Source of the DNA: a virus
DNA length: 64,000 nucleotides
Direction: 5' to 3' (one strand)
Virus record (IMG/VR): IMGVR_UViG_3300027792_000015
Coordinates: 41,249 to 105,248 of that record
The notes below the pieces were generated by a model that was given only the letters and a program-made list of their open reading frames with translations, did no database searches and was not told the origin of the DNA. The translations under genes and the position numbers were made by a program. Positions 1 through 64,000 of this stretch are shown here, in pieces. How positions within the stretch are numbered: position 1 is the first letter of the stretch; each line of letters begins with the position of its first letter.

Positions 1-22
1 AATCATAAGATTGGAGGATAAT

Positions 23-355
23 GTGAGTTATACTGTCGAAGAAGCATTCAAAGAAATAGAAAATGACAAGAAAGTTTCAGAACAAAAAAAGATTAAGGAA
101 TTGGAAGAAAATTATAAATGTATGATAAAGACTATGTGTGAGTCTTATACTGGTCTTCGTTCTGCGTTATTTGATATTAGTTGTGATGGTTTCAATTACA
201 ATGCTAATAGTAATATGGTGAAAGTCACTACAACGGAAAAATGGGCCAATACTTTAATAGACCAGTGGATAAATAATGATCCCGATTTAGTGTTTATTAG
301 CGGGAATTTCGTTACATTGTTGTCTGAATTTGTTATCAGAAATAGAGAAACTTAA
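23..355 (+). CDS. Hypothetical protein (110 aa)
   Basis: I do not recognise this protein. It starts at GTG 23, which has a GGAGG ribosome binding site at 13-17; a TTG twelve bases upstream is in frame but lies on the ribosome binding site. The first half is Lys/Glu-rich and probably helical (EEAFKEIENDKK, KIKELEENYK). The second half has short alternating stretches that could form strands. The GTG overlaps an ATGTGA that may be the end of an upstream gene outside the window. Confidence 0.7.
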   Translation: MSYTVEEAFKEIENDKKVSEQKKIKELEENYKCMIKTMCESYTGLRSALFDISCDGFNYNANSNMVKVTTTEKWANTLIDQWINNDPDLVFISGNFVTLLSEFVIRNRET

Positions 356-374
356 TATTTTTTGCGGAGGCAGT

Positions 375-557
375 ATGCCAATTTACGAATATAAATGCAA
401 ACATTGTGGTAAAAAAATAGAGTTATTTCAAAAATTAGATGAACTTCCCCCGATGTGTGAGTGCGGCGCAGGCGAAATGTCAAAAGAAATTAGCCTTTCG
501 ACATTCATATTAAAGGGAACTGGGTGGTATAAAACCGACTACAAAAATAAAAAATAG
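375..557 (+). CDS. FmdB-type zinc ribbon protein
   Basis: This is a 60 aa protein beginning MPIYEYKCKHCGKKIELFQ, the signature of the FmdB/Zn_ribbon_8 family of small putative regulators. The first pair of zinc ligands is CKHC. The second pair is CEC in place of the usual CPxC, so the site is slightly altered. The start at 375 has the ribosome binding site GCGGAGG just upstream, and it matches the family N-terminus exactly. The family's molecular role is not well established; DNA or protein binding through the ribbon is an inference. Confidence 0.85.
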   Translation: MPIYEYKCKHCGKKIELFQKLDELPPMCECGAGEMSKEISLSTFILKGTGWYKTDYKNKK

Positions 558-565
558 GAAGTGTA

Positions 566-961
566 ATGAAAACAATACTTATGTTTAAAGATTATAACAA
601 ATATAAAAATATACTTTTTGATGTCTCCACAAAAGAACAAGAGAAAAAAATATACGCTTATATTTTGAAAAAATTCTTAAATAAAAAGAAGATGATTAAA
701 ACCCAAAAAGAAAATATGGCGAGAGTTGATTTCAGTTGCAAGGCTTGTAAAAACAAACGCTTTATTATAGCAGACAATGAAAAATATCCGTGCCCAATTT
801 GTAGGGCCGATGATTCGGATTTTATGTATCATGCGGGAGTGATTAAAAACATAGATTTTCTTTATGATAAAGCCCTAAACGGTAATAGAAAATCATTTAG
901 ATATTTGATGGAATACTATTACGACGGCTACATAGAATATTTAAATGTGAAAGAAATATGA
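566..961 (+). CDS. Hypothetical protein with zinc ribbon (131 aa)
   Basis: An unrecognised protein. Residues about 55-80 hold two knuckles, CKAC and CPIC, separated by about 17 residues, which looks like a zinc ribbon. The N-terminal half is Lys-rich and probably helical; the C-terminal part is Tyr-rich. The ribosome binding site AGGAAG precedes the ATG. The stop overlaps the start of the deformylase gene by an ATGA, which suggests translational coupling. Confidence 0.7.
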   Translation: MKTILMFKDYNKYKNILFDVSTKEQEKKIYAYILKKFLNKKKMIKTQKENMARVDFSCKACKNKRFIIADNEKYPCPICRADDSDFMYHAGVIKNIDFLYDKALNGNRKSFRYLMEYYYDGYIEYLNVKEI

Positions 962-1440
962 TTATAACAAACGCCGCACAATTAAAAATTCCGTGCAAAA
1001 GGATATCAATTTTTGAGGCATTTCCAGTAATTGATTTACTTAAAATAGAATTAGAGCGCCATAAGAATGGCGTAGGTCTCGCGGCCAATCAAATAGGTAT
1101 AGATGCTTGTGTTTGTGTTGTGCAATCAAATGAACTAATAGCCTTAATTAATCCGGTCATTGTTGGTGCATACGACTTGGTTGAATTTAAAAACGAAGGT
1201 TGTTTAAGTTTTCCAAATCAATATATAACAACCAAACGACATAATGAAATTTTTGTGAAGGATGATTTACACCCATATGGTTTGATATTTTATGGGTTTG
1301 AGGCCGTTCAAGTTGAGCATGAGGTAGGCCACTTAAACGGAGAAACTATGTTTGATTATGAAATAAAAATACCACAAAGAAACGAGAAATGTTGGTGTGG
1401 CAGTGGAATCAAGTATAAAAATTGCCATGGTAAAAAATAA
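958..1440 (+). CDS. def: Peptide deformylase with C-terminal SEC-C zinc motif
   Basis: Peptide deformylase removes the N-formyl group from new polypeptides at the ribosome exit. All three family motifs are visible: GVGLAANQIG at 38-47, EGCLSFP at 80-86 with the metal-ligand Cys, and HEVGH at 121-125 with the two metal-ligand His and the catalytic Glu. The family more often has an Asp where this protein has Gly (HExxH is intact). After the enzyme domain comes a SEC-C-like knuckle, CWCGSG...C-H, at 145-157, as seen on SecA and several ribosome-linked proteins. At 160 aa it is near the usual length. It starts inside the previous stop (ATGA). Confidence 0.9.
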   Translation: MIITNAAQLKIPCKRISIFEAFPVIDLLKIELERHKNGVGLAANQIGIDACVCVVQSNELIALINPVIVGAYDLVEFKNEGCLSFPNQYITTKRHNEIFVKDDLHPYGLIFYGFEAVQVEHEVGHLNGETMFDYEIKIPQRNEKCWCGSGIKYKNCHGKK

Positions 1441-1456
1441 ATGGAGAGTATAGAAT

Positions 1457-2410
1457 ATGAATAGTGAATATTTTTACGACGAAATTTTAAAAAGCGCGGG
1501 CAATGAAAAACAATTTAAACTATTGATAAGTGTGGTTCCACCAAAAAATATATCTGATTTTTTGTGTATAAAAAGAATGGTGGAAGCAAAAAGCTATAAT
1601 CCAAAAATATTAAAAACAACCATAAATGCTATGTTTGACGCACACATAAAAAAAATAATTAAGACAAAAAATAGCTACTATTATGATGGCGGAAGAGACA
1701 ATGTTGTTACATTATATGCAATATTAAAACATATTCAAATTAACAAAAAAGTTATTAAAAGAGTAATAGATATTCTACCATTTATTCCACACAAAATAGA
1801 CTATGCTCCAATGTTGATAGCAACTATTCTAAAATACAAAATAAGTTCTGATGAGGCATATAAAATTTTTAATTCACAATGGGAATCTTTATCTCAAAAA
1901 AACAGACAACTATTACTATCAAAAATTGATGGCGGAATTGACAATAAAAACTTTTGTAAATCTACAAGTAAATCAGTTGCTTTATTTGTGTCTGGCAAAA
2001 CTGACGAAGAAAAACCTTTAAAACTTATGAAGAAATACATATTAAAAGATATAAGGTTGTCAAGTTTCTTACCACGGAATAAAAAGATTAATTTTACAAA
2101 AAAAGATTTAGAGGAAATGAATCCTGAAAATAGATTTTATATTCTCGACGAACTTTTGCCACTATCATATAGCTCGACACTTAAAATGTCTGAATTACTT
2201 TATATTAAACATTTTTCTTATAATTGGGGCAAAACTACCATCGATATATTGCCGGTAGAGTGTATGGAAAAACTATTGTTTTCCGTCGTAATAGACAACG
2301 ACACAGACGCCGGTGACTGGTTGAAAAATTATAGAATATTTGTTAAACTTGCTCCAAGGTCACCAATAGCGAAATATTTTAATTTTATGAAAGAGGAAAG
2401 CAATGATTGA
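1457..2410 (+). CDS. Hypothetical protein, tandem paralogue A (317 aa)
   Basis: An unknown Lys/Ile-rich, probably all-helical protein. It is a paralogue of the next gene: both end with a block of the form FT..[DE]L...P..RF..L, followed by Y.WG...[DI]I.P...M..LLFSVVI about 90 residues from the C-terminus. The downstream gene starts inside its last codons. No catalytic motif was seen. Confidence 0.75.
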   Translation: MNSEYFYDEILKSAGNEKQFKLLISVVPPKNISDFLCIKRMVEAKSYNPKILKTTINAMFDAHIKKIIKTKNSYYYDGGRDNVVTLYAILKHIQINKKVIKRVIDILPFIPHKIDYAPMLIATILKYKISSDEAYKIFNSQWESLSQKNRQLLLSKIDGGIDNKNFCKSTSKSVALFVSGKTDEEKPLKLMKKYILKDIRLSSFLPRNKKINFTKKDLEEMNPENRFYILDELLPLSYSSTLKMSELLYIKHFSYNWGKTTIDILPVECMEKLLFSVVIDNDTDAGDWLKNYRIFVKLAPRSPIAKYFNFMKEESND

Positions 2411-3332
2411 TGATAATACTTATGCCGAAATTTTAAACAAAATAAAAGACGACATATATTTGTTTGATGGGTTTTGTAAAAAAGTCCCACCAAGTAATCC
2501 AGAACAAGAAAAAATTTATTCTGATATAAATTGTGCAATACAAGAATCTGAAACGGACAAAAGAATTAACAAACTGCTAAATAATAAAAGCAAATTTTAT
2601 AAGTTCGGCAATGATTTGAGTAAGATTATATCTTCCAAAAGAATGCACATAGGCAGTAAAACTATGAATCATGTGATAAAGTTTTTTATTAATAATGGGC
2701 ATAGGTTTTATCCGTATGCTTCAAGGGAGTTAATAAAAGAAATATCACCAGATATTACTGACGAAGACACAGCAATAAAAATTTTGACGGCGCACAGCGG
2801 ACATCTGGATAATAAATCATGCGAGTTATTGTTAAATAAAATTAATTTAGGAACAGATAATCCTAATCTCGCAAGTGTATCTAAACTTAAAGTTTTTGCC
2901 GGAATAAAGGTTGCTCGCGCAGATTTAAGTATTCCAGAAGAAAAGATAAAGGTATTGAATATCATAGCACAAAGGCCAACACTCATAAAATATTTAAAGA
3001 GCCAGGTTAATTTTACTTTTGAGGAATTGAAAACTTTGCCACCCGTAAGAAGGTTTAATTTTTTGGAAGCAATGTTTTCAGGAATGCCAAGACACAGTCG
3101 TTTTAGGACTGGAACACTTAAAAGAGTAAATGCTATTACGTCGTATGTAAATGGTTACTGGGGAAATTTTAGAATGGACATAATACCAGAAGAACAAATG
3201 AATGAGTTATTGTTTTCAGTTGTAATACAAAAAAATAATAGGGTTGTAGATTTGTTTGAGAATTATAAGGAATTTTTAGGCTTTGTTCAAGCGCATAAAT
3301 CACATTTTAATGGAATTTTAACTATAAAGTGA
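2403..3332 (+). CDS. Hypothetical protein, tandem paralogue B (309 aa)
   Basis: Unknown; a divergent duplicate of the preceding gene, sharing the C-terminal LLFSVVI block and the YWGNFRMDIIP segment. It overlaps that gene by eight bases. It is probably helical and shows no enzymatic signature. The tandem pair suggests duplication followed by divergence. Confidence 0.75.
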   Translation: MIDDNTYAEILNKIKDDIYLFDGFCKKVPPSNPEQEKIYSDINCAIQESETDKRINKLLNNKSKFYKFGNDLSKIISSKRMHIGSKTMNHVIKFFINNGHRFYPYASRELIKEISPDITDEDTAIKILTAHSGHLDNKSCELLLNKINLGTDNPNLASVSKLKVFAGIKVARADLSIPEEKIKVLNIIAQRPTLIKYLKSQVNFTFEELKTLPPVRRFNFLEAMFSGMPRHSRFRTGTLKRVNAITSYVNGYWGNFRMDIIPEEQMNELLFSVVIQKNNRVVDLFENYKEFLGFVQAHKSHFNGILTIK

Positions 3333-3397
3333 GTCCAAGTAAATACTAAAATTTATTTAGTTTATTAGGAAACATTAACAGAAAAGTGAGGTAAAAT

Positions 3398-3715
3398 ATG
3401 GAAAAGTTTAATAAGGGTGATAAAATAATGTTCGAAGGTCATACACTATACTATATGGATAGTTTCACAGATAACGATGGCCAAAATATACTGACTTGCG
3501 GCGGTCTTGGCGGGTTTCCAATTTATGTCCCAGAAGAAATGGCTACAAGAATAGAGTCGAGTTTTGAGGAGAAAGCTTTGGCAATTCTCGCTGATATTTC
3601 TTTGTCTATAAAAGATTTGAATGAAAACTTTGAAGGTATTTTGGGCGCCGGGCAAGAAAATGTATGCCACTGTGGTGACGAAGACGACGAGGATATTCCA
3701 GAAGACCTAAATTAA
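3398..3715 (+). CDS. Hypothetical acidic protein (105 aa)
   Basis: Not recognised. The N-terminus (KFNKGDKIMFEGHTLYYMD) looks like a small beta domain. The C-terminus holds CHCGDEDDEDIPEDLN, a Cys pair followed by a strongly acidic tail. A clear GAGG ribosome binding site precedes ATG 3398. The 65-base gap before it holds only a weak 6-bp hairpin (ACTAAA/TTTAGT). Confidence 0.7.
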   Translation: MEKFNKGDKIMFEGHTLYYMDSFTDNDGQNILTCGGLGGFPIYVPEEMATRIESSFEEKALAILADISLSIKDLNENFEGILGAGQENVCHCGDEDDEDIPEDLN

Positions 3716-3730
3716 TTTGCGGAGTAAAGT

Positions 3731-4249
3731 ATGGTAAAAATTCAACCAAAATTTAAAGTCGGAGACACAGTGTTCGCCACTAAAATTGATGAAGAAGTTA
3801 GTGTTATTGCCGTTAATGTTAATGAAGAAAACATAAATTATACTCTATCAAGACAATATGTAATGCCCGAAATTTACTTAGAAAAATCAAGAGAGAGCGC
3901 TTCATATAAAAACAGCATCGACTGTCTGATAGAGAAAAATAATATATGTTTTAATAATATAGAACAGGCGGAAAACGAAATTAAACGTCAAGAAGAAATA
4001 TTAGAAAAATGTTCAGCAAAGTTAAACAATAAACGAGAATCTGTAAAACCCAGAAATATAATTGATGATTGGAGGGTAATCAGTTATATTAATGATTTAT
4101 ATCTCGAAATCTCCCAAGCAAAACATTATATTAAAAGAGGCAAAGCTCGCATTAAAAGTTTAAAAAATAATTTAAAAACAAACAATGAAAAAATAAAAGA
4201 ACTAAAAAAAGAAATGTTGGTGTTAGAATTGTCAGGAATAATGAAATAA
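3731..4249 (+). CDS. Coiled-coil paralogue family, copy 1 (172 aa)
   Basis: One of three related proteins in the window (also 15793 and 16284). The shared layout is a short N-terminal beta segment beginning PKFKVGDTVF, then about 110 residues of predicted coiled coil rich in Lys, Glu and Asn, ending in a hydrophobic tag of the form E[HYM]L[IV]..L[AS]GI. The function is unknown. The domain order resembles a small SH3-like head on a coiled-coil stalk; that is inference. Confidence 0.7.
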   Translation: MVKIQPKFKVGDTVFATKIDEEVSVIAVNVNEENINYTLSRQYVMPEIYLEKSRESASYKNSIDCLIEKNNICFNNIEQAENEIKRQEEILEKCSAKLNNKRESVKPRNIIDDWRVISYINDLYLEISQAKHYIKRGKARIKSLKNNLKTNNEKIKELKKEMLVLELSGIMK

Positions 4250-4286
4250 AAGAATATCTGATTACGAAATTGTCTGGGATTGAAAA

Positions 4287-4490
4287 ATGATGAATAAAAG
4301 TGATACTGACCAAATTTATGTTTCTGTGTTGAAATTTAATAGGTCAATTTGCCACGAAGGCGAACTGATTAAATTATTACTTCCAAATACCCCAGTGATT
4401 GTAAAGTTTATAAAAATAACCGGCGGCCAAACTGCGTGGCTTCTTGATCGTCACGATAGAGACATATACAACTTTTACGGAGAACAATAA
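4287..4490 (+). CDS. Tiny-paralogue family, isolated upstream copy (67 aa)
   Basis: This is the first copy of the tiny-paralogue family, 0.8 kb before the main array. The family motif IYVSVLKFNRSI is at residues 10-21. The tail is longer than in most copies. A second ATG at 4290 is equally possible. Its stop overlaps the next start (TAATG). Confidence 0.7.
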   Translation: MMNKSDTDQIYVSVLKFNRSICHEGELIKLLLPNTPVIVKFIKITGGQTAWLLDRHDRDIYNFYGEQ

Positions 4491-4759
4491 TGATAAAACA
4501 CACAATAGCCGGACTTAAAAAAGATATCTGTGAAAAATTTATTATAGAAGATGATGACATTACTTTTCATAATGGTGATTTTATAATAACATTTTCTCTT
4601 AAATATTTGGCAGAAGCGGCAGGTAAGTTTTTTGAAAGAGACATTTGGCATCACAAACAATCCAAATATCAAAAAGAACACTGGGAACTAAAAATTCCGG
4701 TAGAGAGGATGCGTTTGAAAAACTACTCAATTTGTGATAGGAGCCTGAATGAAATATAA
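4490..4759 (+). CDS. Hypothetical protein (89 aa)
   Basis: Not recognised. It begins with a short strand-rich part (IEDDDITFHNGDFIITF) and continues into a basic, probably helical half. It starts on the previous stop and ends inside the start of the next gene, so it sits in a tightly coupled run. Confidence 0.6.
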   Translation: MIKHTIAGLKKDICEKFIIEDDDITFHNGDFIITFSLKYLAEAAGKFFERDIWHHKQSKYQKEHWELKIPVERMRLKNYSICDRSLNEI

Positions 4760-5069
4760 TTATAATTTGGTTGAAATGACTCCGGAAATATATAAAGAAA
4801 TAGACTACCGAATACGTGACGCAGAATATAAAGAGTATAATTATAATATTGAAAGTAACACAATTACCATAGAAATATGGAATGAATCGCATCATAATGG
4901 TAATATATATGACGATTATAGATACGACATATTGGTTCCATGGTGGTTTAATGATGCAATTTTTAATATGCTGCGTAACACAGCAGAAAATAATTTAACT
5001 CAAATAAACAAAAACATTAAAAATGTGTTCTACGCTTTATTAGACACAAACAAAAAACTTGGAGTTTAA
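4749..5069 (+). CDS. Hypothetical protein (106 aa)
   Basis: Not recognised. It is Asn/Tyr-rich, with a central strand pattern (TITIEIWNES) and a helical C-terminus. It overlaps the gene before it by 11 bases. No motif ties it to the tiny-paralogue family. Confidence 0.6.
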   Translation: MKYNYNLVEMTPEIYKEIDYRIRDAEYKEYNYNIESNTITIEIWNESHHNGNIYDDYRYDILVPWWFNDAIFNMLRNTAENNLTQINKNIKNVFYALLDTNKKLGV

Positions 5070-5070
5070 A

Positions 5071-5322
5071 ATGAAAAACGAAGAAATGGAAACAATGTAT
5101 GTGGAGTGCATGTGTGAAGACCAATCACACACTTTAAGGTTTTCACAAATAGGTGAAGATGTTTGTGTATCAATGCACCTAACTATGTTTGGATTTTGCG
5201 TCCGACTTTGGAATGCTCTGAAATATATCTTTGGCCATCGATCGAAGTTTGGTGATTTCGAGGAAACCATTTTGGAAAGAAAAGATATAAAAAAGATAGT
5301 TGGGTTTCTGAAAAATGTCTGA
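5071..5322 (+). CDS. Hypothetical protein (83 aa)
   Basis: Not recognised. I take ATG 5071, preceded by GGAG at 5061-5064; a TTG at 5059 is in frame but lies on the ribosome binding site. It contains several Cys (VECMCED, DVCVSM). The stop overlaps the start of the first array member (ATGTCTGA). Confidence 0.65.
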   Translation: MKNEEMETMYVECMCEDQSHTLRFSQIGEDVCVSMHLTMFGFCVRLWNALKYIFGHRSKFGDFEETILERKDIKKIVGFLKNV

Positions 5323-5488
5323 ATATATGCAAGATTTTTATAAATCTGTTTTTAAATACGGGACGAAAATTATAAAAAAATACGAATTATGTAGTAATAA
5401 TTTGTCCATTGATTTAAAAAACAAGGGTGGGTATTCCGGGATTAGATATTATTTTTATTGCAGGATAAATAAATATGATATTGACTGA
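5315..5488 (+). CDS. Tiny-paralogue array member (57 aa)
   Basis: This is the first gene of the array proper. The motif FYKSVFKYGTKI is at 8-19, and the tail is rich in Tyr (IRYYFYCR). It starts inside the previous stop and its end overlaps the next copy by 14 bases. Confidence 0.7.
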   Translation: MSEYMQDFYKSVFKYGTKIIKKYELCSNNLSIDLKNKGGYSGIRYYFYCRINKYDID

Positions 5489-5653
5489 CGAAGAAAGAAT
5501 ATTGTATATTAAAAGAATATATATTTATCTTTTAAAAAAAAAGGAGTGATAGCAAAAAGCCATACACGTGATGCTTTTTATCATAGCGTAGTTACGATTG
5601 GTGTTCCGGGAGACATATTTTGTGCAGACAATTATTTATCTGAATGTAGGTGA
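5475..5653 (+). pseudogene. Tiny-paralogue array member with frameshift at an A9 run
   Basis: ATG 5475 opens a frame with the motif IYIYLLKK at 15-22 and stops at TGA 5547-5549. The rest of a normal copy (GVIAKSHTRDAF..., ending TGA 5651-5653) continues in the -1 frame. The switch point is a run of nine A followed by GG, in the register A-AAA-AAG, a known -1 slippery heptamer. It is either a decayed copy, a base-calling error in the homopolymer, or programmed frameshifting. Confidence 0.6.
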
Positions 5654-5656
5654 TTT

Positions 5657-5812
5657 GTGCAATACGGAATGATGAATGTTTATATTATGTATTTCAAACG
5701 CAAACATAGTATTTATGCCGGCGGTAAAATTAAAGAATTTAATAATATATATTTGCGTGTAGATTTTATAATTAATGGGTATGTTAGGGGCTACACTATA
5801 CTGCAAAAATAA
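5657..5812 (+). CDS. Tiny-paralogue array member (51 aa)
   Basis: The start is GTG 5657, chosen because the DNA matches the ATGCAATA[CT]GAAATGAT starts at 6149 and 6450. The motif VYIMYFKRKHSI is at 8-19. The tail ends GYTILQK. Confidence 0.65.
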   Translation: MQYGMMNVYIMYFKRKHSIYAGGKIKEFNNIYLRVDFIINGYVRGYTILQK

Positions 5813-5826
5813 TGTTGGAGTAAGTT

Positions 5827-5985
5827 ATGCGCGAATCTATGAAAATGGTTTATGTTAAATTTCTAAAACACAAACAAATAATATACAAATATGAAATTTA
5901 TCAATATTTTGGCAAAGAATTTGTAGCGATAGAGTTTAATGGTTTTGGCGTTTGGCCTTACCGAGTTTCAATAGAGGTAATATAG
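5827..5985 (+). CDS. Tiny-paralogue array member (52 aa)
   Basis: This is one of the few copies with a clear ribosome binding site (GGAG about 10 bases upstream). The motif VYVKFLKHKQII is at 8-19, followed by a Tyr/Phe-rich tail. Confidence 0.7.
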   Translation: MRESMKMVYVKFLKHKQIIYKYEIYQYFGKEFVAIEFNGFGVWPYRVSIEVI

Positions 5986-5995
5986 GTGGCAGACT

Positions 5996-6136
5996 ATGCA
6001 GCAACATATGAAAATAGTTTATATTAGATTTATGAAAAAACAACAACAAATATGTGCATATAAAATTAGACTCAATTATCTGACGGTAGATTTTAATATA
6101 TTCGAAAGTATTTGGCATTATTATATCAATTTTTAA
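5996..6136 (+). CDS. Tiny-paralogue array member (46 aa)
   Basis: The motif VYIRFMKKQQQI is at 8-19. Its N-terminus (MQQHMKIVYI) parallels the preceding copy (MRESMKMVYV), suggesting a recent neighbour duplication. Confidence 0.65.
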   Translation: MQQHMKIVYIRFMKKQQQICAYKIRLNYLTVDFNIFESIWHYYINF

Positions 6137-6148
6137 GAAAGTTAAATC

Positions 6149-6277
6149 ATGCAATACGAAATGATGCAAATATATACTAAAATTTTAAAACATGGTCGTA
6201 AAATTGATTCTTATAGTATGTTGTTTGATTCTACTTGTTTAGAGGTTAATATTTTTCCTTCCACTTATTTTATATAA
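6149..6277 (+). CDS. Tiny-paralogue array member (42 aa)
   Basis: A short copy of the MQYEM subgroup, with IYTKILKHGRKI at 8-19. The C-terminus is truncated relative to most copies. Confidence 0.6.
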   Translation: MQYEMMQIYTKILKHGRKIDSYSMLFDSTCLEVNIFPSTYFI

Positions 6278-6291
6278 TATCGGAGTAGTTT

Positions 6292-6447
6292 ATGTGTGGT
6301 CTTATGAGGATAGCGTATATATGTGTTTTAAAAAAGAATTGTGATATTTGTATATCCGATCGCATTCCAACTACATCTGGGTATGATAAAATTAAATCAA
6401 AACCACCATCGAACGACATCTGCTTTTATATTTCGGATAAATTTTAA
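6292..6447 (+). CDS. Tiny-paralogue array member (51 aa)
   Basis: CGGAG lies about ten bases before the ATG. The motif AYICVLKKNCDI is at 8-19. The tail (GYDKIKSKPPSND) is more polar than usual. Confidence 0.65.
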   Translation: MCGLMRIAYICVLKKNCDICISDRIPTTSGYDKIKSKPPSNDICFYISDKF

Positions 6448-6449
6448 TC

Positions 6450-6593
6450 ATGCAATATGAAATGATTGACCTTTATATTGAAATCCTAAAATATGGTTCC
6501 AAAATTAATAAATATTATATGGTTGGTAATGATTATTTGGGTTTAGATATTTATATTTTCCATTTTTATATTAAACAGAAAGAACAACAATGA
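6450..6593 (+). CDS. Tiny-paralogue array member (47 aa)
   Basis: MQYEM subgroup, with LYIEILKYGSKI at 8-19. Its last codon and stop share the ATGA that starts the next copy. Confidence 0.7.
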   Translation: MQYEMIDLYIEILKYGSKINKYYMVGNDYLGLDIYIFHFYIKQKEQQ

Positions 6594-6727
6594 CTGATGC
6601 GATGAAGAAATTTTATATTTATGCTTTAAAATATGGATACGGGATTTACATAAATGAGTGGCGGTCAATTAGCCTCGGCGGCGATAGAATTTGTATTGAG
6701 CTTTATCCTCCCACGAAAAATTCTTAA
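6590..6727 (+). CDS. Tiny-paralogue array member (45 aa)
   Basis: It is coupled to the previous copy by ATGA. The motif FYIYALKYGYGI is at 8-19. The tail carries a strand-like DRICIELY. Confidence 0.7.
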   Translation: MTDAMKKFYIYALKYGYGIYINEWRSISLGGDRICIELYPPTKNS

Positions 6728-6747
6728 TTTTGTTTTAAGGTAAAATA

Positions 6748-6906
6748 ATGGACTGTATGATGCAAGTATTTTATATTAGTATATTAAAACAAAAATATAT
6801 ACCAGAAATAACAGAAAAGTTAATAACTTCTGATGGCCGTCATAGGGTTTTTATTAGATTAAAAGGCGTAGATTATTCTGAATTCTTTTTTACAAGCGAG
6901 TTTTGA
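6748..6906 (+). CDS. Tiny-paralogue array member (52 aa)
   Basis: It has its own AAGG ribosome binding site. The motif FYISILKQKYIP is at 8-19, with the final Ile replaced by Pro. The tail is HRVFIRLKG...FFFTSEF. Confidence 0.65.
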   Translation: MDCMMQVFYISILKQKYIPEITEKLITSDGRHRVFIRLKGVDYSEFFFTSEF

Positions 6907-6908
6907 TT

Positions 6909-7052
6909 ATGCAACAATCTATGGTAAATTTATATATTGATGTATTAAAATATAATTACCACATTGTGGGAGCATTTTCAGCAGAATATTATAATTTATA
7001 TTTCACATTGCGTGAAGACTACACACATTATTTTTTTATAGAGAAAACGTGA
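6909..7052 (+). CDS. Tiny-paralogue array member (47 aa)
   Basis: The motif LYIDVLKYNYHI is at 8-19. The tail is aromatic (YYNLYF, YFFIEKT). The stop overlaps the GTG start of the next copy (GTGA). Confidence 0.65.
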   Translation: MQQSMVNLYIDVLKYNYHIVGAFSAEYYNLYFTLREDYTHYFFIEKT

Positions 7053-7192
7053 ACACTCACTCAATATACATTGACTTTTTCAAAAACAAATTCCCAATTG
7101 TTTGGTATCACGTTTTTGAGAGCGGCGGAACTTGGTGGGTTGAAATCGAAACAGAATGGAATAAATATTTTATACGACAAGGCAAACAATGA
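7049..7192 (+). CDS. Tiny-paralogue array member, GTG start (47 aa)
   Basis: It starts at GTG inside the previous stop. The motif IYIDFFKNKFPI is at 6-17, two residues earlier than in most copies. A Trp-rich strand (GTWWVEIETEW) follows. Confidence 0.65.
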   Translation: MNTHSIYIDFFKNKFPIVWYHVFESGGTWWVEIETEWNKYFIRQGKQ

Positions 7193-7365
7193 GTATTCCA
7201 AATAGTATGCAGTCAATATATATTCAAATTTTAAAATATAAATGGTCAATAACAAAGTCTTATCCAGTAGTGAGATTTTGTGGCATTGATAGTGTGGCCA
7301 TAGAAATAAATTGCCTGCCTTATATACTGGTGCAAAGGGCGCAAAATGACAGAATGTGGCATTAA
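7189..7365 (+). CDS. Tiny-paralogue array member (58 aa)
   Basis: It is coupled by ATGA. The motif IYIQILKYKWSI is at 10-21. It overlaps the next copy by 20 bases, so the last six codons are read in two frames. Confidence 0.65.
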   Translation: MSIPNSMQSIYIQILKYKWSITKSYPVVRFCGIDSVAIEINCLPYILVQRAQNDRMWH

Positions 7366-7504
7366 TTCTCTATATATTAGTTTATTTAAAAACAAACACA
7401 CAATAAAAGATTATCGAATATTTAACCTTAATGGTTTTTCATTTATTATCATCTACACAAATGAAAACTTCAACAATAAATATTATGTTCTTTCAGGAGT
7501 CTAA
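7346..7504 (+). CDS. Tiny-paralogue array member (52 aa)
   Basis: It starts 20 bases inside the previous gene. The motif LYISLFKNKHTI is at 9-20. Its stop directly abuts the next ATG. Confidence 0.65.
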   Translation: MTECGINSLYISLFKNKHTIKDYRIFNLNGFSFIIIYTNENFNNKYYVLSGV

Positions 7505-7720
7505 ATGTATAATTATATTGCACCAAATGGTTTTTGCAAAAATGCAATTTTTGGCATATATATTCAAATTTTCAAAAACAACTGGTCCGGCAGAGTGGTT
7601 GGAAGAGTAAATGAAAAATTATGCACAAGTATAACAATAGAATTAACAGACCCAAAAAATAAATATAATTGTGAAACAATTTATAAAGAATTATTTGCCG
7701 GAGATTTACGGACACGATAA
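7505..7720 (+). CDS. Tiny-paralogue array member, extended N-terminus (71 aa)
   Basis: The motif IYIQIFKNNWSG is displaced to 18-29 by an N-terminal extension (YIAPNGFCKN). GGAG lies before the ATG, in the last codons of the previous copy. Confidence 0.65.
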   Translation: MYNYIAPNGFCKNAIFGIYIQIFKNNWSGRVVGRVNEKLCTSITIELTDPKNKYNCETIYKELFAGDLRTR

Positions 7721-7724
7721 CAAA

Positions 7725-7883
7725 ATGACAGAAAATATAAGACAAATTTATAGGCAAGTTTTTAGGAACAAATGCACCTTGTGGCAAAAAACAGACACTG
7801 AAATAATAGTGATGCATAACACTTTACAATTATATAGACTTTATGTTTGTGAGGAGCCGGTGCCAGGAATTTATTTTTTCTAA
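7725..7883 (+). CDS. Tiny-paralogue array member (52 aa)
   Basis: I use ATG 7725; longer in-frame starts would run into the previous gene. The motif IYRQVFRNKCTL is at 8-19, with Arg in place of the usual Lys. Confidence 0.65.
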   Translation: MTENIRQIYRQVFRNKCTLWQKTDTEIIVMHNTLQLYRLYVCEEPVPGIYFF

Positions 7884-7893
7884 TGAGGTAAAA

Positions 7894-8049
7894 ATGGATT
7901 GGAAAATAGCAAACATTTATCGCGGTGTTTTTAAGTTTGGCGAAAAAATCGAAGTTATAAAAGCAAACAAAAACTTTTTAATGGCCAGCACGACAGATTG
8001 TGATGGTTATAAGACTTTATATTATTTATATAGTCTTGAAAGCAAATAG
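7894..8049 (+). CDS. Tiny-paralogue array member (51 aa)
   Basis: GAGG lies before ATG 7894, so earlier in-frame starts are rejected. The motif IYRGVFKFGEKI is at 8-19. The tail ends LYYLYSLESK. Confidence 0.7.
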   Translation: MDWKIANIYRGVFKFGEKIEVIKANKNFLMASTTDCDGYKTLYYLYSLESK

Positions 8050-8057
8050 GTAGAGGT

Positions 8058-8234
8058 ATGACAATGCTACCATATCGAACAATTTATCGCAGAGTTTTAA
8101 AATATAACTATACTATGACACAAAGAAATATAAATAATTATGGGATACATAGTGAAATTTCTTTTTGGTTGGGGCAAACACTAGCAAGCTCATTTATTGT
8201 TTATGGTAATGGAGTTTATTCTTGGAGAACTTAA
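8058..8234 (+). CDS. Tiny-paralogue array member (58 aa)
   Basis: AGAGG lies close to the ATG. The motif IYRRVLKYNYTM is at 9-20. The last base of its stop is the first base of the next ATG. Confidence 0.65.
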   Translation: MTMLPYRTIYRRVLKYNYTMTQRNINNYGIHSEISFWLGQTLASSFIVYGNGVYSWRT

Positions 8235-8338
8235 TGGCAATTCCAATAGCGTGTGAAATGACATATATAAAAGTTTTAAAATACGGCTACACGATGGAAC
8301 AAACGAAAAAATGCTCACCGAAGCCAGAAACAGCGTAG
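8234..8338 (+). CDS. Tiny-paralogue array member, truncated (34 aa)
   Basis: The motif TYIKVLKYGYTM at 10-21 is normal, but the frame ends at TAG 8336 after 34 residues, the shortest copy. The following DNA encodes part of an unrelated family (see 8311-8397), so this looks like a recombination junction. Confidence 0.55.
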   Translation: MAIPIACEMTYIKVLKYGYTMEQTKKCSPKPETA

Positions 8339-8397
8339 AAAAAGCAAAGAGAAATTTTTTGATTATGAAATTAGCGGGGTTAAGTCGCAACACCTAA
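8311..8397 (+). pseudogene. Remnant of the coiled-coil family C-terminus
   Basis: A 28-codon frame opening at ATG 8311 encodes ...VEKAKRNFLIMKLAGLSRNT. The FLIMKLAGL block matches the C-terminal tags of the coiled-coil proteins at 3731 (MLVLELSGI), 15793 (LIIQLAGI) and 16284 (LILYLAGV). It overlaps the truncated array copy in another frame. It appears to be a fragment left by recombination between the two families. Confidence 0.5.
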
Positions 8398-8460
8398 AAT
8401 GTTGCGTGGATTGAAACAAACAGAATTCTATGGCCCTCACTTTATTTGGACTGGAAACCG

Positions 8461-8622
8461 ATGCAAGTAGAAATGAAATATTTATACATAAACATACTTA
8501 AATATAACAACAAAATATATAAAATGAAGCTCTCCAATTACTGGCTAATATTACAAGCAAACGATGAAGCACAAAATTATCATAAAGTTTATATTATATA
8601 CGACAAGGAAATAAATGACTAA
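8461..8622 (+). CDS. Tiny-paralogue array member (53 aa)
   Basis: It starts at the repeated junction ATGCAAGTAG. The motif LYINILKYNNKI is at 8-19. Between 8399 and 8470 a 23-codon frame ending in ...GNRCK could be the tail of a lost copy. Confidence 0.65.
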   Translation: MQVEMKYLYINILKYNNKIYKMKLSNYWLILQANDEAQNYHKVYIIYDKEIND

Positions 8623-8767
8623 TGGCATGAAAGATTTATATATCTATGTATTTAAAGAAAATTGCAAAATATATAAACCATTTTATTGGGGTGACTACCT
8701 TGTGATTAATTGTAAATCATCATTTAGTGATCCTGTCTTTGATTGCTGGATTAAAACATGCAAGTAG
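8615..8767 (+). CDS. Tiny-paralogue array member (50 aa)
   Basis: MTNGMKD subgroup; the first 20 bases are repeated exactly at 9368. The motif LYIYVFKENCKI is at 8-19. It ends in ...TCK at the ATGCAAGTAG junction. Confidence 0.7.
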   Translation: MTNGMKDLYIYVFKENCKIYKPFYWGDYLVINCKSSFSDPVFDCWIKTCK

Positions 8768-8913
8768 ATATGCAAAATGTTTATATAGATTTCTTTAAGC
8801 ATAATTACACAATAAAACAAACATCACATTATAGTAAGTGGTGGAAACTTGTTATTAGAAATAGTAAGGGAACTTATTATTATAACTATTATTATCGAGT
8901 GAAACATAAATGA
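8758..8913 (+). CDS. Tiny-paralogue array member (51 aa)
   Basis: The motif VYIDFFKHNYTI is at 8-19. It is a close sister of the copy at 9224: both have QNVYI[DN]FFK, a WW[KQ]LVI strand and a YYYNY tail. Confidence 0.7.
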   Translation: MQVDMQNVYIDFFKHNYTIKQTSHYSKWWKLVIRNSKGTYYYNYYYRVKHK

Positions 8914-9071
8914 CAGAAGAAATGCAAAGTTTATATACAAAGATAATTAAGTATAATTACAAAATATATGAGGTAGGATATTTGGACGCTTGGTGTATAT
9001 TATATGTTAAAAGTAAAAGTGCTAATGGGTTTTACACACAAAATTGTTTTATTGAATGGAAACATGAATGA
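8910..9071 (+). CDS. Tiny-paralogue array member (53 aa)
   Basis: ATGA coupling on both sides. The motif LYTKIIKYNYKI is at 8-19. The tail has a strand-like WCILYVKSKS. Confidence 0.7.
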   Translation: MTEEMQSLYTKIIKYNYKIYEVGYLDAWCILYVKSKSANGFYTQNCFIEWKHE

Positions 9072-9223
9072 CTACTGGTATGAAAGACATTTATAGATAT
9101 TTCTATAAGCATAATTATACAATAGAAAAAATTCCAACCCATTTAGGCAATACATTAGAGCTTCGCATAAAAGATAAGAACGATTTATCTTGCTCTTATT
9201 TTTTCTTTTATGGTGGAAGATAA
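9068..9223 (+). CDS. Tiny-paralogue array member (51 aa)
   Basis: The start MTTGMKD resembles the copies at 8615 and 9368. The motif IYRYFYKHNYTI is at 8-19. The tail contains SYFFFYGG. Confidence 0.7.
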   Translation: MTTGMKDIYRYFYKHNYTIEKIPTHLGNTLELRIKDKNDLSCSYFFFYGGR

Positions 9224-9367
9224 ATGATTAAAGATATGCAAAATGTTTATATAAATTTCTTTAAGTATAATCACACAATAAAACAATATGGTAATTGGTG
9301 GCAACTTGTTATTGGAAATAGTAGTGGAGGCTATTATTACAACTATTGTTGTCGGGTGGAAAAGTAA
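9224..9367 (+). CDS. Tiny-paralogue array member (47 aa)
   Basis: A sister of the 8758 copy, with VYINFFKYNHTI at 8-19 and the tail YYYNYCCRVEK. It abuts the genes on both sides with no spacer. Confidence 0.7.
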   Translation: MIKDMQNVYINFFKYNHTIKQYGNWWQLVIGNSSGGYYYNYCCRVEK

Positions 9368-9508
9368 ATGACTAATGGCATGAAAGACATTTATATCTAT
9401 GTATTTAAGTTTGGTTTCAAAATATATCAAAATCACACTTACCGCGATTTTTGCGAGTTTTATGTGGTTGGCCCTCTTGAAACTTTGCGTCTTTGTGTAA
9501 TTGATTAG
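9368..9508 (+). CDS. Tiny-paralogue array member (46 aa)
   Basis: A sister of the 8615 copy at the DNA level. The motif IYIYVFKFGFKI is at 8-19, but the tail (FYVVGPLETLRLCVID) is unrelated to its sister's, so the two halves evolve at different rates. Confidence 0.7.
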   Translation: MTNGMKDIYIYVFKFGFKIYQNHTYRDFCEFYVVGPLETLRLCVID

Positions 9509-9520
9509 TGGAGAAATATT

Positions 9521-9694
9521 ATGATACCGAGTGCAATGAAATTTGTATATATAAAATCATTTAAGGGTGGTGATAAAATTCATGCATATCACAATCATCA
9601 CGAACTTGGTTTTCTTGAAATTTGTTTTAAGCATTGGTTTGTTGGCAGTATAATAAGGCGTTTTATTCACTATGGAAAACGAAAATGCAAGTAG
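9521..9694 (+). CDS. Tiny-paralogue array member (57 aa)
   Basis: It has its own GGAG site. The motif VYIKSFKGGDKI is at 9-20. The middle is His-rich (HAYHNHHELG). It ends ...KCK at the third ATGCAAGTAG junction. Confidence 0.65.
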   Translation: MIPSAMKFVYIKSFKGGDKIHAYHNHHELGFLEICFKHWFVGSIIRRFIHYGKRKCK

Positions 9695-9837
9695 CAATGA
9701 AAGACATTTATATAAGTGTATTTAAATACAATCATAAAATATATGATTATTATCCCTATGATGATTTATGCGTAATCTATATTAAAGATAAATACAACAT
9801 TTTTACGGGGAGATATAATGTCAGACATGCAATATGA
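9685..9837 (+). CDS. Tiny-paralogue array member (50 aa)
   Basis: It starts at the ATGCAAGTAG junction. The motif IYISVFKYNHKI is at 8-19. It overlaps the next copy by 20 bases. Confidence 0.7.
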   Translation: MQVAMKDIYISVFKYNHKIYDYYPYDDLCVIYIKDKYNIFTGRYNVRHAI

Positions 9838-10000
9838 TATGAAAAAACTTTATATATCTATTCTTAAGCATAAAGCGCCCATACGCTCATGCACTAGACA
9901 TACCAGTGGATTTTATGTGATTAAGGCATATGTTAAAACAATTTATGTAGAAAAATTAAAGAGATACTATATTTTTAGATTACCGACGAGCAAAAAATGA
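9818..10000 (+). CDS. Tiny-paralogue array member (60 aa)
   Basis: GGGGAG lies before ATG 9818. The motif LYISILKHKAPI is at 11-22, after an extra MSD that extends the MQYDM start. The tail is basic (KLKRYYIFRLPTSKK). Confidence 0.7.
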   Translation: MSDMQYDMKKLYISILKHKAPIRSCTRHTSGFYVIKAYVKTIYVEKLKRYYIFRLPTSKK

Positions 10001-10173
10001 AAGAGCACATAAGAGAAATTTATATAAGTTTGCTCAAACGTAACTACACAGTATATGCATGTTTTAGGTCACCTGATGATTACGAATATATAATCGATCT
10101 TCGAGTAAGCTATTATTTTGCTTTCGATAGACATTTTCTTCGGCCACGGGAGTTGGAATGCAAAGAGATATGA
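9997..10173 (+). CDS. Tiny-paralogue array member (58 aa)
   Basis: ATGA-coupled to the previous copy. The motif IYISLLKRNYTV is at 8-19. It overlaps the next copy by 16 bases. Confidence 0.65.
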   Translation: MKEHIREIYISLLKRNYTVYACFRSPDDYEYIIDLRVSYYFAFDRHFLRPRELECKEI

Positions 10174-10316
10174 TAAAATTGTATGTTGATTTTTTTAAGT
10201 ATAATGTTGCAATATATAAGATGGAAACGCCAGAATATTTGGAAGATACAGTTATGGTGTTTTGTGTGTCAAAATCTAATCTTTATTATTTTAATTATTG
10301 CACTATTAGAAAGTAA
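10158..10316 (+). CDS. Tiny-paralogue array member (52 aa)
   Basis: GGGAG and TTGGA stretches precede the ATG. The motif LYVDFFKYNVAI is at 8-19. The tail NLYYFNYCTIRK resembles those at 8758 and 9224. Confidence 0.7.
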   Translation: MQRDMIKLYVDFFKYNVAIYKMETPEYLEDTVMVFCVSKSNLYYFNYCTIRK

Positions 10317-10319
10317 TAT

Positions 10320-10508
10320 ATGATGCCACTTAATATAAAAAGCATTTATTTGAAATATTTTAAATTTAACCTTCCGATATTATCATTTTCTGAATCTGGA
10401 TATGATGAGGGTGGATACATAATTGATATTAAATCAACTCTTCCTACATATTTGGAGAGATATATTCTACTGCCAACATTATCTCGCCACACACTTGTTC
10501 GATTATAA
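10320..10508 (+). CDS. Tiny-paralogue array member (62 aa)
   Basis: The motif IYLKYFKFNLPI is at 9-20 when ATG 10320 is used; ATG 10323 is equally possible. The C-terminus is longer and Leu-rich. Confidence 0.65.
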   Translation: MMPLNIKSIYLKYFKFNLPILSFSESGYDEGGYIIDIKSTLPTYLERYILLPTLSRHTLVRL

Positions 10509-10521
10509 TATTTGGTGCCAA

Positions 10522-10665
10522 ATGTCTTATGAAATAGCAACAATATATACCGAATTATTTAAGCACAAGGGAAGAATAATTGGTTTTAATCACTTAAACA
10601 CTTACTATGACATAACAATAAGTTTGTATGGTTCCTATGACGCGCATCACTTATATATTACTTAA
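10522..10665 (+). CDS. Tiny-paralogue array member (47 aa)
   Basis: I use ATG 10522; a longer in-frame start would overlap the previous gene by about 85 bases. The motif IYTELFKHKGRI is at 8-19. Confidence 0.65.
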   Translation: MSYEIATIYTELFKHKGRIIGFNHLNTYYDITISLYGSYDAHHLYIT

Positions 10666-10675
10666 AGGGAAAAAT

Positions 10676-10822
10676 ATGCCAGATAAAATTAGACATCTTT
10701 ATATGTGTATGTTTGTTTGGGGCTGGACTATAAATAAAATAATTGAAAGAAATAACCATTATAGTATAGAAATTTTTTCTGATTCAATGAAGTATAAATA
10801 TAATTATAGATTGGAAAAATAA
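10676..10822 (+). CDS. Tiny-paralogue array member, atypical motif (48 aa)
   Basis: The motif LYMCMFVWGWTI at 8-19 keeps the Tyr and the final Ile, but the normally invariant Lys is Val. The tail has MKYKYNYRLEK. Confidence 0.65.
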   Translation: MPDKIRHLYMCMFVWGWTINKIIERNNHYSIEIFSDSMKYKYNYRLEK

Positions 10823-10983
10823 TGATATTGCCATATAAAATTAATAATATTTATGTATTATTGTTTAAGCGTAATTGGATTGTGAATGAAGTAATTGAGA
10901 GAGATGAATGTTATGATATTTATATATCTGCTTCACCTCGCATAATCAGCGCATGGAATTTATATAGATTGGACAAACAATGA
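10822..10983 (+). CDS. Tiny-paralogue array member (53 aa)
   Basis: TAATG overlap with the previous copy and ATGA with the next. The motif IYVLLFKRNWIV is at 10-21. It is a sister of the previous copy: both have E.[IVN].ER[DN].{2}Y.I and a .Y+L[ED]K tail. Confidence 0.7.
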   Translation: MILPYKINNIYVLLFKRNWIVNEVIERDECYDIYISASPRIISAWNLYRLDKQ

Positions 10984-11177
10984 CTTGGGCAATGAACAGA
11001 ATTTATTTTAGGTTGCTAAAACATAAAAATACAGTTGTTTCAGTAGATAAGCAAAATGAAATAAATGCATATGTTGTAAAATTACGCGACCAAACATCCC
11101 AGTGTGTTTATACTTACGTTCTTTATGACGATAATTCACCAGCAATAGTATTTAATAAAGGATCAAATAATGATTGA
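10980..11177 (+). CDS. Tiny-paralogue array member (65 aa)
   Basis: This is the last copy before the first interruption. The motif IYFRLLKHKNTV is at 8-19. It overlaps the nucleotidyltransferase start by eight bases. Confidence 0.7.
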   Translation: MTWAMNRIYFRLLKHKNTVVSVDKQNEINAYVVKLRDQTSQCVYTYVLYDDNSPAIVFNKGSNND

Positions 11178-11754
11178 TATAAACATTTACTCTTATGGTT
11201 CTCGTGTTTATGGAACGCACACAGAAAATTCAGATTTTGATTATATAGTTGTTTCAGATACACAAATTCCCCACCAGCAAATAGACAAAGAAAATACAAA
11301 CTATACGATTTATAGTATGGAGGAATTTTATAAGCAAATACGGGAATATGAAATATCAGCCTTGGAGTGTTTGTTTTTGCCAGCCAATCAAATAATTAAA
11401 AACTCTCAACCAATTCAACCACCGTCCGACTTTGACTTGGGAAAACTTCGGTCTTCCATTTCCGCAAAGGCGTCTAATAGTTTCGTAAAGGCCAAGAAAA
11501 AGTTTATAGTTGAAAAAGACCGTAATATTTATGTTGGTAAAAAGAGTTTGTTTCATTCTTTGCGAATTCCTATTTTTGGTTGTCAGTTGGCTACCAGCGG
11601 AAAAATCACAAATTATGCAGCAGCTAATCATTACTGGCCGGATATACTAAATAATCCCAGTGAGAATTGGGAGGATTACCACAAAATTTACAAACCCATT
11701 CACAATAAAGAAATGACAGAATTCCGGAAACACTGCCCAAAGGAAAACACATGA
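11170..11754 (+). CDS. Predicted nucleotidyltransferase (RlaP/COG3541-like)
   Basis: A 194 aa protein starting MIDINIYSYGSRVYGTHTEN, followed by SDFDYIVV. The GS...(9)...D.D pattern is the nucleotide- and metal-binding core of the polymerase-beta nucleotidyltransferase superfamily. The length and the GSRxYGT form fit the predicted nucleotidyltransferases found in many phages; their substrate, possibly RNA ends, is not established. It overlaps the previous array gene and is followed by the Cys-rich gene with a four-base overlap, so the two are probably co-translated. Confidence 0.75.
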   Translation: MIDINIYSYGSRVYGTHTENSDFDYIVVSDTQIPHQQIDKENTNYTIYSMEEFYKQIREYEISALECLFLPANQIIKNSQPIQPPSDFDLGKLRSSISAKASNSFVKAKKKFIVEKDRNIYVGKKSLFHSLRIPIFGCQLATSGKITNYAAANHYWPDILNNPSENWEDYHKIYKPIHNKEMTEFRKHCPKENT

Positions 11755-12431
11755 AAAAAGAATTAGAAGAAAAACTATTTAAAGACTTTCCGCTACTTTA
11801 TGGCGATCGCAACAGACCAATGACCGAAACTTGTATGTGCTGGGGGTGTTCGTGCGGCACAGGCTGGTTTGATTTGATTTATGAGTTGTCGTCTAAATTG
11901 GAACCACTCATTGAGGAAATAAAATTAGCGAGCGATGGTGGTCCTTGTGAGCGCTGTGGGTGCTCAAAGGATAGTCACCACGGAGAATGTCAAACAATCG
12001 TAAATCATCCATTCTTACTGAAAGTTCCATATTCTTGTGAAGTTCCTAATTTAAGTGTTTCTCTTAAAAGAAATAAATCTTTTTTGAGGGGAATAAAAGA
12101 TTATGTTCGTGTGTTGTGGAAAAAGCATAGAACATCAATGAGGAAAGCAATAAATCGTGTGTCGTATTTCCTTTTTAAGAAGTCAATTCTATCTTACAAA
12201 AAGAAATGTTTCTGTGATTGTTATAGCATTTCCCACCCACGCGCCTCGCAGGTAAAAGAAAAAATGGGTGAAATGAAAATGTATCTCACACACGGAACCG
12301 ACGAAATGTTTGATTTAATTGACAAAGCAACTGAAAAGTCTCTTACTATTTGTGAGAACTGCGGCCAACCAGGAAAGCCAAACGAATACGGTTGGATATC
12401 TGTTCTGTGCGAGGAATGTAGGAAAAAGTAA
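11751..12431 (+). CDS. Cys-rich conserved phage-type protein (226 aa)
   Basis: The function is unknown. Residues about 27-45 read ETCMCWGCSCGTGWFDLIY; further zinc-type knuckles are CERCGC near 62, CFCDC in the middle, and CENCGQ...CEECR at the C-terminus, so at least two metal sites are likely. Proteins with a WGC..G.GWFDLI N-terminus occur in other phages, from memory, without a known role. The central part is basic and could touch nucleic acid (inference). Its stop abuts the next array copy. Confidence 0.6.
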   Translation: MKKELEEKLFKDFPLLYGDRNRPMTETCMCWGCSCGTGWFDLIYELSSKLEPLIEEIKLASDGGPCERCGCSKDSHHGECQTIVNHPFLLKVPYSCEVPNLSVSLKRNKSFLRGIKDYVRVLWKKHRTSMRKAINRVSYFLFKKSILSYKKKCFCDCYSISHPRASQVKEKMGEMKMYLTHGTDEMFDLIDKATEKSLTICENCGQPGKPNEYGWISVLCEECRKK

Positions 12432-12572
12432 ATGGATCGTAATATTAGTAGCCTATACATAAATATATTTAAAAATAACTGTAAAGTTTATGAGTTTGTA
12501 AATGAAAAAAACTTGTATATTATTAGAGTGGAATTACGCGGTTGGTATAAGCCATGTTTTTTGTGGAAATAA
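12432..12572 (+). CDS. Tiny-paralogue array member (46 aa)
   Basis: It starts directly after the Cys-rich gene stop. The motif LYINIFKNNCKV is at 8-19, followed by LYIIRVEL. Confidence 0.7.
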   Translation: MDRNISSLYINIFKNNCKVYEFVNEKNLYIIRVELRGWYKPCFLWK

Positions 12573-12589
12573 TATAGAAAGCGGTTGAA

Positions 12590-12730
12590 ATGTATTACCT
12601 TATGAGTGTTGTATATATTAGTGCATTAAAAGATAAATGTAAGATTAATATTGCAGAAGATGAATTCTCATATATTGTTTGGGTTGTTCCAAAAATTGGG
12701 TATAGTGTTCCCTATTATCTAAAAAGGTAA
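12590..12730 (+). CDS. Tiny-paralogue array member (46 aa)
   Basis: The motif VYISALKDKCKI is at 8-19. The tail has the strand SYIVWVVP and ends PYYLKR. Confidence 0.7.
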   Translation: MYYLMSVVYISALKDKCKINIAEDEFSYIVWVVPKIGYSVPYYLKR

Positions 12731-12734
12731 TTGA

Positions 12735-12875
12735 ATGAGATACGAAGTGTTTTATATGTATTTTTGGTTGTTTAAACATAATCTTAAAGTTATTGAGTTT
12801 ATAGAAGAGGAAAATGAATATATAATTTATCTTGAACCAGGTCGTAGCTTGCGTCCATATGTTTTTAAAAAATAG
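12735..12875 (+). CDS. Tiny-paralogue array member (46 aa)
   Basis: The motif MYFWLFKHNLKV is at 8-19. The tail EYIIYLEPG...YVFKK parallels the two copies before it, so these three form a local subgroup. Confidence 0.7.
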   Translation: MRYEVFYMYFWLFKHNLKVIEFIEEENEYIIYLEPGRSLRPYVFKK

Positions 12876-12888
12876 AAAGAGAATTATA

Positions 12889-13014
12889 ATGATTTATGGT
12901 ATGCGTTATATTTACAAGAAGTTCTTTAAATATAATTACAAAATTATAGGATTTGAGTATAAAAATGAAAAATTATTAATTTATGTTAATGATATGTTTC
13001 CACGTGCCATATGA
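12889..13014 (+). CDS. Tiny-paralogue array member (41 aa)
   Basis: A short copy with IYKKFFKYNYKI at 8-19. A GAGA stretch lies before ATG 12889; the upstream in-frame start is rejected because it lies in the previous gene. It ends inside the next start (ATATGA). Confidence 0.65.
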   Translation: MIYGMRYIYKKFFKYNYKIIGFEYKNEKLLIYVNDMFPRAI

Positions 13015-13184
13015 AATTCTTTGTTAAGGCGCCGGGCATGAGTTATTATATGTGTAGTATTTATATACAGTTGCTTAAATATAAATACAAAATTATAAAA
13101 TTTAAAGAAACAAACGATAAATTAATATTTTATTTTGATGATAATATTATCGACCTATCTTTTCCCTACGAGGTTAAAAAATGA
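13011..13184 (+). CDS. Tiny-paralogue array member (57 aa)
   Basis: With ATG 13011 the motif IYIQLLKYKYKI is at 17-28. Starting at the internal ATG encoding residue 10 would restore the usual register, so the true start is uncertain. It is ATGA-coupled to the next gene. Confidence 0.65.
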   Translation: MKFFVKAPGMSYYMCSIYIQLLKYKYKIIKFKETNDKLIFYFDDNIIDLSFPYEVKK

Positions 13185-13639
13185 ATATATTTGTTTTAGA
13201 TTTAGAACCATCCAAAGCCGCTAAATTTCACGCAGACAAGCATGTAATAAAATTAATTCTGGAAACAGCGCAGCTGCTTTCTACGGCCGTTCGGTTAAGT
13301 GGTATTGATTTTGGATATCGCATTACACATCAAAATCATCCGTGTAGCCTTTGGACCAGAAAAACAAGAGCAAATTTTGAGTGGCTTAAAGAATTAGGTA
13401 TCGCATTGTGCGAAGAATATACTTATAGATATGGAAAAATTCACGCAAGCGAAAGTATTATTCGTGGAGCACCCAATCAAATAATTACCGCCGGCCCACT
13501 TACTCCTTTTGCACAAGCAATGCCAGAAGAATATAAAAATAATGACCCAGTTGCGGCATACAGAAATTATTATTTAGCTGAAAAGAAAAACTTATTACAC
13601 TACACAAAAAGGGAAAAACCAGAATGGATAAAAATTTAG
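13181..13639 (+). CDS. Conserved phage protein of unknown function (152 aa)
   Basis: It begins MNIFVLDLEPSKAAKFHADK and contains a THQNHPCSLW segment, CEEYTYRYGK and LTPFAQAMPEEYK, ending in KREKPEW. From memory this set of motifs belongs to a protein common in tailed phages that is annotated as hypothetical. The fixed His, Cys and Asp positions suggest an enzyme or metal site, but no reaction is established. It overlaps genes on both sides and interrupts the tiny-paralogue array. Confidence 0.65.
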   Translation: MNIFVLDLEPSKAAKFHADKHVIKLILETAQLLSTAVRLSGIDFGYRITHQNHPCSLWTRKTRANFEWLKELGIALCEEYTYRYGKIHASESIIRGAPNQIITAGPLTPFAQAMPEEYKNNDPVAAYRNYYLAEKKNLLHYTKREKPEWIKI

Positions 13640-13977
13640 CAGACGCTTTTATACAAGAACTATTAAATAAAAAACGTCTTGGCAAAGAGAAACTAAAATT
13701 AGTGTTAAATGAACTTTTCAAAAGAGGAAATTTGGACCAAGAGGACATAAAATACAATGAGTCAAAATTTCCCTTCACCAATAAAGAGTTTGCCGCTGCG
13801 TTTGAGCACTTGGTCGATGGCAAGAAACCATCGAACGCGACGAACGACAACGAAGTGTGGATTTTTGACCACAGGGGCCATATTTTTACGGCAGAAATAA
13901 TCATGGGCCAAGGGTCATCATATATTTTATCAATGGGTTCTCGTTACTCAAAGTTGCCAGTGATAAAATTAAAATGA
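13624..13977 (+). CDS. Hypothetical protein (117 aa)
   Basis: Not recognised. The first half is helical and basic; the second half contains a strand-rich VWIFDHRGHIFTAEIIMG. It overlaps the previous gene by 16 bases and the next array copy by ATGA. Confidence 0.6.
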   Translation: MDKNLADAFIQELLNKKRLGKEKLKLVLNELFKRGNLDQEDIKYNESKFPFTNKEFAAAFEHLVDGKKPSNATNDNEVWIFDHRGHIFTAEIIMGQGSSYILSMGSRYSKLPVIKLK

Positions 13978-14132
13978 GTCCATCGATTTATAGATTATAC
14001 GTGGATATATTTAAGCACAAAATAAAGGCAAAGTGGAAGACCCGTAAGGGTGAAAATTATTTTATGATTTATTCGAGCCAGGAAAATGGAATAAACCACT
14101 TTTATTTGTTGGTTGAAACTAAAAATGGATAA
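13974..14132 (+). CDS. Tiny-paralogue array member (52 aa)
   Basis: First of the YRLY subgroup (SIYRLYVDIFK). The motif LYVDIFKHKIKA is at 8-19, with Ala at the usual Ile. It overlaps the next copy by eight bases. Confidence 0.7.
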   Translation: MSPSIYRLYVDIFKHKIKAKWKTRKGENYFMIYSSQENGINHFYLLVETKNG

Positions 14133-14283
14133 GTCAGTTTATAGATTATATATAGATATTTTTAAAAACAATATTAAGGCCGACTGGACTGTTACCTATA
14201 TGATTGATTATGTGTGGGTTGTTGCGGAAGAAGACAATTATGGGTTTCGTAGTTACTTTTACATATTACAGGAAATAAAATAA
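14125..14283 (+). CDS. Tiny-paralogue array member (52 aa)
   Basis: A sister of the previous copy (SVYRLYIDIFK, IKADW against IKAKW). The motif is at 8-19. TAATG overlap with the next copy. Confidence 0.7.
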   Translation: MDKSVYRLYIDIFKNNIKADWTVTYMIDYVWVVAEEDNYGFRSYFYILQEIK

Positions 14284-14504
14284 TGGATTATTCTGTTCGT
14301 GAAATGTATATAAATATTTTAAAATCAAGATCAAAAATATACGATTATCATGTTTATTTTGATAATTCTGTCCGAATTTCTGTTATAGGTAATAATTTTA
14401 AAAGATATCACGTTATACTTGTTTCTTCTAATAAACTTAAAAATAAACATATAATTTGGTCGCGTTATGGACTTTATAATAATCCACGCAAGCATTGGGA
14501 ATAA
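14283..14504 (+). CDS. Tiny-paralogue array member, longest (73 aa)
   Basis: The motif MYINILKSRSKI is at 8-19. The C-terminus is extended (HIIWSRYGLYNNPRKHWE), making this the longest copy. Confidence 0.7.
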   Translation: MDYSVREMYINILKSRSKIYDYHVYFDNSVRISVIGNNFKRYHVILVSSNKLKNKHIIWSRYGLYNNPRKHWE

Positions 14505-14506
14505 AT

Positions 14507-14662
14507 ATGAGTTCAAACATTTATAGACTATACATTAATATTTTTAAATACGGCGGTCGAATACTAAATCAATTTACAGAACATAATGGAGATATAGTAA
14601 TAAACTTATCAAATAGTTGGTTTTGTTCTGTTTTAAGGAGTAAGAATGATTTACCTGGATAA
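14507..14662 (+). CDS. Tiny-paralogue array member, last of the array (51 aa)
   Basis: YRLY subgroup, with LYINIFKYGGRI at 8-19. It runs 17 bases into the cysteine desulfurase gene, so the ribosome binding site AAGGAG of that gene lies in its coding sequence. Confidence 0.7.
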   Translation: MSSNIYRLYINIFKYGGRILNQFTEHNGDIVINLSNSWFCSVLRSKNDLPG

Positions 14663-15809
14663 TCAATCATCTACTAAAATAGATAAGCGTGTTTTAAAAG
14701 CAATGGAACCCTATCTAACAGAACATTTTGCAAACCCAGCAGCAGCCCATTTTGCGGCAGAGGAACCACGGCAAGCAATCGAAATGGCTCGCAATAATGT
14801 ATCTTACTTGATTAAGGCAAAACCAGAAAATTTATATTTTACTAATTCAGCAACAGAATCGAATAATATAGTTTTACAGGGTCGTTTAGCGAATCATAGG
14901 AAAAATAGCAATAATGCCGCAATCATTATTACATCAAACATAGAACATTCTTCTGTTTCAAAAACGCTTCAAAATATGTGGTCGAAAGATAATCTTTTTT
15001 TCAATCAAACTTTAAAGATAAATAGCAACGGTGAAATTGATTTAGACAAACTCAATCATACAATTAAAAATTATTTCAGCAATCGTGTTATTCTGGTTTC
15101 TATCATAGCGGCGAGCAACGAAATAGGTGTAATAAATAATCTGTCCGACATAGGTGCGATTTGCAAGCGTCACAATGTTTTATTTCACACAGACGCAACA
15201 CAGGCAATTGGAAAAGTTGATATTGATGTCAATGCCATGAATATATTTGCTTTGACTTTCAACGCTCACAAAATTAATGGGCCAAAGGGAGTTGGTGCTT
15301 TGTTTGTTAGAAATCCTAATTTAGTTGAGCCACTAATACACGGAGGATATCAGAACACTTTTTCATCAGGGACACAAAATGTTCCGGCAATAGTTGGGTT
15401 TGGAGAAGCATGTGATATACTACGAAAAGAAGGGAAAAAAGAAAATGAAAGAATTAGTTATAGACGTGATTTGTTATGGAGAAATTTATCTTCCAGCATT
15501 CCTGATATTTTTATCAACGGCACAATGAAAAATCGTTTGCCAAACAACCTAAACATTACTATAAAAGGAGTTAAGGCAGAAATTTTGGTCAAGGGAATGA
15601 GTGATGTTGCGGTTTCCGGAGGTTCTGCGTGTAATTCTGGAAATCTGGAACCCTCGCTGGTAATATTGGCGCTCGGAACACCCTATCCTGATTGTGCTAT
15701 AAGAATTAGTCTTGGAAGATTCACCACAATGGCCGATTGTGAATATGCGGCAAAAAAGATTAAAGACATAGTAGAAAGTGTTAGGTGCAACAATGAAACC
15801 AAAATATAA
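14646..15809 (+). CDS. Cysteine desulfurase (NifS/IscS type)
   Basis: A PLP enzyme that takes sulfur from cysteine for Fe-S clusters or thiolated nucleosides. It opens IYLDNQSSTKIDKRV; FTNSATESNN is the cofactor-binding loop, HTDATQAIG holds the PLP-binding Asp and Gln, NAHKINGPKG carries the PLP lysine (K209), and SGGSACNSGN carries the active-site Cys (C329). At 387 aa it is full length and looks intact. The ribosome binding site is AAGGAG. Inside the phage possible clients are the Fe-S uracil glycosylase at 20083 and the Cys-tailed nuclease at 29487 (inference). No DNA phosphorothioation genes are near. Confidence 0.9.
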   Translation: MIYLDNQSSTKIDKRVLKAMEPYLTEHFANPAAAHFAAEEPRQAIEMARNNVSYLIKAKPENLYFTNSATESNNIVLQGRLANHRKNSNNAAIIITSNIEHSSVSKTLQNMWSKDNLFFNQTLKINSNGEIDLDKLNHTIKNYFSNRVILVSIIAASNEIGVINNLSDIGAICKRHNVLFHTDATQAIGKVDIDVNAMNIFALTFNAHKINGPKGVGALFVRNPNLVEPLIHGGYQNTFSSGTQNVPAIVGFGEACDILRKEGKKENERISYRRDLLWRNLSSSIPDIFINGTMKNRLPNNLNITIKGVKAEILVKGMSDVAVSGGSACNSGNLEPSLVILALGTPYPDCAIRISLGRFTTMADCEYAAKKIKDIVESVRCNNETKI

Positions 15810-16287
15810 AGTTGGAGAAATAGTATTTGACAAAAACGGAGAGCAAGTAAAAGTAATTAAATTTAATCGCAATGAATATATCGTTGAGCCAATCAATAAG
15901 CGTTCAGAAAAAGAATCAGAGCTATTTGCTTCAAAATTAGAATCAGAAAATTATAGTAAAGTAAAAGATTTATTAATAGATAAAGAAAAAAAGTTAGATA
16001 AAATTAAATATAATAAGATGGAAATAAATAAGTGTAAGAAATTAATAGAAAAATTTAATCGTAAATTAGAAACCGCGCAAAATAAAATATTAACATTAAA
16101 GTCTTTTCCAGATAGATTGATAAACAGTATTTATAATTTAAGAGATGAAATATACGACAAAAAATCATATATTATAAATTGTAAAACTAATAGTCGCTAC
16201 CTAAAAGAAAATATAAAAGACATTGATAGAGATATAGAAGAACTTAAAAAAGAGCATTTAATTATTCAGTTGGCAGGTATTCAATGA
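15793..16287 (+). CDS. Coiled-coil paralogue family, copy 2 (164 aa)
   Basis: The start is ATG 15793 (MKPKYKVGEIVFD), which aligns with the N-termini of the other copies; a TTG at 15778 is in frame but less likely. A basic coiled coil follows and ends DIEELKKEHLIIQLAGIQ. The gene overlaps the cysteine desulfurase by 17 bases and the next copy by ATGA. Confidence 0.7.
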   Translation: MKPKYKVGEIVFDKNGEQVKVIKFNRNEYIVEPINKRSEKESELFASKLESENYSKVKDLLIDKEKKLDKIKYNKMEINKCKKLIEKFNRKLETAQNKILTLKSFPDRLINSIYNLRDEIYDKKSYIINCKTNSRYLKENIKDIDRDIEELKKEHLIIQLAGIQ

Positions 16288-16799
16288 AACCAAAATATAA
16301 TGTTGGGGATATAGTGCTTGATAGGCACCAACACGCATTAAAAATAATTGATATACAAAAAACTAATGGAAGAATAAAATATTTTCTAAATTTTGCCGAG
16401 CCCATAGAAGCAGATGGTGAGAGTTTGTTTAAAACAAGAGATGATGTTATACGATTTAATAATATGGAATTTTTATTGGAAAGAAATTACGAAACAAAAC
16501 GAACTATTAAGTATTACAAAAAACAAAAAAATAAGAACCAATCGATGCTGAAAAAGAATAAGGAAAAACTTCGTTGCATGAAAATAGAGTTGAAAAATAG
16601 AAAACGGCAGAATCTTGCAATTTATGGGATATCTAAAAATATTGATAAGTTAGAGCAAACAATTCAACAAAGAATACGCAAAATTAGTGCAATTAATAGG
16701 ATATTTAAAGATTGTGATGCCGAACAAAAAGAAATTAATGATAGTATTAAAGAACTTGAAAAAGAATACTTAATACTTTATTTAGCCGGAGTAAATTAG
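16284..16799 (+). CDS. Coiled-coil paralogue family, copy 3 (171 aa)
   Basis: A tandem sister of the previous gene: MKPKYNVGDIVLD at the start and SIKELEKEYLILYLAGVN at the end, with a Lys/Arg/Asn-rich helical middle. It is ATGA-coupled to the previous copy. Unknown function. Confidence 0.7.
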   Translation: MKPKYNVGDIVLDRHQHALKIIDIQKTNGRIKYFLNFAEPIEADGESLFKTRDDVIRFNNMEFLLERNYETKRTIKYYKKQKNKNQSMLKKNKEKLRCMKIELKNRKRQNLAIYGISKNIDKLEQTIQQRIRKISAINRIFKDCDAEQKEINDSIKELEKEYLILYLAGVN

Positions 16800-16801
16800 A
16801 A

Positions 16802-17122
16802 ATGAACAGAAAACGAAAAACATTGGAGAAACTCGCCAAGGATGTTGGCGTAGCAACCGCAAAGAGTTATTTTGAGATGTTTTATGACGAAAAAAATCGT
16901 GGCGAATATTTTCGTTGGGAATACTTACCAAATTTAGCATATAGAATGGCAATTGCACAAATGGGAACAAGTTGCTCTGAAAGAGAATATGAAAGACTTG
17001 GAAAACATTTAGTAATAATTGCTGGTGACTCTGCATTTGAAGAAGCAAAAGGGTTAATTGAGCAAAAGTTTCCAGGAACAATAATAGTAGAAAAAGAGGA
17101 GAACTATGAAGAAAAATATTGA
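16802..17122 (+). CDS. Hypothetical protein (106 aa)
   Basis: Not recognised. A helical protein with a Lys/Arg-rich N-terminus and an acidic C-terminus (IIVEKEENYEEKY). It overlaps the start of a 23-codon ORF at 17106. Confidence 0.6.
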   Translation: MNRKRKTLEKLAKDVGVATAKSYFEMFYDEKNRGEYFRWEYLPNLAYRMAIAQMGTSCSEREYERLGKHLVIIAGDSAFEEAKGLIEQKFPGTIIVEKEENYEEKY

Positions 17123-17177
17123 TACAAAGAATCGTATAGTTGATTATTGGGATATTAGCACTCTAACTGTTTTATAA
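17106..17177 (+). pseudogene. Truncated copy of the 18159 gene's 5' end
   Basis: A 23-codon frame with a GAGGAGA ribosome binding site. Its first 19 bases are identical to those of the gene at 18159, and the peptide MKKNIDTKNRIVDY matches MKKNIDIANRVVEY there; similarity then ends. The damaged HNH gene lies between the two copies. Confidence 0.5.
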
Positions 17178-17211
17178 TTTAAGTAATTATTAAAATTAGG
17201 TTATAATATAG

Positions 17212-18087
17212 ATGAAAATTTGCACCAAATGTAAAGTTGTGAAAAATGAAAATGAATTTAGCAAAGATAAAAGAAATAAAGATGGACTACATTATAATTG
17301 CAGAGATTGCAATAGTGAAAGAAATAAACAATACTATGAAAAGAATAAGGGAAAAGTTATTAAACATGCAAAAAATTATTATGAAAATAATAAAGAAAAA
17401 ATTGCCATAGCAAAAAATAAATATTACCTGAACAATAAGGAAAAATTTATAGAGTATCAAAAACAGTATCGGGAAAATAATGTAGAAAAGATATACACAT
17501 ATCAAAAAGAATATCGCGCAAAAAATAATGAGAAGGTAGTAAAATATTCCAAAGAATATTGTGCGGCAAATAAATATAAAATAGCAGAATATCAAAAAGA
17601 ATACTATGTAAAAAATAAAGATACAGTAGAAAAATATCAAAAAGAATACTATGTAAAAAATAAAGATACAATTTTGATTAACATAAGACAATATTATAAA
17701 AACAATAAAGAAAAAATTTCGGGCAAGGCGAAACAATATCGTAAGAATAATCAAGAAAAGATTGCGATAATGAGAAAACACTATCGATCAAAGAATGTTG
17801 CGAAAATATCGGAAAGCTACAGAAAAAGATTGAAAACCGATATTAATTATAAATTGTCTTGTAATCTTAGGTGCCGTTTAAATAGGGCAATTAAAAATAA
17901 TCAAAAGGCTGGTTCTGCCGTTAAAGATTTGGGCTGTTCAATACCAGAATTGAAAATTTGGATAGAACAACAGTTTAAACCCGGAATGACTTGGGAAAAT
18001 TACGGTGAGTGGCACATTGATCATATAATACCTCTTTCAAAATTTGATTTAACGGATAGAAAGCAATTTTTGAAAGCTTGCCATTAG
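17212..18087 (+). CDS. HNH homing endonuclease, truncated by amber stop
   Basis: The N-terminus has a zinc ribbon (CTKC...CRDC). Then come about 14 repeats of roughly 12 residues, each like YYxxNKEKI, forming a long basic helical region. The C-terminus holds WENYGEWHIDHIIPLS, the first part of the HNH nuclease. The frame stops at TAG 18085, where the two sister genes (44754, 60934) continue with a Trp or Tyr and NLQPLWA. The missing part carries the second catalytic Asn and the final basic motif, so the product is probably inactive. Confidence 0.75.
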   Translation: MKICTKCKVVKNENEFSKDKRNKDGLHYNCRDCNSERNKQYYEKNKGKVIKHAKNYYENNKEKIAIAKNKYYLNNKEKFIEYQKQYRENNVEKIYTYQKEYRAKNNEKVVKYSKEYCAANKYKIAEYQKEYYVKNKDTVEKYQKEYYVKNKDTILINIRQYYKNNKEKISGKAKQYRKNNQEKIAIMRKHYRSKNVAKISESYRKRLKTDINYKLSCNLRCRLNRAIKNNQKAGSAVKDLGCSIPELKIWIEQQFKPGMTWENYGEWHIDHIIPLSKFDLTDRKQFLKACH

Positions 18088-18162
18088 TTTAATTTACAGC
18101 CACTTTGGGCCAAAGACAATTTAAAGAAATCTAATAAATATAAAAAAGGAGATAATTTATGA
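18088..18162 (+). pseudogene. 3' remnant of the HNH gene
   Basis: It is in frame after the amber stop and encodes FNLQPLWAKDNLKKSNK, matching the C-termini of the sister HNH genes almost residue for residue. It ends at a TGA that overlaps the next start (ATGA). A single base change would restore the gene, so the lesion looks recent. Confidence 0.65.
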
Positions 18163-18407
18163 AGAAAAATATTGATATTGCAAATAGAGTTGTTGAATAT
18201 AGTAATGTAGAATCTACTTGTGCCATTGAAGATGAGGTGGTTGGTTATTTAAAACGCCAAATGAAGGTTGTATTTAGAGATGCGTTATTCAACAACAGAA
18301 AATTCGTGTTTATTAGAGGGCCAGGAGACCAGAGCAGTAATTCGATTATGGTAAGTTCTTATAGGCGTAAAAATCCTGGTGAAAAGGTATCTATCTCATT
18401 TCAATGA
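18159..18407 (+). CDS. Hypothetical protein (82 aa)
   Basis: Not recognised. AAGGAG lies before the ATG. The N-terminal 14 residues are duplicated at 17106. The C-terminal half is basic with a short strand pattern (KFVFIRGPG). ATGA overlap with the next gene. Confidence 0.6.
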   Translation: MKKNIDIANRVVEYSNVESTCAIEDEVVGYLKRQMKVVFRDALFNNRKFVFIRGPGDQSSNSIMVSSYRRKNPGEKVSISFQ

Positions 18408-18604
18408 ATAAAGAATACAATAATGTCAGCATAAATAATATAAAGCTTATTTATGTAAGTGTTTTTAAGCATCATCACAAAATTGCTGGGTTTGACTGGT
18501 CGGATTTGGATACAGATGTTTTATATATATCACTTACGGCACCAGATTATCTTGACATTAAATTTAGAACTGTTGATGTTCCCATTTGGATAACAAATAA
18601 ATAG
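18404..18604 (+). CDS. Tiny-paralogue family, isolated downstream copy (66 aa)
   Basis: A family copy about 3.7 kb past the array. The motif IYVSVFKHHHKI is at 16-27, very close to the upstream outlier at 4287 (IYVSVLKFNRSI). It is ATGA-coupled to the gene before it. Confidence 0.7.
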   Translation: MNKEYNNVSINNIKLIYVSVFKHHHKIAGFDWSDLDTDVLYISLTAPDYLDIKFRTVDVPIWITNK

Positions 18605-18634
18605 AGGCACCTCTCTAAATACAAAGGAGTAAAA

Positions 18635-19231
18635 ATGATTAGTCAAATGAATATGAGCGAATTGTTTCGTAGAATAATAATTTCCGGTTCAATTAGAGAA
18701 GATACTGCCTCTCAATTTTTGGAGCAAATTACTGCTCTTGAATGTATGGATGTAACTAAACCAATTAGTGTTTATATAGATACTTATGGCGGCAGTTTGG
18801 ATGCTGCAATTACAATATATGATGCTATGAAGTCGTGTTGTTGCCCCATTAACACAATTGGAATAGGCAAAGTAATGTCGGCTGGGGTTTTGTTGTTGGC
18901 CGCAGGAGATAAAGGAAGCAGATTTATAACCGACAATACAAGGGTAATGATACACGAAGTTTCCGCCGGCGCAATTGGATCTGTAAGCGAAATGGAAGCA
19001 TCATTGGAAGAAATAAGACATCAGCAAGAAAAATATATAGAGTTGCTATCAAAAAATTGTGGTGCAAAGAAAGATGAATTATTGGAGGACATGCAGTGTG
19101 AAACATTTATGTCAGCAGCAGAAGCAGTCAAATATGGGATTGCAGACAGAATCGTTCCAATCAGACAACACACCCAAAAAACATACCCAAAACAAAAGAA
19201 GAAAGTATCAGCCAAGAAAACAAAGAAGTAA
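18635..19231 (+). CDS. clpP: ClpP-like serine protease
   Basis: A 198 aa ClpP-fold peptidase. The catalytic Ser is S82 in GKVMSAGVLLLAAG, the His is H107 in RVMIHEVS, and D152 fits the Asp. YIDTYGGSLDAA is the conserved ClpP strand and turn. The basic C-terminal tail (KKKVSAKKTKK) is unusual. The ribosome binding site AAGGAG lies before the ATG. Phage ClpP-like enzymes can act in capsid maturation or in intracellular proteolysis. No capsid or scaffold gene lies beside it here, and no ClpX/ClpA was seen in the window, so it may work with host ATPases (inference). Confidence 0.88.
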   Translation: MISQMNMSELFRRIIISGSIREDTASQFLEQITALECMDVTKPISVYIDTYGGSLDAAITIYDAMKSCCCPINTIGIGKVMSAGVLLLAAGDKGSRFITDNTRVMIHEVSAGAIGSVSEMEASLEEIRHQQEKYIELLSKNCGAKKDELLEDMQCETFMSAAEAVKYGIADRIVPIRQHTQKTYPKQKKKVSAKKTKK

Positions 19232-19246
19232 GATGGAGATATAATT

Positions 19247-20083
19247 ATGAAAGTCAAGGAATTCTTTAAGCAAGCAAGATTATACGTAAATGTTCATCCA
19301 TTTCATATTGTAATGACTGTTGCAATGATTACAATGTTTGTTATGCATATTTCTCACTATATGATGACTGGCACCATGTATAATTGGGTTGCTAAAAATA
19401 GCAATGATATAGCAACAAGTAATATCAAAAATATGCTTAATCGCAATTCAGATAGAAAAGAATTCCTTGACGTGGTGGAGTTAAAAGGAAGCGAATGTGC
19501 TAAAAATTTGGCAGCAGTTAAAGAAGAAACTAATTCAAAGATTGATATTCTCAATAGCTCCATAGACCCAGAAAACAAAAAGAGAAAGTTAATAGAAAAG
19601 GTGAGGATAGCAATATCAGAAAACACTAATACTAAATTAGAAATAAGAGAGTTAAATAATATATCGATAGCAGTTGTTGATTATAGCTATCATTATAATT
19701 TGTCAATAGCAAAAGTTTTAGCACAAATAAGACAAGAAAGCAATTTTGTAATCACAGCACGTTCCCCGGCTAATGCGCAAGGATTAATGCAAGTTATACC
19801 AGAAACATGGGAATATGTTTCCTTGAAAGAATTTGAACGGAAAAATGCAAGCCCGGACAATGTTTATCATAATATAAAAGCAGGATGTTTTTATATGTCG
19901 GAACAACTTTTTAAATTCAATAATTTTGACGATGCCTTGCGGGCATATAATTGGGGTCCTGATAAAGTCAGGAAATTGCGTGCAGGAGAAATTGATGAAA
20001 AACATATTCCGCAAGAAACCATTGAGTATGTTGTTAGCATAAATAAATGGATTAAAGTTTTTGAAAGATATGGTTTGGAGTAA
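19247..20083 (+). CDS. Membrane-anchored lytic transglycosylase
   Basis: The N-terminus is cytoplasmic and basic, followed by one membrane segment at about 19-38. After a Lys/Glu-rich linker comes a lysozyme-like SLT domain from about 140: catalytic E164 in IRQESNF, then ARSPANAQGLMQVIPETW and a terminal ALRAYNWGP. These enzymes cleave the glycan strands of peptidoglycan. The anchor would place the catalytic domain in the periplasm. It could act in lysis or in local wall opening; no holin was recognised nearby. Confidence 0.85.
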   Translation: MKVKEFFKQARLYVNVHPFHIVMTVAMITMFVMHISHYMMTGTMYNWVAKNSNDIATSNIKNMLNRNSDRKEFLDVVELKGSECAKNLAAVKEETNSKIDILNSSIDPENKKRKLIEKVRIAISENTNTKLEIRELNNISIAVVDYSYHYNLSIAKVLAQIRQESNFVITARSPANAQGLMQVIPETWEYVSLKEFERKNASPDNVYHNIKAGCFYMSEQLFKFNNFDDALRAYNWGPDKVRKLRAGEIDEKHIPQETIEYVVSINKWIKVFERYGLE

Positions 20084-20676
20084 TGAACAAATTAGAAATT
20101 TGGGAAAATATTGCAAAAGAAGTTCAGTGTTGTGAAAAATGCGATTTAGGGTGTCAAAAAGAATTGGACGGGCACGATGTTCATGTTATGGGTCAGGGAA
20201 ATTTAGACGCTGACGTAATGTTTATTGCAGAGGCTGCCGGTCTTCAAGAGACCATACATAAACGCCCGCTTACGCCGCCAGGAACATCTGGTAAAATTTT
20301 TGAAAAGTTATTGGCTAATTTGGGTCTAAACAGAGAGCAAGTATATACAACCAATGTTTGTTTGTGCAGGCCAGAAAAAAATAGAGACCCGGAGCCTTGG
20401 GAAATTTTAAAATGCAAACCATTTTTAAAGAGACAATTAGAATTAGTTGGCCCAAAAATCATTGTCACATTTGGAAGATTTGCTGCTCAAATATTTTTAA
20501 ATGATGTAAAAATAACGAGAGACCATGGGCAATTAAAAAAGTCCAGTAATTTTGATTTTAATGTTTTCCCATTATATCATCCGGCATACATAGGGGCTTA
20601 TGCTCCGGAAGAAAAAAGAGTAGAATTTAAAAACGATGTAATTACTTTGAAAAAAATATTAGAGAACACGAGGTAA
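20083..20676 (+). CDS. Family-4-like uracil-DNA glycosylase (Fe-S)
   Basis: This enzyme removes uracil from DNA. The four expected Fe-S cysteines are visible: CEKC near the N-terminus, one in TTNVCLCRP and one in KCKPFLKRQ. The active-site loop is AEAAGLQETIHKRPLTPPG, against the usual GEAPG...G.PF.G.AG, so it is divergent. The C-terminal HPAYIG fits the HP motif of the family. At 197 aa it has normal length. It overlaps the transglycosylase stop and is followed after two bases by dCMP deaminase. Confidence 0.82.
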   Translation: MNKLEIWENIAKEVQCCEKCDLGCQKELDGHDVHVMGQGNLDADVMFIAEAAGLQETIHKRPLTPPGTSGKIFEKLLANLGLNREQVYTTNVCLCRPEKNRDPEPWEILKCKPFLKRQLELVGPKIIVTFGRFAAQIFLNDVKITRDHGQLKKSSNFDFNVFPLYHPAYIGAYAPEEKRVEFKNDVITLKKILENTR

Positions 20677-20678
20677 GT

Positions 20679-21182
20679 ATGTTAGGTCCGCGTAAAGATT
20701 TTTTGTGCTGGGACGATACCTGGATGTCCATAGCGCAGGTAATGGCCATGAGAAGCAAAGACCCATCAACGCAGGTTGCCGCCGTTGTTGTTAGTCAATC
20801 AAATAGAATGGTTGGAATAGGTTATAATGGCTTTCCATCTGGGTGCAATAGCAATGCTCTTCCGTGGGATAAGGTAGGAGACCCGCTTAATACGAAATAT
20901 CTATATGTTTCTCATGCAGAGGCAAATGCTCTTGACAAAAGCATACAAGATACAAATGGTTGTAAATTATACACAACTCTTTATCCGTGTAATCAATGCG
21001 CCATAAGGATAATCCAACGTGGAATCACAGAAGTAATTTATTTGTCAGACAAGTATCATGACACAGATGAGGCGCAGGCGGCAAGAAAGATGTTTGATTT
21101 AGCAAATATTAAGACAAGAAAATTTGAACCAAAGATAGATAGTTTTGTAATCAATTTAAAAGACCCAGTAAGGTCCGGCTAA
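20679..21182 (+). CDS. dCMP deaminase
   Basis: A zinc-dependent deaminase making dUMP from dCMP for dTTP supply. The motif HAEAN (79-83) holds the zinc His and the catalytic Glu, and PCNQC (103-107) the two zinc Cys. The N-terminal DDTWMSIAQVMAMRSKDPST is the family hallmark. A GAGG ribosome binding site is in the end of the glycosylase gene. The pairing with a uracil glycosylase suggests control of uracil in the genome (inference). No thymidylate synthase was seen in the window. Confidence 0.92.
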   Translation: MLGPRKDFLCWDDTWMSIAQVMAMRSKDPSTQVAAVVVSQSNRMVGIGYNGFPSGCNSNALPWDKVGDPLNTKYLYVSHAEANALDKSIQDTNGCKLYTTLYPCNQCAIRIIQRGITEVIYLSDKYHDTDEAQAARKMFDLANIKTRKFEPKIDSFVINLKDPVRSG

Positions 21183-21493
21183 TGAAGGCAATTATAACGC
21201 TTGGGTGCGAGGGATATCAAGACCAGGGATTTATTTTTTGCCCAAAAGTAGAGAACAAACTCATTGACTTGGAAAAAATTGTTGGGTCTAAAAATTATTT
21301 TCAAGTCATTCAATATTTGGATTCGGTAGCAAAAATATTTGACGGGCCTTGTAATAATCTTAATATAATAACAAACGTAATGTATAAATTATATACACTT
21401 GAATATCTCACAGAAAAACAATATTATGATTTAGCATATTTTTATAATATGCACAGAAAGTGTGGATTAATATTAGAATCAAAACTTAAATAA
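21182..21493 (+). CDS. Hypothetical protein (103 aa)
   Basis: Not recognised. It is mostly helical with several Tyr and Cys residues. TAATG overlap with the deaminase gene indicates co-translation. Confidence 0.6.
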   Translation: MKAIITLGCEGYQDQGFIFCPKVENKLIDLEKIVGSKNYFQVIQYLDSVAKIFDGPCNNLNIITNVMYKLYTLEYLTEKQYYDLAYFYNMHRKCGLILESKLK

Positions 21494-21502
21494 AGGAGCA
21501 AA

Positions 21503-21874
21503 ATGGCAAAACCAGACAACGCACAGATTCAACCACCACAAGCATCTTTTGATGTTCAGCAAGACTATGAAAGAAGAAAGAAAGAATTAGAAAGATCGTT
21601 TAAAGAGTTTCACAGGTTAGTTGGTAAAAAAGTATTAGACACAAATAAGTCACCGGAAGTTAAAAAAGCAGAACTCGCAGTAGTAAATGATTTAGTTAAA
21701 GCAGCACAATCACTTGATAATGTGAATGTTGGAGAAGGTATTTTGGCTCTGGCATCAATAGCAATTAGAGAACAATTAATTGTTAGAGATAGAGTAAATC
21801 AGCTCGAATACGAATTATGTAAAGCCTTAAAAGATATTTCTGATTTAAAGGCAGCCAATGTCAAACCGAAGTAA
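21503..21874 (+). CDS. Hypothetical helical protein (123 aa)
   Basis: Not recognised. The N-terminus is Gln/Pro-rich (NAQIQPPQASFDVQQDY), followed by helical segments with heptad-like spacing. Clear AAAGGAG site. Its end overlaps the next gene by 17 bases. Confidence 0.65.
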   Translation: MAKPDNAQIQPPQASFDVQQDYERRKKELERSFKEFHRLVGKKVLDTNKSPEVKKAELAVVNDLVKAAQSLDNVNVGEGILALASIAIREQLIVRDRVNQLEYELCKALKDISDLKAANVKPK

Positions 21875-22076
21875 AGAATTAGAAGAAATAAGATTATATA
21901 TAGAGACACTTGATACGGAGGAGCAAAATGCTCACTCCCATTTATTAAATACTCTCCAAAACACAATAGGTAGAACTTTTGAATTTGAAAATGTTGCAAA
22001 AGTTTTGAGAGAAGTATTGAATGCCAAATTAGGCATACTTGAAAAAATACGAAAGAAAATTCAAACATATGGGTAA
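21858..22076 (+). CDS. Hypothetical helical protein (72 aa)
   Basis: Not recognised; a short helical protein (KELEEIRLYIETLDTEEQN). It overlaps the FtsK-like gene start by a few bases, which suggests it may be a partner of that motor (inference). Confidence 0.6.
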   Translation: MSNRSKELEEIRLYIETLDTEEQNAHSHLLNTLQNTIGRTFEFENVAKVLREVLNAKLGILEKIRKKIQTYG

Positions 22077-23118
22077 TCAAGCCGAAGAAATGGCAGAGAT
22101 TTTGTTGCAATTAAAAATAAATGCAGACATAATAAGTATAGATAACAGTGGAACTCTAACAAAATATTATCTTAAATTAAATCCAGGGGCCAAAGTATCT
22201 AAAATAGAAAATTGTTCTACGGAGATAGCGCTTGGTATAAAATCTTATAGTAAGCCAATAATAAAAGTGGTATTAGAGCAGGGACTGGTTGTTCTTGAAG
22301 TATTGTCCAAACCAATAAATTTTGTTGGCTTTTCAGAGTTGGCATGTGATATTTTGGCAGATAATAATTTGCCAATCCTATTAGGCAGGACACACGACGG
22401 AAAAGACCTAACAATTGATTTAACAAAAATGCCACACTTGCTTGTGGCAGGAACAACCGGTTCTGGTAAATCTGTGCTGCTTCACTCAATGATAGCAAGC
22501 ATTTTAACATTTAGTAATGCTAATTTAGTTTTGATAGACCCCAAGAAAGTAGAGTTTTCACATTACGCAAATATTAAAGAGTTGTTGTTTCCAATTATAA
22601 CCGAAACCGAAGAAGCAGGAAAAGTTTTGTCCGACTTAATCAGCGAAATGGAAAACCGCTTTAAGTTTATGTCCAAGCATAGGATGAACAATATATCTAT
22701 GGCAAAGGGTCAATTTAAGTATATTGTCCTCGTGATAGATGAATTTTCTGACCTGAACCAAACATCTAAAAAAGAGTTTCAGAATGACCTTTGTCGTTTA
22801 GCGCAAAAATCAAGAGCGTGCGGAATTCATATAATCATGGCAACACAAAGGCCATCCGTCGATGTGGTGACTGGTCTAATAAAAGCCAACTTTCCAACAA
22901 GAATAAGTTGTCGTGTCCCAACTTTGGTGGATAGTAGGGTTATATTGGGTTGCTCTGGCGCAGAAAAATTACTTGGAAACGGAGACTCACTAATCAATGT
23001 TGGAAGTGATTTAATAAGATTTCAGGGTGCGTTCTTGTCTCAATCTGATATAATACAATTATCAAAAGCACATGAGATGAGCTGGCACTCGAAAATTTTT
23101 AATATGATTGGAATTTAA
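22069..23118 (+). CDS. FtsK/SpoIIIE-type DNA translocase motor
   Basis: A 349 aa ATPase with the FtsK core: Walker A in AGTTGSGKSVLLHS, then LVLIDPKKVEF, Walker B in IVLVIDEFSDL, MATQRPSVDVVTGLIKANFP, and a terminal LLGNGDSL. There is no membrane segment and no gamma domain, so it is a soluble motor of about half the usual length. I chose ATG 22069; a TTG at 22039 is in frame. FtsK motors pump double-stranded DNA. Here it sits at the head of the replication block, beside primase and SbcCD, so a role in moving or resolving replicated DNA is more likely than packaging (inference). Confidence 0.88.
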   Translation: MGNQAEEMAEILLQLKINADIISIDNSGTLTKYYLKLNPGAKVSKIENCSTEIALGIKSYSKPIIKVVLEQGLVVLEVLSKPINFVGFSELACDILADNNLPILLGRTHDGKDLTIDLTKMPHLLVAGTTGSGKSVLLHSMIASILTFSNANLVLIDPKKVEFSHYANIKELLFPIITETEEAGKVLSDLISEMENRFKFMSKHRMNNISMAKGQFKYIVLVIDEFSDLNQTSKKEFQNDLCRLAQKSRACGIHIIMATQRPSVDVVTGLIKANFPTRISCRVPTLVDSRVILGCSGAEKLLGNGDSLINVGSDLIRFQGAFLSQSDIIQLSKAHEMSWHSKIFNMIGI

Positions 23119-23721
23119 ATGTCGTGGATAGATAAAGATGATCCAGTTGTTGAATATGATAATTTTATAGATATCATTGTAGAAAAAGTTCCAATTTTAC
23201 AAGTTTTGGATAAATTTGGAATTGAATATTCGGAGTGCAAGAGTGGAAATTTTACACATAGGGCGAAATGTCCTCTACCACTTCACAGCAATGGTTGCGA
23301 AAGAACTGCGTCTTTTTATATTTCTGATATAAATAATAGTTTTTGTTGTTTTGGCTGCAATTCAAACTCTAATTCAATAGGGTTCGTGGAATTATATACT
23401 GGAAAACCATACAATGTTGCTGCAAGATGGTTGGCAGAACAGTTTGGTGTGTGCGGAGATGGAAATGAAGATATTACCATTAAACGAAGGTCACCGGAAG
23501 AAATTCCAATCACCCATATACATAAATCTGGCGTTGTTATAAGAGATTTTCTTACGACAATGAAAGACACAGAAGACTATAATAAATGGTGTAAGTGGGC
23601 TGATAAAAGATTCGATACACTTGATAAATACATAGATACACTAAAAGATGACGAGTGGGAGACAGCCAAAAAATATTACGATAAGGTTGTTTCATTTTTA
23701 AACAAAGGTGGTAGTAAATGA
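23119..23721 (+). CDS. Primase zinc-binding (CHC2) domain protein
   Basis: A 200 aa protein holding only the N-terminal part of a DnaG primase. VPILQVLDKFGIEYSE is followed by a CHC2-type zinc finger (AKCPLPLH...SFYISD...CFGC) and a conserved GFVELYTGKPYNVAARWLAEQFG. It lacks the Toprim catalytic core, which is encoded separately at 45971. The C-terminal half is helical and acidic. It abuts the FtsK-like gene and overlaps the next by ATGA. Confidence 0.85.
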   Translation: MSWIDKDDPVVEYDNFIDIIVEKVPILQVLDKFGIEYSECKSGNFTHRAKCPLPLHSNGCERTASFYISDINNSFCCFGCNSNSNSIGFVELYTGKPYNVAARWLAEQFGVCGDGNEDITIKRRSPEEIPITHIHKSGVVIRDFLTTMKDTEDYNKWCKWADKRFDTLDKYIDTLKDDEWETAKKYYDKVVSFLNKGGSK

Positions 23722-24920
23722 AAATAGGAATCGTTGGTGATACTCACGTCGGAAGTGGCTATAATTTTGGCAAAACAGATGGAGCAACCCAGCTAAATAC
23801 AAGGTTATTGGATTTGGTTGAAACTTTTGACAACACAATAGATGAATTTAAAAAGAGAGATGTAAAGTTAGTTGTTATTACTGGTGATGTTTTTGATAGC
23901 AAACATCCTTCTTCGTCTCAACTTAATGCTTTTTCAAAGTGTGTCCAACGCGCCATAAAAGAAAAAATGGAAATTGCGATAGTGGTAGGAAATCACGATC
24001 AGCAAAGGGCGATATCAACGACAACGGTTGATATATTTGAGGTTTTGGAAATACCAGAAATATCAGTATATGCCCATGCCGGTTCAAAAATAATTAAAGA
24101 TGAAGATGGTCAAGAGTTTGGTTTAATTTTTTTGCCATATCGTGACAGGAGAATGATTGGAGAAAAAACTAATACAGATGCAATTGCCGTTATAAAGAAA
24201 AACTTAAATGACATATGCGCTTCTCTTCCGCAAAAGAGAATTGTTGTAGGGCATTTCATGGTTGATAAGCCGGTTTCAGGAGAGAATCCAGACTCTTTCA
24301 GTATAAACGAGTTAGTTTTGCCAATAGATACATTTGATTGTGTTGATTTGGTTGTTATGGGCCATGTTCATAGACACTCGATAGTATCAAACAAAAAACC
24401 AAAGATAATAAATATCGGCTCAATGGATAGAGTTTCTTTTGGTGAAAAAGACCATACAAAGGTTTCCTTGGTAATAGACACAAAAACACTTGAAACAGAA
24501 ATAATAAAAAGTAAAGTTAGAAATTTTATAGAAATTTCTCTGGATTATTCTCCAAAAGATAAATATTATAAAAACCAAATTAATGATAAAATTATCGCAG
24601 ACATAGACAAATTCAATGCGCAAACAAATTTGTCAGGTTCTATATTGAAATTTTCTGTGAAAGTAAGACCAGATGATTTATGTTTTGTTGATAATGAGAA
24701 AATATTAAGTAGTCTTGCGGCAAAAAATGTAAAATATATAATGCCCATACATGTTGCTGCATCAAATCCAAGACAAATGAGGAACAAAAAAATAACAGAG
24801 GATATAAAATGCCAAGATGCTATGTTGGCCTACATAAATGGGCTAATAGAACCAGAGAACATAAAAAAGAAATTAATAAAAATTGCCACGCATATTATTG
24901 ATGAGGTAGATTCTAAATGA
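23718..24920 (+). CDS. SbcD/Mre11-type nuclease subunit (T4 gp47-like)
   Basis: A 400 aa calcineurin-fold nuclease. The phosphoesterase motifs are in order: GDTHVGSG, VITGDVFDS, VVGNHDQ, VVGHFM and VMGHVHRH. With SbcC/gp46 it forms the complex that resects DNA ends to start recombination-dependent replication. ATGA overlaps with the genes on both sides fit equal production of the two subunits. Confidence 0.92.
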   Translation: MKIGIVGDTHVGSGYNFGKTDGATQLNTRLLDLVETFDNTIDEFKKRDVKLVVITGDVFDSKHPSSSQLNAFSKCVQRAIKEKMEIAIVVGNHDQQRAISTTTVDIFEVLEIPEISVYAHAGSKIIKDEDGQEFGLIFLPYRDRRMIGEKTNTDAIAVIKKNLNDICASLPQKRIVVGHFMVDKPVSGENPDSFSINELVLPIDTFDCVDLVVMGHVHRHSIVSNKKPKIINIGSMDRVSFGEKDHTKVSLVIDTKTLETEIIKSKVRNFIEISLDYSPKDKYYKNQINDKIIADIDKFNAQTNLSGSILKFSVKVRPDDLCFVDNEKILSSLAAKNVKYIMPIHVAASNPRQMRNKKITEDIKCQDAMLAYINGLIEPENIKKKLIKIATHIIDEVDSK

Positions 24921-26998
24921 CACCAGATTATTTAAAAATTGAAAACTTCTTGTCCCACGATCAATCAGAGGTGGATTTTAAAAAATTCGACCTCGCTCTG
25001 ATACTTGGGTCATTTGACGGAGAAACAGACCAATCAAACGGTTCAGGTAAAACCGCCATCATGGCCGCTATTTTGTGGGCTCTTTTTGGAAAATCCAGGC
25101 ATAAGAAAAAGGATGGAGTTGTAAAGTGGGACAAACGATCGTGTAGGGTTGAGTTTTCATTCTGGATGAATAATGATTTATACAGAATTACACGGACACG
25201 AGATAAGATTGTTGGAGAATCTGATGTTGTATTTGAAAAATGGAATGGTTCTCAATACGATAGCATAAGCTGTGATACAAATTCTGCGACAGATAATAAA
25301 ATAGAAGAAACAATAAATATTAATTATGAAGTTTTCATAAATTCTATTTATTTTAAACAAAATGATATATCTATGTTCGCTACTTCTGCTCCCGGAAAAA
25401 GAAAAGATATATTAAAAGCGTTGCTAAAAATGTCCAAGTGGGACCAATATCAGAAAAAATCAAAAGACCGCGCAAAGATTTTATCTACCAAAATAGAAGA
25501 AAAATCAAAATTATTGATACCATTTGATGGATTGCAACTTGCTTTAAACACTTGCGTTAGTGATATAGAAAATTTAGAAGTATTGTTGGCAAAGAACACA
25601 AAAGAATATGATGAAAACAATAGTAAGTTTGTTGGTTTGTCATCACAGTATCACACATTATATTCTGATTCAGTTGATGATAATGAGGTAAAATTATCGA
25701 AACTTCAAAAAGAGTATAGCGTGGCGGTTAGTAGAAAGAATAAATTATCCGCCGATATAATTGAAAATAATACATCTATAAGCAACAGCAATGATAGTGT
25801 TGCATCTATAAAACAAAGGGCCAGTGTTTTAAGAGAGAAAGTAAAAGCAAAGAAAGATATAAATTTACAATTTTTGCGTTCAAAGCTAATAGAAGGAAAA
25901 TCAAAAGATGCATCTATGTCTGATAAAATATTGGAATTAAACAAAGATGTAGAATTATCAGGTGAGTGCGACCTTTGTGGAAAACAAATAACTAAATCAG
26001 AGGCCGATGCCATAAAGGAATCAAGAATACAAAAATTATCAGATTTAAAACAAAAACAATCTGAAATAAAATCAAAAATTTCAAAGCTATCAAAACTATT
26101 AAAGGAACAAGAGAAAATAGTTGAGGACGGTAATTCGGCTGAATTAGAAATAAGCAAATTAGAAACAAAGATATCAAAACTTCAATCTGATATAAATAAC
26201 AAAATTACAGAAAATGAAAGAATTTCTATTGAATTATCAAAAATAGATGAGAAAAAATTTGAAAGAGAAATTGATTTACTCAAAATAAAGGCAGACGCAA
26301 ATGGTAGAAAATTATTAAAAAAAGAAATTGATGATTTGGAATTACTATTAAAATCAACAAAATTATCTGGAAGTAATTTGAGCAAAGAATATGGCCATAA
26401 GCTTGGCAAAAAGGAAGAATTTGTTGCAAGTATATCTGCCCAAAAAGAAATACAATCTCAAATAGAAAGACTTAAATCCGAGTTTATTATATATGACAAA
26501 TTAAAGAGTTATTTTGGCAAAGATGGAATTCAGTCAATTATAATAGAGAATGTTATAGGTGAGCTTGAAAACTATACAAATGAAACTCTTGAAAAGATTT
26601 GCAATGAACCCACATCTATTTCAATAAAGACGCAAAGACAAAATGAAAATGGGTCTTGGGCGGAAACCATTGAAATATCTACGAAAGTTGGACAAAGAAC
26701 AGATGATTTTGAATCTTTGTGTGGCGGAGAGCAGTTTAGGATATCATTGGCAATAAGATTGGCTTTAAGTAGTATTTTGTCGAGTAGAATGGGCGGAAAG
26801 ATTAAGTTTTTACTTTTAGATGAAGTAAGTTCAAGCCTTGATAATAAGGGATTGAGAATGTTTATGGACACAATAAAAGGATTGAGTAATGAGATGAAGG
26901 TTTTAGTAATAACCCATGATGACCGATTAAAAGATATGTTTGAGCATGTAATAATGGTTGATAAGGGACCAAGCGGCAGCAGAGTAACTATGTCGTAA
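24917..26998 (+). CDS. SbcC/Rad50-type ATPase subunit (T4 gp46-like)
   Basis: A 693 aa SMC-like ATPase. Walker A is in QSNGSGKTAIMAA, the zinc hook CDLC lies mid-protein inside long coiled coils, the signature is SLCGGEQFRISLAIRLALS and Walker B is KFLLLDEVSSSLD. The arms are short compared with bacterial SbcC (over 1000 aa) but similar to T4 gp46. It is coupled to the nuclease subunit gene. Confidence 0.93.
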   Translation: MTPDYLKIENFLSHDQSEVDFKKFDLALILGSFDGETDQSNGSGKTAIMAAILWALFGKSRHKKKDGVVKWDKRSCRVEFSFWMNNDLYRITRTRDKIVGESDVVFEKWNGSQYDSISCDTNSATDNKIEETININYEVFINSIYFKQNDISMFATSAPGKRKDILKALLKMSKWDQYQKKSKDRAKILSTKIEEKSKLLIPFDGLQLALNTCVSDIENLEVLLAKNTKEYDENNSKFVGLSSQYHTLYSDSVDDNEVKLSKLQKEYSVAVSRKNKLSADIIENNTSISNSNDSVASIKQRASVLREKVKAKKDINLQFLRSKLIEGKSKDASMSDKILELNKDVELSGECDLCGKQITKSEADAIKESRIQKLSDLKQKQSEIKSKISKLSKLLKEQEKIVEDGNSAELEISKLETKISKLQSDINNKITENERISIELSKIDEKKFEREIDLLKIKADANGRKLLKKEIDDLELLLKSTKLSGSNLSKEYGHKLGKKEEFVASISAQKEIQSQIERLKSEFIIYDKLKSYFGKDGIQSIIIENVIGELENYTNETLEKICNEPTSISIKTQRQNENGSWAETIEISTKVGQRTDDFESLCGGEQFRISLAIRLALSSILSSRMGGKIKFLLLDEVSSSLDNKGLRMFMDTIKGLSNEMKVLVITHDDRLKDMFEHVIMVDKGPSGSRVTMS

Positions 26999-27021
26999 AT
27001 CTACTAATAAAGGATGATAAT

Positions 27022-27663
27022 ATGGGCATTCTATATCCATTTAAAAGAGTGTATGGGTTGATTGGCGCACCAAGAAGTGGCAAGGATTTGATAGCAAATT
27101 TTTTAGTGGAAACAAGAGGTTTCACCAAAATTGCCTTTGCTGACCAGATAAAGTTGGAGTTCGGTATTAGCGATGCCGACTTTGATGCAGCCAAATCAAC
27201 TGGGTCCGACTTGGAATTAAGAAATAAGTTGTGGGATTTTAGTGCAGAAAAGAAAAAGAATGACCCAGAGTATTTTATAAGAACAGTTATTAATAAAATA
27301 AATGCCTTACAAGAGTCGGTGGTAGTTACAGATATAAGGACACAGGATGAATTGCGTGCATTTTACGGTGTCCCATTAGTAAGGCAAACAAGTGCTGGTA
27401 AATTATTTTTAGTCACAAAGAATGGGCAATATGTGGCAAGTTCTGGTCACATAGCGGGGTCAAAGATATTAGAAAGTGATTTGCAGGATTATTTTGACAC
27501 TGGTAAATGCCAGCGTATAGTAAATAATGATAGCGGTTTGTGTGATTTTTACCAGCATCTTGATGAATTTTTCTTTATGCAGGATATTGTAAATTTATCA
27601 AACAAATTACAACTATTAAATTATTTGCGACAATTTAATATTACAAGAAAGACACAACAATGA
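27022..27663 (+). CDS. Deoxynucleoside monophosphate kinase-like P-loop protein
   Basis: A 213 aa protein with a P-loop GAPRSGKD near residue 16 and KIAFADQIK shortly after, as in phage dNMP kinases such as T4 gp1. Those enzymes convert dNMPs to dNDPs. VVVTDIRTQDELR would carry the Walker B region. Its place beside a HAD nucleotidase supports a nucleotide-pool role. The fold is clear; the exact substrate is inferred. Confidence 0.7.
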   Translation: MGILYPFKRVYGLIGAPRSGKDLIANFLVETRGFTKIAFADQIKLEFGISDADFDAAKSTGSDLELRNKLWDFSAEKKKNDPEYFIRTVINKINALQESVVVTDIRTQDELRAFYGVPLVRQTSAGKLFLVTKNGQYVASSGHIAGSKILESDLQDYFDTGKCQRIVNNDSGLCDFYQHLDEFFFMQDIVNLSNKLQLLNYLRQFNITRKTQQ

Positions 27664-28271
27664 AAAACATACTTTTAGACATAGATGGTGTCATTGCTGA
27701 TTTTTATGTTGGGTTTGCACAACACTTAAATGAAAATCATGGTTGTTCTCTTGATTTAAATTCTGACCCATCAAGTTATTCTATTTCAGACTGGGGACGT
27801 GGTGTTTGTGACATCGGCAATATAGAAGAAACAATATTGGAATGGATTATGTCTGATGGAATGAGAAAATTACCAACAATTGGAGAAGCAAAAGAGTTCT
27901 TTGATAAACTTGAAAAATTGGGAAATGTTCATATAGTTACGGCCAGAGTGGGTGATTGGAAGCTTAAATTCAATGATAGTGTCGTCAATAAAATAAAAGA
28001 CAACACTATTGGTTGGTTGAATGACAAGGGGATTTCAACAAAGAATTTAAATTTTGAACACGATAAAATTTCCTTTTGCAAAAATAACAAAATAAACATT
28101 ATGATAGAGGATAAACTTTCCACGGCAATCGATGCAGCAAGGAACGGAATCAAATCTATTATAGTGGATAGAAAATATAATAAAAGCACAGTCAAAGAAG
28201 ACGGAATGTATAGAGCGTTTTCCTTTGATGATATTTTAAGAAAAGTTGGTAAATCTAATGGCATCTGGTAA
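27660..28271 (+). CDS. HAD-family phosphatase, probable 5'-nucleotidase
   Basis: A 203 aa HAD protein: motif I is LLDIDGVIADF, motif II is in HIVTARVG, and motif IV is IMIEDKLSTAIDAA. The size and the DIDGVIAD form match phage and bacterial deoxyribonucleotidases. It probably dephosphorylates nucleotides of the pool. ATGA overlap with the kinase-like gene. Confidence 0.8.
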   Translation: MKNILLDIDGVIADFYVGFAQHLNENHGCSLDLNSDPSSYSISDWGRGVCDIGNIEETILEWIMSDGMRKLPTIGEAKEFFDKLEKLGNVHIVTARVGDWKLKFNDSVVNKIKDNTIGWLNDKGISTKNLNFEHDKISFCKNNKINIMIEDKLSTAIDAARNGIKSIIVDRKYNKSTVKEDGMYRAFSFDDILRKVGKSNGIW

Positions 28272-28584
28272 GTATATTTTAAAAGAAGATGAATTAATTT
28301 CGCTTGTAAATGAAGTTAAAAATAATGGCCCAGAAAAAACCTACGATAAACTAAAAGAAAAAATTAATTTGGTTGTGGATTTTGATGATAATCTTGATAG
28401 TATGCTAATGGATATGCATGATTCAGTATTGCAAAGGGCAAGAATATGCGCAGAGGATGATAAAAACATTGATACTTTATATTCAATTACGGTAATATTG
28501 AGAAGACTTGCGCACCAGATACATAGGGCCTACATAAAACGTGGTAAAGACAAAAGTAATAATAATTTTTTGCATGTAGCATAG
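28258..28584 (+). CDS. Hypothetical helical protein (108 aa)
   Basis: Not recognised. It starts at ATG 28258 inside the nucleotidase gene. It is helical and charged, with a basic C-terminal half (RRLAHQIHRAYIKRGKDK). Confidence 0.65.
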   Translation: MASGKYILKEDELISLVNEVKNNGPEKTYDKLKEKINLVVDFDDNLDSMLMDMHDSVLQRARICAEDDKNIDTLYSITVILRRLAHQIHRAYIKRGKDKSNNNFLHVA

Positions 28585-28593
28585 GAAACTAAA

Positions 28594-29478
28594 ATGGCAG
28601 TAGTCACACTAACATTTCAAGGGTCTGATGACGAGATAGTCTCTGGAATACCAAGATACATTTCCATAGAATCAAATGTCACTGCCACAATTTATTTTAC
28701 AATTGATGGTTCAACGCCAACCACTAATTCACCAATATATACAGACACAATTAATGTTCCAACTAATCAAAACTCAATTACATTAAGTGCATTTGGGGTT
28801 GGGCTGGATGATGTTAGTGGTCCAATATTGACACAAGTATTTGCAACAGATGTTTCCAGAATTTCAATTACCAGAATGATTGGGATTGAAGGAATTATGT
28901 TAAATAGAGCAGATACTGGCGCTGACATACCAAATGATTATGATGCCGATGGATTACCTGGAAGATTTTTAGACATAGACCCCAGCAATTTAGATTTTTC
29001 GCCAGGAGATCGTGGGTTTAATGGAATAGCACCAGGAACACGAATAGAGGTCGGATTTCAAGATCCCACATCTACGCCGTCATTACTTGATGATGATATG
29101 GAAATTTCATCATCACCGGAAATAGGTGAATTCTTTAATCCAAATGCCAGAGTTATTTATATAGATAATAGAATACCAAATGATATTTTAATCATTCTTC
29201 GGCCATATGGATCACTGCACGACCCATATATAGAGTTTGGCGGCAAAAGAATATTAGAGTCATCAGAAGACGCAAATTATGTCAGCGGTGGATTTGTAAA
29301 AAGATTTTATAATCCTGTTAATAATACTATGGTATCGTATTATTTTGATCATAATGAAGCACGATATGTTAGAAATATACAGAATTTACCAAGCAATATT
29401 CCTAATAGAGAACAATACTCGCCCGGCAATCCACTGGTATTTAAGTGGGTTTATGGTGGAAGGCAGTCTAGCTTGTAA
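28594..29478 (+). CDS. Hypothetical protein with chitobiase-like beta domain (294 aa)
   Basis: Residues about 25-75 read YFTIDGSTPTTNSPIY followed by SITLSAFGVG, the pattern of the small chitobiase/beta-hexosaminidase C-terminal (CHB_HEX_C) Ig-like domain often found on extracellular and virion proteins. The rest is strand-rich with Asp/Pro/Asn turns and is not recognised. It is probably a virion decoration or surface protein, although it lies in the replication block; its place is odd for that role. Confidence 0.6.
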   Translation: MAVVTLTFQGSDDEIVSGIPRYISIESNVTATIYFTIDGSTPTTNSPIYTDTINVPTNQNSITLSAFGVGLDDVSGPILTQVFATDVSRISITRMIGIEGIMLNRADTGADIPNDYDADGLPGRFLDIDPSNLDFSPGDRGFNGIAPGTRIEVGFQDPTSTPSLLDDDMEISSSPEIGEFFNPNARVIYIDNRIPNDILIILRPYGSLHDPYIEFGGKRILESSEDANYVSGGFVKRFYNPVNNTMVSYYFDHNEARYVRNIQNLPSNIPNREQYSPGNPLVFKWVYGGRQSSL

Positions 29479-29486
29479 GGAAAACA

Positions 29487-30245
29487 ATGGAAATTAATAA
29501 AGAAGAAGAAAATCCGTTACTAATAAAGTTATCAGCAAGTTCAAAGAAAACCTATCAACAATGTCCCCGAAAATATTTTTTCAACTATATAGAAAAAGCA
29601 CCCAAGAAAACTTGGTTACACTTTGACATTGGGAATCTATGTCACAAAACACTTGAATTATTTCATTACAATTATATTAAAAATGGAACACACAAAATGT
29701 CCTTATCTGAAATGATGGGCGTGTCGTTCGCAGAGGCAAGGAAATCGTATCTGGATATGAGTAATGATAATTTAGAAGAAGTAAAGTCAATGTTATCAGA
29801 TTATCTTGCATCAGTAAAAGAAAATGGAATGCCAAATGTTAAGGGAACTGAAATTGGTTTCAGCTTTAATATAGATAAAGATGTTTTAATGAGAGGGTTC
29901 ATAGATAGGTTGGACATTATGAAGGATGGCAGGTTTCATATAGTTGATTACAAAACAACAAAAAATACTCAATATCTTGATGATTTTCAGTTGCTGGTTT
30001 ATGGAATTTGGCTCAAAAAAGAGTATCCGACCATAGAGTCATTTAGAGGATCATATGTTTTATTAAAGCACAAATCCGCACTTAAAAGTTTTGATTTTAA
30101 TTTGAGTGATGTTGATATAGTTCAAAATGAATTAATAGAATATGCATCAAAAATAAGAGAAGAAAATTCGTGGGTTCCAATTCCAAGCAGACTTTGTAAT
30201 TGGTGCGATTTTTATGATATTTGCCCGGCTCAACAGCAGTGGTAG
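29487..30245 (+). CDS. RecB/Cas4-type PD-(D/E)XK nuclease
   Basis: A 252 aa nuclease of the PDDEXK_1 type. SASSKKTYQQCPRKYFF opens the domain, FDIGNLCHKTLE follows, the catalytic core is GFIDRLD...FHIVDYKTTK (Asp, Asp, Lys), and DDFQLLVYGIW is the QxxxY motif. A C-terminal CNWCDFYDIC together with the N-terminal Cys is the usual 4Fe-4S site. Such enzymes trim DNA ends as exonucleases. It lies between repair and transcription genes. Confidence 0.88.
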   Translation: MEINKEEENPLLIKLSASSKKTYQQCPRKYFFNYIEKAPKKTWLHFDIGNLCHKTLELFHYNYIKNGTHKMSLSEMMGVSFAEARKSYLDMSNDNLEEVKSMLSDYLASVKENGMPNVKGTEIGFSFNIDKDVLMRGFIDRLDIMKDGRFHIVDYKTTKNTQYLDDFQLLVYGIWLKKEYPTIESFRGSYVLLKHKSALKSFDFNLSDVDIVQNELIEYASKIREENSWVPIPSRLCNWCDFYDICPAQQQW

Positions 30246-30260
30246 CCAGATTGGAAAAGT

Positions 30261-31055
30261 ATGAAAGATTTTGAAATATTTAAGAACGATGATAATTGTC
30301 AAATTGGGTTTTCTGGTGTTGTTGCGGTTTATGATAGTGAAATTTATGTAGATACAAGAAGTGGAGTTGGATACGACGAAGTTATAAAAAAACTAAATCC
30401 ACTTATATATAAATTTACAAAAAAATATTATATGAGTAAGAAAGATCTTGTAGAGGACATAAAACAAGATATAGTGTTAATTATTCTTGATGGAATAAAG
30501 AAATTTAATCCAGAAAAGGAAACAAAGTTATCTACATTTATAGAAATGTATGTTAATCAAAAATTAATAAAAAAGGTTAGGGATAATAATAGGGATTTTA
30601 GAAGTGCAACATCACTTAATATTAGTAAATATAAAATAATATGTAGGTGTGGTTTTAGGGATACTGTTAGTTTATCTCCGCAAGATATAAAAGATTATTG
30701 TTGTAGTGTTTGCGGGAAAAAGATTGAAAAAATTCCAAGGCGGATATCCGTTGGTGATATCAATGCATCAGATTTATCAAGCCCACTTTCATCTGATCAA
30801 TCCTCTAATCCGCCACTGGATATGGATATATTTCAGGAGAAAAAAGACGACAGTGATATTTGTTTTGCAAATGATTTACAAAATTGGGTTAGTGATAAAG
30901 ATGAAAAGTTAGCAAAAATTATATCTCTTTATTGTTTTAATGATTACTCAATTACTGCTGCGTCTAAATTAGTTGGAATAACAAGTCAAGGTGGAAACGG
31001 CAAGCTTAAAGATTTAAAGAAAAATAAAAAATTATTAGAAATTCTTGGTAGGTGA
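30261..31055 (+). CDS. Sigma-70-like factor with embedded zinc ribbon
   Basis: A 264 aa protein. KLNPLIYKFTKKYYMSKKD through FNPEKETKLSTFIEMYVNQK and IKKVRDNNRDFR match sigma region 2, the part that binds core RNA polymerase and the -10 element. Between regions 2 and 4 lies a zinc ribbon, CRCGF...CCSVCG. The C-terminus (SITAASKLVGITSQGGN) fits a helix-turn-helix like region 4. It may direct late transcription as T4 gp55 does (inference). Confidence 0.72.
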   Translation: MKDFEIFKNDDNCQIGFSGVVAVYDSEIYVDTRSGVGYDEVIKKLNPLIYKFTKKYYMSKKDLVEDIKQDIVLIILDGIKKFNPEKETKLSTFIEMYVNQKLIKKVRDNNRDFRSATSLNISKYKIICRCGFRDTVSLSPQDIKDYCCSVCGKKIEKIPRRISVGDINASDLSSPLSSDQSSNPPLDMDIFQEKKDDSDICFANDLQNWVSDKDEKLAKIISLYCFNDYSITAASKLVGITSQGGNGKLKDLKKNKKLLEILGR

Positions 31056-31057
31056 AA

Positions 31058-31816
31058 ATGTCTAATTTGGTGAAAATTCTTATTAAGCAACAAAAAACTG
31101 ATGCAAGAAAATCTATAGCAGCACAAAATAGAGAGATATCAAAAAGCAAAACATGTGCCCAATACATAATGTTTAAAGTAATTGCTGATGAGAAAAAATT
31201 TCTTGAGTATGATTTCTCCTCGGCAAAAAAAATAGAAGATGTAATGGATATAATACATTCCATTAGACATGCATCGGTAAATAGAAATTCTCATTACTTT
31301 AAGTGTGAATTATGTAAAAAAATATTGGCGCAGGTATCAACGCCACTGCCCGGAACTAATAAAGAATTAACAAAAGTTGATGACGATAAAATAAAAATAC
31401 GATACGGTAATTTAATTGCAATATTAAGCAAAAATGTTGCAGACGAAATATCAAAGATGCAAGGCAAAAAAATGCCAAGCCAAAATGATATTACCAGGTG
31501 GGCACTAAAAGACGCAGTATTAGAATTTTACAAAGATTTTAATGAAGAAGAAAGTGCGATTGTCGTAAAAAATGTTGGAGACGATCGTCTTGATTTGAAA
31601 TTCGAAGCCGATTTTGATGTTATTTATAAAAAATGGTTCGATCGGCTTGACAAGTTGCAGCGCCGAAACGATAAATACACATTGCAGATCGAGGAATTTG
31701 ATCGGGCCCAAGAAGATTTGGAACAAGGAATGCGTGGTTCAAATTTTGAAAAACAATTGGATAGGTATAGAAAAGAGTTTATGGAACAATTAAATGCAAT
31801 AAATGGAACTAATTAA
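31058..31816 (+). CDS. Hypothetical protein (252 aa)
   Basis: Not recognised. ATG 31058 has AGGTG upstream; GTG 31052 is in frame but less likely. The protein is Lys-rich, with one CELC pair near residue 87 and a coiled C-terminus. It follows the sigma-like gene directly, so they are probably co-transcribed. Confidence 0.65.
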   Translation: MSNLVKILIKQQKTDARKSIAAQNREISKSKTCAQYIMFKVIADEKKFLEYDFSSAKKIEDVMDIIHSIRHASVNRNSHYFKCELCKKILAQVSTPLPGTNKELTKVDDDKIKIRYGNLIAILSKNVADEISKMQGKKMPSQNDITRWALKDAVLEFYKDFNEEESAIVVKNVGDDRLDLKFEADFDVIYKKWFDRLDKLQRRNDKYTLQIEEFDRAQEDLEQGMRGSNFEKQLDRYRKEFMEQLNAINGTN

Positions 31817-31832
31817 TAAAGGAAAGGATCGT

Positions 31833-33116
31833 ATGACTAATTGTGTTGAGGTTGAAAAATTAAGTGAAATAAAGTATAAGATTAATATTTCTGTTCCATC
31901 CCAAGAGGTGGATAAAAAATTCGATGATTTTTTTAAGATAGCTGGAAAGAGTGCGCAAGTTCCTGGTTTTAGAAAAGGGAAAGCCCCATTGTCTTTTTTG
32001 AAGCAAACTTTCTATGAAAAGGCAAAACCAACTGTTGCGCAAGCCTTGGTTGGTGAATATTTTACCAAAGCAATACAAGAGAATTCCATTAATCCCGTTG
32101 GGAAGCCGGAAATGGATAGTAAATTTAACAACGGCAAATACCCAGGATTATTTGGATTTGATAATTCTTTTAGTGCAAGTCTTATTGTGGAAGTTTTACC
32201 AAAAATTGATCCAGCTGGTTATTTAGGAATGGAATTAGATTTGCCAAACATTGATTTAAATAAGATGGTAGAAGCAAAGGTATTGGAAAGCAGAGAGCAG
32301 TTTGCAGAGAGAAAGCAAATTTCTGATAGACCTGCCCAAACTGGAGACTCCGTAGTAATAGATTTTACCGGAATGATTGATGGAAAGCCGTTTGGTGGAG
32401 GGTCTGCGTCTGGCCATGTGATTAATTCGCTTGGTTCTGGAAGTTTGGTGTTTGGATTGGAGGCAGGAATAGTGGGAATGTCTTTAAATGAAACCAAAAA
32501 TATCCCAGTGAAATTTCCTGATGATTATAGAATGAAGAATTTGGCTGGTCAGAATACAACATTTGATGTTACTCTGAAAAGCATAGTGGAAAAAAAGTTG
32601 TCAGAAGTAAATGTTGATTTAGCACTAATGTTGGGATTTACCTCTATTGAAGAAATGATGGAAAAATTTAAGTCTGATGCGCAGGAAAACAAAAGCGCTA
32701 TGGAGCGGCAAGCACTTGACAAGACAATTGTAAATATGCTCATAGCAAAGAATGTTTTTGATGTTCCTTCGGCTCTTATAGATGATGAATTTAGGCGCAT
32801 AATGACTATATCAAAAAATAAAGTTGAAGACTTGCAAAGCGATGTTATTGCAAGTATCAAGAAAATAGCAGAGACAAATGTTAAGCGTGCGGTGTTGTTT
32901 GATGCAATATACGAAAAAGAAAAGTCACTTGAGGTGACTCCAGAAGAATTAAACAAACTATTAGAACAACACTCAAAGGCAAACAATATGTCGAAGGATG
33001 ATTTGGTTAGTAATTTATACAACTCAAATCAAATGGATAATTTTGTGGGTATTTTAAGAACATCAAAAGTTGTTGATTTTATTATCTCACAAGCAAAAAG
33101 AAAGGAAAATGTTTAA
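31833..33116 (+). CDS. tig: Trigger factor (ribosome-bound chaperone, PPIase)
   Basis: A 427 aa protein with the full bacterial domain order. The N-terminal ribosome-binding domain carries the signature PGFRKGKAP at 44-52. The FKBP-type prolyl isomerase domain reads GDSVVIDFTGMIDGKPFGGG through GLEAGIVGM, about 170-250. A helical C-terminal chaperone domain follows. I use ATG 31833, preceded by AAAGGAAAGGA. It would hold nascent phage proteins at the ribosome exit. A complete trigger factor is unusual in a phage. Confidence 0.93.
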   Translation: MTNCVEVEKLSEIKYKINISVPSQEVDKKFDDFFKIAGKSAQVPGFRKGKAPLSFLKQTFYEKAKPTVAQALVGEYFTKAIQENSINPVGKPEMDSKFNNGKYPGLFGFDNSFSASLIVEVLPKIDPAGYLGMELDLPNIDLNKMVEAKVLESREQFAERKQISDRPAQTGDSVVIDFTGMIDGKPFGGGSASGHVINSLGSGSLVFGLEAGIVGMSLNETKNIPVKFPDDYRMKNLAGQNTTFDVTLKSIVEKKLSEVNVDLALMLGFTSIEEMMEKFKSDAQENKSAMERQALDKTIVNMLIAKNVFDVPSALIDDEFRRIMTISKNKVEDLQSDVIASIKKIAETNVKRAVLFDAIYEKEKSLEVTPEELNKLLEQHSKANNMSKDDLVSNLYNSNQMDNFVGILRTSKVVDFIISQAKRKENV

Positions 33117-33361
33117 TGGAAACAGCAAGTAAGCAATCGGTAACTGGATTTAAGGTAATCAATTTTCAAAGCAAAACAAGCAAGGATACAGAGAAGGTTC
33201 GTTTGGTTTTGGAGGCAGAAGTAGATACAATGGGAGCCGGCACATATGATGTTGGCGATATACTAAAGGCTTTGCTCCATCATCAAACCGGACAAATAGA
33301 TGTTGGCCTATCCGTGTTTGTAAATTCTGCACTTCCATCATCGGAAGAAGACACCCCATAA
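33116..33361 (+). CDS. Hypothetical protein (81 aa)
   Basis: Not recognised. It is a compact strand-rich protein (VRLVLEAEVDTMGAGTYDVG) with an acidic end. It starts on the last base of the trigger factor stop. Confidence 0.6.
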   Translation: METASKQSVTGFKVINFQSKTSKDTEKVRLVLEAEVDTMGAGTYDVGDILKALLHHQTGQIDVGLSVFVNSALPSSEEDTP

Positions 33362-33382
33362 TATAATAGCATTAGTGTTTCG

Positions 33383-33412
33383 GCAGAGCAATGCTATTTG
33401 CCATTGCTCTGC
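33383..33412 (+). promoter_or_regulatory. Perfect 11-bp hairpin before the 33424 gene
   Basis: GCAGAGCAATG at 33383-33393 pairs exactly with CATTGCTCTGC at 33402-33412 around an eight-base loop. No T-run follows, so it is not a typical terminator. It ends 11 bases before ATG 33424 and could shape translation or RNA processing upstream of the polymerase gene. A TATAAT lies at 33362-33367 without a recognisable -35 box. Confidence 0.5.
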
Positions 33413-33423
33413 ACCCCACATAC

Positions 33424-33759
33424 ATGACAAAATTTTCAGACATCATTACACAAAAAACAACAAGCTGCTCAAAGTGTTTCTCGATGTTGTATGGCTTGCC
33501 GTGCCAAATAGACGCAGACATTGCAAACTTTTTAAAATCATTTGGTGGTCCAATTTATCCTTTGCAATCAGTGTCTTTGCTAAAAATAGACTCGACCGAC
33601 GGATTTCATATAGAGGGAAGGCTTGGAGCAAAAGTTATAAAATTTGGAATGCCAAAAAAATACGAAAACAGTGATTTGGCAAAGCTTAAAAGAAAAATAG
33701 AATTTGAATTACAATTAAAAAAGTGGTTGGAAAAGAAATTAAATATAAAGATTGGATAG
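33424..33759 (+). CDS. Hypothetical protein (111 aa)
   Basis: Not recognised. I use ATG 33424 (MTKFSDIITQKTTSCSKC), because the earlier in-frame ATG at 33391 lies inside a hairpin. It has a CSKC pair and a basic helical C-terminus. It ends just before dnaE. No good ribosome binding site is visible, so the start is uncertain. Confidence 0.55.
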   Translation: MTKFSDIITQKTTSCSKCFSMLYGLPCQIDADIANFLKSFGGPIYPLQSVSLLKIDSTDGFHIEGRLGAKVIKFGMPKKYENSDLAKLKRKIEFELQLKKWLEKKLNIKIG

Positions 33760-33763
33760 AAAA

Positions 33764-36700
33764 ATGAAAGATTTGTTTGTTAATCTGCATTCGCATTCGG
33801 CGCAGGGAAGTTTGGCGGATAGCATGGTTACCGTTGATCAACTTTTCAATAGAGTAAAAGAATTAGGGCAAGAAGCAATTGCTCTGACAGACCATGGAAC
33901 AATGGCAAGCGTTTTTGATGCACGAAAAGCTTCCAAGAAAACTGGAGTAAAATATATACCAGGATGCGAAATTTACTTTGTTAATGATGTATCAGATAAA
34001 AAAGGCAAAAGATATCACTTGGTTCTTTTAGCTAAAAATGAAACAGGATACAGAAATTTACTAAAATTAAATTATCTTGGGTTCAAGTCTGCTCATTATG
34101 TTCCTGTTATAAATAAAATATTTTCCGTTGTTGATTGGAATATGCTTGAAGAATATCATAATGGAATTATTTGTCTTACTGCTTGCAGCTCTGGACCAAT
34201 TGCTCGTGCGTTGTTGGCAATTAAAGATAATAATCCAATCAATGAAGTAGAAAATTACTCTAATGCATTGGAAATAACAAAGAGACTCCAAAAAATATTT
34301 GGAGAAGATTTGTATCTTGAAATACAGCCACACGACCTAAAGGCTTATAGTAGAGACAGAAAAACAGGAGATGCATTACTGGACGCAAGTGGCAACCCAA
34401 TAGTAAGTGTCGACCAACCATATATTAATAAAAAAATAATTCAAATATCAAAAGAATTAAATATACCATTAACTGCAACTTGTGATGTTCATTACTTAAA
34501 CAAAGAAGATGCCAAGGCACACGATATGCTCATGGCGATAAATGAAAAGAAGCCACTTAATGATAAAAATAGACACCGATATGAGGTCGAAGAGTTTTAC
34601 CTTAAGAGTAGCAGCGAAATATTAAATTACTTTACAAGTCGTTTTGATGAAAACATTGCACTCGAAGTATGCAACAATAGCATTATAATAGCAAATAAGT
34701 GCGAGGACTCTAAATACATAGACTCCGACAAAATAAGATTTCCTATTTTTGATGCATCAAAAGAAAAAGATTATGACAAGTTTTTGAGTTGGAATAAAAA
34801 TCAATCTAATAAAACTTTGTCAGAGGACAAAGCATATATGAGATTTAAGTGCATAAATGCTTTTGGGAAAATGTATAGACACTTGAGCGAAGATGATAGG
34901 AAAATATACAAAGAAAGACTCACAGAAGAAATAAAGGTTTTTGAGGAAAAGAACTTTTGTTCTTACATGCTTATAACGTCCGACTTTATAAATAAGGCCA
35001 AAGAACACGGTGTCAGAATCGGTCCGGGTAGGGGATCGGTCGGAGGATCTCTTGTCGGTAATTTACTTGGCATTCATGAATTAGATCCAATACAATATGG
35101 TTTATTGTTTGAGAGATTCATTAATAGAGAGAAGGTTGCATTTCCTGACATAGACACTGACTTTAGCCCGGACGGAAGAGAATGGGTAGAGCAATATGTT
35201 ATAAAGAAATATGGAGAATTGAATGTCGCTCATGTTTCAAATTTTTCAAAAATTACTCCAAAGGTTGTATTAAAAGATATAGCTCGCTCATTGGAAATAG
35301 GCGGCGGCAAGAGTGAAGCATTTAAAATTGCAAATGATATCACTGACTCTATTTCAATTGATTCAAAAACATTTGATAATGCTTTGCAGGAATCAGCGAG
35401 CTTGAGGAAAATTTGCGTTGAATACCCAGACATAGAAAAATATGGCAGAAAATTAGTTGGATTGGAAAAAACATTTGCAACTCATGCTGCTGGAATTGTC
35501 ATAAGTGATATAGATTTATCAACTTATATTCCGTTACGATATGATAAAGATGGGATATTGGCAACGCAATATGAAAAGGAAAGATGCGAAAAGGTTGGTT
35601 TGATAAAAATGGATTTCCTTGGATTAGAGCATCTTAAAATAATTGATGGCGTTATAGCTAATTCCAAGAAATTAGGTCTTGATTGTCCGGACACAGTTGA
35701 TTTGGCTCCTTTCGACGATAAGGGCGTTTGGGATATGATTTCAAGAGGAAAGACATCTTGCGTTTTTCAAATGGGTTCAACTCATATGCAGGCAATGTGC
35801 AAGAGAATTAGACCAAGGAATATAGAAGATTTAAGTTTAGTTAATGCCTTGGGTCGTCCATCAGCAGCAAAGAGTAGAGACTTATATATAGCAAGAAGAG
35901 ATGGAAATAAAAAAGTATCATATAAATATGATTTTTTGGAAAAAGCATTTAAAGAAACACTTGGTATTTGCGTGTATGAAGAACAGCTGCTTAAATTAGC
36001 AAGATACGCTGCTGGTTGGAGCTTAAATAAGGCCGATGGTTTGAGAAAACTAACAAAGCTAAAAGGCAAAGACCCAAAAATGGCAGCACAATTAGAGGGT
36101 GATTTTATAAATGATACTGTTGCTAATAGTGGATTAACCAATGAACAAGCCAAAGAAATTTGGAAAGATATAATAGAACCATTTGCCGGATATGGGTTTA
36201 ATAAAGCACATGGAATATTTTATAGTTTAAATGGATATCATACGGCGTATTATAAACATCATTATCCAGCTCCATTTATGGCTGCTGTTCTAAAATCAGA
36301 GGTAGAGAAAACATCTTCAAATGCAGAAAAAATGAAAGAGTATAAGCAAGAAGCACAAAGAATGGGTATAAAGATTATAGCTCCTGATATAAATTTTAGC
36401 GAACATTCTTTTTCAGTGCGCGACCAAAAAACAATAGTCATGGGTTTTGGAACAGTTAAGGGCGTAGGAGATAAAGCAATTGAGAATATTTTAGAGGTAA
36501 GGTCTGTTGGTCCATTTACATCATTTGCCGATTTCTTGCATAGAACAAATTCAAGAGTTGTTCAAAAGAAGGTAATACAATCACTTGCGCAGGCCGGATG
36601 TTTTGATTCACTTGGTGTTTCTCGCCGTGGAGCATTTTTATATTACGCCGAAATAAGAACAAAGACAGCAAAACATATAGAAAAATTGGCAGATAAAAAT

Positions 36701-37162
36701 AATGTTTTGGATGTTCTTAAAAACTTGAAAATTGAAAACACTATTTCGGATTTTCATGACGAGTGGAATAAGAAAGAAATTTTGAATGGAGAAATGTTGT
36801 CCTTGGGAGAATATTTATCTGGCGGAATAAATGACATATATAATGAATTTTTTACTAATCAGGGAACAGCTTTAAGTAGAATAAAAAATATGGCTGATGG
36901 CGCATCTGTAAGGATTGAAGTAGTTGTTGATGGTATATCTGAACAAAAAACAAAAACAGGCAAAAGTAAAGGACAAAGTTATGGTAATTGTTCAATTGTA
37001 GATAAAAATGGAGATGCATCAACTATGAAAATTTGGTCAAATGTATGGAACAAAGTAAGAGATGAAATTAAAGTAGGAAGACCAATAAGAGCTGTTTGTA
37101 AAATAAACTCTTATAATGGAAATAATACACTTGTATTAAATTCGTTAGAAAAGGTAGGTTAA
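33764..37162 (+). CDS. dnaE: DNA polymerase III alpha subunit (DnaE, family C)
   Basis: A replicative polymerase of 1132 aa, the usual DnaE length. The PHP domain is at the start (LHSHSAQGS, ALTDHGTM, CDVHYL) with its metal ligands present. GPGRGSVGGSLV and FPDIDTDF (460-467) form the polymerase active site, and IKMDFLGLEHL carries the third catalytic Asp. The PFAGYGFNKAH segment and an OB-fold C-terminus are also present. ATG 33764 is chosen over a TTG at 33752. No separate epsilon or clamp gene was seen in the window. Use of a bacterial-type polymerase instead of family A or B is uncommon in phages. Confidence 0.95.
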   Translation: MKDLFVNLHSHSAQGSLADSMVTVDQLFNRVKELGQEAIALTDHGTMASVFDARKASKKTGVKYIPGCEIYFVNDVSDKKGKRYHLVLLAKNETGYRNLLKLNYLGFKSAHYVPVINKIFSVVDWNMLEEYHNGIICLTACSSGPIARALLAIKDNNPINEVENYSNALEITKRLQKIFGEDLYLEIQPHDLKAYSRDRKTGDALLDASGNPIVSVDQPYINKKIIQISKELNIPLTATCDVHYLNKEDAKAHDMLMAINEKKPLNDKNRHRYEVEEFYLKSSSEILNYFTSRFDENIALEVCNNSIIIANKCEDSKYIDSDKIRFPIFDASKEKDYDKFLSWNKNQSNKTLSEDKAYMRFKCINAFGKMYRHLSEDDRKIYKERLTEEIKVFEEKNFCSYMLITSDFINKAKEHGVRIGPGRGSVGGSLVGNLLGIHELDPIQYGLLFERFINREKVAFPDIDTDFSPDGREWVEQYVIKKYGELNVAHVSNFSKITPKVVLKDIARSLEIGGGKSEAFKIANDITDSISIDSKTFDNALQESASLRKICVEYPDIEKYGRKLVGLEKTFATHAAGIVISDIDLSTYIPLRYDKDGILATQYEKERCEKVGLIKMDFLGLEHLKIIDGVIANSKKLGLDCPDTVDLAPFDDKGVWDMISRGKTSCVFQMGSTHMQAMCKRIRPRNIEDLSLVNALGRPSAAKSRDLYIARRDGNKKVSYKYDFLEKAFKETLGICVYEEQLLKLARYAAGWSLNKADGLRKLTKLKGKDPKMAAQLEGDFINDTVANSGLTNEQAKEIWKDIIEPFAGYGFNKAHGIFYSLNGYHTAYYKHHYPAPFMAAVLKSEVEKTSSNAEKMKEYKQEAQRMGIKIIAPDINFSEHSFSVRDQKTIVMGFGTVKGVGDKAIENILEVRSVGPFTSFADFLHRTNSRVVQKKVIQSLAQAGCFDSLGVSRRGAFLYYAEIRTKTAKHIEKLADKNNVLDVLKNLKIENTISDFHDEWNKKEILNGEMLSLGEYLSGGINDIYNEFFTNQGTALSRIKNMADGASVRIEVVVDGISEQKTKTGKSKGQSYGNCSIVDKNGDASTMKIWSNVWNKVRDEIKVGRPIRAVCKINSYNGNNTLVLNSLEKVG

Positions 37163-37164
37163 TC

Positions 37165-37698
37165 ATGAAGTGTGAAAATTGCGGAGTTTTAATTAATCCA
37201 GATTTTGGGTTTGCGATAAAAAATAATCAATGTCCTGCGTGTGGCAAAAACATTATGAGCAAAGAAAAGGCCATTGCGGTTTCTGACTTAAAGAGCCTTC
37301 TTGCGGAAAATATAAAAGGAATTGACATAGACCCCATTGTTTCGCTGGTGGTGGCCAATTTCGACATCAAACTAATTTCAAAAAACGGGTTGCAAAAGCC
37401 GGTCGCGCAGGATAAGATTGACGATGCCGGTTCGCCACCAGAAAAAGACGACCCGGATGCCGAATTCAAACAAAAACAAAAAAAGGAAGCGCAGGCAATA
37501 TTAAGGAAATTGAGAGACGAAGCACTCAACGGCGCTCTACACGACAGATATGGGTTTGAAGAAGATGGAGCTGGTGTTTCAATTGATATAGGCGTGAATG
37601 ACGGAGAAAGCACATTTGAGGTGGCAGAAAGAATTAAGAAAGAACAAAAAAGAGATGCAGTTCTTAGTGGCGGCGGTTCATTTAAGAGGTCCGAGTGA
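37165..37698 (+). CDS. Hypothetical zinc ribbon protein (177 aa)
   Basis: The N-terminus CENC...CPAC (about 3-27) is a zinc ribbon. An Asp/Lys-rich linker (SPPEKDDPDAEFKQKQKK) and a helical C-terminus follow. It starts three bases after dnaE and may be a polymerase or replisome accessory, which is only context-based. Confidence 0.6.
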   Translation: MKCENCGVLINPDFGFAIKNNQCPACGKNIMSKEKAIAVSDLKSLLAENIKGIDIDPIVSLVVANFDIKLISKNGLQKPVAQDKIDDAGSPPEKDDPDAEFKQKQKKEAQAILRKLRDEALNGALHDRYGFEEDGAGVSIDIGVNDGESTFEVAERIKKEQKRDAVLSGGGSFKRSE

Positions 37699-37979
37699 TT
37701 AAGGGAATAGGCCATAAAAAAGTAGAAATCACTAACGAAGAGTATTTGTATTACTTGGAATTGGTGAAAAGATACTCTAATGAAACACATAGTGGTGAGG
37801 ATTATTTTGTTGATTTGTTTCAAACCGATAAATCAAATAATATATCTGTTATTACACCAACAAATAATGTTCCTTGGGTTATTTTATTCTTTGTCCAAAA
37901 TCTTATGATTAATCAGCGTTTAAGAATAAATGACTCAAAGATTGATGAACTTGAAAGGAAAATTGATGGCAGGAAATAG
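37695..37979 (+). CDS. Hypothetical protein, GTG start (94 aa)
   Basis: Not recognised. It starts at GTG 37695 within the previous stop. It has a hydrophobic stretch (NVPWVILFFVQNLM) and a charged C-terminal helix. It overlaps the next gene by 14 bases. Confidence 0.55.
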   Translation: MIKGIGHKKVEITNEEYLYYLELVKRYSNETHSGEDYFVDLFQTDKSNNISVITPTNNVPWVILFFVQNLMINQRLRINDSKIDELERKIDGRK

Positions 37980-38556
37980 TTTAACAGTAAAAGAATTACT
38001 TAATCCTGGTGAAAAATTCGATCCCATGAATATAGACACCAGCGAAATAAAGGCATTATCTAATGCGTTGCCACAAGATGGAAATATAGATACCAATAAC
38101 GCAGAAGTGATGGCAACAAAATACTTACGCGGCGCCGATATCTGCGCGGAGCTAACAGCAATTGCTCTTGCTTATGTCCAAAAGACCAGCTCAAATATGA
38201 AGATGGAATATAGTCAAGCAGCTTTGGTGAGGTCAGAGGATTATTTTACTACAAAAAATGGTGGTAAAAAACCAGCAAAAATAACAGATAAAATGAGAAC
38301 ACTTTATGCGGAAATGGACGAAGAGTATCTTGCCGCTTGCCAAAAGCATGACGAGGCCATGGCGTTTGCAAAATGGGTGAATGGAAAATATGATAGTTTC
38401 AATAAAATGCACTATCACTGCAAACAAGCTCTTTCTCGCGGGTATGATCATGAACGAATATCGGGCTGGGAAAGAGATATAACGGGAAATCAGGAAAGCG
38501 GAGAGTGTAGTTTATCGGTAAATAAAAGCACAGACGACGATGATTCTGGTTGGTAA
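37966..38556 (+). CDS. Hypothetical replication-block protein (196 aa)
   Basis: I use ATG 37966 (AAAGGA upstream). The protein is helical. Residues about 75-150 carry charged helices (SEDYFTTKNGGKKPAKITDK, MDEEYLAACQKHDEAMAFA), faintly like recombination mediators of the UvsY kind, and its place just before the ssDNA-binding protein fits. This resemblance is weak and not a call. The C-terminus is acidic (DDDDSGW). Confidence 0.6.
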   Translation: MAGNSLTVKELLNPGEKFDPMNIDTSEIKALSNALPQDGNIDTNNAEVMATKYLRGADICAELTAIALAYVQKTSSNMKMEYSQAALVRSEDYFTTKNGGKKPAKITDKMRTLYAEMDEEYLAACQKHDEAMAFAKWVNGKYDSFNKMHYHCKQALSRGYDHERISGWERDITGNQESGECSLSVNKSTDDDDSGW

Positions 38557-38559
38557 TAC

Positions 38560-38587
38560 TTGACTTTTTTGTAAAATCAAGTATAAT
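38560..38587 (+). promoter_or_regulatory. Sigma-70-type promoter with overlapping inverted repeat
   Basis: TTGACT (38560-38565), a 16-base spacer and TATAAT (38582-38587) form a near-consensus promoter reading toward the ssDNA-binding protein gene. An inverted repeat, ATACTTGA/TCAAGTAT, spans both boxes and could be an operator. It is the best promoter of this kind in the window. Confidence 0.7.
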
Positions 38588-38655
38588 AATAAATGTCCGC
38601 CGGCAATTTTTAGTTTAGATAAAGCCAAAGGACAATTAACAAAGGAGTATTAAAA

Positions 38656-39288
38656 ATGAGTACAAAGGTAGTCGGAAAATTGGATGATTGGAATGACGCG
38701 GATTTAGGTGGCAGCGACTTTATGAATCTCGAAGAAGGTTCAAATCAGGTTCGTATTGTTGGCAAGGCACATCAGTTTTATATACACTGGACAAAGGATG
38801 AGACTGGTGCAAATCGTAAGGTTCACTGCGCCCTTGATGGTTGCCCTCTCTGCCAGAAGGGAGAGCGAGCACAACCACGATGGTTTGTGACAGTCATTAA
38901 TCGTAAAACCAATAAGTGTGCTATATTAGAAATTGGTTCTCAAATCTATAAGAGTATTCTCAATTTGTTTAAAAAGGAAAAGTGGGGTGATCCAAGACAG
39001 TATGATTTGGATATTGAGCGCCAACCAAAGGGCTCACAACCATTATATGTTGTTTCCCCCAATCCAAAGGAAGCACTCTCAGATGATGAGAAGGGGCTTG
39101 TTAAGGAGTTCAATACAAGAGTTGATTTGGTTAAGATGGCCGTTCCAGCAACTGTAGAGGAAATTTGTGAGAAGCTGGGATTATCTGCGCCAAAGGCAAA
39201 GCCAGCAGTAAGCAATAGTTTTGATGAGGCTGAGCCAGTCGCAACAGAAGAAAGCGGCAGCGATGACGACTTCAATTTTGATGGTTAA
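38656..39288 (+). CDS. Probable single-stranded DNA-binding protein (gp32-like)
   Basis: A 210 aa protein. The core holds HCALDGCPLC, which with the His resembles the zinc-binding loop of phage gp32-type proteins, followed by PRWFVTVINRKTNKCAILEI, an OB-fold-like strand pair. The C-terminus is acidic and ends DDDFNFDG, typical of SSBs that recruit partners. It is flanked by its own promoter and a strong terminator, so it is a single-gene unit made at high level, as expected for an SSB. Confidence 0.78.
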   Translation: MSTKVVGKLDDWNDADLGGSDFMNLEEGSNQVRIVGKAHQFYIHWTKDETGANRKVHCALDGCPLCQKGERAQPRWFVTVINRKTNKCAILEIGSQIYKSILNLFKKEKWGDPRQYDLDIERQPKGSQPLYVVSPNPKEALSDDEKGLVKEFNTRVDLVKMAVPATVEEICEKLGLSAPKAKPAVSNSFDEAEPVATEESGSDDDFNFDG

Positions 39289-39306
39289 TATGTAATTAGC
39301 GTGAGT

Positions 39307-39349
39307 AATAAAATCCAGGATGACTTAATTGTTATTCCTGGATTTTATT
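39307..39349. terminator. Bidirectional rho-independent terminator
   Basis: A perfect 14-bp stem, AATAAAATCCAGGA at 39307-39320 and TCCTGGATTTTATT at 39336-39349, with a 15-base loop. A T-rich flank on each strand follows the stem. It closes the ssDNA-binding protein transcript. Confidence 0.82.
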
Positions 39350-39370
39350 GTTTTATAGTCATTTCAAACA

Positions 39371-39952
39371 ATGTTAATTCTTGCCTTAGATGTTAGTAGT
39401 AAATCAACCGGATGGTCCGTCATTCTGGATGGTAAATTGACAGACGGATACGGACTTATTTCCCCAAACAAAAAATTTTCTCAGGGGGCCAAGTTATCGT
39501 TTTTTAGAGAACAAATTAAAACACTGTATTATAAATATAATCCAGATTTGGTAATCGTTGAAAACATATTTTGCGGAATTAATAAAATATCCTTTCGTTG
39601 TTTGGCAGAATTTCGCGGAGTTGCATTCCAAACATTATTTGAGATAACTGGACGTGACCCATACAGCATAATGGCAGTCGAGGCAAGAAAAATTATGGGA
39701 GTTGGGACAAAAAAAGAAGATGCGTTTAGTGGTATCGTAAATAAATATAACTTGATTGGTTTTGATTTTGAGAAAGACAATGACATAGTGGATTCATTTT
39801 GTCTTGGTCTCGCGTACCAAAAAATACTCGACGGCGCTCAAATAATGCCAGTAATAAGGTCTAAAAAGAGAAGAACAAAACAATCTACCCGCAGAGATAA
39901 GAGTGTTTTGGGTGGAAGAAAAACTAAGAAAAAAAGAAAGACAAAGAAATGA
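39371..39952 (+). CDS. ruvC: RuvC-like Holliday junction resolvase
   Basis: A 193 aa RNase H-fold nuclease. LALDVSSKSTGW carries the first catalytic Asp, LVIVENIF the Glu, and DNDIVDSFCLGLAY the last two Asp. The C-terminus is very basic (KKRRTKQSTR...KKKRKTKK), probably for DNA binding. It resolves branched DNA before packaging. It overlaps dnaJ by ATGA. Confidence 0.85.
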   Translation: MLILALDVSSKSTGWSVILDGKLTDGYGLISPNKKFSQGAKLSFFREQIKTLYYKYNPDLVIVENIFCGINKISFRCLAEFRGVAFQTLFEITGRDPYSIMAVEARKIMGVGTKKEDAFSGIVNKYNLIGFDFEKDNDIVDSFCLGLAYQKILDGAQIMPVIRSKKRRTKQSTRRDKSVLGGRKTKKKRKTKK

Positions 39953-40947
39953 ATAATCCTTATGAAGTTCTTGGGGTTGAAAAAGACGCGAGCCAAGCCG
40001 ACATAAAAAAGGCTTACAGGACTCTCGCAAAACAAACACACCCCGACGTAAACCAAAATGATCCGGTAGCGGAAGAAAAATTTAAAGATATTTCGGCCGC
40101 ATATGATATTTTGGGTGATCCAGAAAAAAGAAAAAACTTTGATACCTTTGGCAGCGTTGATGGCCGAGGCCCAGACAATGGATTTAATCCGTTTGATTTT
40201 GTTATGAATGATATTTTTGGTGGCAGGAAAAGATCAACAACCGGACAGCACATTACAAAGAAAATATCAATTAGTTTTATGGAATCAGCTCTTGGGTGTG
40301 AGAAAAAAATTTCAGTAGAATATCCGCATCAATGCAAATCATGTAAAGGAAATGGATCAAAGGACGGGACTAATACTAAAACATGTGTAACTTGCAATGG
40401 ATTTGGAAAAATAGAACAAAGTCATGGGTTTATGCAAATAATAAATAGGTGTCCGACTTGCAATGGTTCTGGAAACATGATTACAGAAAAGTGCTTAGAT
40501 TGTTCTGGCAAAGGCATAGTATTTAACACGGAGACACTTAAAGTAAAGTTTCCGGCCGGAATCAGTACTGGAAACTCAATAAGGTTGGCAAAAAAAGGTA
40601 TGCCAAGTGATGTGGGTGGAACTAACGGAGATTTGTTTTTAAATGTGTTTGTTGAGCCTCACCCGAAGTTTAAACATGACGGAGCTAATGTTTTTTCTTT
40701 TGAGAACATTAGCTATTTGCAGGCAATTTTGGGTGAAAAAATAGATATTCAAACAATACACGGTGACATAAAATTAACAATTCCCTCATACACTCAGCCA
40801 AATAGTGTATTGAGGGTTGCTGGTAAGGGAATTATAAATGGAAATAATTGTGGAGATCATATTGTTGTTATTAATATAACTATACCAAAAAATATTTCAC
40901 AGGAAGAGGAAAATCTTTTAAAACAATTAAAAGAAATAAAAAATTAA
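39949..40947 (+). CDS. dnaJ: DnaJ co-chaperone
   Basis: 332 aa. The J domain has HPD at 31-33. A short Gly/Phe-type linker follows (GPDNGFNPFDF), then four zinc repeats (CKSCKGNG, CVTCNGFG, CPTCNGSG, CLDCSGKG) and the two C-terminal substrate-binding domains. It is shorter than E. coli DnaJ (376 aa) but complete. It would recruit host DnaK to phage replication or assembly complexes. No DnaK was seen in the window. Confidence 0.94.
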   Translation: MNNPYEVLGVEKDASQADIKKAYRTLAKQTHPDVNQNDPVAEEKFKDISAAYDILGDPEKRKNFDTFGSVDGRGPDNGFNPFDFVMNDIFGGRKRSTTGQHITKKISISFMESALGCEKKISVEYPHQCKSCKGNGSKDGTNTKTCVTCNGFGKIEQSHGFMQIINRCPTCNGSGNMITEKCLDCSGKGIVFNTETLKVKFPAGISTGNSIRLAKKGMPSDVGGTNGDLFLNVFVEPHPKFKHDGANVFSFENISYLQAILGEKIDIQTIHGDIKLTIPSYTQPNSVLRVAGKGIINGNNCGDHIVVINITIPKNISQEEENLLKQLKEIKN

Positions 40948-40957
40948 CGAGGCACAC

Positions 40958-41803
40958 ATGCACAAAAAGTTTCTTGCACTGATTATGCTAATTTCTGCTT
41001 TTTCTTGGTCTTGTCAGGATAAAAATAAATTGACAGTTGGAGAACAGATTTCAGAAACCATTGTGTATGTGAATCAATCATCAGGAGTCATTGTATATTC
41101 CGATGAAGAACGATCATTGGTTTTAACAGCATATCATGTAATAGCAGATAATTGCGATTCAAGCGGTAGTTGCAATACAGACGAAATAAAAGTATCCATA
41201 GTGTATCCAATTTTTTTGGACAAAGAAACAAAAATAAGAGCAAGAGAGATAATGGAGAAAAATGGAACCAGTGAAGATATTATTAATTTAATATTGGATA
41301 ATGAGTTTATTCAAATACCAGAGTTTTTTAGTGTTGTTCAATCCGAAGTAGACCCATCCCACGACTTGGCTATATTGGAAATAAAAACTTCGTTAAATTT
41401 TCGTTTCTCTAATCTTTCCAAAAAAGAATGCAAGGTTGGAGACGATGTTTATCTTGCTGGTAATCCAAATAGATTATTCAGAACAATATTAAAGGGAACC
41501 GTTGGGTCTATTGATAGGTTTATAGATAATACCGAGTCAATACAAATCAGTGGCGGAACAATATTCGGTAGCAGTGGCGGTGGAGTTTTTAATCTTGATG
41601 GGGAATTAATTGGAATAATTCAATCCGTAAGGGCATTGGTTACGCCTTATTGTTATGGCGAGTGGAATGAAGATGGAGATTTTGTTAAAAGGACGTGCGT
41701 TGAGTTGCCAGTTGAGTTTTTGGGTTTTGCTGCAAAAGAAAAAGTAATTATCGACTTTCTATCTGAAAGTCGATTTTGTTTGTATTTTAAAATTTGTAAA
41801 TAA
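40958..41803 (+). CDS. Trypsin-like serine protease lipoprotein
   Basis: A 281 aa protein. The N-terminus is a lipoprotein signal: basic MHKK, a hydrophobic stretch, and a lipobox ending at Cys19 (SWSC). The protease triad is H60 in LTAYHVI, D136 in DPSHDLAIL and S206 in GSSGGGVF. It has no PDZ domain. The product should be exported and lipid-anchored in the host envelope. Such an enzyme could alter envelope proteins, for example in superinfection exclusion or defence (inference). It may be a cargo gene of host origin. Confidence 0.8.
   Translation: MHKKFLALIMLISAFSWSCQDKNKLTVGEQISETIVYVNQSSGVIVYSDEERSLVLTAYHVIADNCDSSGSCNTDEIKVSIVYPIFLDKETKIRAREIMEKNGTSEDIINLILDNEFIQIPEFFSVVQSEVDPSHDLAILEIKTSLNFRFSNLSKKECKVGDDVYLAGNPNRLFRTILKGTVGSIDRFIDNTESIQISGGTIFGSSGGGVFNLDGELIGIIQSVRALVTPYCYGEWNEDGDFVKRTCVELPVEFLGFAAKEKVIIDFLSESRFCLYFKICK
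41750..41787 (+). terminator. Terminator overlapping the protease gene's 3' end
   Basis: The 9-bp stem ATCGACTTT/AAAGTCGAT (41750-41758 and 41766-41774) is followed by a T-rich tract to 41787. It lies inside the last codons of the protease gene, so transcription ends just before the IS element. Confidence 0.6.
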
Positions 41804-41880
41804 AAAAGAAAGGTTAGCTAACTGCACATAATCTGCTAATATCTTCCAACATAGTATGCCACTACATAGGAGGTATTTTC

Positions 41881-42474
41881 ATGTTCGTGCCGCTTAGAAA
41901 AGCGGTTGAATTAACGGGTCTACACCCAAACACTTTAAGGAAATATGCAGACCAAAACAAAATCAAAGCAGTCAGAACTCCCTGCGGGAACCGGTTGTTC
42001 GACACCGATTCACTTCCGGGCCAACAGGCTCAGCGATCAGCCACAGTCTGCTATTGTAGAGTTAGTTCAACCAAACAAAAATCAGGTCTCGCTAGACAAG
42101 TTGTTGAACTTAGAACCCAATTCCCCCAAGCAGACATCATCCAAGATGTGGGATCCGAGCTCAACTTCAAAAGAAAAGGGCTTAGGTCCTTATTGGACCG
42201 ATTGCTTCAAGGAGATCGTATCACACTTATCGTGGCTCGCAGAGACCGGCTCTGCCGGTTTGGATTCGAGTTGCTTGAGTATTTGGTCACCAAAAACGGT
42301 GGAGAAATCATGGTTCTCGACCAACCTGAAACAAGTCCGCAATCAGAATTGGTTCAAGACTTGTTGTCAATCATACTTGAGTTCTCTCGCAGAGTCCCAG
42401 GACTCCACAGATACTACGATGATATCAAAAAAGATACGACTGTTACCAACTCAACAACAGAAACAGCAACTTAA
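41881..42474 (+). CDS. tnpA: IS607-type serine recombinase TnpA
   Basis: 197 aa. The N-terminal MerR-like helix-turn-helix is VPLRKAVELTGLHPNTLRKY; the resolvase domain has CYCRVSSTKQ with the catalytic Ser and ARRDRLCRFG with catalytic Arg residues. This domain order is specific for IS607 transposases. A strong AGGAGG site lies before ATG 41881. The C-terminus, from about residue 165, is shaped by the tnpB overlap and is not conserved. Confidence 0.88.
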   Translation: MFVPLRKAVELTGLHPNTLRKYADQNKIKAVRTPCGNRLFDTDSLPGQQAQRSATVCYCRVSSTKQKSGLARQVVELRTQFPQADIIQDVGSELNFKRKGLRSLLDRLLQGDRITLIVARRDRLCRFGFELLEYLVTKNGGEIMVLDQPETSPQSELVQDLLSIILEFSRRVPGLHRYYDDIKKDTTVTNSTTETAT

Positions 42475-43540
42475 TTCGTGGATAAACGGTTTTCGTTTTG
42501 TTTATAATCAGTCTTTGGAGTATGCACAGAAGCAAACAACTACTCCATCGTGGTTTAAAACTAAAAAGCAGTTGTTAGATCAGTTACCCTCTTGGACTAA
42601 ACAAATTCCCTATCAAATTAAATCAATTGCTATAAAGGAAGCATTTGATAACCTAAGACAACGGAAAAAACAAGCAAAATTTAAACACACTAAATTTAAG
42701 ATGCACTTTAAGTCTAAGAAGGAACCACAACAATCGTGTTATTTGCCTAAGTCTGCGGTTTTGACAAAGGGAATTTATCCAAGGTTGCTGGGGAAACTTA
42801 AATACACAGAATCACTGCCATCCAATATTGGTGACTCTCGTTTAGTTTACGTTTACGGGAAATTTTACTTAACTATACCAACAACAAAGCAACGGTCTTT
42901 AACCGAGAACCAAGGCAGAATCGTTGCTCTCGATCCAGGTATAAGAAAGTTTATTACTTTCGTAAGTCATGACAGTGCGGGTTGCTTGGCAACCCATGAC
43001 ATAGGTAGGATTTATAGATTATGTTTTTATTTAGACCAATTAGTTTCCAAGACAAGCAAGGCCAAGTCTAAACAAAAACATAATTTACGAAAAGCAGCAA
43101 ACCGTATTCGTGAAAAAATTAAAAACTTAATAGATGAACTACACAACAAAGTTGCCTATTTTCTTGTTAATAATTTTGACCTAATTTTACTACCAACTTT
43201 TGAAACACAACAAATGGTTTCCAAAGCACATCGTAAAATAGGATCAAAATCAGCCAGGGCCATGATGACTTTCAGTCACTATAAATTTAAGCAGAAACTA
43301 AAACACAAAGCCTTTGAATACGGGAAAGTAGTAGTTGATGTTTGTGAAGCCTATACTAGTAAAACCAATAATTTTACTGGCGTGGTGGATAAAAAATTAG
43401 GCGGAAAAGAATACGTATTAGTTGGTGGGAAAAAAGTGGATCGAGATATAAATGGAGCCTTGGGTATTTTACTTATGGCATTGGGAGATACACCCTATTT
43501 GGACAATTCAGTCCACAATTGCACTGCTAATCATTATTAG
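42419..43540 (+). CDS. tnpB: TnpB RNA-guided nuclease, zinc-ribbon cysteines lost
   Basis: 373 aa from ATG 42419 (ISKKIRLLPTQQQKQQL), the usual TnpB start; the frame stays open upstream only because it overlaps tnpA. The RuvC-type residues are present: Asp in VALDPGIRKF, Glu in ILLPTFE and Asp in DRDINGALGI. The zinc ribbon between the last two is altered: YTSKTNNFTG and VGGKKVDRD replace the usual SKTCxxCG and CxxCGxxxDRD, so all four Cys are missing. TnpB nucleases cut DNA next to the element using an RNA from its right end. Confidence 0.85.
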   Translation: MISKKIRLLPTQQQKQQLNSWINGFRFVYNQSLEYAQKQTTTPSWFKTKKQLLDQLPSWTKQIPYQIKSIAIKEAFDNLRQRKKQAKFKHTKFKMHFKSKKEPQQSCYLPKSAVLTKGIYPRLLGKLKYTESLPSNIGDSRLVYVYGKFYLTIPTTKQRSLTENQGRIVALDPGIRKFITFVSHDSAGCLATHDIGRIYRLCFYLDQLVSKTSKAKSKQKHNLRKAANRIREKIKNLIDELHNKVAYFLVNNFDLILLPTFETQQMVSKAHRKIGSKSARAMMTFSHYKFKQKLKHKAFEYGKVVVDVCEAYTSKTNNFTGVVDKKLGGKEYVLVGGKKVDRDINGALGILLMALGDTPYLDNSVHNCTANHY

Positions 43541-43543
43541 CAG
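43524..43543 (+). ncRNA. Hairpin at the tnpB 3' end, possible guide-RNA scaffold
   Basis: CTGCTAAT-CATT-ATTAGCAG is a perfect 8-bp hairpin across the tnpB stop, and TGGAC/GTCCA forms another stem just upstream. In IS607 elements the guide RNA of TnpB comes from this region, with the guide running past the element edge. Only the hairpins are seen; the RNA is inferred. Confidence 0.35.
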
Positions 43544-43562
43544 AAAGGTATCGGAATAATTA

Positions 43563-44723
43563 ATGAGTAAAAGTATGGCAGATATTTGGAAGACTATAGA
43601 AAAGCAACATGGTCCTGAGGGATTGTATGTTGGCAATACGGACATGACAACATATTCTGGGGCCATTCCTACCGGCAGTTATGGTTTGGACGACGCCCTG
43701 GGTATTTGGGGTCTTCCAAAAGGACACATGGTTCAGTTTGCGGGGTTTGAGCAATCCGGGAAAACACTGATGGCTCTTTCTGCTATCGCACAGTGGCAAA
43801 AACAAGGTTCATCTAACTGGGCCATGTTTATCGACGCAGAATTTACCTACACAAAAGAGTGGGCAGAGATGCTGGGAGTTGATACTTCCAGACTTTATGT
43901 TTATAGAGAAAATAAGGGACCAGAAATTTTTGCTCGTTTGACTGGTATTCCCGGTAAACCAAATTTGCAAGGCGTGATTAAAAAGGTTAAGCCCGGCATT
44001 TTGGATCTTGAAATAGAAAACGGCGGAACTGGATTAGGTATTATTGTTCTTGACAGCGTTCCAGCCGTATTAGTGCCCATGGAAGAAGCCAGTGCGCCTG
44101 GAAAACAAAATATGGCTCTAATGGCTCGTTTTCTTCCGCCTGAGCTACGAAAGCTTACACCACTATTGACAAAAACCGGTGTGTTGTTTATTGCAATAAA
44201 CCAATTACGTTTTACGCCTGGGGTTATGTATGGAGATCCTACTATGTCTCCTGGTGGTCAAGCATTAAAACATGCTTGTGCACAGATTATTAATTTTGGA
44301 CGTATGAAAGGAAAAGACTCGAAGATTGAAGAGGGAGAGGAACAAACAGGTCATCACATCATGGCCAAAATCGATAAGAACAAAAAAGCTCCGCCGTTTC
44401 GTAAAGCAACTTTTGGTATTAAATACACAGAAGGTGTGGTAGAGCAAAACATAGAAATTCGTGACCTCGGAGCAAAATATGGTGTAATTCTTCGTCCCAA
44501 CAATAGAATTTGGGAGCTGGATGGCATAAAATATAGTGGTAAAGATGATATTGCCGAAGCCCTGAAAGAGGAAACCTTACAGCAGTCTGTGTTGGAACGA
44601 GTTAAAGAAGCTAAGAAAAACTGTATTCATCTAGTTAATGTTGATGACGAAACCGAAACCGAAGAAGAGATGGACCAAGAACAAGAATTGTTGGATGCGG
44701 AATCTACACAAGAATTGGAATGA
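43563..44723 (+). CDS. recA: RecA-family recombinase
   Basis: 386 aa. Walker A is GFEQSGKT (61-68), Walker B is IIVLDSVPAV with VPMEEASA after it, and FIAINQLRFTPGVMYGDP through SPGGQALKHACA matches the DNA-binding L2 region of RecA. The C-terminus is acidic (ETETEEEMDQEQE). It performs strand exchange, the role of UvsX in T4. A segment around residues 100-160 (GKPNLQGVIKKVKPGILDLE) is longer than in bacterial RecA. Confidence 0.9.
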   Translation: MSKSMADIWKTIEKQHGPEGLYVGNTDMTTYSGAIPTGSYGLDDALGIWGLPKGHMVQFAGFEQSGKTLMALSAIAQWQKQGSSNWAMFIDAEFTYTKEWAEMLGVDTSRLYVYRENKGPEIFARLTGIPGKPNLQGVIKKVKPGILDLEIENGGTGLGIIVLDSVPAVLVPMEEASAPGKQNMALMARFLPPELRKLTPLLTKTGVLFIAINQLRFTPGVMYGDPTMSPGGQALKHACAQIINFGRMKGKDSKIEEGEEQTGHHIMAKIDKNKKAPPFRKATFGIKYTEGVVEQNIEIRDLGAKYGVILRPNNRIWELDGIKYSGKDDIAEALKEETLQQSVLERVKEAKKNCIHLVNVDDETETEEEMDQEQELLDAESTQELE

Positions 44724-44753
44724 TGTTGGGAATATTATTGCATGTGGGATAAA

Positions 44754-45593
44754 ATGAAAATTTGTGGACATTGTAAATTTGAAAAACCAAACTGTGAGTT
44801 TAATAAAAACAAACGCACAAAAGATAAATTAAGTAGTTGGTGTAAATCTTGCACAAAACAGTATCAAGTAAATAACAAAGATAAGATTGTGGCAAGAAAA
44901 AAACTATACTATAAAAACAATAGAGAAACGATATTGGAAAAAGATAAATATTATAGAGAAAACAATAAAGAAAAAACTGCAGCATGTCGCAGTAAATATT
45001 ATGAAAACAATAAAAAAGAAATATTAATTAATAAAAAACAATATTATGAAAATAATAAAGAATCGCTTTTAGAACAAGCTGCGGAATATTATGAAAATAA
45101 TAAAGACAAAGTTCTAGAAAAAAGAAAACAAGATTATAAAGATACCAAAGACGAGACGCTTATAGAAAGAAAACTATATTACGAAAACAATAAGGAAAAA
45201 ATATTAGAAGATGTTAAAAAATATAGTAATACGCCAGATGGCAGAGAAAAAATAAAACAGCGCCGAAAAAAGCGTCGTTCAACAGATATCAAACATAAAT
45301 TGTCTCGTAGTCTAATACATCGTTTATATAAAGCACTCAAAGGAAACTATAAATCTGGCTCCGCTGTTCGCGACTTAGGGTGTTCCATTGGCGAACTAAA
45401 AATGCGTTTAGAAAGACAGTTTGAGCCAGGAATGACTTGGGAGAATTATGGAGAGTGGCACATAGATCATATAATACCGATTTCTAGTTTCAACCTAACC
45501 GATAGAATGGAGTTTTTGGAAGCTTGCAATTGGTGCAACCTGCAGCCGCTTTGGGCTGCCGATAATATAAAGAAATCTAATAAATTAATATAA
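44754..45593 (+). CDS. HNH homing endonuclease, intact
   Basis: I use ATG 44754 so that the start (MKICGHCK) aligns with the sister genes; ATG 44742 is also open. The zinc ribbon CGHC...CKSC is followed by about 10 repeats of the YYxNNKExxL type, then GSAVRDLGCSIGELK and a complete HNH domain: GEWHIDHIIPIS, CNLQPLWAADN, KKSNK. It is a free-standing selfish endonuclease placed directly after recA. Confidence 0.85.
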   Translation: MKICGHCKFEKPNCEFNKNKRTKDKLSSWCKSCTKQYQVNNKDKIVARKKLYYKNNRETILEKDKYYRENNKEKTAACRSKYYENNKKEILINKKQYYENNKESLLEQAAEYYENNKDKVLEKRKQDYKDTKDETLIERKLYYENNKEKILEDVKKYSNTPDGREKIKQRRKKRRSTDIKHKLSRSLIHRLYKALKGNYKSGSAVRDLGCSIGELKMRLERQFEPGMTWENYGEWHIDHIIPISSFNLTDRMEFLEACNWCNLQPLWAADNIKKSNKLI

Positions 45594-45605
45594 AGGATAA
45601 ATAAT

Positions 45606-45953
45606 ATGCTAATTACGTGTAATAATCGTGGATGTTTAAAAAGCTCTGATGCACTTTTGGATGTAAAGACAGATAAGGTTATTTGTGGGGAATGTAAGAG
45701 AGAAATAACCAATGTATCTGTCATGATGAAGAAAACACTAAAAAGTTTTGGACAAATTATTAGAGAGACAAAAAAGGCTTTTATGCTTGCGTGTAAGAGC
45801 TGCAATGCCAATAGGGAAATAGTTCTTGATCAGAAGGGAAATACTTTATGCAAGACTTGTCATAGTCCAATAAAAATTCATCCAGCATTTAAGATCGCAA
45901 TAGAAGAGTCTGGTGGACTTGAGAAAATAATACTAGAGGACGATAAAAAATAA
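45606..45953 (+). CDS. Hypothetical double zinc ribbon protein (115 aa)
   Basis: There are four Cys pairs: CNNRGC, CGEC, CKSC and CKTC, making two zinc ribbons. The middle is basic. AAAGGA lies before the ATG. Such proteins often bind nucleic acids; the role is unknown. It lies between recA and the primase core. Confidence 0.6.
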   Translation: MLITCNNRGCLKSSDALLDVKTDKVICGECKREITNVSVMMKKTLKSFGQIIRETKKAFMLACKSCNANREIVLDQKGNTLCKTCHSPIKIHPAFKIAIEESGGLEKIILEDDKK

Positions 45954-45970
45954 GAAAGAAATATCAAACA

Positions 45971-46708
45971 ATGAGCGAATTTTATAAGAAATTAGCCGAC
46001 GTTTGTCATAATATACTGCTTGATGACATTGGGTTGTGGTCGTATTTAAAGAAAGAAAGAAAAATGACAAACAAAACAATAAAAGAATTTGGAATTGGTG
46101 CATTTCCATCGGACCTAAGAAGATTGTTTAATGAGTTTTCCCTTGATCCAGTGGAATTGAGAGAGAATGGAATAATTTGGAATGCAGAACATAGTCAGTT
46201 TAAACTGTATCCAATAGTGATTCCAATCACCGATATACATGGTTCTCCGATAGCGATAGGTTGCAGAACACTAATTAGTGAAAGTGAAAGAAAAGACATA
46301 GGATTGCCAAAGTATAAAAATAGTGTTTATAAAAAAACATCTAATCTTTTTGCGCTAAATAAATCATATCAAAGTATAAGAAAAAACAATCTAGCAATTG
46401 TTGTTGAGGGATATTTTGATGCGATTAGTGCCCACCAAAATAAGATTACCAATGTTGTTGCAACTTGTGGAACAATGTTTGGTAAAAAACAATTAGCAAT
46501 ACTATCCAGATATACTAATAATATATGCTTATTATTTGACAATGATGCGCCAGGGAGAACTAGTGCCATAAAGGCAGAGAAAAACTTAAAGGATATAGAT
46601 GGGGCTAAAATCTTTTTAAGATTCACACCAGATGGTTATAAAGATTTAGATGAATTCTTGCGAAATGGCGGAGATTATAATACGCTATTTAAAGACTCTA
46701 ATGTTTGA
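45971..46708 (+). CDS. Primase catalytic (Toprim) subunit, DnaG-like
   Basis: 245 aa. The RNAP-like basic subdomain is near the start (FGIGAFPSD, FKLYPIVIPITDIHG). The Toprim core is IVVEGYFDAISAHQ with the catalytic Glu, and LLFDNDAPGRTSA with the two Asp. It lacks the zinc finger, which is encoded at 23119, and the DnaB-binding domain. It makes RNA primers, presumably with the separate zinc subunit. Confidence 0.88.
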   Translation: MSEFYKKLADVCHNILLDDIGLWSYLKKERKMTNKTIKEFGIGAFPSDLRRLFNEFSLDPVELRENGIIWNAEHSQFKLYPIVIPITDIHGSPIAIGCRTLISESERKDIGLPKYKNSVYKKTSNLFALNKSYQSIRKNNLAIVVEGYFDAISAHQNKITNVVATCGTMFGKKQLAILSRYTNNICLLFDNDAPGRTSAIKAEKNLKDIDGAKIFLRFTPDGYKDLDEFLRNGGDYNTLFKDSNV

Positions 46709-46717
46709 GGAAATTTA

Positions 46718-47164
46718 ATGCCGAAAAATTTTGTATGCAGTGGATCTGGAGACGCAGATGTTTCTGGAAATTATATAGAAATAAGTATAGATCCAAATGT
46801 TTTAAATAATTTCTCAAATGAAGACGGAATGTCAGCATTTCTTTCATCACAATCATGTTCTGAGGAATTTAAATTATTAAAGGCAGAACTGTTACAGGAA
46901 GTTTTACTGATAATAGAAATGTGTCTTACCAAAAAACAGAAAGAGGTTATGAAAATGACATTTGTTGATGGTATGACACAGAATGAGATAGCGTCTGAAC
47001 TTGGAAAGCATCAAACCACTATACATAAACTTTTGTATGGAAATTTGGACTACAATAATAAGAGAAGGCGTTATGGTGGTGCAATGAAAAAAATTAGAAA
47101 AATGTGCGCAAATAGTAAAAAAATACAAGAAATACTTACAAAAATGAAACAACAGGTTGAATAA
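46718..47164 (+). CDS. Sigma region 4-like helix-turn-helix protein (148 aa)
   Basis: Residues about 68-100 (LTKKQKEVMKMTFVDGMTQN, then EIASELGKHQTTIHKLL) match sigma-70 region 4, which contacts -35 DNA and RNA polymerase. No region 2 is present. It could be a transcription partner of the region-2 protein at 30261, or a stand-alone regulator (inference). Confidence 0.72.
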   Translation: MPKNFVCSGSGDADVSGNYIEISIDPNVLNNFSNEDGMSAFLSSQSCSEEFKLLKAELLQEVLLIIEMCLTKKQKEVMKMTFVDGMTQNEIASELGKHQTTIHKLLYGNLDYNNKRRRYGGAMKKIRKMCANSKKIQEILTKMKQQVE

Positions 47165-47166
47165 AT

Positions 47167-48207
47167 ATGGGAAGAAAGAAAATAATATTGGATCCGGATA
47201 AGCTTACCAATAGTTACAAACAACTTTTATCAATTAATAAAGTTGCCTTAGAGTTAAATACTACACCATTTATTGTGCGAGAGAGATTAATTGAACTTGG
47301 GGTTAGACTGGTAAATCCAGGCGGTCAACATAAATATTCGTGTAACGATGATTTTTTCTCAACTGATACTCCGGAATCTTTTTATTGGGCTGGGTATATG
47401 GCCGCAGATGGATGCGTGTCTCAATCATACCGTAATGGTAAAGTGGTGTCTGTATCAAGTATAGACATAGAACATATGGAAAAATTTAAAAAATGTGTTG
47501 AATATGATGGACCAGTAAGAATAGATACTAATTTAAATGAAATAAATAAGACCAAAACTATAAAAAGTACGAAACCATTTTCTGGCATTGGAATTCATTC
47601 TGAAAAAATGTTTTATAATTTGGCTAGATTTGGAGTAATTCCTAATAAATCATTGATATATGTTTTCCCAGATTGGCTTAAGCAACATGCACTGGTTAAT
47701 CATTTTATTCGAGGCTGCACCGACGGAGATGGTTGCTGGTCTGAATTAAAACCGCGCGGCGGTGGAAGAACCAGAGATATATTGACATATCATTTATGTG
47801 GAACAAATAGTATGGTTGAATCAGTTAGGGAAGTTTTTAGTAAAAATTGTGGACGAAAAATTACTCAAAAAATATATAAAAATAAAAATATTTTTTGCTT
47901 ATCGTATTGTGGTAATGTTCAAGCCAAGGCAATAAGGGATTTCCTTTACGCCGGCGCAAATCAAAATATTTGGTTGAACCGCAAGCACAATATAGTATAT
48001 AATGATTGGATAGATGTTTTGTCAGAGTATGCAATGGTTTCGGTAATAGGAACTAATGCGAAAACAAATGAGATAGTTGAGTTTAATGGTATGATGGAAG
48101 CGGAGCGACACGGATTTAATCATTGCGGAATATCAGAATGTTGCTCCGGGAAAAGAAAGTTACATCATGGTTACAGTTGGAAATTTAACAAAAGGAGTTG
48201 TGTTTAA
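47167..48207 (+). CDS. LAGLIDADG homing endonuclease, free-standing
   Basis: 346 aa. The N-terminus is a probable helix-turn-helix (LLSINKVALELNTTPFIVRE). The two LAGLIDADG motifs are SFYWAGYMAADGCV and HFIRGCTDGDGCW. The C-terminal NEIVEFNGMMEAERHGF through GYSWKF resembles a NUMOD-type DNA-binding repeat. No intein splice motifs are present, so it is an independent selfish gene inserted before the IF3 gene. Confidence 0.85.
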   Translation: MGRKKIILDPDKLTNSYKQLLSINKVALELNTTPFIVRERLIELGVRLVNPGGQHKYSCNDDFFSTDTPESFYWAGYMAADGCVSQSYRNGKVVSVSSIDIEHMEKFKKCVEYDGPVRIDTNLNEINKTKTIKSTKPFSGIGIHSEKMFYNLARFGVIPNKSLIYVFPDWLKQHALVNHFIRGCTDGDGCWSELKPRGGGRTRDILTYHLCGTNSMVESVREVFSKNCGRKITQKIYKNKNIFCLSYCGNVQAKAIRDFLYAGANQNIWLNRKHNIVYNDWIDVLSEYAMVSVIGTNAKTNEIVEFNGMMEAERHGFNHCGISECCSGKRKLHHGYSWKFNKRSCV

Positions 48208-48677
48208 TGAAGGTAATGCTCATCAATGAGTCTGGAGAAAGAGTTGGGGAAGTTCTTATAGAGGAAGCAGAAAGGCAAGCAAAACTAGCGGGAAAACAGT
48301 TGGCGATGGTTGCCCAAAATGTATATAGAATAGTTGAAATAGGCAAACTAAAATACGAAAAAAACCAAAAGCAACGCCAAAGCCGCGTACAAAAAAGGCA
48401 GCACAAGATAAAGGAAATAAAATTGGGAGTAGCAATAGAAACACACGACATAGAAGTAAAAGCAAATCATATACGAGAATTTCTTGAAAAGGGCCTTAAA
48501 ACAAAGATTACTGTTCAGTTTAAGGGGCGACAAATGGCTTTTCAGGAAATAGGCTTTCAGAAGTTGAATCTATTAATTAAACCATTTCTTGATAATGGCT
48601 TAGCAACACTTGATAAAGAACCAAAAATGGATGGTAAAAACCTGATAGCTTTTCTCATTCCAACCCGCCGAAGTTAA
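48207..48677 (+). CDS. infC: Translation initiation factor IF-3
   Basis: 156 aa, with both IF3 domains. The N domain has VMLINESGERVGEVLIEEA and the linker IVEIGKLKYEKNQKQRQ. The C domain has HKIKEIKLGVAIETHDIEVK, FLEKGLKTKITVQFKGRQMA and EPKMDGKNLIAFLIP. These match bacterial IF3 from end to end; only the first residues are shorter. The start is ATG 48207 (AAGGAG at 48192-48197). IF3 controls start-codon choice on the 30S subunit, so the phage may steer initiation to its own mRNAs, many of which have weak ribosome binding sites. Confidence 0.95.
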   Translation: MKVMLINESGERVGEVLIEEAERQAKLAGKQLAMVAQNVYRIVEIGKLKYEKNQKQRQSRVQKRQHKIKEIKLGVAIETHDIEVKANHIREFLEKGLKTKITVQFKGRQMAFQEIGFQKLNLLIKPFLDNGLATLDKEPKMDGKNLIAFLIPTRRS

Positions 48678-48766
48678 TCTCACCACTTATACAGTAATCG
48701 TATAATTTTCTAAAAATCAAAACAAAAATACCATCTTTCTATCAATATTTTGAACTTATAATGTTA

Positions 48767-48793
48767 GGTGTGGTCTATTCTGACTACACCACA
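48767..48793 (+). promoter_or_regulatory. Hairpin in the gap before the packaging/virion block
   Basis: GGTGTGGT and ACTACACC (with an alternative TGTGGT/ACCACA pairing) form a stem in the 139-base gap between infC and the 48817 gene. TATAAT boxes lie at 48701 and 48757 but without good -35 boxes. It may be a weak terminator or a late-promoter region. Confidence 0.4.
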
Positions 48794-48816
48794 TTATTTA
48801 TGTGGGGTTATATTAA

Positions 48817-49290
48817 ATGGACACTCTTGATTGGACCCAGTTGGCCGGAAATGTTAATAAAGATGCAAATAAAATAGAATATGAACCAAACAAAGGTTTG
48901 TTTAGAAAAATAGCATTTGATGTATTTCAACTAAATTCTGCGCCCGTTGAGTCTCTTTGGACACTCGAAAGTAGCGATGACGGAACACAGTATTTGGTCG
49001 CAATGTATGCCGATGATGACACTGAGACACTAGAAGCAAAAGGTGACTGGAACGCAATTATGTGCAAAAATGCTAGCAGTGTCACACTAACCTATAAAGA
49101 AACACCATTATACAAGTTTGCTTCATCTGATTATGGTTTTATTGAGTCAGATGCTCATATTTTTCAGAGAAGTCTTATAGAAAAATTTAGTTCAGATAAA
49201 GCATTTGTGTCATTATTTTTGAAAGCACAGCCCAAAAATAAACTATCGGAAATATTAAATAAATTCCCAGAACTCAAAGATTTTGTATAA
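48817..49290 (+). CDS. Hypothetical protein (157 aa)
   Basis: Not recognised. A mixed alpha/beta pattern with an acidic middle (YADDDTETLEAKGDW). First gene after the non-coding gap, probably the start of a late unit. Confidence 0.65.
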   Translation: MDTLDWTQLAGNVNKDANKIEYEPNKGLFRKIAFDVFQLNSAPVESLWTLESSDDGTQYLVAMYADDDTETLEAKGDWNAIMCKNASSVTLTYKETPLYKFASSDYGFIESDAHIFQRSLIEKFSSDKAFVSLFLKAQPKNKLSEILNKFPELKDFV

Positions 49291-49338
49291 TAAACTAATG
49301 GCCGCCTGGTCGGTCTAATTTTTGGAGGAGAATGTAAC

Positions 49339-50901
49339 ATGACTAGCAATATAAATATTGGCGAGCTTGCTCGAATCGCCAAGGAAGCGCTTGATGCAAG
49401 AACCAATGGACAAGAGTTCATGCTCAACGATGTATATAATGTTACTCGTGCTGCCTATGAGCGTCACCCAGAAGATCACGTAATAAGGCATGTTGCTGCA
49501 ACAATAGAGAGAATGTATGAAAGATCAAAGGTTGGCGCAACAATAAACCAGTCCGAGATATCCAAAATATATAATCATTTCGCTAGTTTATCTGGTAATT
49601 CGAATTTTAAGAGTGTTCTTGGCCACTTGTTGCTTGGAGACGTAATAAAAAAATCCTCCCCAGATTACGATAAAATCAATAAAACAGCCCAAGAAGATTT
49701 ATCTATAGACACACAAGACGTAAGAGATGCATCGGCAGCAATACAGACCATGTTTGTTGACACCACAAATAATGTATATGATAAGAAAATTGCATCTGAC
49801 GGAGTAAAAATTGTTTCTGCTGAGCTTCGAGCACTCGGCGTTCCATTTCACTCTGTTTCAGTTGTTGGTGGGGATAATAAACTATTGGTTTATTCCTCGC
49901 AATTTGATACGAGGAAAGGTCCATTACAAGTTGCAATACCAGTGGAGATTAAAAATAATCAAGTTTTATTTCCAACAAAGTTCGTAGAGAATGGGCAATT
50001 AACTGATCTCACGACTAACAACATACGAAAACATATAGATAGGTTTGCAGAAAACAATGAGTTCTATGTAGATAGACAATTTCCAGAAAGTAAACCAGAT
50101 ATTAACACGCACAGTGACGTTGAAATGCCAAAGTCACTGGAACATTTGGCAAGAGACTTTGAAGATAGCGTAATAGAGGCAGCAAGCTCCTTTGGTCTTG
50201 GGTCAATTCAGTGTGGAAAGGAAATGGTTGGAAGAGAATTAAGGTCCGCTGGATTTAAGAATGCTCAGGTCAAATTTGGAAGCGAGAGCGCGGACTCGGT
50301 TGTGTATTTAGCGTCCATACCAACGCCTAAGGGCGCAGTCGAAATAGAAGTTCCGGTTGAGATGATTGCAACAGCTGAAAATAAGTTTTCTCCACTAATT
50401 CCAACGTATTTTGCTTATGATGGAATAATAGAGGATTTTACGGCAGCAAAACTTCAGAGATTTGCAATTAATCTACCAACACCATCAACTGAGAACAAAA
50501 TTTATAGATCAGCGTTCGCATACATGACACTCCCAGAATTAAAAGATGAGATTTTAAAGGCGGCTAGCGCAAACGATTATGTGAGTTGTGAAGCGGCATT
50601 ATCAGAGATCGAAGAAAAGTTTTCAGAAGAAGATTTTAAAAATGCAGTCGCAGACTACCACTATATATTGATGCATAAGACACATTCTGAGCACTCTGAG
50701 ATGCAAAAATGCAGCAGAATGATTCCTGCTGGTAAGGGGTCTATATATCCCAGATGCGGCCATTACCTTGTTGCGATGAACAAAGTTGTGGTTGATGAGA
50801 ACGGAAATTGTCATCTAAAGTCATCAATTGAGCGAGAAAAATTAAACCCGGCAGAAGACGGTGGTGCAGCCATAAGCACATCAAAGATTTTTATGGCATA
50901 A
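49339..50901 (+). CDS. Hypothetical protein, likely virion-associated (520 aa)
   Basis: Strong GGAGGAG site. Two internal segments look duplicated: VKIVSAELRALGVPFHSVSV with KGPLQVAIPVEI, and GKEMVGRELRSAGFKNAQVK with KGAVEIEVPVEM. The C-terminus has CSRMIPAGKGSIYPRCGHYL, a possible metal site. The function is unknown; the strong translation signal and place before terminase suggest a structural role (inference). Confidence 0.7.
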   Translation: MTSNINIGELARIAKEALDARTNGQEFMLNDVYNVTRAAYERHPEDHVIRHVAATIERMYERSKVGATINQSEISKIYNHFASLSGNSNFKSVLGHLLLGDVIKKSSPDYDKINKTAQEDLSIDTQDVRDASAAIQTMFVDTTNNVYDKKIASDGVKIVSAELRALGVPFHSVSVVGGDNKLLVYSSQFDTRKGPLQVAIPVEIKNNQVLFPTKFVENGQLTDLTTNNIRKHIDRFAENNEFYVDRQFPESKPDINTHSDVEMPKSLEHLARDFEDSVIEAASSFGLGSIQCGKEMVGRELRSAGFKNAQVKFGSESADSVVYLASIPTPKGAVEIEVPVEMIATAENKFSPLIPTYFAYDGIIEDFTAAKLQRFAINLPTPSTENKIYRSAFAYMTLPELKDEILKAASANDYVSCEAALSEIEEKFSEEDFKNAVADYHYILMHKTHSEHSEMQKCSRMIPAGKGSIYPRCGHYLVAMNKVVVDENGNCHLKSSIEREKLNPAEDGGAAISTSKIFMA

Positions 50902-50928
50902 TATATAATAATAGGAATATATAAAAAA

Positions 50929-51909
50929 ATGGCACTTAATATCAATGAACTAGTGTTATTGTCTGAAACACTATCAAAAAGTGGCAAAATAAAGCAGGCA
51001 AAGACTATAGAAGGCATGATTGATAAATTATCAGCCGAATGGGACACAATGGATCCAGAAAAACAAAAAAGTTGGGTAGAGAGGCAGGACTGGCACACAA
51101 ATCCCATCGAATACATAAATCGTCCCGAGAAAAAACCAGAGCCACCGACATCTGGTGTTTCAACAAAAAACGAAGACGAAACGAGTATTGATGAGGATAA
51201 AATTAATGAAAAGGCACTAGAAGATGCCAATAAAGAGTTTAGTAAATTTTTATCTTATCTTGATTCTAGCGGCATATCTCCTCAATCGTTTTTTGATACC
51301 GTTCATGGGTCTGGTGGAATTATATTGCGCAACAATCCAGAAACAAACAAACCAGAGGTGGTGAAAGATTTTCCAGAAGATAATGAAATAGACTCTTCGG
51401 CCGCAATTAATAAAAATGATGTATTATATAAACTTGCAGAAATGGCAGACAGATTAGATTCTATTGGGGCAACAAAAGAGGCAAATCTTATAGATAATTT
51501 CATATCAAAACACGCATCGGGTCCTGTAGTATTAAAGAGTGCAGACGACCAAGAAAAAAAGTATGATGCAAAATATCATCATTCGTTGCAGGTTAGAGAA
51601 CCAAAAAATAAGGATAAAAAAGAAACAAAACATAGTGTCAAAAACTATGAAGGCGGGCACGGATGCAGCACACTTAGCACAAGATACTGCCCAGAACATC
51701 CTGGGGTTATGCTCGGAAGAATAGGCGAGCTTACATATCAGTGTTCTCTAGATGGCCATGTTTACAACTACGAAGCAGGCTGGGTTGATGCCGATGGGAC
51801 AAATCACCCAGGAGGATCTGTTGCTGGCCAGACACCGGACTCTACCGGATATGATACGCCACACAGAGTATTTGATAGTAGAGAGAATACATTAAATAGG
51901 GGAAAATAA
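50929..51909 (+). CDS. Hypothetical protein with two ADxLDxxG-type repeats (326 aa)
   Basis: Two copies of a short helical unit: LSETLSKSGKIKQAKTIEG near the start and LAEMADRLDSIGATKEANL in the middle. Near the C-terminus CSTLSTRYCPEHP and YQCSLDGHVY form a possible zinc site. Unknown function; probably virion-associated by context. Confidence 0.65.
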   Translation: MALNINELVLLSETLSKSGKIKQAKTIEGMIDKLSAEWDTMDPEKQKSWVERQDWHTNPIEYINRPEKKPEPPTSGVSTKNEDETSIDEDKINEKALEDANKEFSKFLSYLDSSGISPQSFFDTVHGSGGIILRNNPETNKPEVVKDFPEDNEIDSSAAINKNDVLYKLAEMADRLDSIGATKEANLIDNFISKHASGPVVLKSADDQEKKYDAKYHHSLQVREPKNKDKKETKHSVKNYEGGHGCSTLSTRYCPEHPGVMLGRIGELTYQCSLDGHVYNYEAGWVDADGTNHPGGSVAGQTPDSTGYDTPHRVFDSRENTLNRGK

Positions 51910-51912
51910 ACA

Positions 51913-52464
51913 ATGTATAGTATTGATGAACTTATTGCAATAGCAGACTCTCTTGATGCGTGTGGATTACATTCAGAAGCAGAAACTATAGATGGTATGA
52001 TAGAAAAATTGGCCGCACCGACGTCTGGTGCTATTCCATCATTTGTGACAAGGCTAAAAGAGACTTTTGTTTCTGAAATTGGTGATTCTGGGGACCGCAT
52101 TAGCCTTGAATACATTTTAGAGGTAATAGACAGTGTTGCACAAAATAGTGGTCCATTTACTGGATATAAGGCTGGCCCAGAAGAAGTAAATAGACTTAAA
52201 GTTATGTCACAAGAGCCGGCGAGCAAGGCACTACACTTACTTGAGCTTCAGAGATCGGTAAAGGACATTAAATCTGAGTTAGACAAAGAAAATGACCCAG
52301 AAAAAATCAAATTGTTGCAGCGTGATTTGAAGAGCGATCAAGAAGACTTAGACGAAATACTCAAAAAAGTAGAACAATGGAAGAGTGGTAAAAGAGATAA
52401 TGATATTGCATCATATGATCTATTTACAAAGATATACAATAGTCGCGGAGAAAATATAGAATAA
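51913..52464 (+). CDS. Hypothetical protein with ADxLDxxG-type repeat (183 aa)
   Basis: The N-terminus (IAIADSLDACGLHSEAETID) is the same helical unit as in the previous gene. The C-terminal half is a charged coiled coil. It starts four bases after that gene and shares one base with the next start. Confidence 0.65.
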   Translation: MYSIDELIAIADSLDACGLHSEAETIDGMIEKLAAPTSGAIPSFVTRLKETFVSEIGDSGDRISLEYILEVIDSVAQNSGPFTGYKAGPEEVNRLKVMSQEPASKALHLLELQRSVKDIKSELDKENDPEKIKLLQRDLKSDQEDLDEILKKVEQWKSGKRDNDIASYDLFTKIYNSRGENIE

Positions 52465-53201
52465 TGTCTGCATCGAAAGTACTAAAGCATCCCGATAAAG
52501 ATGAAATAATAGAACTACTTGCAACCAAAGGAGAGTCTGTAAGGGAAATAGAATCAATGTTGCGAAGCAAGTATCCGTCTAGTAAACATTTGTGGATATC
52601 ATCAGTAACACTTCAAAAATTCAGAAAAGAAAACTTAAAGCTTGAGGGAAGAGTTCTTAGGGATATACAAGAAGCCGGAAGAGTTCAAAAGCAGCAATCA
52701 GAAAAACAAGAGAAGATTCGTATTTTGGAATCTACCGGCGCTTACACAAAAAAAATTAATGAAATTGCTGATTCTAAACTAGATGTCCAAAAAAGAATTT
52801 TGCAGTTGGATAGAATAATAGAATCAAGAATGGAGTACTGGTATAATGCCATTATTAGTGGTACAGAAACTGCATCAAAAGGTGACAAGGAATTAAGACA
52901 ATTTATGGACAGACAAATGAATCTTTTGTCGCAATACAAGAAATTGGTTGAGGGAATGGCAGATAGAACAATAGATCATAATGTGAATATAACGGTAATG
53001 AATGAACAAATAGGAATAATACAGGACGTAATAAGAGAGTGTATATCAAGTTTTTCGCCCGAACAAGCAATGTTGTTTATGGAAAAGCTAAACAGAAGAT
53101 TAAACGCAACAACTTATCGCCCAAAAGAACTACAACCGGCATTATCATTAGTTGAACTTAAAAAATCTGAAGAAGATATTATTGACGGTGAATATGAATA
53201 A
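52464..53201 (+). CDS. Putative small terminase-like DNA-binding protein (245 aa)
   Basis: The N-terminus (DEIIELLATKGESVREIESM, then WISSVTLQKFRKEN) looks like a helix-turn-helix. The middle is a long coiled coil and the C-terminus probably an oligomer region. This order is seen in small terminase subunits that recognise packaging sites. Its position upstream of TerL supports this, but no specific homology is claimed. Confidence 0.5.
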   Translation: MSASKVLKHPDKDEIIELLATKGESVREIESMLRSKYPSSKHLWISSVTLQKFRKENLKLEGRVLRDIQEAGRVQKQQSEKQEKIRILESTGAYTKKINEIADSKLDVQKRILQLDRIIESRMEYWYNAIISGTETASKGDKELRQFMDRQMNLLSQYKKLVEGMADRTIDHNVNITVMNEQIGIIQDVIRECISSFSPEQAMLFMEKLNRRLNATTYRPKELQPALSLVELKKSEEDIIDGEYE

Positions 53202-54657
53202 TTACCACCAAAGAATTAAAGTAGCGTATTCTGGCGGCAATGTAAACAAATATATGTCGAAACGATTGTCTGATGCGGCAGAAGACGGCATGACTGACAA
53301 TTTATATGACGAATTAGAGCGAGACGCGATTGATGCCAGTGATGTGGGTGTCGAAAGTGACAGAGACTACAACATATACTTTTTTGTAAGCTCCTTAGTG
53401 GACGACATACTGCTAGACACCTTTAATAAAAAGATTTCACCAGAAGATAAAAAAGAATTGTGTAGGTTTATCCTATCGCACAAGAATGATAAAAATTATA
53501 AACTTGACAACTTGACAGATTACAGGATACTAATACACAAGTGGTTGTGTGATAGTTTATCAAAAAAGGCTCACCCAAATATATCTGGAAAAAACATAAA
53601 AGATCCAACATATTTGATTGATAAGTGGATAGATGCAATAAAAAAAATATACTCAATAATTCATACCAATAACATCGGACGAAGAGATGCATTTGATTAT
53701 GTAACCTCAGATTGGGATGCTGACGAAAGAAGTAAGTTTGATAATTGGATGAAATACTACGAGAGTGGTAATACGGAGAAATATAACGTGAAAACCGCAC
53801 AATTTAAAAATGTTTTTGGTGCAGAAATCCCAATACCGAGTACATTACTAAACAGAAGAGAACAATCAAATTCACCTATTCCAATTTCCACATATAAGGC
53901 AAATTTAGAACCAACCAAAAAAGAAATTGATGTGGAAAATGCAAAGCAATTTAAGGCCCAAATGCGTTCTCGGCTGTACTCGTTTAGAAAATTATTAGAA
54001 AAATACCACGATATATTGTCCAAACAGAACATAGACCAAATATACGATGAATTATTTGCGCTAGAAAAAAGTGTTGGAAAATTAAATGTTTATGCATCAT
54101 TGAGAGATAGGGCCATACTATCCGCAAACAGGATAAAAATATTTGGATTCCCAGAGGGAGCAGATATGCTAGAAAAATTTGCCGCCGAGCCGGCAGTTGG
54201 TCAAGGAGTAATGAGTGCTTTGCCGCAGACTGGATCAAAAGAACCAAATTTACCGCCACAAAGTACGTCTATGGCTGGAATTCAAGATGTAATAAATAGA
54301 CTTGAGTCAATAGGCAAAAACCTTAAATCTAGAGATATGATAAGAGAATTAGCTAGCATTGACATATTACTGAACGAGATGGGTATGGCTAGTTACTTCC
54401 CAGAATTAAGCGACTCTCAGGCAAAGCTAATAGAAGCTTATGGTTATGCATCGAACAAGGTTGAGGCAATAATAGCCAAATTACGCGGAAGTGGGCCAAG
54501 CAAACCAAAGAAAACCAAAGAAGAAGCCACACCAGACACTATTAATCCGTTGCCGATTAAGCAATCTCCACCTACACCAGCACAGAAACCGATGGAAACT
54601 GGAGAGATAATGGACAAGCCAGTTGGAAAAGTAGAAAACAGATTACCAATAAAATAA
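53194..54657 (+). CDS. Hypothetical protein (487 aa)
   Basis: Not recognised. I use ATG 53194, inside the previous gene. It is mostly helical, with a degenerate copy of the short helical unit (AILSANRIKIFGFPEGADML) in the second half and a Pro-rich C-terminus (LPIKQSPPTPAQKP). Context suggests a virion role. Confidence 0.65.
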   Translation: MNNYHQRIKVAYSGGNVNKYMSKRLSDAAEDGMTDNLYDELERDAIDASDVGVESDRDYNIYFFVSSLVDDILLDTFNKKISPEDKKELCRFILSHKNDKNYKLDNLTDYRILIHKWLCDSLSKKAHPNISGKNIKDPTYLIDKWIDAIKKIYSIIHTNNIGRRDAFDYVTSDWDADERSKFDNWMKYYESGNTEKYNVKTAQFKNVFGAEIPIPSTLLNRREQSNSPIPISTYKANLEPTKKEIDVENAKQFKAQMRSRLYSFRKLLEKYHDILSKQNIDQIYDELFALEKSVGKLNVYASLRDRAILSANRIKIFGFPEGADMLEKFAAEPAVGQGVMSALPQTGSKEPNLPPQSTSMAGIQDVINRLESIGKNLKSRDMIRELASIDILLNEMGMASYFPELSDSQAKLIEAYGYASNKVEAIIAKLRGSGPSKPKKTKEEATPDTINPLPIKQSPPTPAQKPMETGEIMDKPVGKVENRLPIK

Positions 54658-54659
54658 AA

Positions 54660-55427
54660 ATGAATATAAATGAGTTACTTGAGTCAATTGACAAAATATC
54701 AAAACTAAGTGGTTTGTCTAAGCCATTCATGGTTGGCGGCGTTCCAAGAGATCGTTTTTTGGGAAAGCTAGGAAAGCCCTCGGAAATAAAGGATGTTGAT
54801 ATTACAACAGGAAACAATGATTCAAGAAAGCTTGCAGAAATATTGCATAAGAAATTTCCCAAAAGCACGTATAGGGAATACGATGACGGCCATATTTCAT
54901 TAGATATATTTGGATTACACATAGATTTCTCAAGTAATTTTGTTGCCCCTGGGGTATCCGAAGAATTGGCTAAAGCCGGAGTTACAGGTATATCACCAAT
55001 GTTGCTTGAGGTTTATAGTCGAGATTTTACAATTAATACTCTGCTAGAGGATTTAGCTTTCTCAGGAATCTATGATTTAACAAAAGAGGGCATAAAGGAC
55101 TTAAAAACCGGTGTAGTAAGGTGCCCAATAGATCCAGAAATAACAATAGGTGTTGATCCACGAAGAATATTGCGAGCAATTAAATTTTCAATAAAATATG
55201 GGTTTACAATTGAAGAAAATCTTAAAAATGCTATTATGAATAATAGAAAAAAACTTCAATCTCTTCCTAGAAAATTTGTACAGGACAAAATAAGTGAAAT
55301 TGTTACGCTCGATAGTGATTTGGGAATCGATGAATTAATAAAATATAAAATTTTACCACTAGTTCCTTTATCAAAAACAGTTTCAGATATTTTAATACAA
55401 AAAAGAAAAATGGTTCACGCATTATAA
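54660..55427 (+). CDS. CCA-adding/poly(A) polymerase-type nucleotidyltransferase
   Basis: 255 aa. The class II tRNA nucleotidyltransferase head is clear: GGVPRD at 26-31, DVDIT at 45-49, SRDFTINTLLEDL, DLTKEGIKDLKTGVVR, and the neck motif VDPRRILRAIKFSIKYGF. It is shorter than bacterial enzymes (about 400 aa) and lacks most of the tRNA-binding tail, so the RNA substrate is uncertain. It may repair tRNA 3' ends or tail RNA. Confidence 0.85.
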   Translation: MNINELLESIDKISKLSGLSKPFMVGGVPRDRFLGKLGKPSEIKDVDITTGNNDSRKLAEILHKKFPKSTYREYDDGHISLDIFGLHIDFSSNFVAPGVSEELAKAGVTGISPMLLEVYSRDFTINTLLEDLAFSGIYDLTKEGIKDLKTGVVRCPIDPEITIGVDPRRILRAIKFSIKYGFTIEENLKNAIMNNRKKLQSLPRKFVQDKISEIVTLDSDLGIDELIKYKILPLVPLSKTVSDILIQKRKMVHAL

Positions 55428-55687
55428 TGGAAAAAGAATCTCAAGTCACGGCATTGCAGAATTTTCAAACACTAGAGCAAACACTGCTAAAGATCGACTC
55501 CTTGATGAAAGATTTTCAGATAAATAGAGATATTATAAAAAACCTAATGTCACAACTCAAAGTTCAGGTTCAACAATTGGAAAAAATAAGAAACCAAGAA
55601 CCGGGCATTGGAGCAACACAAAGTGGCGCTGACGACGGAAAACACCACTCATTTTGGAGAAAAAATTTAGATTATGGCGTCAGATAA
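55427..55687 (+). CDS. Hypothetical coiled-coil protein (86 aa)
   Basis: Helical throughout (TLEQTLLKIDSLMKDFQINR), with a Gly/Asp-rich tail. It shares one base with the nucleotidyltransferase stop and overlaps the next gene by 14 bases. Unknown. Confidence 0.6.
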   Translation: MEKESQVTALQNFQTLEQTLLKIDSLMKDFQINRDIIKNLMSQLKVQVQQLEKIRNQEPGIGATQSGADDGKHHSFWRKNLDYGVR

Positions 55688-56357
55688 TATTACAAAAAAA
55701 TGCATGATACGTGGAAACGGAGCATCTGCTTGTCCGTTTGGCCTACCCGCTATAGAGGCTTGTAAGTGTGCAGGAAATTGTGTTGATAGAATGGCTCCGG
55801 TCGACCAAGCAAATGAGCAGGAGACAGAGAGACTGGCACGTGCAAACAGAATAGTCTATGCATATTGTAAAGAAAAATGTAATTGCAAATATGCAGACAA
55901 AATAATTGAATCCAAGGAAAAGGTTGATTGTGATTTTGGTGATACTGGCGCTGGCCAACGAACACCATCATTTAGGGGAAGTCCGCTATACCCGCAAACA
56001 TTTCATGGCATAGGTTTGGATGGATTATATGGTTATCCACTGGGATATTACTCAGATAATAATGAAAGCAGAAATATGTTTTTTGGGTTATTTAGTTTAA
56101 TCGGAACACACACAATACAAGAATTGGTTAAAGTTGGAGACCAATACGATAAGTCAGGAGAGCTAGAGAAAGCAAATATAGTTGATGATTTGTTAGTAAA
56201 ATTGAAAGGAATAAGAGATAATAATAGGGAATCGTTTGATACAATTGAATCATATTTAGAAGAATTTAGAAAAAAATACGATAGAGCCAGGTCTGACACC
56301 GGATTGTTGTGGGACTTGTCGCAAAAATGGTACGGCGCCCGACAATCTGCAAAATAA
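55674..56357 (+). CDS. Hypothetical Cys-rich protein (227 aa)
   Basis: The N-terminal third has many Cys (CMIRGNGASACPFG, CKCAGNC, CKEKCNCKY), probably metal-bound. The middle is Gly/Tyr-rich (GIGLDGLYGYPLGYY). The C-terminus contains another short helical unit (LVKVGDQYDKSGELEKANIV). Unknown; likely virion-associated by context. Confidence 0.6.
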   Translation: MASDNITKKCMIRGNGASACPFGLPAIEACKCAGNCVDRMAPVDQANEQETERLARANRIVYAYCKEKCNCKYADKIIESKEKVDCDFGDTGAGQRTPSFRGSPLYPQTFHGIGLDGLYGYPLGYYSDNNESRNMFFGLFSLIGTHTIQELVKVGDQYDKSGELEKANIVDDLLVKLKGIRDNNRESFDTIESYLEEFRKKYDRARSDTGLLWDLSQKWYGARQSAK

Positions 56358-56371
56358 TGGAGGATTAGACA

Positions 56372-57316
56372 ATGCCAGAATTTTTAGGAGATCAAGTGTT
56401 TGTTGATGAGGACGATGTTTTGCTAGGACAGCAAGACCAAGATAATGATATTTTCGTTGACGAAGACTTCGTCTTTGATGATTTAATGGTAGAGGAAGAT
56501 CGACCTGGCGATGATGAAGTTGTGGTTGAGGACGAGCACAGGGACGTAATTCCAGGGTCAGACTCTGTTTTTGTTGATGAAGCTGACGACAATATTGTCG
56601 AAGAAAAGGCAAAAGATTGGTCACATGATAAGGATCACTCTCAATTTATAGCGTATATGAAGGAAAAACTCACAAAGATACCACGACACTCAGGAGAGAC
56701 GGTGCCCGGTTGTGAGAGAGCTAAGGCTTATTTAAAGTCATTGGATTCAGAAATAAGCTCGGCCATGAGAAGCGATCTTGATGGCGCAATAGACGAAACA
56801 GATATAGATAATATTAGAAAGCGCATTGAGGACGACTGTGATAGGCTTGATAAACAAATAAAGAAATTGCGAGGAACCAAGAGAGCCAGTATTGATGTTA
56901 AGTTGGTTTCAGATGGCCATTGCAGTGTGTGCAATTCGAATGTTCCCGTGTGGCACGATGTATCTAGTGATAAAACTATCTGTATGTCTTGTAATGCCTC
57001 CAACAAGCAAGAAGATAATGAAACTCTGGAAAAAACCGCAGGGACTCCCGTTTTGAATGTATATGTTTCTGCCTTCGAGCGCGCAGTAGTTGGTACCATA
57101 ATAAATTCTGCCGTTTCTGCCGGGAAAAATATCGAAGAAACATATTCGCGCATGAAGGGAAAATACAATTTTACTCCGCGTGAAGAACTGGCTATCATAC
57201 AGCTTATCGCCGACTACGGATATCCGGTTGGGTTATTGGATCGTGCAAGTATTAATGAAGATTCAGACCCATCTTCTGGTGAAAGCGCCGAGTGGATTAC
57301 AAATTATAATGCCTAA
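56372..57316 (+). CDS. Hypothetical acidic protein with zinc site (314 aa)
   Basis: Strong GGAGG site. The first 90 residues are highly acidic with repeats like F[VD]DE[DA]D. The middle has CSVC...CMSC, a zinc ribbon; the C-terminus is helical. An acidic N-terminus could mimic DNA or bind a basic partner (inference). Confidence 0.65.
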   Translation: MPEFLGDQVFVDEDDVLLGQQDQDNDIFVDEDFVFDDLMVEEDRPGDDEVVVEDEHRDVIPGSDSVFVDEADDNIVEEKAKDWSHDKDHSQFIAYMKEKLTKIPRHSGETVPGCERAKAYLKSLDSEISSAMRSDLDGAIDETDIDNIRKRIEDDCDRLDKQIKKLRGTKRASIDVKLVSDGHCSVCNSNVPVWHDVSSDKTICMSCNASNKQEDNETLEKTAGTPVLNVYVSAFERAVVGTIINSAVSAGKNIEETYSRMKGKYNFTPREELAIIQLIADYGYPVGLLDRASINEDSDPSSGESAEWITNYNA

Positions 57317-58418
57317 ATATAACGGCATTGATATCGCAAATAGTATAGCTCACGAGAGGGGCGGACTATGTTTGTCTGAAAATTATACAGACTACAAGAC
57401 AAAAATGTTGTGGGAGTGTGACAAGAAACACCGGTGGAATGCAAATTTAGCACAAGTAAAAACATTTAAAAAATGGTGTCCAAAGTGCGCAAAAATATCT
57501 GGAGCATCTTCTAGAAAACTTGATGGTATAAAAGAAGCAAACCAAATTGCATTAGAAAAAAATGGCAAATGTTTGTCTAGTGAGTATATTAATATAGATA
57601 GCAAACTTGATTGGGAATGCCAACATGGTCATATTTGGAAGGCATCTTTATATGGCATTAAATCACAAAAAACATGGTGTCCTGTTTGTGCTGGTATATT
57701 AAAATTAGATGGACTTAATGTTGCAAGAAAACTAGCAACCGATCATGGCGGAGTTTGTATGTCAGCAGACTACATAAACAACAAAACAAATATGATTTGG
57801 AAGTGTGGAAGAGGACATGTTTGGGAGGCTACGCTGAATGCAGTAAAAACAGCTAATCATTGGTGTAGAAAATGTTATGAGTTAGATACACTCCCAACAC
57901 AGAAAAAGCTAAAAAATGGACTAGAAATAGCACAACAACTAGCCAAGGCACATAGTGGAGAATGTTTATCAAACGAATATAAGCGTTCAGATAAAAAACT
58001 TTTATGGAGATGCAAAAACAACCACCAATGGTGTGCATCTCTTAGCCATGTAAGATTCAGTAATTCATGGTGCCCGGATTGTGCACAAATAAATGGAGCG
58101 AGAGTACGAAACAACAGATATACAATAAAACACTGGAAAACAAACAAAGAATTGGTGTGTCAGGGTAGTTGGGAAAAACTTGTTGTTGAATATTTAAATA
58201 AAAATAATATAAATTTTAGATGGCAACCGCGTTCATTTACTATGCCTAATGGGAAAAAATATTATCCTGATTTATATTTATTTGGAATAAAAACATGGAT
58301 CGAAATAAAAGGGTATTTTTGGGGAGAATCAGAGAAAAAATGGAATTGGTTTTCGAGCACCAAGACTAATTCAGAACTGTGGAATAAAGATAAACTTAAA
58401 AAACTTGGAATTTTATAA
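57309..58418 (+). CDS. Zinc-repeat PD-(D/E)XK endonuclease, probable homing enzyme
   Basis: 369 aa from ATG 57309, overlapping the previous gene. Four repeats of about 60-70 residues have the form A...G.CLS..Y.......W.C..GH.W.A.......WC..C, each a likely zinc-bound DNA-binding module of the DUF723 kind. The C-terminal nuclease part has KYYPDLYLFGIKTWIEIKGY, a PD...ExK active site like that of Vsr-type enzymes. It is typical of free-standing homing endonucleases and is inserted within the virion-gene run. Confidence 0.78.
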   Translation: MPKYNGIDIANSIAHERGGLCLSENYTDYKTKMLWECDKKHRWNANLAQVKTFKKWCPKCAKISGASSRKLDGIKEANQIALEKNGKCLSSEYINIDSKLDWECQHGHIWKASLYGIKSQKTWCPVCAGILKLDGLNVARKLATDHGGVCMSADYINNKTNMIWKCGRGHVWEATLNAVKTANHWCRKCYELDTLPTQKKLKNGLEIAQQLAKAHSGECLSNEYKRSDKKLLWRCKNNHQWCASLSHVRFSNSWCPDCAQINGARVRNNRYTIKHWKTNKELVCQGSWEKLVVEYLNKNNINFRWQPRSFTMPNGKKYYPDLYLFGIKTWIEIKGYFWGESEKKWNWFSSTKTNSELWNKDKLKKLGIL

Positions 58419-58429
58419 TAGGAAACACT

Positions 58430-59044
58430 ATGTCTGAGATATCTCGTTCTTTAATTTATGCTCGCCCAGAAAGAGGGCCGGATTGGTTTAATGATTTTTT
58501 GCTCTCTTTTGCGGAACAAAAAGATTCAACACAGGACATCCTTAATGCAATTCACAATGGGCATCAGACTGTATCAAGCGTAGTACAAGGTTATCGTGAG
58601 CAAGTAGGGCTAGACATTATAGAATCTGCTGATGACTGCGAGGACAGTGCAATTAAAAATGCAAATGTCAAACACAAACCATTATCTGTCAGGGAAATTA
58701 GACTCACATCATCGTTTGTTCCTCTTTCTATTAGACATGCTCAAGAAGAATCATCTGTAAGTAAAATTAAGGCACAACCAGACTTAGTTGCTGCCCTCGA
58801 AAGTTTATGTCGTCATACTGGTGGAACTATAAAATTCCCATCCTTGATTAATTTTTTAAGGAAGAGGATGGGTAATGATATAAAATTCAATGATGATGAA
58901 CTTAAAGAATATTTGACTGAAATAAAGAATAGATATTTGGACGCACAAGTATCCCACCAAAGCCAAGATTACGTTGGTTTGGTTGGCGTTACAAATGAAG
59001 ATTATGATGACGATGTAGCGGAATATACTCGCAATGGCAGATAA
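58430..59044 (+). CDS. Hypothetical protein upstream of TerL (204 aa)
   Basis: Not recognised. It is helical, with a Ser/Arg-rich start (SRSLIYARPERGPDWFNDFL) and acidic C-terminus. It ends two bases before terL, so a packaging role is possible from context only. Confidence 0.6.
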   Translation: MSEISRSLIYARPERGPDWFNDFLLSFAEQKDSTQDILNAIHNGHQTVSSVVQGYREQVGLDIIESADDCEDSAIKNANVKHKPLSVREIRLTSSFVPLSIRHAQEESSVSKIKAQPDLVAALESLCRHTGGTIKFPSLINFLRKRMGNDIKFNDDELKEYLTEIKNRYLDAQVSHQSQDYVGLVGVTNEDYDDDVAEYTRNGR

Positions 59045-59046
59045 TT

Positions 59047-60921
59047 ATGTCAGCAAACAAGTTATTTACAACGGCAGAACAATGGTTTGAAGACCTAAAA
59101 AAAGAAGTCTTAAAGATAGACCCAGTGTCGTTTGCTGAAAACTATCTTGTCGTAGACGGAAAACCACTAAAACTTGGCGGCGGGACCGGCTGGAAATACC
59201 TTACTGATATTTACAGGTACATGGCAACGAAAGCCATGGAAGAAGATGGGAAACCCGTAGTATGTGTTAAGGGTCGTCAGGTAGGCGCAACAACTGCCGC
59301 CACTGCACTTGAACTTTTTTTTTGCACCAGCGGGCTATACGGAACATCTCCAAATAAACCACCAATAAGACTTCTTCATTGTTTTCCTGCACTAGCTCTT
59401 GTGCAAAAATTCGCAAAAGATAAATTAAGTACAATGATGAGAACATCAAAGGATAATTATATCCTTAATCATTCTCTTGGCTACGACGCTGAATCAAAGA
59501 AAAAGAGAATTGATGTTCCAGAAGATACTCTCACAGAAAAACAATTCACCAATGAAAATAGGCTTTGGGTTGATTCCAACGCCAATGATGCTCAAAGACT
59601 TCATGGTATGTCTTTGGATGGTATTTTCTATGATGAGGTTCAGAGAATGAACCAAGATGACATAGGAAATAGCAAAAGAACCCTAACATCTGCTCGATAT
59701 GGGCCCCGCGGACAAGGAATCCAGATGTATTTTGGCACTCCTTTGCAGCGCGGTTCAAATTTTCACAAAATGTGGGAATCCTCTGACAAAAGATATTATC
59801 ATCTTGGGTGTGAAAATTGTGGTCATTATTTTATGCTATATTCTCCTGGGAATGATGATTGGGAGAAAATATGGCTATATGCTAATGTTGTGGCTTGTCC
59901 AAAGTGTCACCACGAACAGGATAAAGTTGATGCAATAGAGCGCGGTAAATGGATTCCAATGCAACCAGTTCTGCCAGACGGAAAGGAACCACAGTATGTT
60001 GGATTTCATTTTAATCAATTGCTGATACCAAATTTTCATAAAGAAACGGTCATTAAAGAAAAACCAGGAATACATCCAACAAACTCAGAGCGCATTTGGC
60101 AAAACGAAATATTAGGAGAGTTTTACAGTGGTGAAGATTTGCCAATGTCGGAAGAAGAAATATATAAGTATTGTAGAGATATAGACAGAAGCATTTCATT
60201 TGGAGGCCCAGGCACATCCATAAAAAGAGTGCAAAGCAACAAGATTTATTCTTCGAGTAAAATTCCCACTTTTTTGGGCATCGACTGGGGTGGTAAAATA
60301 GACGATCCAAATTCCAAGATAGGAAAATCGTTTTCTTGTATGGCAATTATATCTGTTGATAAGGATGCGGTAGTGAGAATAGAGAATGCATTTAAACTAA
60401 AAAAGAATGATTTGCAACACAAAAAAGATGTAGTAAGGGAAATGTTCAGAAGATTTGATATCAATTGCGCTGTCGCAGACTTAGGTCATGGTAATGATAT
60501 AGTTCCAGAGCTTCAGGGGGAATTTGGAAACAGGTTAATAGGAAGCATAAGCAGTGGTAGTCTAACTAATCCAACGAAATATGACCCAGAGGAACTAAGA
60601 CTGATTATAAATCATCACGTATTACTGGAAGATTTATTCGCGCATATGAGAAAGGGTAAAGTATTATTTCCATGGAAAAGTTATGAGCAAATTCAGTGGC
60701 TTATAGAGCACTGCTGTTCAATGGAAAAAGAAATACACACAGTTCAGGGTCGAGTCATATCAAGATTTGTAAAGGGTACCGGACCCAACGACGGTCTTAT
60801 GGCTCTCCTATATGCCTATTTGGCGTATAAATTTTATCTAACGCAAGGGTTTACGATAAAGGCCCACCAACTAAATGCAAAAAGTGCCGGACCAATATTG
60901 GCTTATTTGCCAAGTTTTTAA
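59047..60921 (+). CDS. terL: Large terminase subunit (TerL)
   Basis: 624 aa packaging motor. Walker A is in VVCVKGRQVGATTAA, Walker B and the catalytic Glu in GIFYDEVQRM, and FGTPLQRGS is the coupling motif. A zinc finger (CENCGH...CPKCHHE) lies between ATPase and nuclease, as in GpA-like terminases. The RNase H nuclease has FLGIDWGGKID, AVADLGHGND and a late Asp in TGPNDGLMALLYAY. An HNH gene separates it from the portal gene. Confidence 0.92.
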   Translation: MSANKLFTTAEQWFEDLKKEVLKIDPVSFAENYLVVDGKPLKLGGGTGWKYLTDIYRYMATKAMEEDGKPVVCVKGRQVGATTAATALELFFCTSGLYGTSPNKPPIRLLHCFPALALVQKFAKDKLSTMMRTSKDNYILNHSLGYDAESKKKRIDVPEDTLTEKQFTNENRLWVDSNANDAQRLHGMSLDGIFYDEVQRMNQDDIGNSKRTLTSARYGPRGQGIQMYFGTPLQRGSNFHKMWESSDKRYYHLGCENCGHYFMLYSPGNDDWEKIWLYANVVACPKCHHEQDKVDAIERGKWIPMQPVLPDGKEPQYVGFHFNQLLIPNFHKETVIKEKPGIHPTNSERIWQNEILGEFYSGEDLPMSEEEIYKYCRDIDRSISFGGPGTSIKRVQSNKIYSSSKIPTFLGIDWGGKIDDPNSKIGKSFSCMAIISVDKDAVVRIENAFKLKKNDLQHKKDVVREMFRRFDINCAVADLGHGNDIVPELQGEFGNRLIGSISSGSLTNPTKYDPEELRLIINHHVLLEDLFAHMRKGKVLFPWKSYEQIQWLIEHCCSMEKEIHTVQGRVISRFVKGTGPNDGLMALLYAYLAYKFYLTQGFTIKAHQLNAKSAGPILAYLPSF

Positions 60922-60933
60922 TAAAGAGGTTTT

Positions 60934-61599
60934 ATGAATAAAGTTTGTGGGCACTGCAAAGAAAAAAAGCAAGAATTTGAATTTGGAAAAGATAAATCAA
61001 GCAGCGACGGCTTGAAGTGTTTTTGTAAAAGTTGTATTAAACAATATTATATTAACAATAAAAGCAAAATTTCTGTTGCACAAAAACTCTATAGAGAAAA
61101 GAATAAAAACAAAATAGCGGATAAGAAAAAGCAATGGTGCGAAAAAAACAAAGACCGCGTGTTGGAGCATGCAAAACAATATTACGCAGACAACAAAAAT
61201 GAAATTTTAGTGCAGAAAAAACATTATTATGAAGAAAATAAAACCGAAATTATTTATAAAAAGAAAAATTACCAAAGCAAAAGATTAAAAACTGACATTA
61301 ATTTTAAAATAACTTGTGGTTTAAGGTCTCGGCTACATATAGCACTAAAAAATAATTATAAATCAGGTTCTGCTGTACGTGACTTAGGATGCACTATACC
61401 AGAATTAAAACTTCACCTCGAATCCAATTTTCAATCAGGAATGACTTGGGAAAATTACGGAGAGTGGCATATAGATCACATTTTGCCTCTTTCTAAATTT
61501 GATTTAACTGACAAAACACAATTGCTTAAAGCCTGTCATTATACTAATCTGCAACCGCTTTGGGCTAAAGATAATTTAAAGAAATCGAATAAAATATAG
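60934..61599 (+). CDS. HNH homing endonuclease, short-repeat version
   Basis: 221 aa. Same design as the genes at 17212 and 44754, but with only about 6 of the YYxxNKxxI repeats. Zinc ribbon CGHC...CKSC, then GSAVRDLGCTIPELK and a complete HNH: GEWHIDHILPLS, TNLQPLWAKDN, KKSNK. GAGG ribosome site. It lies exactly between terL and the portal gene. Confidence 0.85.
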   Translation: MNKVCGHCKEKKQEFEFGKDKSSSDGLKCFCKSCIKQYYINNKSKISVAQKLYREKNKNKIADKKKQWCEKNKDRVLEHAKQYYADNKNEILVQKKHYYEENKTEIIYKKKNYQSKRLKTDINFKITCGLRSRLHIALKNNYKSGSAVRDLGCTIPELKLHLESNFQSGMTWENYGEWHIDHILPLSKFDLTDKTQLLKACHYTNLQPLWAKDNLKKSNKI

Positions 61600-61611
61600 G
61601 AAACAAAATAA

Positions 61612-64000
61612 ATGGAAATACGAAGAGGTCCATGGAAACCTGCTACAACCAATAAAGTAGCAACAGTAAAATCCAGTAGGTTCGGTGCGCGTCCAGCAAC
61701 TGTTCTTAGTCCTGGTGTATCAAATTCAGAGCACCATTTGGCTAATCGGCAGGCAGATACTGGCGCTATTCCCGAAAAAGTGTCAGAGTTTAGACAGGCA
61801 GAAATAATTAGAGCGACAGGATCCTCAAACAACCAAATCAAAGAGTCGCCTGCTCCATTATTATTATATAGTAATTCGTTCAAAAAATCTCAAGAAATAA
61901 AAGAAAATTTCCTGAGAAAAAGTGCCGCGTCTGTGACTTCTGGTGGATATAGTTCTGCTGGCGGCGGAACAACCATACAGGCACCAGAAATATATTCTCC
62001 ACTATTTCAAATTGCAAACCTACAGCTTCCGCGCGAAAGAATAACAATGAATGCGTGGAATAGAAATTTTTATGATACACATCCATTGGTTCACAACTGC
62101 ATTAATTTGCACGCAACTTATCCAATTAATAAAATAAACATTAAGTGCAAAGATGGCAAAATAGAACAATTTTTTAAGGATATGGCAGAGAACATAGACT
62201 TAATAGGTGTTTTGCAGGGAATGGCACTTGAGATTTTTAAGATTGGTGAGTGTTTCCCCTATGCCGAGTTGGATGAAAGAACTGGTGCTTGGAAAAGTAT
62301 CGTAATTCAAAACCCAGACTACATCCACATAAAAACATCTGTATTGGGAGGTGATCCAGTAATATCACTATCACCAGATGCGGCACTAAAACGATTGGTT
62401 CAAAGTAATAATCCAGCAGACATACAATTAAGAAGCCAAATAGACGATGAAATTCTATATCACATTCGTAAGGGAAACAACATTCCTTTGGATAATTTTC
62501 ACATAAGTCATTTGGCCCTTAAATCAGCTCCCTACGATGTGCATGGAACATCTCCAATAGTTACTGTCTACAAAGATCTTATGCTGTATGACAAACTTAG
62601 GGAGTGTTATTCTTCCGATACAGAAGTTTTGACTGATTCTGGTTTTATGAATGGTCTTGAATTGTCATTAAAGTATAAGAACAGTAATCAAAGCGATTTG
62701 CCATCTATTGCTTGTTTTAATTCAGAAACAGAGATGGTTGAGCATCATAAACCAATAAAAACACATATATCAGAATATAATGGAAATATGTATAGGTTTA
62801 AGGGTAAAAAAGTAGATATTCTCGTTACACCAGAGCATCGTATGTGGGTCAATAAGAACAAAAAGACTGGTTGGTCTGGATGGCATTTTGAACAAGCAAA
62901 GGATGTTAGCCCGTCCTACTGGTACAAGTTTAGATGCCACGCAAAATACAATGAAGGCGAAAAGGTTGAATTTATTGATGTTCTTGGTAAAAAAATACCA
63001 TCGGAACTTTACATGAAGGTTTTGGGACACATAATTTCGGAAGGATGTGTTTATCAAAGTTATAAAAACGGAAGATATGATAATAATGTTTCTATATGTC
63101 AAAATATAGAATCTAAATATCAACAAAATATGAGAAATAATTTTAAGCAGTTTGCTGAATTATTGGGGAAAAATCTCGTAGAAAATACTAAGGTGGTTGG
63201 GTCTGGGTTTAGTGCACATTCTCCAAAAAATAAGTGGGAAGCATTAGTGAGTGGTAAGGATTTAGTAAATTACTTCAAAAAAGAAATTGGAACAAATGAT
63301 GTTTGTAATTCCGGAACCAAAAGAATTCCTAGGTGGATATTTGGACTACATTCTGATTTGTTAAAGTGTTTGTTGGAATCATTAATGGAGGGCGACGGGC
63401 ATTTTTCAAGTAGTTTGTATAATACAACATCAAAAGGCTTTCGTTATGACACTGGCTCAAAACAACTAGCAGATGATGTATATGAGTTAGTCTATCGCCT
63501 TGGATTTGTTCCGTTATTGCGAACAGTAGATAGGACTGGAGAAAATACTGGGAAAAATTTATTAGAATACTCTGTCTCTTGGTCAAACACACATTATGGC
63601 CGTGAGCCGCGTGTGTATGGAAAATCAGATTCAAAGCATCACGGTGCCCATATTGGTCAAACAGATTATGATGGTTTAGTTTGGTGCTTCGAAGTTCCTA
63701 CTGGATTATTTATAACACGCAGAAATGGCAAAATAACTATTCAGGGAAACTCTAAATATGCACAGGCTGATAGCCTTGTAAATCCAATTACACTAATAAA
63801 AGTTGGTGGGGCTGGAGAAGGAGAATACAAAGCAACCGGTGATGACTTGGAGAAATGGCGTCAAATAATGGAGTGTCATGATGAAGAGACCGAGGTATTG
63901 ACTGACCACGGTTTTAAGAAGTTTTTTGATGCAATTGATTACACAAGGAGCGATGATGTTGCTGTTTACACTGCATCACCAAAGACTGGAATAAAAATAG
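61612..64000 (+). CDS. Portal protein precursor with two inteins (partial)
   Basis: The frame is open from ATG 61612 to the window end. The host protein looks like a portal of the T4 gp20 type: FDTHPLVHNCINLHAT-like text (here YDTHPLVHNCINLHAT), FKIGECFPYAELD, HISHLALKSAPYDVHGTSPI and VYKDLMLYDKLRE. The first extein is 331 residues. Intein 1 spans 332-713. The next extein is only 41 residues (SKYAQADSLVNPITLIKVGG...), and intein 2 begins at C755. The portal forms the dodecameric DNA gate of the capsid. Confidence 0.85.
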   Translation, partial: MEIRRGPWKPATTNKVATVKSSRFGARPATVLSPGVSNSEHHLANRQADTGAIPEKVSEFRQAEIIRATGSSNNQIKESPAPLLLYSNSFKKSQEIKENFLRKSAASVTSGGYSSAGGGTTIQAPEIYSPLFQIANLQLPRERITMNAWNRNFYDTHPLVHNCINLHATYPINKINIKCKDGKIEQFFKDMAENIDLIGVLQGMALEIFKIGECFPYAELDERTGAWKSIVIQNPDYIHIKTSVLGGDPVISLSPDAALKRLVQSNNPADIQLRSQIDDEILYHIRKGNNIPLDNFHISHLALKSAPYDVHGTSPIVTVYKDLMLYDKLRECYSSDTEVLTDSGFMNGLELSLKYKNSNQSDLPSIACFNSETEMVEHHKPIKTHISEYNGNMYRFKGKKVDILVTPEHRMWVNKNKKTGWSGWHFEQAKDVSPSYWYKFRCHAKYNEGEKVEFIDVLGKKIPSELYMKVLGHIISEGCVYQSYKNGRYDNNVSICQNIESKYQQNMRNNFKQFAELLGKNLVENTKVVGSGFSAHSPKNKWEALVSGKDLVNYFKKEIGTNDVCNSGTKRIPRWIFGLHSDLLKCLLESLMEGDGHFSSSLYNTTSKGFRYDTGSKQLADDVYELVYRLGFVPLLRTVDRTGENTGKNLLEYSVSWSNTHYGREPRVYGKSDSKHHGAHIGQTDYDGLVWCFEVPTGLFITRRNGKITIQGNSKYAQADSLVNPITLIKVGGAGEGEYKATGDDLEKWRQIMECHDEETEVLTDHGFKKFFDAIDYTRSDDVAVYTASPKTGIKI
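62605..63750 (+). mobile_element. Portal intein 1 with LAGLIDADG endonuclease
   Basis: 382 residues. Block A is CYSSDTEVLTDSGF with the splicing Cys, block B is ILVTPEHRMWV with its His, and the C-terminal blocks are GLVWCFEVPTGLFITRR and ITIQGN followed by extein Ser. The residue before the final Asn is Gly instead of the common His. The endonuclease has VLGHIISEGCV and LLESLMEGDGHF as its two LAGLIDADG motifs. Confidence 0.88.
63874..64000 (+). mobile_element. Portal intein 2, N-terminal part only
   Basis: CHDEETEVLTDHGFKKF is a second intein block A in the same frame, 41 residues after intein 1 ends. The start is closely similar to that of intein 1 (C..{2}[DE]TEVLTD.GF). The rest lies outside the window. 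Confidence 0.8.

What the first reader, a model, noticed from the sequence alone, without database searches (positions are those of the whole stretch)
5315..14662. Tandem array of about 45 tiny paralogous genes (47 with two outliers)
Seen: 45 consecutive small ORFs (34-73 codons) repeat one N-terminal motif, with Tyr near residue 9 and Lys near residue 14, in a nearly fixed register, followed by highly variable tails. They fill over 9 kb of a compact phage genome. I know of no described phage family with this form. Inference: one conserved docking or folding element carries a diversified surface, so the array may be a library of small effectors (for example blocking variants of a host or defence protein), amplified by gene duplication under an arms race.
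Basis: partly seen in the sequence, partly recalled or inferred. Interest (0 to 1): 0.93.

Follow-up and report, generated by a model that had tools for sequence, protein, structure and literature searches.

The report
Phage family of 64 mini-genes
A bacterial virus carries about 64 tiny related genes, 44 of them packed into one 9-kb stretch, that encode the same roughly 50-residue protein fold with an ever-changing surface; the family is unknown elsewhere and may be a home-grown library of small binding proteins.

Summary
Between 5315 and 14662 I count 44 intact family genes (34-73 aa) plus one remnant. They are not strictly consecutive: blocks of 35, 5 and 4 are separated by four unrelated genes. 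A 45th copy lies at 4290 and another at 18404. The whole 105-kb IMG/VR phage record has 64 intact copies, including a second array of 16 upstream. A null of ten shuffled genomes gave one hit.

The 'variable tail' is not free. All members fit one full-length profile (Y9 in every aligned copy, K14 in about 95%). Hydrophobic positions alternate in the tail, and AlphaFold gives a compact helix plus three strands (pLDDT 81). Core codons are under purifying selection (ratio about 0.5); surface codons are about 1.0-1.1. Similarity falls with gene distance, as expected from local tandem duplication.

No relative was found in Pfam, PHROGs, NCBIfam, PADLOC, PDB sequences or folds, INPHARED, sampled IMG/VR and GTDB patterns, or phages with related terminase (42-76% identity).

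Best reading (about 0.5): a lineage-specific multigene family of small binders on one scaffold, probably counter-defence or host-takeover. Function and targets are not shown.

The parts
4290..4490 (+). family member (outlying, 66 aa)
   Evidence: profile hit E=1.8e-6, Y10/K15
5315..5488 (+). family member 1 of array
5469..5549 (+). remnant of a family copy (IYIYLLKKKE then stop)
   Evidence: weak hit 0.036, no full ORF
5657..5812 (+). family member 2 (GTG start)
5827..5985 (+). family member 3
5996..6136 (+). family member 4
6149..6277 (+). family member 5
6292..6447 (+). family member 6
6450..6593 (+). family member 7
6590..6727 (+). family member 8
6748..6906 (+). family member 9
6909..7052 (+). 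family member 10
7049..7192 (+). family member 11 (GTG start)
7189..7365 (+). family member 12
7346..7504 (+). family member 13
7505..7720 (+). family member 14 (start uncertain; conserved part begins near 7529)
7725..7883 (+). family member 15
7894..8049 (+). family member 16
8058..8234 (+). family member 17
8234..8338 (+). family member 18, short (34 aa), possibly truncated
8461..8622 (+). family member 19
8615..8767 (+). family member 20
   Evidence: E=4.6e-17
8758..8913 (+). family member 21; model mbcad3c7c72fa, helix 3-14, strands 18-24, 28-35, 38-45
8910..9071 (+). family member 22
9068..9223 (+). family member 23
9224..9367 (+). family member 24; youngest duplicate of 8758 (67% aa identity)
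9368..9508 (+). family member 25
9521..9694 (+). family member 26
9685..9837 (+). family member 27
9827..10000 (+). family member 28
9997..10173 (+). family member 29
10158..10316 (+). family member 30
10323..10508 (+). family member 31
10522..10665 (+). family member 32
10676..10822 (+). family member 33 (K14 replaced by V)
10822..10983 (+). family member 34
10980..11177 (+). family member 35
12432..12572 (+). family member 36
12590..12730 (+). family member 37
12735..12875 (+). family member 38
12889..13014 (+). family member 39
13038..13184 (+). family member 40 (recent duplicate of 12889)
13974..14132 (+). family member 41
14125..14283 (+). family member 42
14283..14504 (+). family member 43 (73 aa)
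14507..14662 (+). family member 44
18404..18604 (+). outlying family member directly before the ClpP-like gene
   Evidence: profile hit E=1e-4; start
11170..11754 (+). unrelated gene inside the array: nucleotidyltransferase
   Evidence: PF01909, phrog_388
11751..12431 (+). unrelated gene inside the array, common in IMG/VR phages, function unknown
13181..13639 (+). unrelated gene inside the array: phrog_624 / Pyr_excise-like
13624..13977 (+). unrelated gene inside the array, no family

Best explanation
A lineage-specific phage multigene family, expanded to about 64 copies by repeated local tandem duplication. Each gene encodes a free-standing domain of about 50 residues: one N-terminal helix (with the invariant Tyr9 and near-invariant Lys14) packed on a three-stranded antiparallel sheet. 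The core is kept, while the exposed positions change freely and are Tyr-rich. Shown: the family, the copy numbers, selection for open frames, core constraint, local duplication, absence of detectable relatives. Predicted: the fold. Inferred, not shown: the proteins are made together from a tightly packed operon-like run during infection and act as small binding proteins, each copy drifting to a different partner (host or defence proteins, or variants of one such protein), with the Tyr9/Lys14 helix as a shared structural or docking element. The array would then be a reservoir of counter-defence or host-takeover specificities that gains and loses copies.
For: 64 intact copies, 1 remnant, 1 null hit in ten shuffled genomes. 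One full-length profile with alternating hydrophobic tail columns. AlphaFold gives the same alpha-beta-beta-beta topology for two members, pLDDT 73 with 45 and 81 with 58 sequences. Codon ratio core 0.51-0.53, surface 1.01-1.13 in 11 mutual-best pairs with columns classed from the other members. Tyr is 11% of residues (rest of proteome 4.0%) and 12.6% at variable columns, a composition known from engineered and antibody binding surfaces (own knowledge). Local duplication. The array sits in the accessory interval just upstream of the conserved replication core: the interval between the homologues at G000 36785 and the IscS gene is about 18.8 kb here and about 3.1 kb in the collinear relative G013, which lacks the family. 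Precedent that phages amplify small counter-defence genes in tandem through microhomology recombination: T4 tifA (PMC9391042).
Against: No target, expression, virion or phenotype data. Positive selection is not demonstrated: the surface ratio is compatible with 1. No similarity to any known counter-defence protein was found; PADLOC covers defence rather than counter-defence. The AlphaFold models rest on paralogues of one genome only. Proteins are mostly basic (median net charge +2), which also suits nucleic-acid binding.
Confidence: 0.5

Rival explanations
1. Packaged internal (ejection) proteins or nucleic-acid-binding proteins: small basic domains that bind phage DNA or are co-packaged and injected, diversified like the T4 internal proteins.
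For: Mostly basic (median pI 8.8); a conserved N-terminal segment plus variable remainder resembles T4 internal proteins, whose sequence motif drives packaging and which act against host defences (PMC9391042).
Against: The conserved part is not a removable leader: the profile runs through the whole protein and no conserved Glu cleavage site follows the helix. 15 of 61 members are neutral or acidic. The array lies beside replication genes, not head genes.
Confidence: 0.15
2. Hetero-oligomeric structural subunits: the copies assemble with one another into a shell, filament or scaffold, and the shared helix is the assembly interface.
For: A shared helix and a small three-stranded sheet with free edges would allow strand pairing between subunits (models); many closely packed paralogues.
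Against: Surface positions show almost no constraint, unusual for obligate co-assembling subunits; none of the terminase relatives has the family.
Confidence: 0.1
3. Runaway duplication with little function: recombination between similar copies keeps adding genes, and most copies are nearly neutral passengers.
For: Surface codons near neutrality; one remnant copy, one truncated copy; copy-number growth by local duplication.
Against: 64 intact frames against about one remnant; neutral simulation keeps only 4-25% open; core ratio about 0.5; phage genomes are limited in size, so about 10 kb of passengers is costly (T4 amplification forces deletions, PMC9391042).
Confidence: 0.17
4. Inhibitors or antitoxin mimics against one class of host toxin or nuclease, amplified for dosage rather than diversity.
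For: T4 gains extra tifA copies to inhibit the toxin ToxN (PMC9391042).
Against: Dosage would favour near-identical copies, but most pairs here share only 15-35% identity.
Confidence: 0.06
5. Not genes: the conserved piece is a repeated DNA or RNA element that happens to be open.
For: The first 58 nt are the best conserved DNA.
Against: Synonymous codons are used at the invariant residues (Tyr TAT 52/TAC 8; Lys AAA 44/AAG 13), protein-level core constraint, hydrophobic alternation in the tail; no Rfam match.
Confidence: 0.02

Closest known systems
T4 internal proteins (IPI, IPII, IPIII) with capsid-targeting sequence
   Same: Small phage proteins sharing a targeting segment with divergent remainder; some act against host defence (PMC9391042).
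   Different: Few copies; the conserved part is a packaging signal rather than part of a domain. Here the whole protein is one predicted fold with no conserved cleavage site, and there is no sequence match.
T4 dmd-tifA tandem amplification under ToxIN selection
   Same: Tandem amplification of a small phage gene in an arms race.
   Different: T4 copies are fresh segmental repeats made in the laboratory; here the copies are old and mostly 15-35% identical.
Viral multigene families such as those of African swine fever virus, or the poxvirus gene accordions (own knowledge)
   Same: Lineage-specific tandem families in variable genome regions tied to host interaction.
   Different: Larger proteins, eukaryotic viruses; here a phage and domains of about 50 aa. 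Sequence relation not tested beyond Pfam.
HicA / double-stranded-RNA-binding folds and Tad1
   Different: All hits are non-significant (E above 0.2), the second helix and the HicA histidine are absent, and Tad1 is not among the hits listed for the better model.

Membership tests
T4-type internal proteins | Sequence similarity to a known phage family | tested here: not met
   58 members against PHROGs: only single-member chance hits, best E 0.0017
T4-type internal proteins | Conserved N-terminal leader followed by prohead-protease site and unrelated body | tested here: not met
   Profile is full length; no conserved Glu after the helix
T4-type internal proteins | Presence in the virion and injection | not testable with these tools
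   No proteomics
TifA-like counter-defence proteins | Inhibition of a host defence or toxin | not testable with these tools
   Needs an assay
TifA-like counter-defence proteins | Direct sequence similarity to TifA | not tested
   Only indirectly through PHROGs (no match)
TifA-like counter-defence proteins | Tandem amplification of a small phage gene | tested here: met
   44 and 16 copy arrays, local duplication
HicA / dsRBD fold | alpha-beta-beta-beta-alpha fold | tested here: not met
   Model ends after the third strand; no significant PDB or viral fold hit
HicA / dsRBD fold | Catalytic histidine of HicA | tested here: not met
   No conserved His column
Tad1 anti-Thoeris | Tad1 fold | tested here: not met
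Any Pfam, NCBIfam or PADLOC family | Profile match above curated cut-off | tested here: not met
Viral tandem multigene family (general kind) | Lineage-restricted family of many diverged tandem paralogues | tested here: met

The most novel reading that the evidence does not exclude
A phage-encoded library of single-domain binders on one new minimal scaffold: tandem copies keep the core and explore surface sequence, giving the phage many specificities against host and defence proteins without antibodies or retroelement mutagenesis.
Probability: 0.35. Interest if true: 0.93.

Novelty: new variant of a known kind. Interest (0 to 1): 0.78.

Why it matters
Tandem multigene families that arise in arms races are known from large eukaryotic viruses, but I found no described phage example of this size. 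About 64 copies spend roughly a tenth of a 105-kb record on one tiny domain. If they are binders, this is a natural scaffold library that makes gene amplification, diversification and counter-defence directly testable copy by copy, and it supplies a 50-residue scaffold of practical use. If they are passengers, it still documents an extreme case of gene-family growth under a capsid size limit.

Tried and rejected
The full alignment and an 11-member subset had no stretch conserved enough for the search for related loci, so degenerate DNA patterns were used instead; their hits in viral contigs and genome contigs were all chance by profile. tblastn of two members in INPHARED at E<=10: nothing. Near relatives were sought through genes inside the array: the 11751 protein is widespread without the family, the 11170 protein gave none. 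Contigs sharing the MORN family (L262-L265) lack it. A link between the array helix and the N-terminus of the MORN family was tested by profile comparison and rejected. Fold searches gave no significant match. Promoter and terminator scans were at chance level and uninformative. My first surface codon ratio of 1.26 used columns chosen from all members including the test pairs; with independent columns and base-frequency weighting it fell to 1.0-1.1, so I do not claim positive selection. Literature searches found no matching phage family.
Full report
The window is positions 41249-105248 of a 105,248-bp IMG/VR virus record. It is a phage: large terminase (distantly Bacillus-phage-like), DnaE-type polymerase and, by sequence recognition, RecA-like and SbcCD-like proteins, trigger factor, DnaJ and ClpP; GroEL lies further upstream. 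All these genes are on the + strand.

Check of the observation. Reading the + strand from 5315 to 14662 gives 44 intact ORFs of 34-73 aa that mostly begin M...M..(I/L/V)Y...(F/L)K. They come in blocks of 35, 5 and 4, separated by four unrelated genes. A profile built from them finds 62 places in the record in one search and, in my own six-frame search, the same set plus a remnant at 5469. In total there are 64 intact members: the 44, the copies at window 4290 and 18404, 16 copies at G000:29005-32296, and singles at 7662 and about 24251. Ten Markov genomes of the same dinucleotide content give one hit in all. Gaps between neighbours are mostly small, with many overlaps. Copies are too diverged (mostly 15-35% identity) to be an assembly artefact.

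Are they genes? Synonymous codons are used at the invariant Tyr and Lys. Random substitution at 10-30% of sites would leave only 4-25% of the ORFs without a new stop. Core codons change at about half the synonymous rate. So the frames are selected at protein level. Translation itself is not shown.

What is the protein? Column statistics on 61 members show conserved or hydrophobic positions 5, 8, 9, 10, 12, 13 in the helix, Lys14, a turn at 16, Ile19, then hydrophobic positions 30/32/34 and 43/45/47. AlphaFold with 45 paralogues gives helix 3-14 and strands 19-22, 25-31, 37-44 (pLDDT 73); with 58 paralogues and another member it gives helix 3-14 and strands 18-24, 28-35, 38-45 (pLDDT 81, pTM 0.55). 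Two members thus give the same topology. Foldseek against PDB and viral models has nothing significant.

How did it grow? Similarity falls with gene distance in the main array (Mantel r -0.16, 0 of 5000 permutations) and in the upstream array (r -0.35, p 0.0024), with lags 1-3 most alike. The upstream array is more alike within itself than to the main array. In the collinear relative G013 (162 kb, terminase 76% identical) the interval from the homologue of G000 36785 to the IscS gene is about 3.1 kb instead of 18.8 kb and lacks the family.

Selection. In 11 mutual-best pairs, with columns classed from other members, the ratio is 0.51-0.53 for core and 1.01-1.13 for variable columns, the latter compatible with 1. 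So the surface is unconstrained or diversifying; positive selection is not proven. Tyrosine is 2.8 times commoner than in the rest of the proteome and remains 12.6% at variable columns, which I read, as inference, as a hint of protein-binding surfaces.

Relatives. None in Pfam, PHROGs, NCBIfam, PADLOC or PDB sequences; none by tblastn in 50,697 phage records; none by profile in 15 records found by terminase, in the contigs with the same MORN family, or in the loci collected by patterns and neighbour genes. The last scan also found no cluster of more than four small within-locus paralogues among 18,253 small ORFs, so the array is an outlier.

Mechanism. I favour a lineage-specific set of small binders, made together and diverging to different partners, most plausibly host or defence proteins. 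Steps shown: family, duplication, protein-level constraint, lack of detected relatives. Step predicted: fold. Steps inferred: expression in infection, binding, targets, counter-defence. The precedent for the amplification step is T4 tifA, where tandem copies arise through typically 6-10 bp microhomology and are followed by deletions elsewhere because of packaging limits (PMC9391042). Rivals are packaged internal or nucleic-acid-binding proteins, co-assembling subunits, and mostly neutral runaway duplication.

Novelty. As a kind, tandem viral multigene families exist; as a phage family of about 64 copies of one 50-residue domain with no relatives, I found nothing described. I therefore rate it a new variant of a known kind, with the binder-library reading as the most novel case not excluded.

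Noticed in passing
L009:7312-8271; L010:1136-1740, 7097-8227, 17992-19410 (record positions 7312-39410, upstream of the window): A second expanded family of about 10 genes: N-terminal 'LHDA.TAYL(A/S)GLTT' segment followed by MORN_2 repeats. The same family forms a tandem cluster in two other IMG/VR contigs (L262, L263).
   Followed up: partly
window 3731-4249, 15778-16287, 16284-16799; L009:4026-4595; G013 7039, 94835-96481; L262 1651-2100: Different small proteins of several phages end in a shared motif hLhhxL(A/S)G(I/L/V). A similar string stands at the N-terminus of the MORN family and ends a frame at about 8311-8397 inside the array. Possibly a common docking or sorting helix.
   Followed up: partly
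window 958, 14646, 18635, 31803, 39949; L010:13708: Phage-encoded peptide deformylase and aminotransferase-V / cysteine-desulfurase-like protein (profile matches), and by sequence recognition ClpP, trigger factor, DnaJ and GroEL: an unusually full protein-maturation set. Relative G013 also seems to encode an elongation factor Ts (L033:6449).
   Followed up: no
window 41881-43540: IS607-like element by sequence recognition: serine recombinase and TnpB-like protein in overlapping frames, between a protease-like gene and the RecA-like gene.
   Followed up: no
window 17212, 44742, 60934; L009:11373: Four related HNH-like proteins, some with internal 'ENNKEKI' repeats, scattered through the genome, with homologues in the relatives.
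   Followed up: partly
L033:7821-8698 (relative G013): In the interval that holds the array here, the relative has two adjacent genes sharing the N-terminal motif MKIR..FVSNSSSSSF with different remainders.
   Followed up: no
window 8234-8397: Shortest family member (34 aa) overlaps an ORF in another frame ending LIMKLAGLSRNT; looks like a frameshifted or recombined copy.
   Followed up: no
window 1457-2410 and 2403-3332: Two adjacent genes of about 310 aa, the first without any Pfam or PHROG match, possibly paralogues of each other.
   Followed up: no

Follow-up and report, generated by a model that had tools for sequence, protein, structure and literature searches.

The short open reading frames packed between positions 5315 and 11177 of the window (the whole stretch of 64,000 nucleotides analysed here, which covers bases 41249-105248 of a 105,248-base IMG/VR virus record) belong to a family of small proteins with a conserved N-terminal head and a variable tail. 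The virus is one of bacteria, i.e. a phage, and the family is probably best explained as a set of lineage-specific small phage proteins that lie in operon-like tandem arrays and have grown mainly by duplication of whole units, with tails diverging faster than heads. The record contains 63 members with a median length of 52 aa: an iterated profile returned 65 ORFs, from which three were dropped (one a tail fragment, another lacking the Tyr and the third antisense) and to which one was added by eye, and a 32-member profile, run independently against the record, marked 55 places. Most members sit in rows and are diverged from each other. The main array (5315-11177, plus strand, 28.5% G+C) holds 35 recognised members of 32-65 aa, including member 10676, which was added by eye, and stop-start overlaps are common in it, because 32 of the 34 intervals from one member to the next measure -17 to +30 nt. 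Further members, likewise on the plus strand, form a second cluster of five at 12432-13184, in which the pair 12889/13038 shares a 106-nt repeat (75%), and a third cluster of four at 13974-14662, whereas two members stand alone: one at 4293-4490 (weak, E 8.9e-5) and one at 18428-18604 (found by the profile). As in a tandem multigene family, many homologous genes are thus adjacent on one strand, with similarity higher between neighbours than between distant members. About 10 kb of the 105-kb record is devoted to 63 diverged copies of one uncharacterised small fold, and strong selection for variety is therefore suggested. The array offers a clean natural case for asking whether new small proteins come from copies that drift or from parts reassorted at a common 5' segment.

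The first-pass annotation had concentrated on the block 8461-9837, which is the middle part of the tandem array and hence only a portion of a family spread across the record. All members of this block lie on the plus strand: 8461-8622 (MQVEMKYLYINILKYNNKIY...), 8615-8767 (MTNGMKDLYIYVFKENCKIY...), 8758-8913, 8910-9071 (MTEEMQSLYTKIIKYNYKIY...), 9068-9223, 9224-9367, 9368-9508, 9521-9694 (MIPSAMKFVYIKSFKGG...) and 9685-9837, followed by 9827-10000 (MQYDMKKLYISILKHKAPIR..., with its ORF start at 9818). Upstream, a truncated member (8234-8338, plus strand) has kept its head and lost its tail just before a CRISPR-repeat-like element. The 10-base junction ATGCAAGTAG does occur at 8461, 8758 and 9685, with no further copy on either strand of the window; shuffled sequences contained 0.08 matches on average, and none of 100 shuffles contained three. 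Its description as the end of one ORF and the start of the next is accurate at 8758, where it overlaps the stop of 8615-8767, and at 9685, the TAG ending the previous member in both cases, but not at 8461, where it lies within the start of the member and its TAG ends a 28-codon stretch without a family head, downstream of the truncated member and the CRISPR-repeat-like element. This junction is one form of several, 4-nt ATGA overlaps also being present.

The 20-base start ATGACTAATGGCATGAAAGA was likewise recovered at 8615 and again at 9368, and is also found at 9068 with two mismatches (shuffle average 0.01); the repeats shared between members mostly extend from the ATG to near +57. Members 8758 and 9224 are sisters in both head (nucleotide identity 0.87) and tail (z 12.1), i.e. 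as whole units, although to call them sisters over their whole length is slightly too strong, as they differ right behind the ATG (CAAGTA versus ATTAAA). In the case of 8615 and 9368, the heads are near-identical (nucleotide identity 0.83, third positions 0.80) and the tails cannot be aligned (DNA z -0.9, protein z -1.0), nor does the reverse complement align; a frameshift or an inversion of the tail was considered and rejected, there being no DNA similarity in either orientation. The tails had been called unrelated, but across the family they are diverged homologues and not unrelated modules: in a leave-out tail-profile test, in which sister pairs could fall into different folds, the scores of 31 of 61 tails were reached by at most five of 100 shuffled versions of the tail concerned, and those of 12 by none.

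Structure prediction agrees with this. The consensus head reads M-x3-M-x3-Y-I-x2-F-K; among 60 aligned members, Tyr9 never varies and Lys14 hardly does. For member 9685, AlphaFold2 (60 family rows) predicts a helix at residues 3-14 and strands at 18-25, 28-34 and 41-47 with a mean pLDDT of 89.8, and for member 8615 (58 rows, pLDDT 86.4) it predicts the same order of elements, although the two models are not independent because most alignment rows are common to both. Each model has one helix plus three strands, which places head and tail, as predicted, within one small fold. Foldseek found no fold match in PDB or BFVD at E 0.001, and searches of Pfam, PHROG, NCBIfam and PADLOC with 32 and then 60 members gave scattered matches to single members, none of them common or convincing, so that no named family, whether anti-defence or other, matched the members jointly by profile or fold.

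The ancestry of the heads at the DNA level was measured as the share of identical codons at positions where the heads of a pair agree in residue, pair statistics being restricted to the 61 members of at least 40 aa. In the block this share is 0.751, against 0.598 expected from codon usage, a value reached by three of 2000 random member sets, which supports a common DNA ancestry of the block heads beyond protein constraint; among all 61 members it is 0.599 against 0.593 expected. Along 5315-11177, it falls with order distance from 0.729 (distance 1) through 0.697 (2-3), 0.669 (4-6) and 0.610 (7-12) to 0.525 (beyond 12), a decay matched by none of 2000 order permutations, and the controls are flat with distance (0.546-0.575 for non-homologous head columns and 0.505-0.520 for tail codons), which rules out a composition gradient as the cause of codon sharing. 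When the array is cut into three blocks, codon identity is 0.689 within clusters and 0.579 between them (0/5000 label shuffles); if 5315-11177 is treated as a single cluster, only a weak contrast is left (0.615 versus 0.589; 481/5000). Within the block, conservation of the heads at codon positions 1, 2 and 3 is 0.591, 0.706 and 0.602, and strong protein constraint is not obvious there, since third positions are not the least conserved.

Tails point in the same direction. Adjacent members are more alike in their heads (0/5000 permutations) and also in their tails (38/5000), tail matches are enriched among pairs with close heads (8/26 versus 92/1804), and long repeats are shared by 12889/13038 and 6149/6450. 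A Mantel test of head nucleotide identity against tail protein z gave a weak positive association overall (1/5000), which is weaker without member 9224 (95/5000) and absent from the block without that member (1180/5000); in the left array, several pairs run counter to the pattern, with matching tails behind heads only 0.55 alike. Codon sharing between neighbours that fades with distance, together with the likeness of neighbouring tails, argues for local duplication of whole units, and such tandem duplication is clearly indicated by the sequences as part of the history of the array. It is not recent: near-identical copies of one repeat length are not seen, and head nucleotide identity averages 0.51 across 1830 pairs and does not exceed 0.87. 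At L008:9654-9823 of the same record, a frameshift has apparently separated the head and the tail of a left-array member into two ORFs.

In the proposed mechanism, the array would grow by tandem duplication of whole units, each comprising ribosome site, head and tail, and would shrink as members are lost or truncated. The helix would be held by selection, whereas the strand-rich tail may diverge approximately three to four times faster. Recombination between near-identical heads could produce an occasional chimera (9368 or 8615 being the best candidate), which would not be needed for most of the pattern; a few chimeras on top of duplication with faster tails are thus possible and unproven. More tentatively, the proteins, which resemble anti-defence proteins in size and genomic setting, may have diversified as putative weapons against targets or defence systems of the host.

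The first-pass annotation had gone further and proposed that tails are swapped at conserved 5' DNA, i.e. that homologous recombination within the ribosome site, start and helix codons provides heads with other tails, making the array a shuffling device. We regard this as possible but doubtful. Much of what speaks for it comes from 8615/9368, in which a head with third positions 0.80 alike precedes a tail at background: in simulations, a tail this poor was obtained in none of 100 runs under equal rates and in 31 of 100 when tails evolved three times as fast. With heads and tails placed on one topology of the block, the path between the two is 0.28 for heads and 2.99 for tails (0.21 and 0.25 for 8758/9224), giving a tail/head ratio near 10 compared with 2.1 for the whole block, which would favour replacement for that pair. 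The confinement of shared repeats mostly to the region between the ATG and near +57 is also as expected, and the record encodes RecA-, RuvC- and SbcC/D-like proteins (by Pfam), so that the means for recombination exist. The general claim was nevertheless not borne out, as tails that evolve three to four times faster than heads give the same overall pattern: a model without recombination predicts that 6.0 (threefold) or 2.4 (fourfold) of the 26 close-head pairs retain a tail match, and a detectable match was observed in four. Nor was a tail donor found in the array, where the sole strong tail-to-tail DNA match is that of the sisters 8758 and 9224.

Separate phylogenies of heads and tails, suggested at the outset as the deciding check, do conflict but cannot decide, because simulations on one shared tree give equal conflict (in 29/100 and 50/100 simulations for the block, and in 19/40 and 38/40 for the array). 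AU and SH tests mostly rejected a common tree at first, as did a bootstrap in which the estimated tree was assumed to be correct, and all became uninformative once tree error was allowed for. A possible trace of exchange within a head is seen in 9068, the first half of which resembles 9368 and the second half 8758 (score 18). This mosaic score is nominally unusual in the block (7/500 codon-order permutations), but it is not significant array-wide (165/300, among 27 members with ATG or GTG starts), and a scan of the left array was not significant either (79/200). In the scan of 5315-8240, where some heads may be misaligned, the maximum was ordinary (53/100) and the mean score raised (0/100).

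These mosaic tests bear equally on concerted evolution, in which gene conversion would homogenise neighbouring heads and leave the tails untouched. The raised codon identity of heads at order distances 4-12, where tail similarity is already at background, would be expected from it, but local duplication alone would also produce it, because tail similarity saturates sooner than that of heads, and the mosaic tests lend conversion no array-wide support; we consider it unlikely as the main process.

As to function, a solitary CRISPR-repeat-like element of 34 nt, with a 7-bp hairpin and a putative likeness to type I-C repeats, is found at 8384-8417 (plus strand), just upstream of the block. A second copy lies approximately 24 kb away in the same record (L008:5329-5363, 94% over 35 nt). 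The 3' part of the element has one exact copy at each of the two sites; allowing three mismatches, no other site is found in the window and one more in L008 (14650-14666). Both copies are single repeat-like units with no array around them, and their 7-bp stems have predicted energies of -7.9 and -8.4 kcal/mol (11/200 and 10/200 shuffles fold equally well). Searches of viral, genome, plasmid and phage collections returned nothing that matched the element. In the part of PMC10651486 that concerns them, solitary repeat units are described as RNA anti-CRISPRs with predicted anti-CRISPR genes enriched nearby, and a lone CRISPR-repeat-like hairpin amid small genes of a phage genome is similar; the likeness is limited to the element next to the junction and does not include the array itself. 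We therefore treat the two hairpins as candidate RNA anti-CRISPR elements, and the presence of one beside the block hints at an anti-defence locus. Judged by the size, multiplicity and diversity of the proteins, by its accessory location and by the solitary repeat-like hairpin that it contains, the array could be a putative anti-defence repertoire of dozens of small helix-plus-strand inhibitors built on one framework, duplicated, partly reassorted at their 5' segments and accompanied by an RNA anti-CRISPR in the same transcript. As a whole, this reading is a long shot; if true, many new inhibitors would be found in the array.

T4 internal proteins carry a capsid targeting sequence, and in the present family too the conserved head might be a targeting or packaging signal with the tails as cargo. 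Many small proteins with a conserved N-terminus and a variable remainder would fit; however, in the models head and tail fold together as a single small unit, and the profile searches brought up no virion protein that the members match jointly, making this reading very unlikely. Scarcely credible, finally, is that the heads are alike merely as a conserved helix encoded in AT-rich DNA without recent common ancestry, as the invariant Tyr9, near-invariant Lys14, low G+C and expected codon identity of the 61 members might suggest, since it is contradicted by the codon identity of the block and refuted by the distance decay with its flat controls.

Among known systems, the passages of PMC9391042 on phage T4 under ToxIN selection describe tandem amplification of dmd-tifA, a small anti-defence gene copied by recombination at short homologies, and in this the array is similar. 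The T4 copies arose within the experiment, with approximately tenfold coverage, whereas those of the array are old, diverged and distributed over several clusters. In T4-type PeSL cassettes, as presented in the relevant part of PMC4503421, repeated DNA at gene borders was proposed to guide the shuffling of small genes. Repeated DNA at gene borders is common to both, but PeSLs consist of a promoter and stem-loop between genes, while the repeated DNA of the array is coding, and neither promoter-like sites (72 versus 64.8 in shuffles) nor terminator-like sites (4 versus 3.4) are in excess. The S-PM2 'ORFanage', covered in the same part of that source, is also a contiguous accessory block beside conserved phage genes and absent from close relatives; it is composed of orphan ORFs, whereas the array is one paralogous family. 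Searches of open-access literature turned up no phage array of this kind, which is no proof of absence.

The accessory nature of the site is seen in a collinear 162-kb relative (G013), whose terminase is 76% identical: the genes on either side of the array site are 18.8 kb apart in the present record and 3.1 kb apart in the relative, in which the family profile finds no match. None of 15 records with related terminases has a match at E 0.1, and among the 31 loci of cysteine-desulfurase relatives and the others searched (L010-L073) the profile gave eight matches at E up to 1, the best at E 0.18 and none convincing; one of them (L035:19137-19319, E 0.21) resembles, by eye, a head standing alone. 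No relative was found by scanning IMG/VR with degenerate patterns, seven pattern matches being rejected as the wrong frame of another gene, or by tblastn of one member against phages. As such searches are weak for proteins of 50 aa, the family may also occur elsewhere.

Several other features of the record were observed. Just downstream of the third cluster, 14646-15809 encodes an aminotransferase class-V protein, cysteine-desulfurase-like by eye and conserved in G013 and in a further relative, G007. The same accessory region holds other small sets of paralogues, seen by eye at -2906 to -1838 (upstream of the window), 3731-4249 and 15778-16799, with repeated starts that are MTLLHDAYTAYLSGLTT-like or KPKYKVGD-like. 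For a single phage, the record carries an unusual set of proteostasis genes (peptide deformylase with a SEC-C motif, ClpP, trigger factor, DnaJ and a GroEL-type chaperonin; window 958-1440, 18635-19231, 31803-33116 and 39949-40947, and L008:13708-15303). At 41881-43540, a serine resolvase with a MerR-type domain is followed by an overlapping TnpB-like gene, by eye an IS607-type pair. Lastly, a putative homing-endonuclease-like gene, identified by eye, is present in three copies (17212-18087, 44742-45593 and 60934-61599), with a zinc ribbon, repeats and an HIDHI motif, and has BLASTP relatives in G013.
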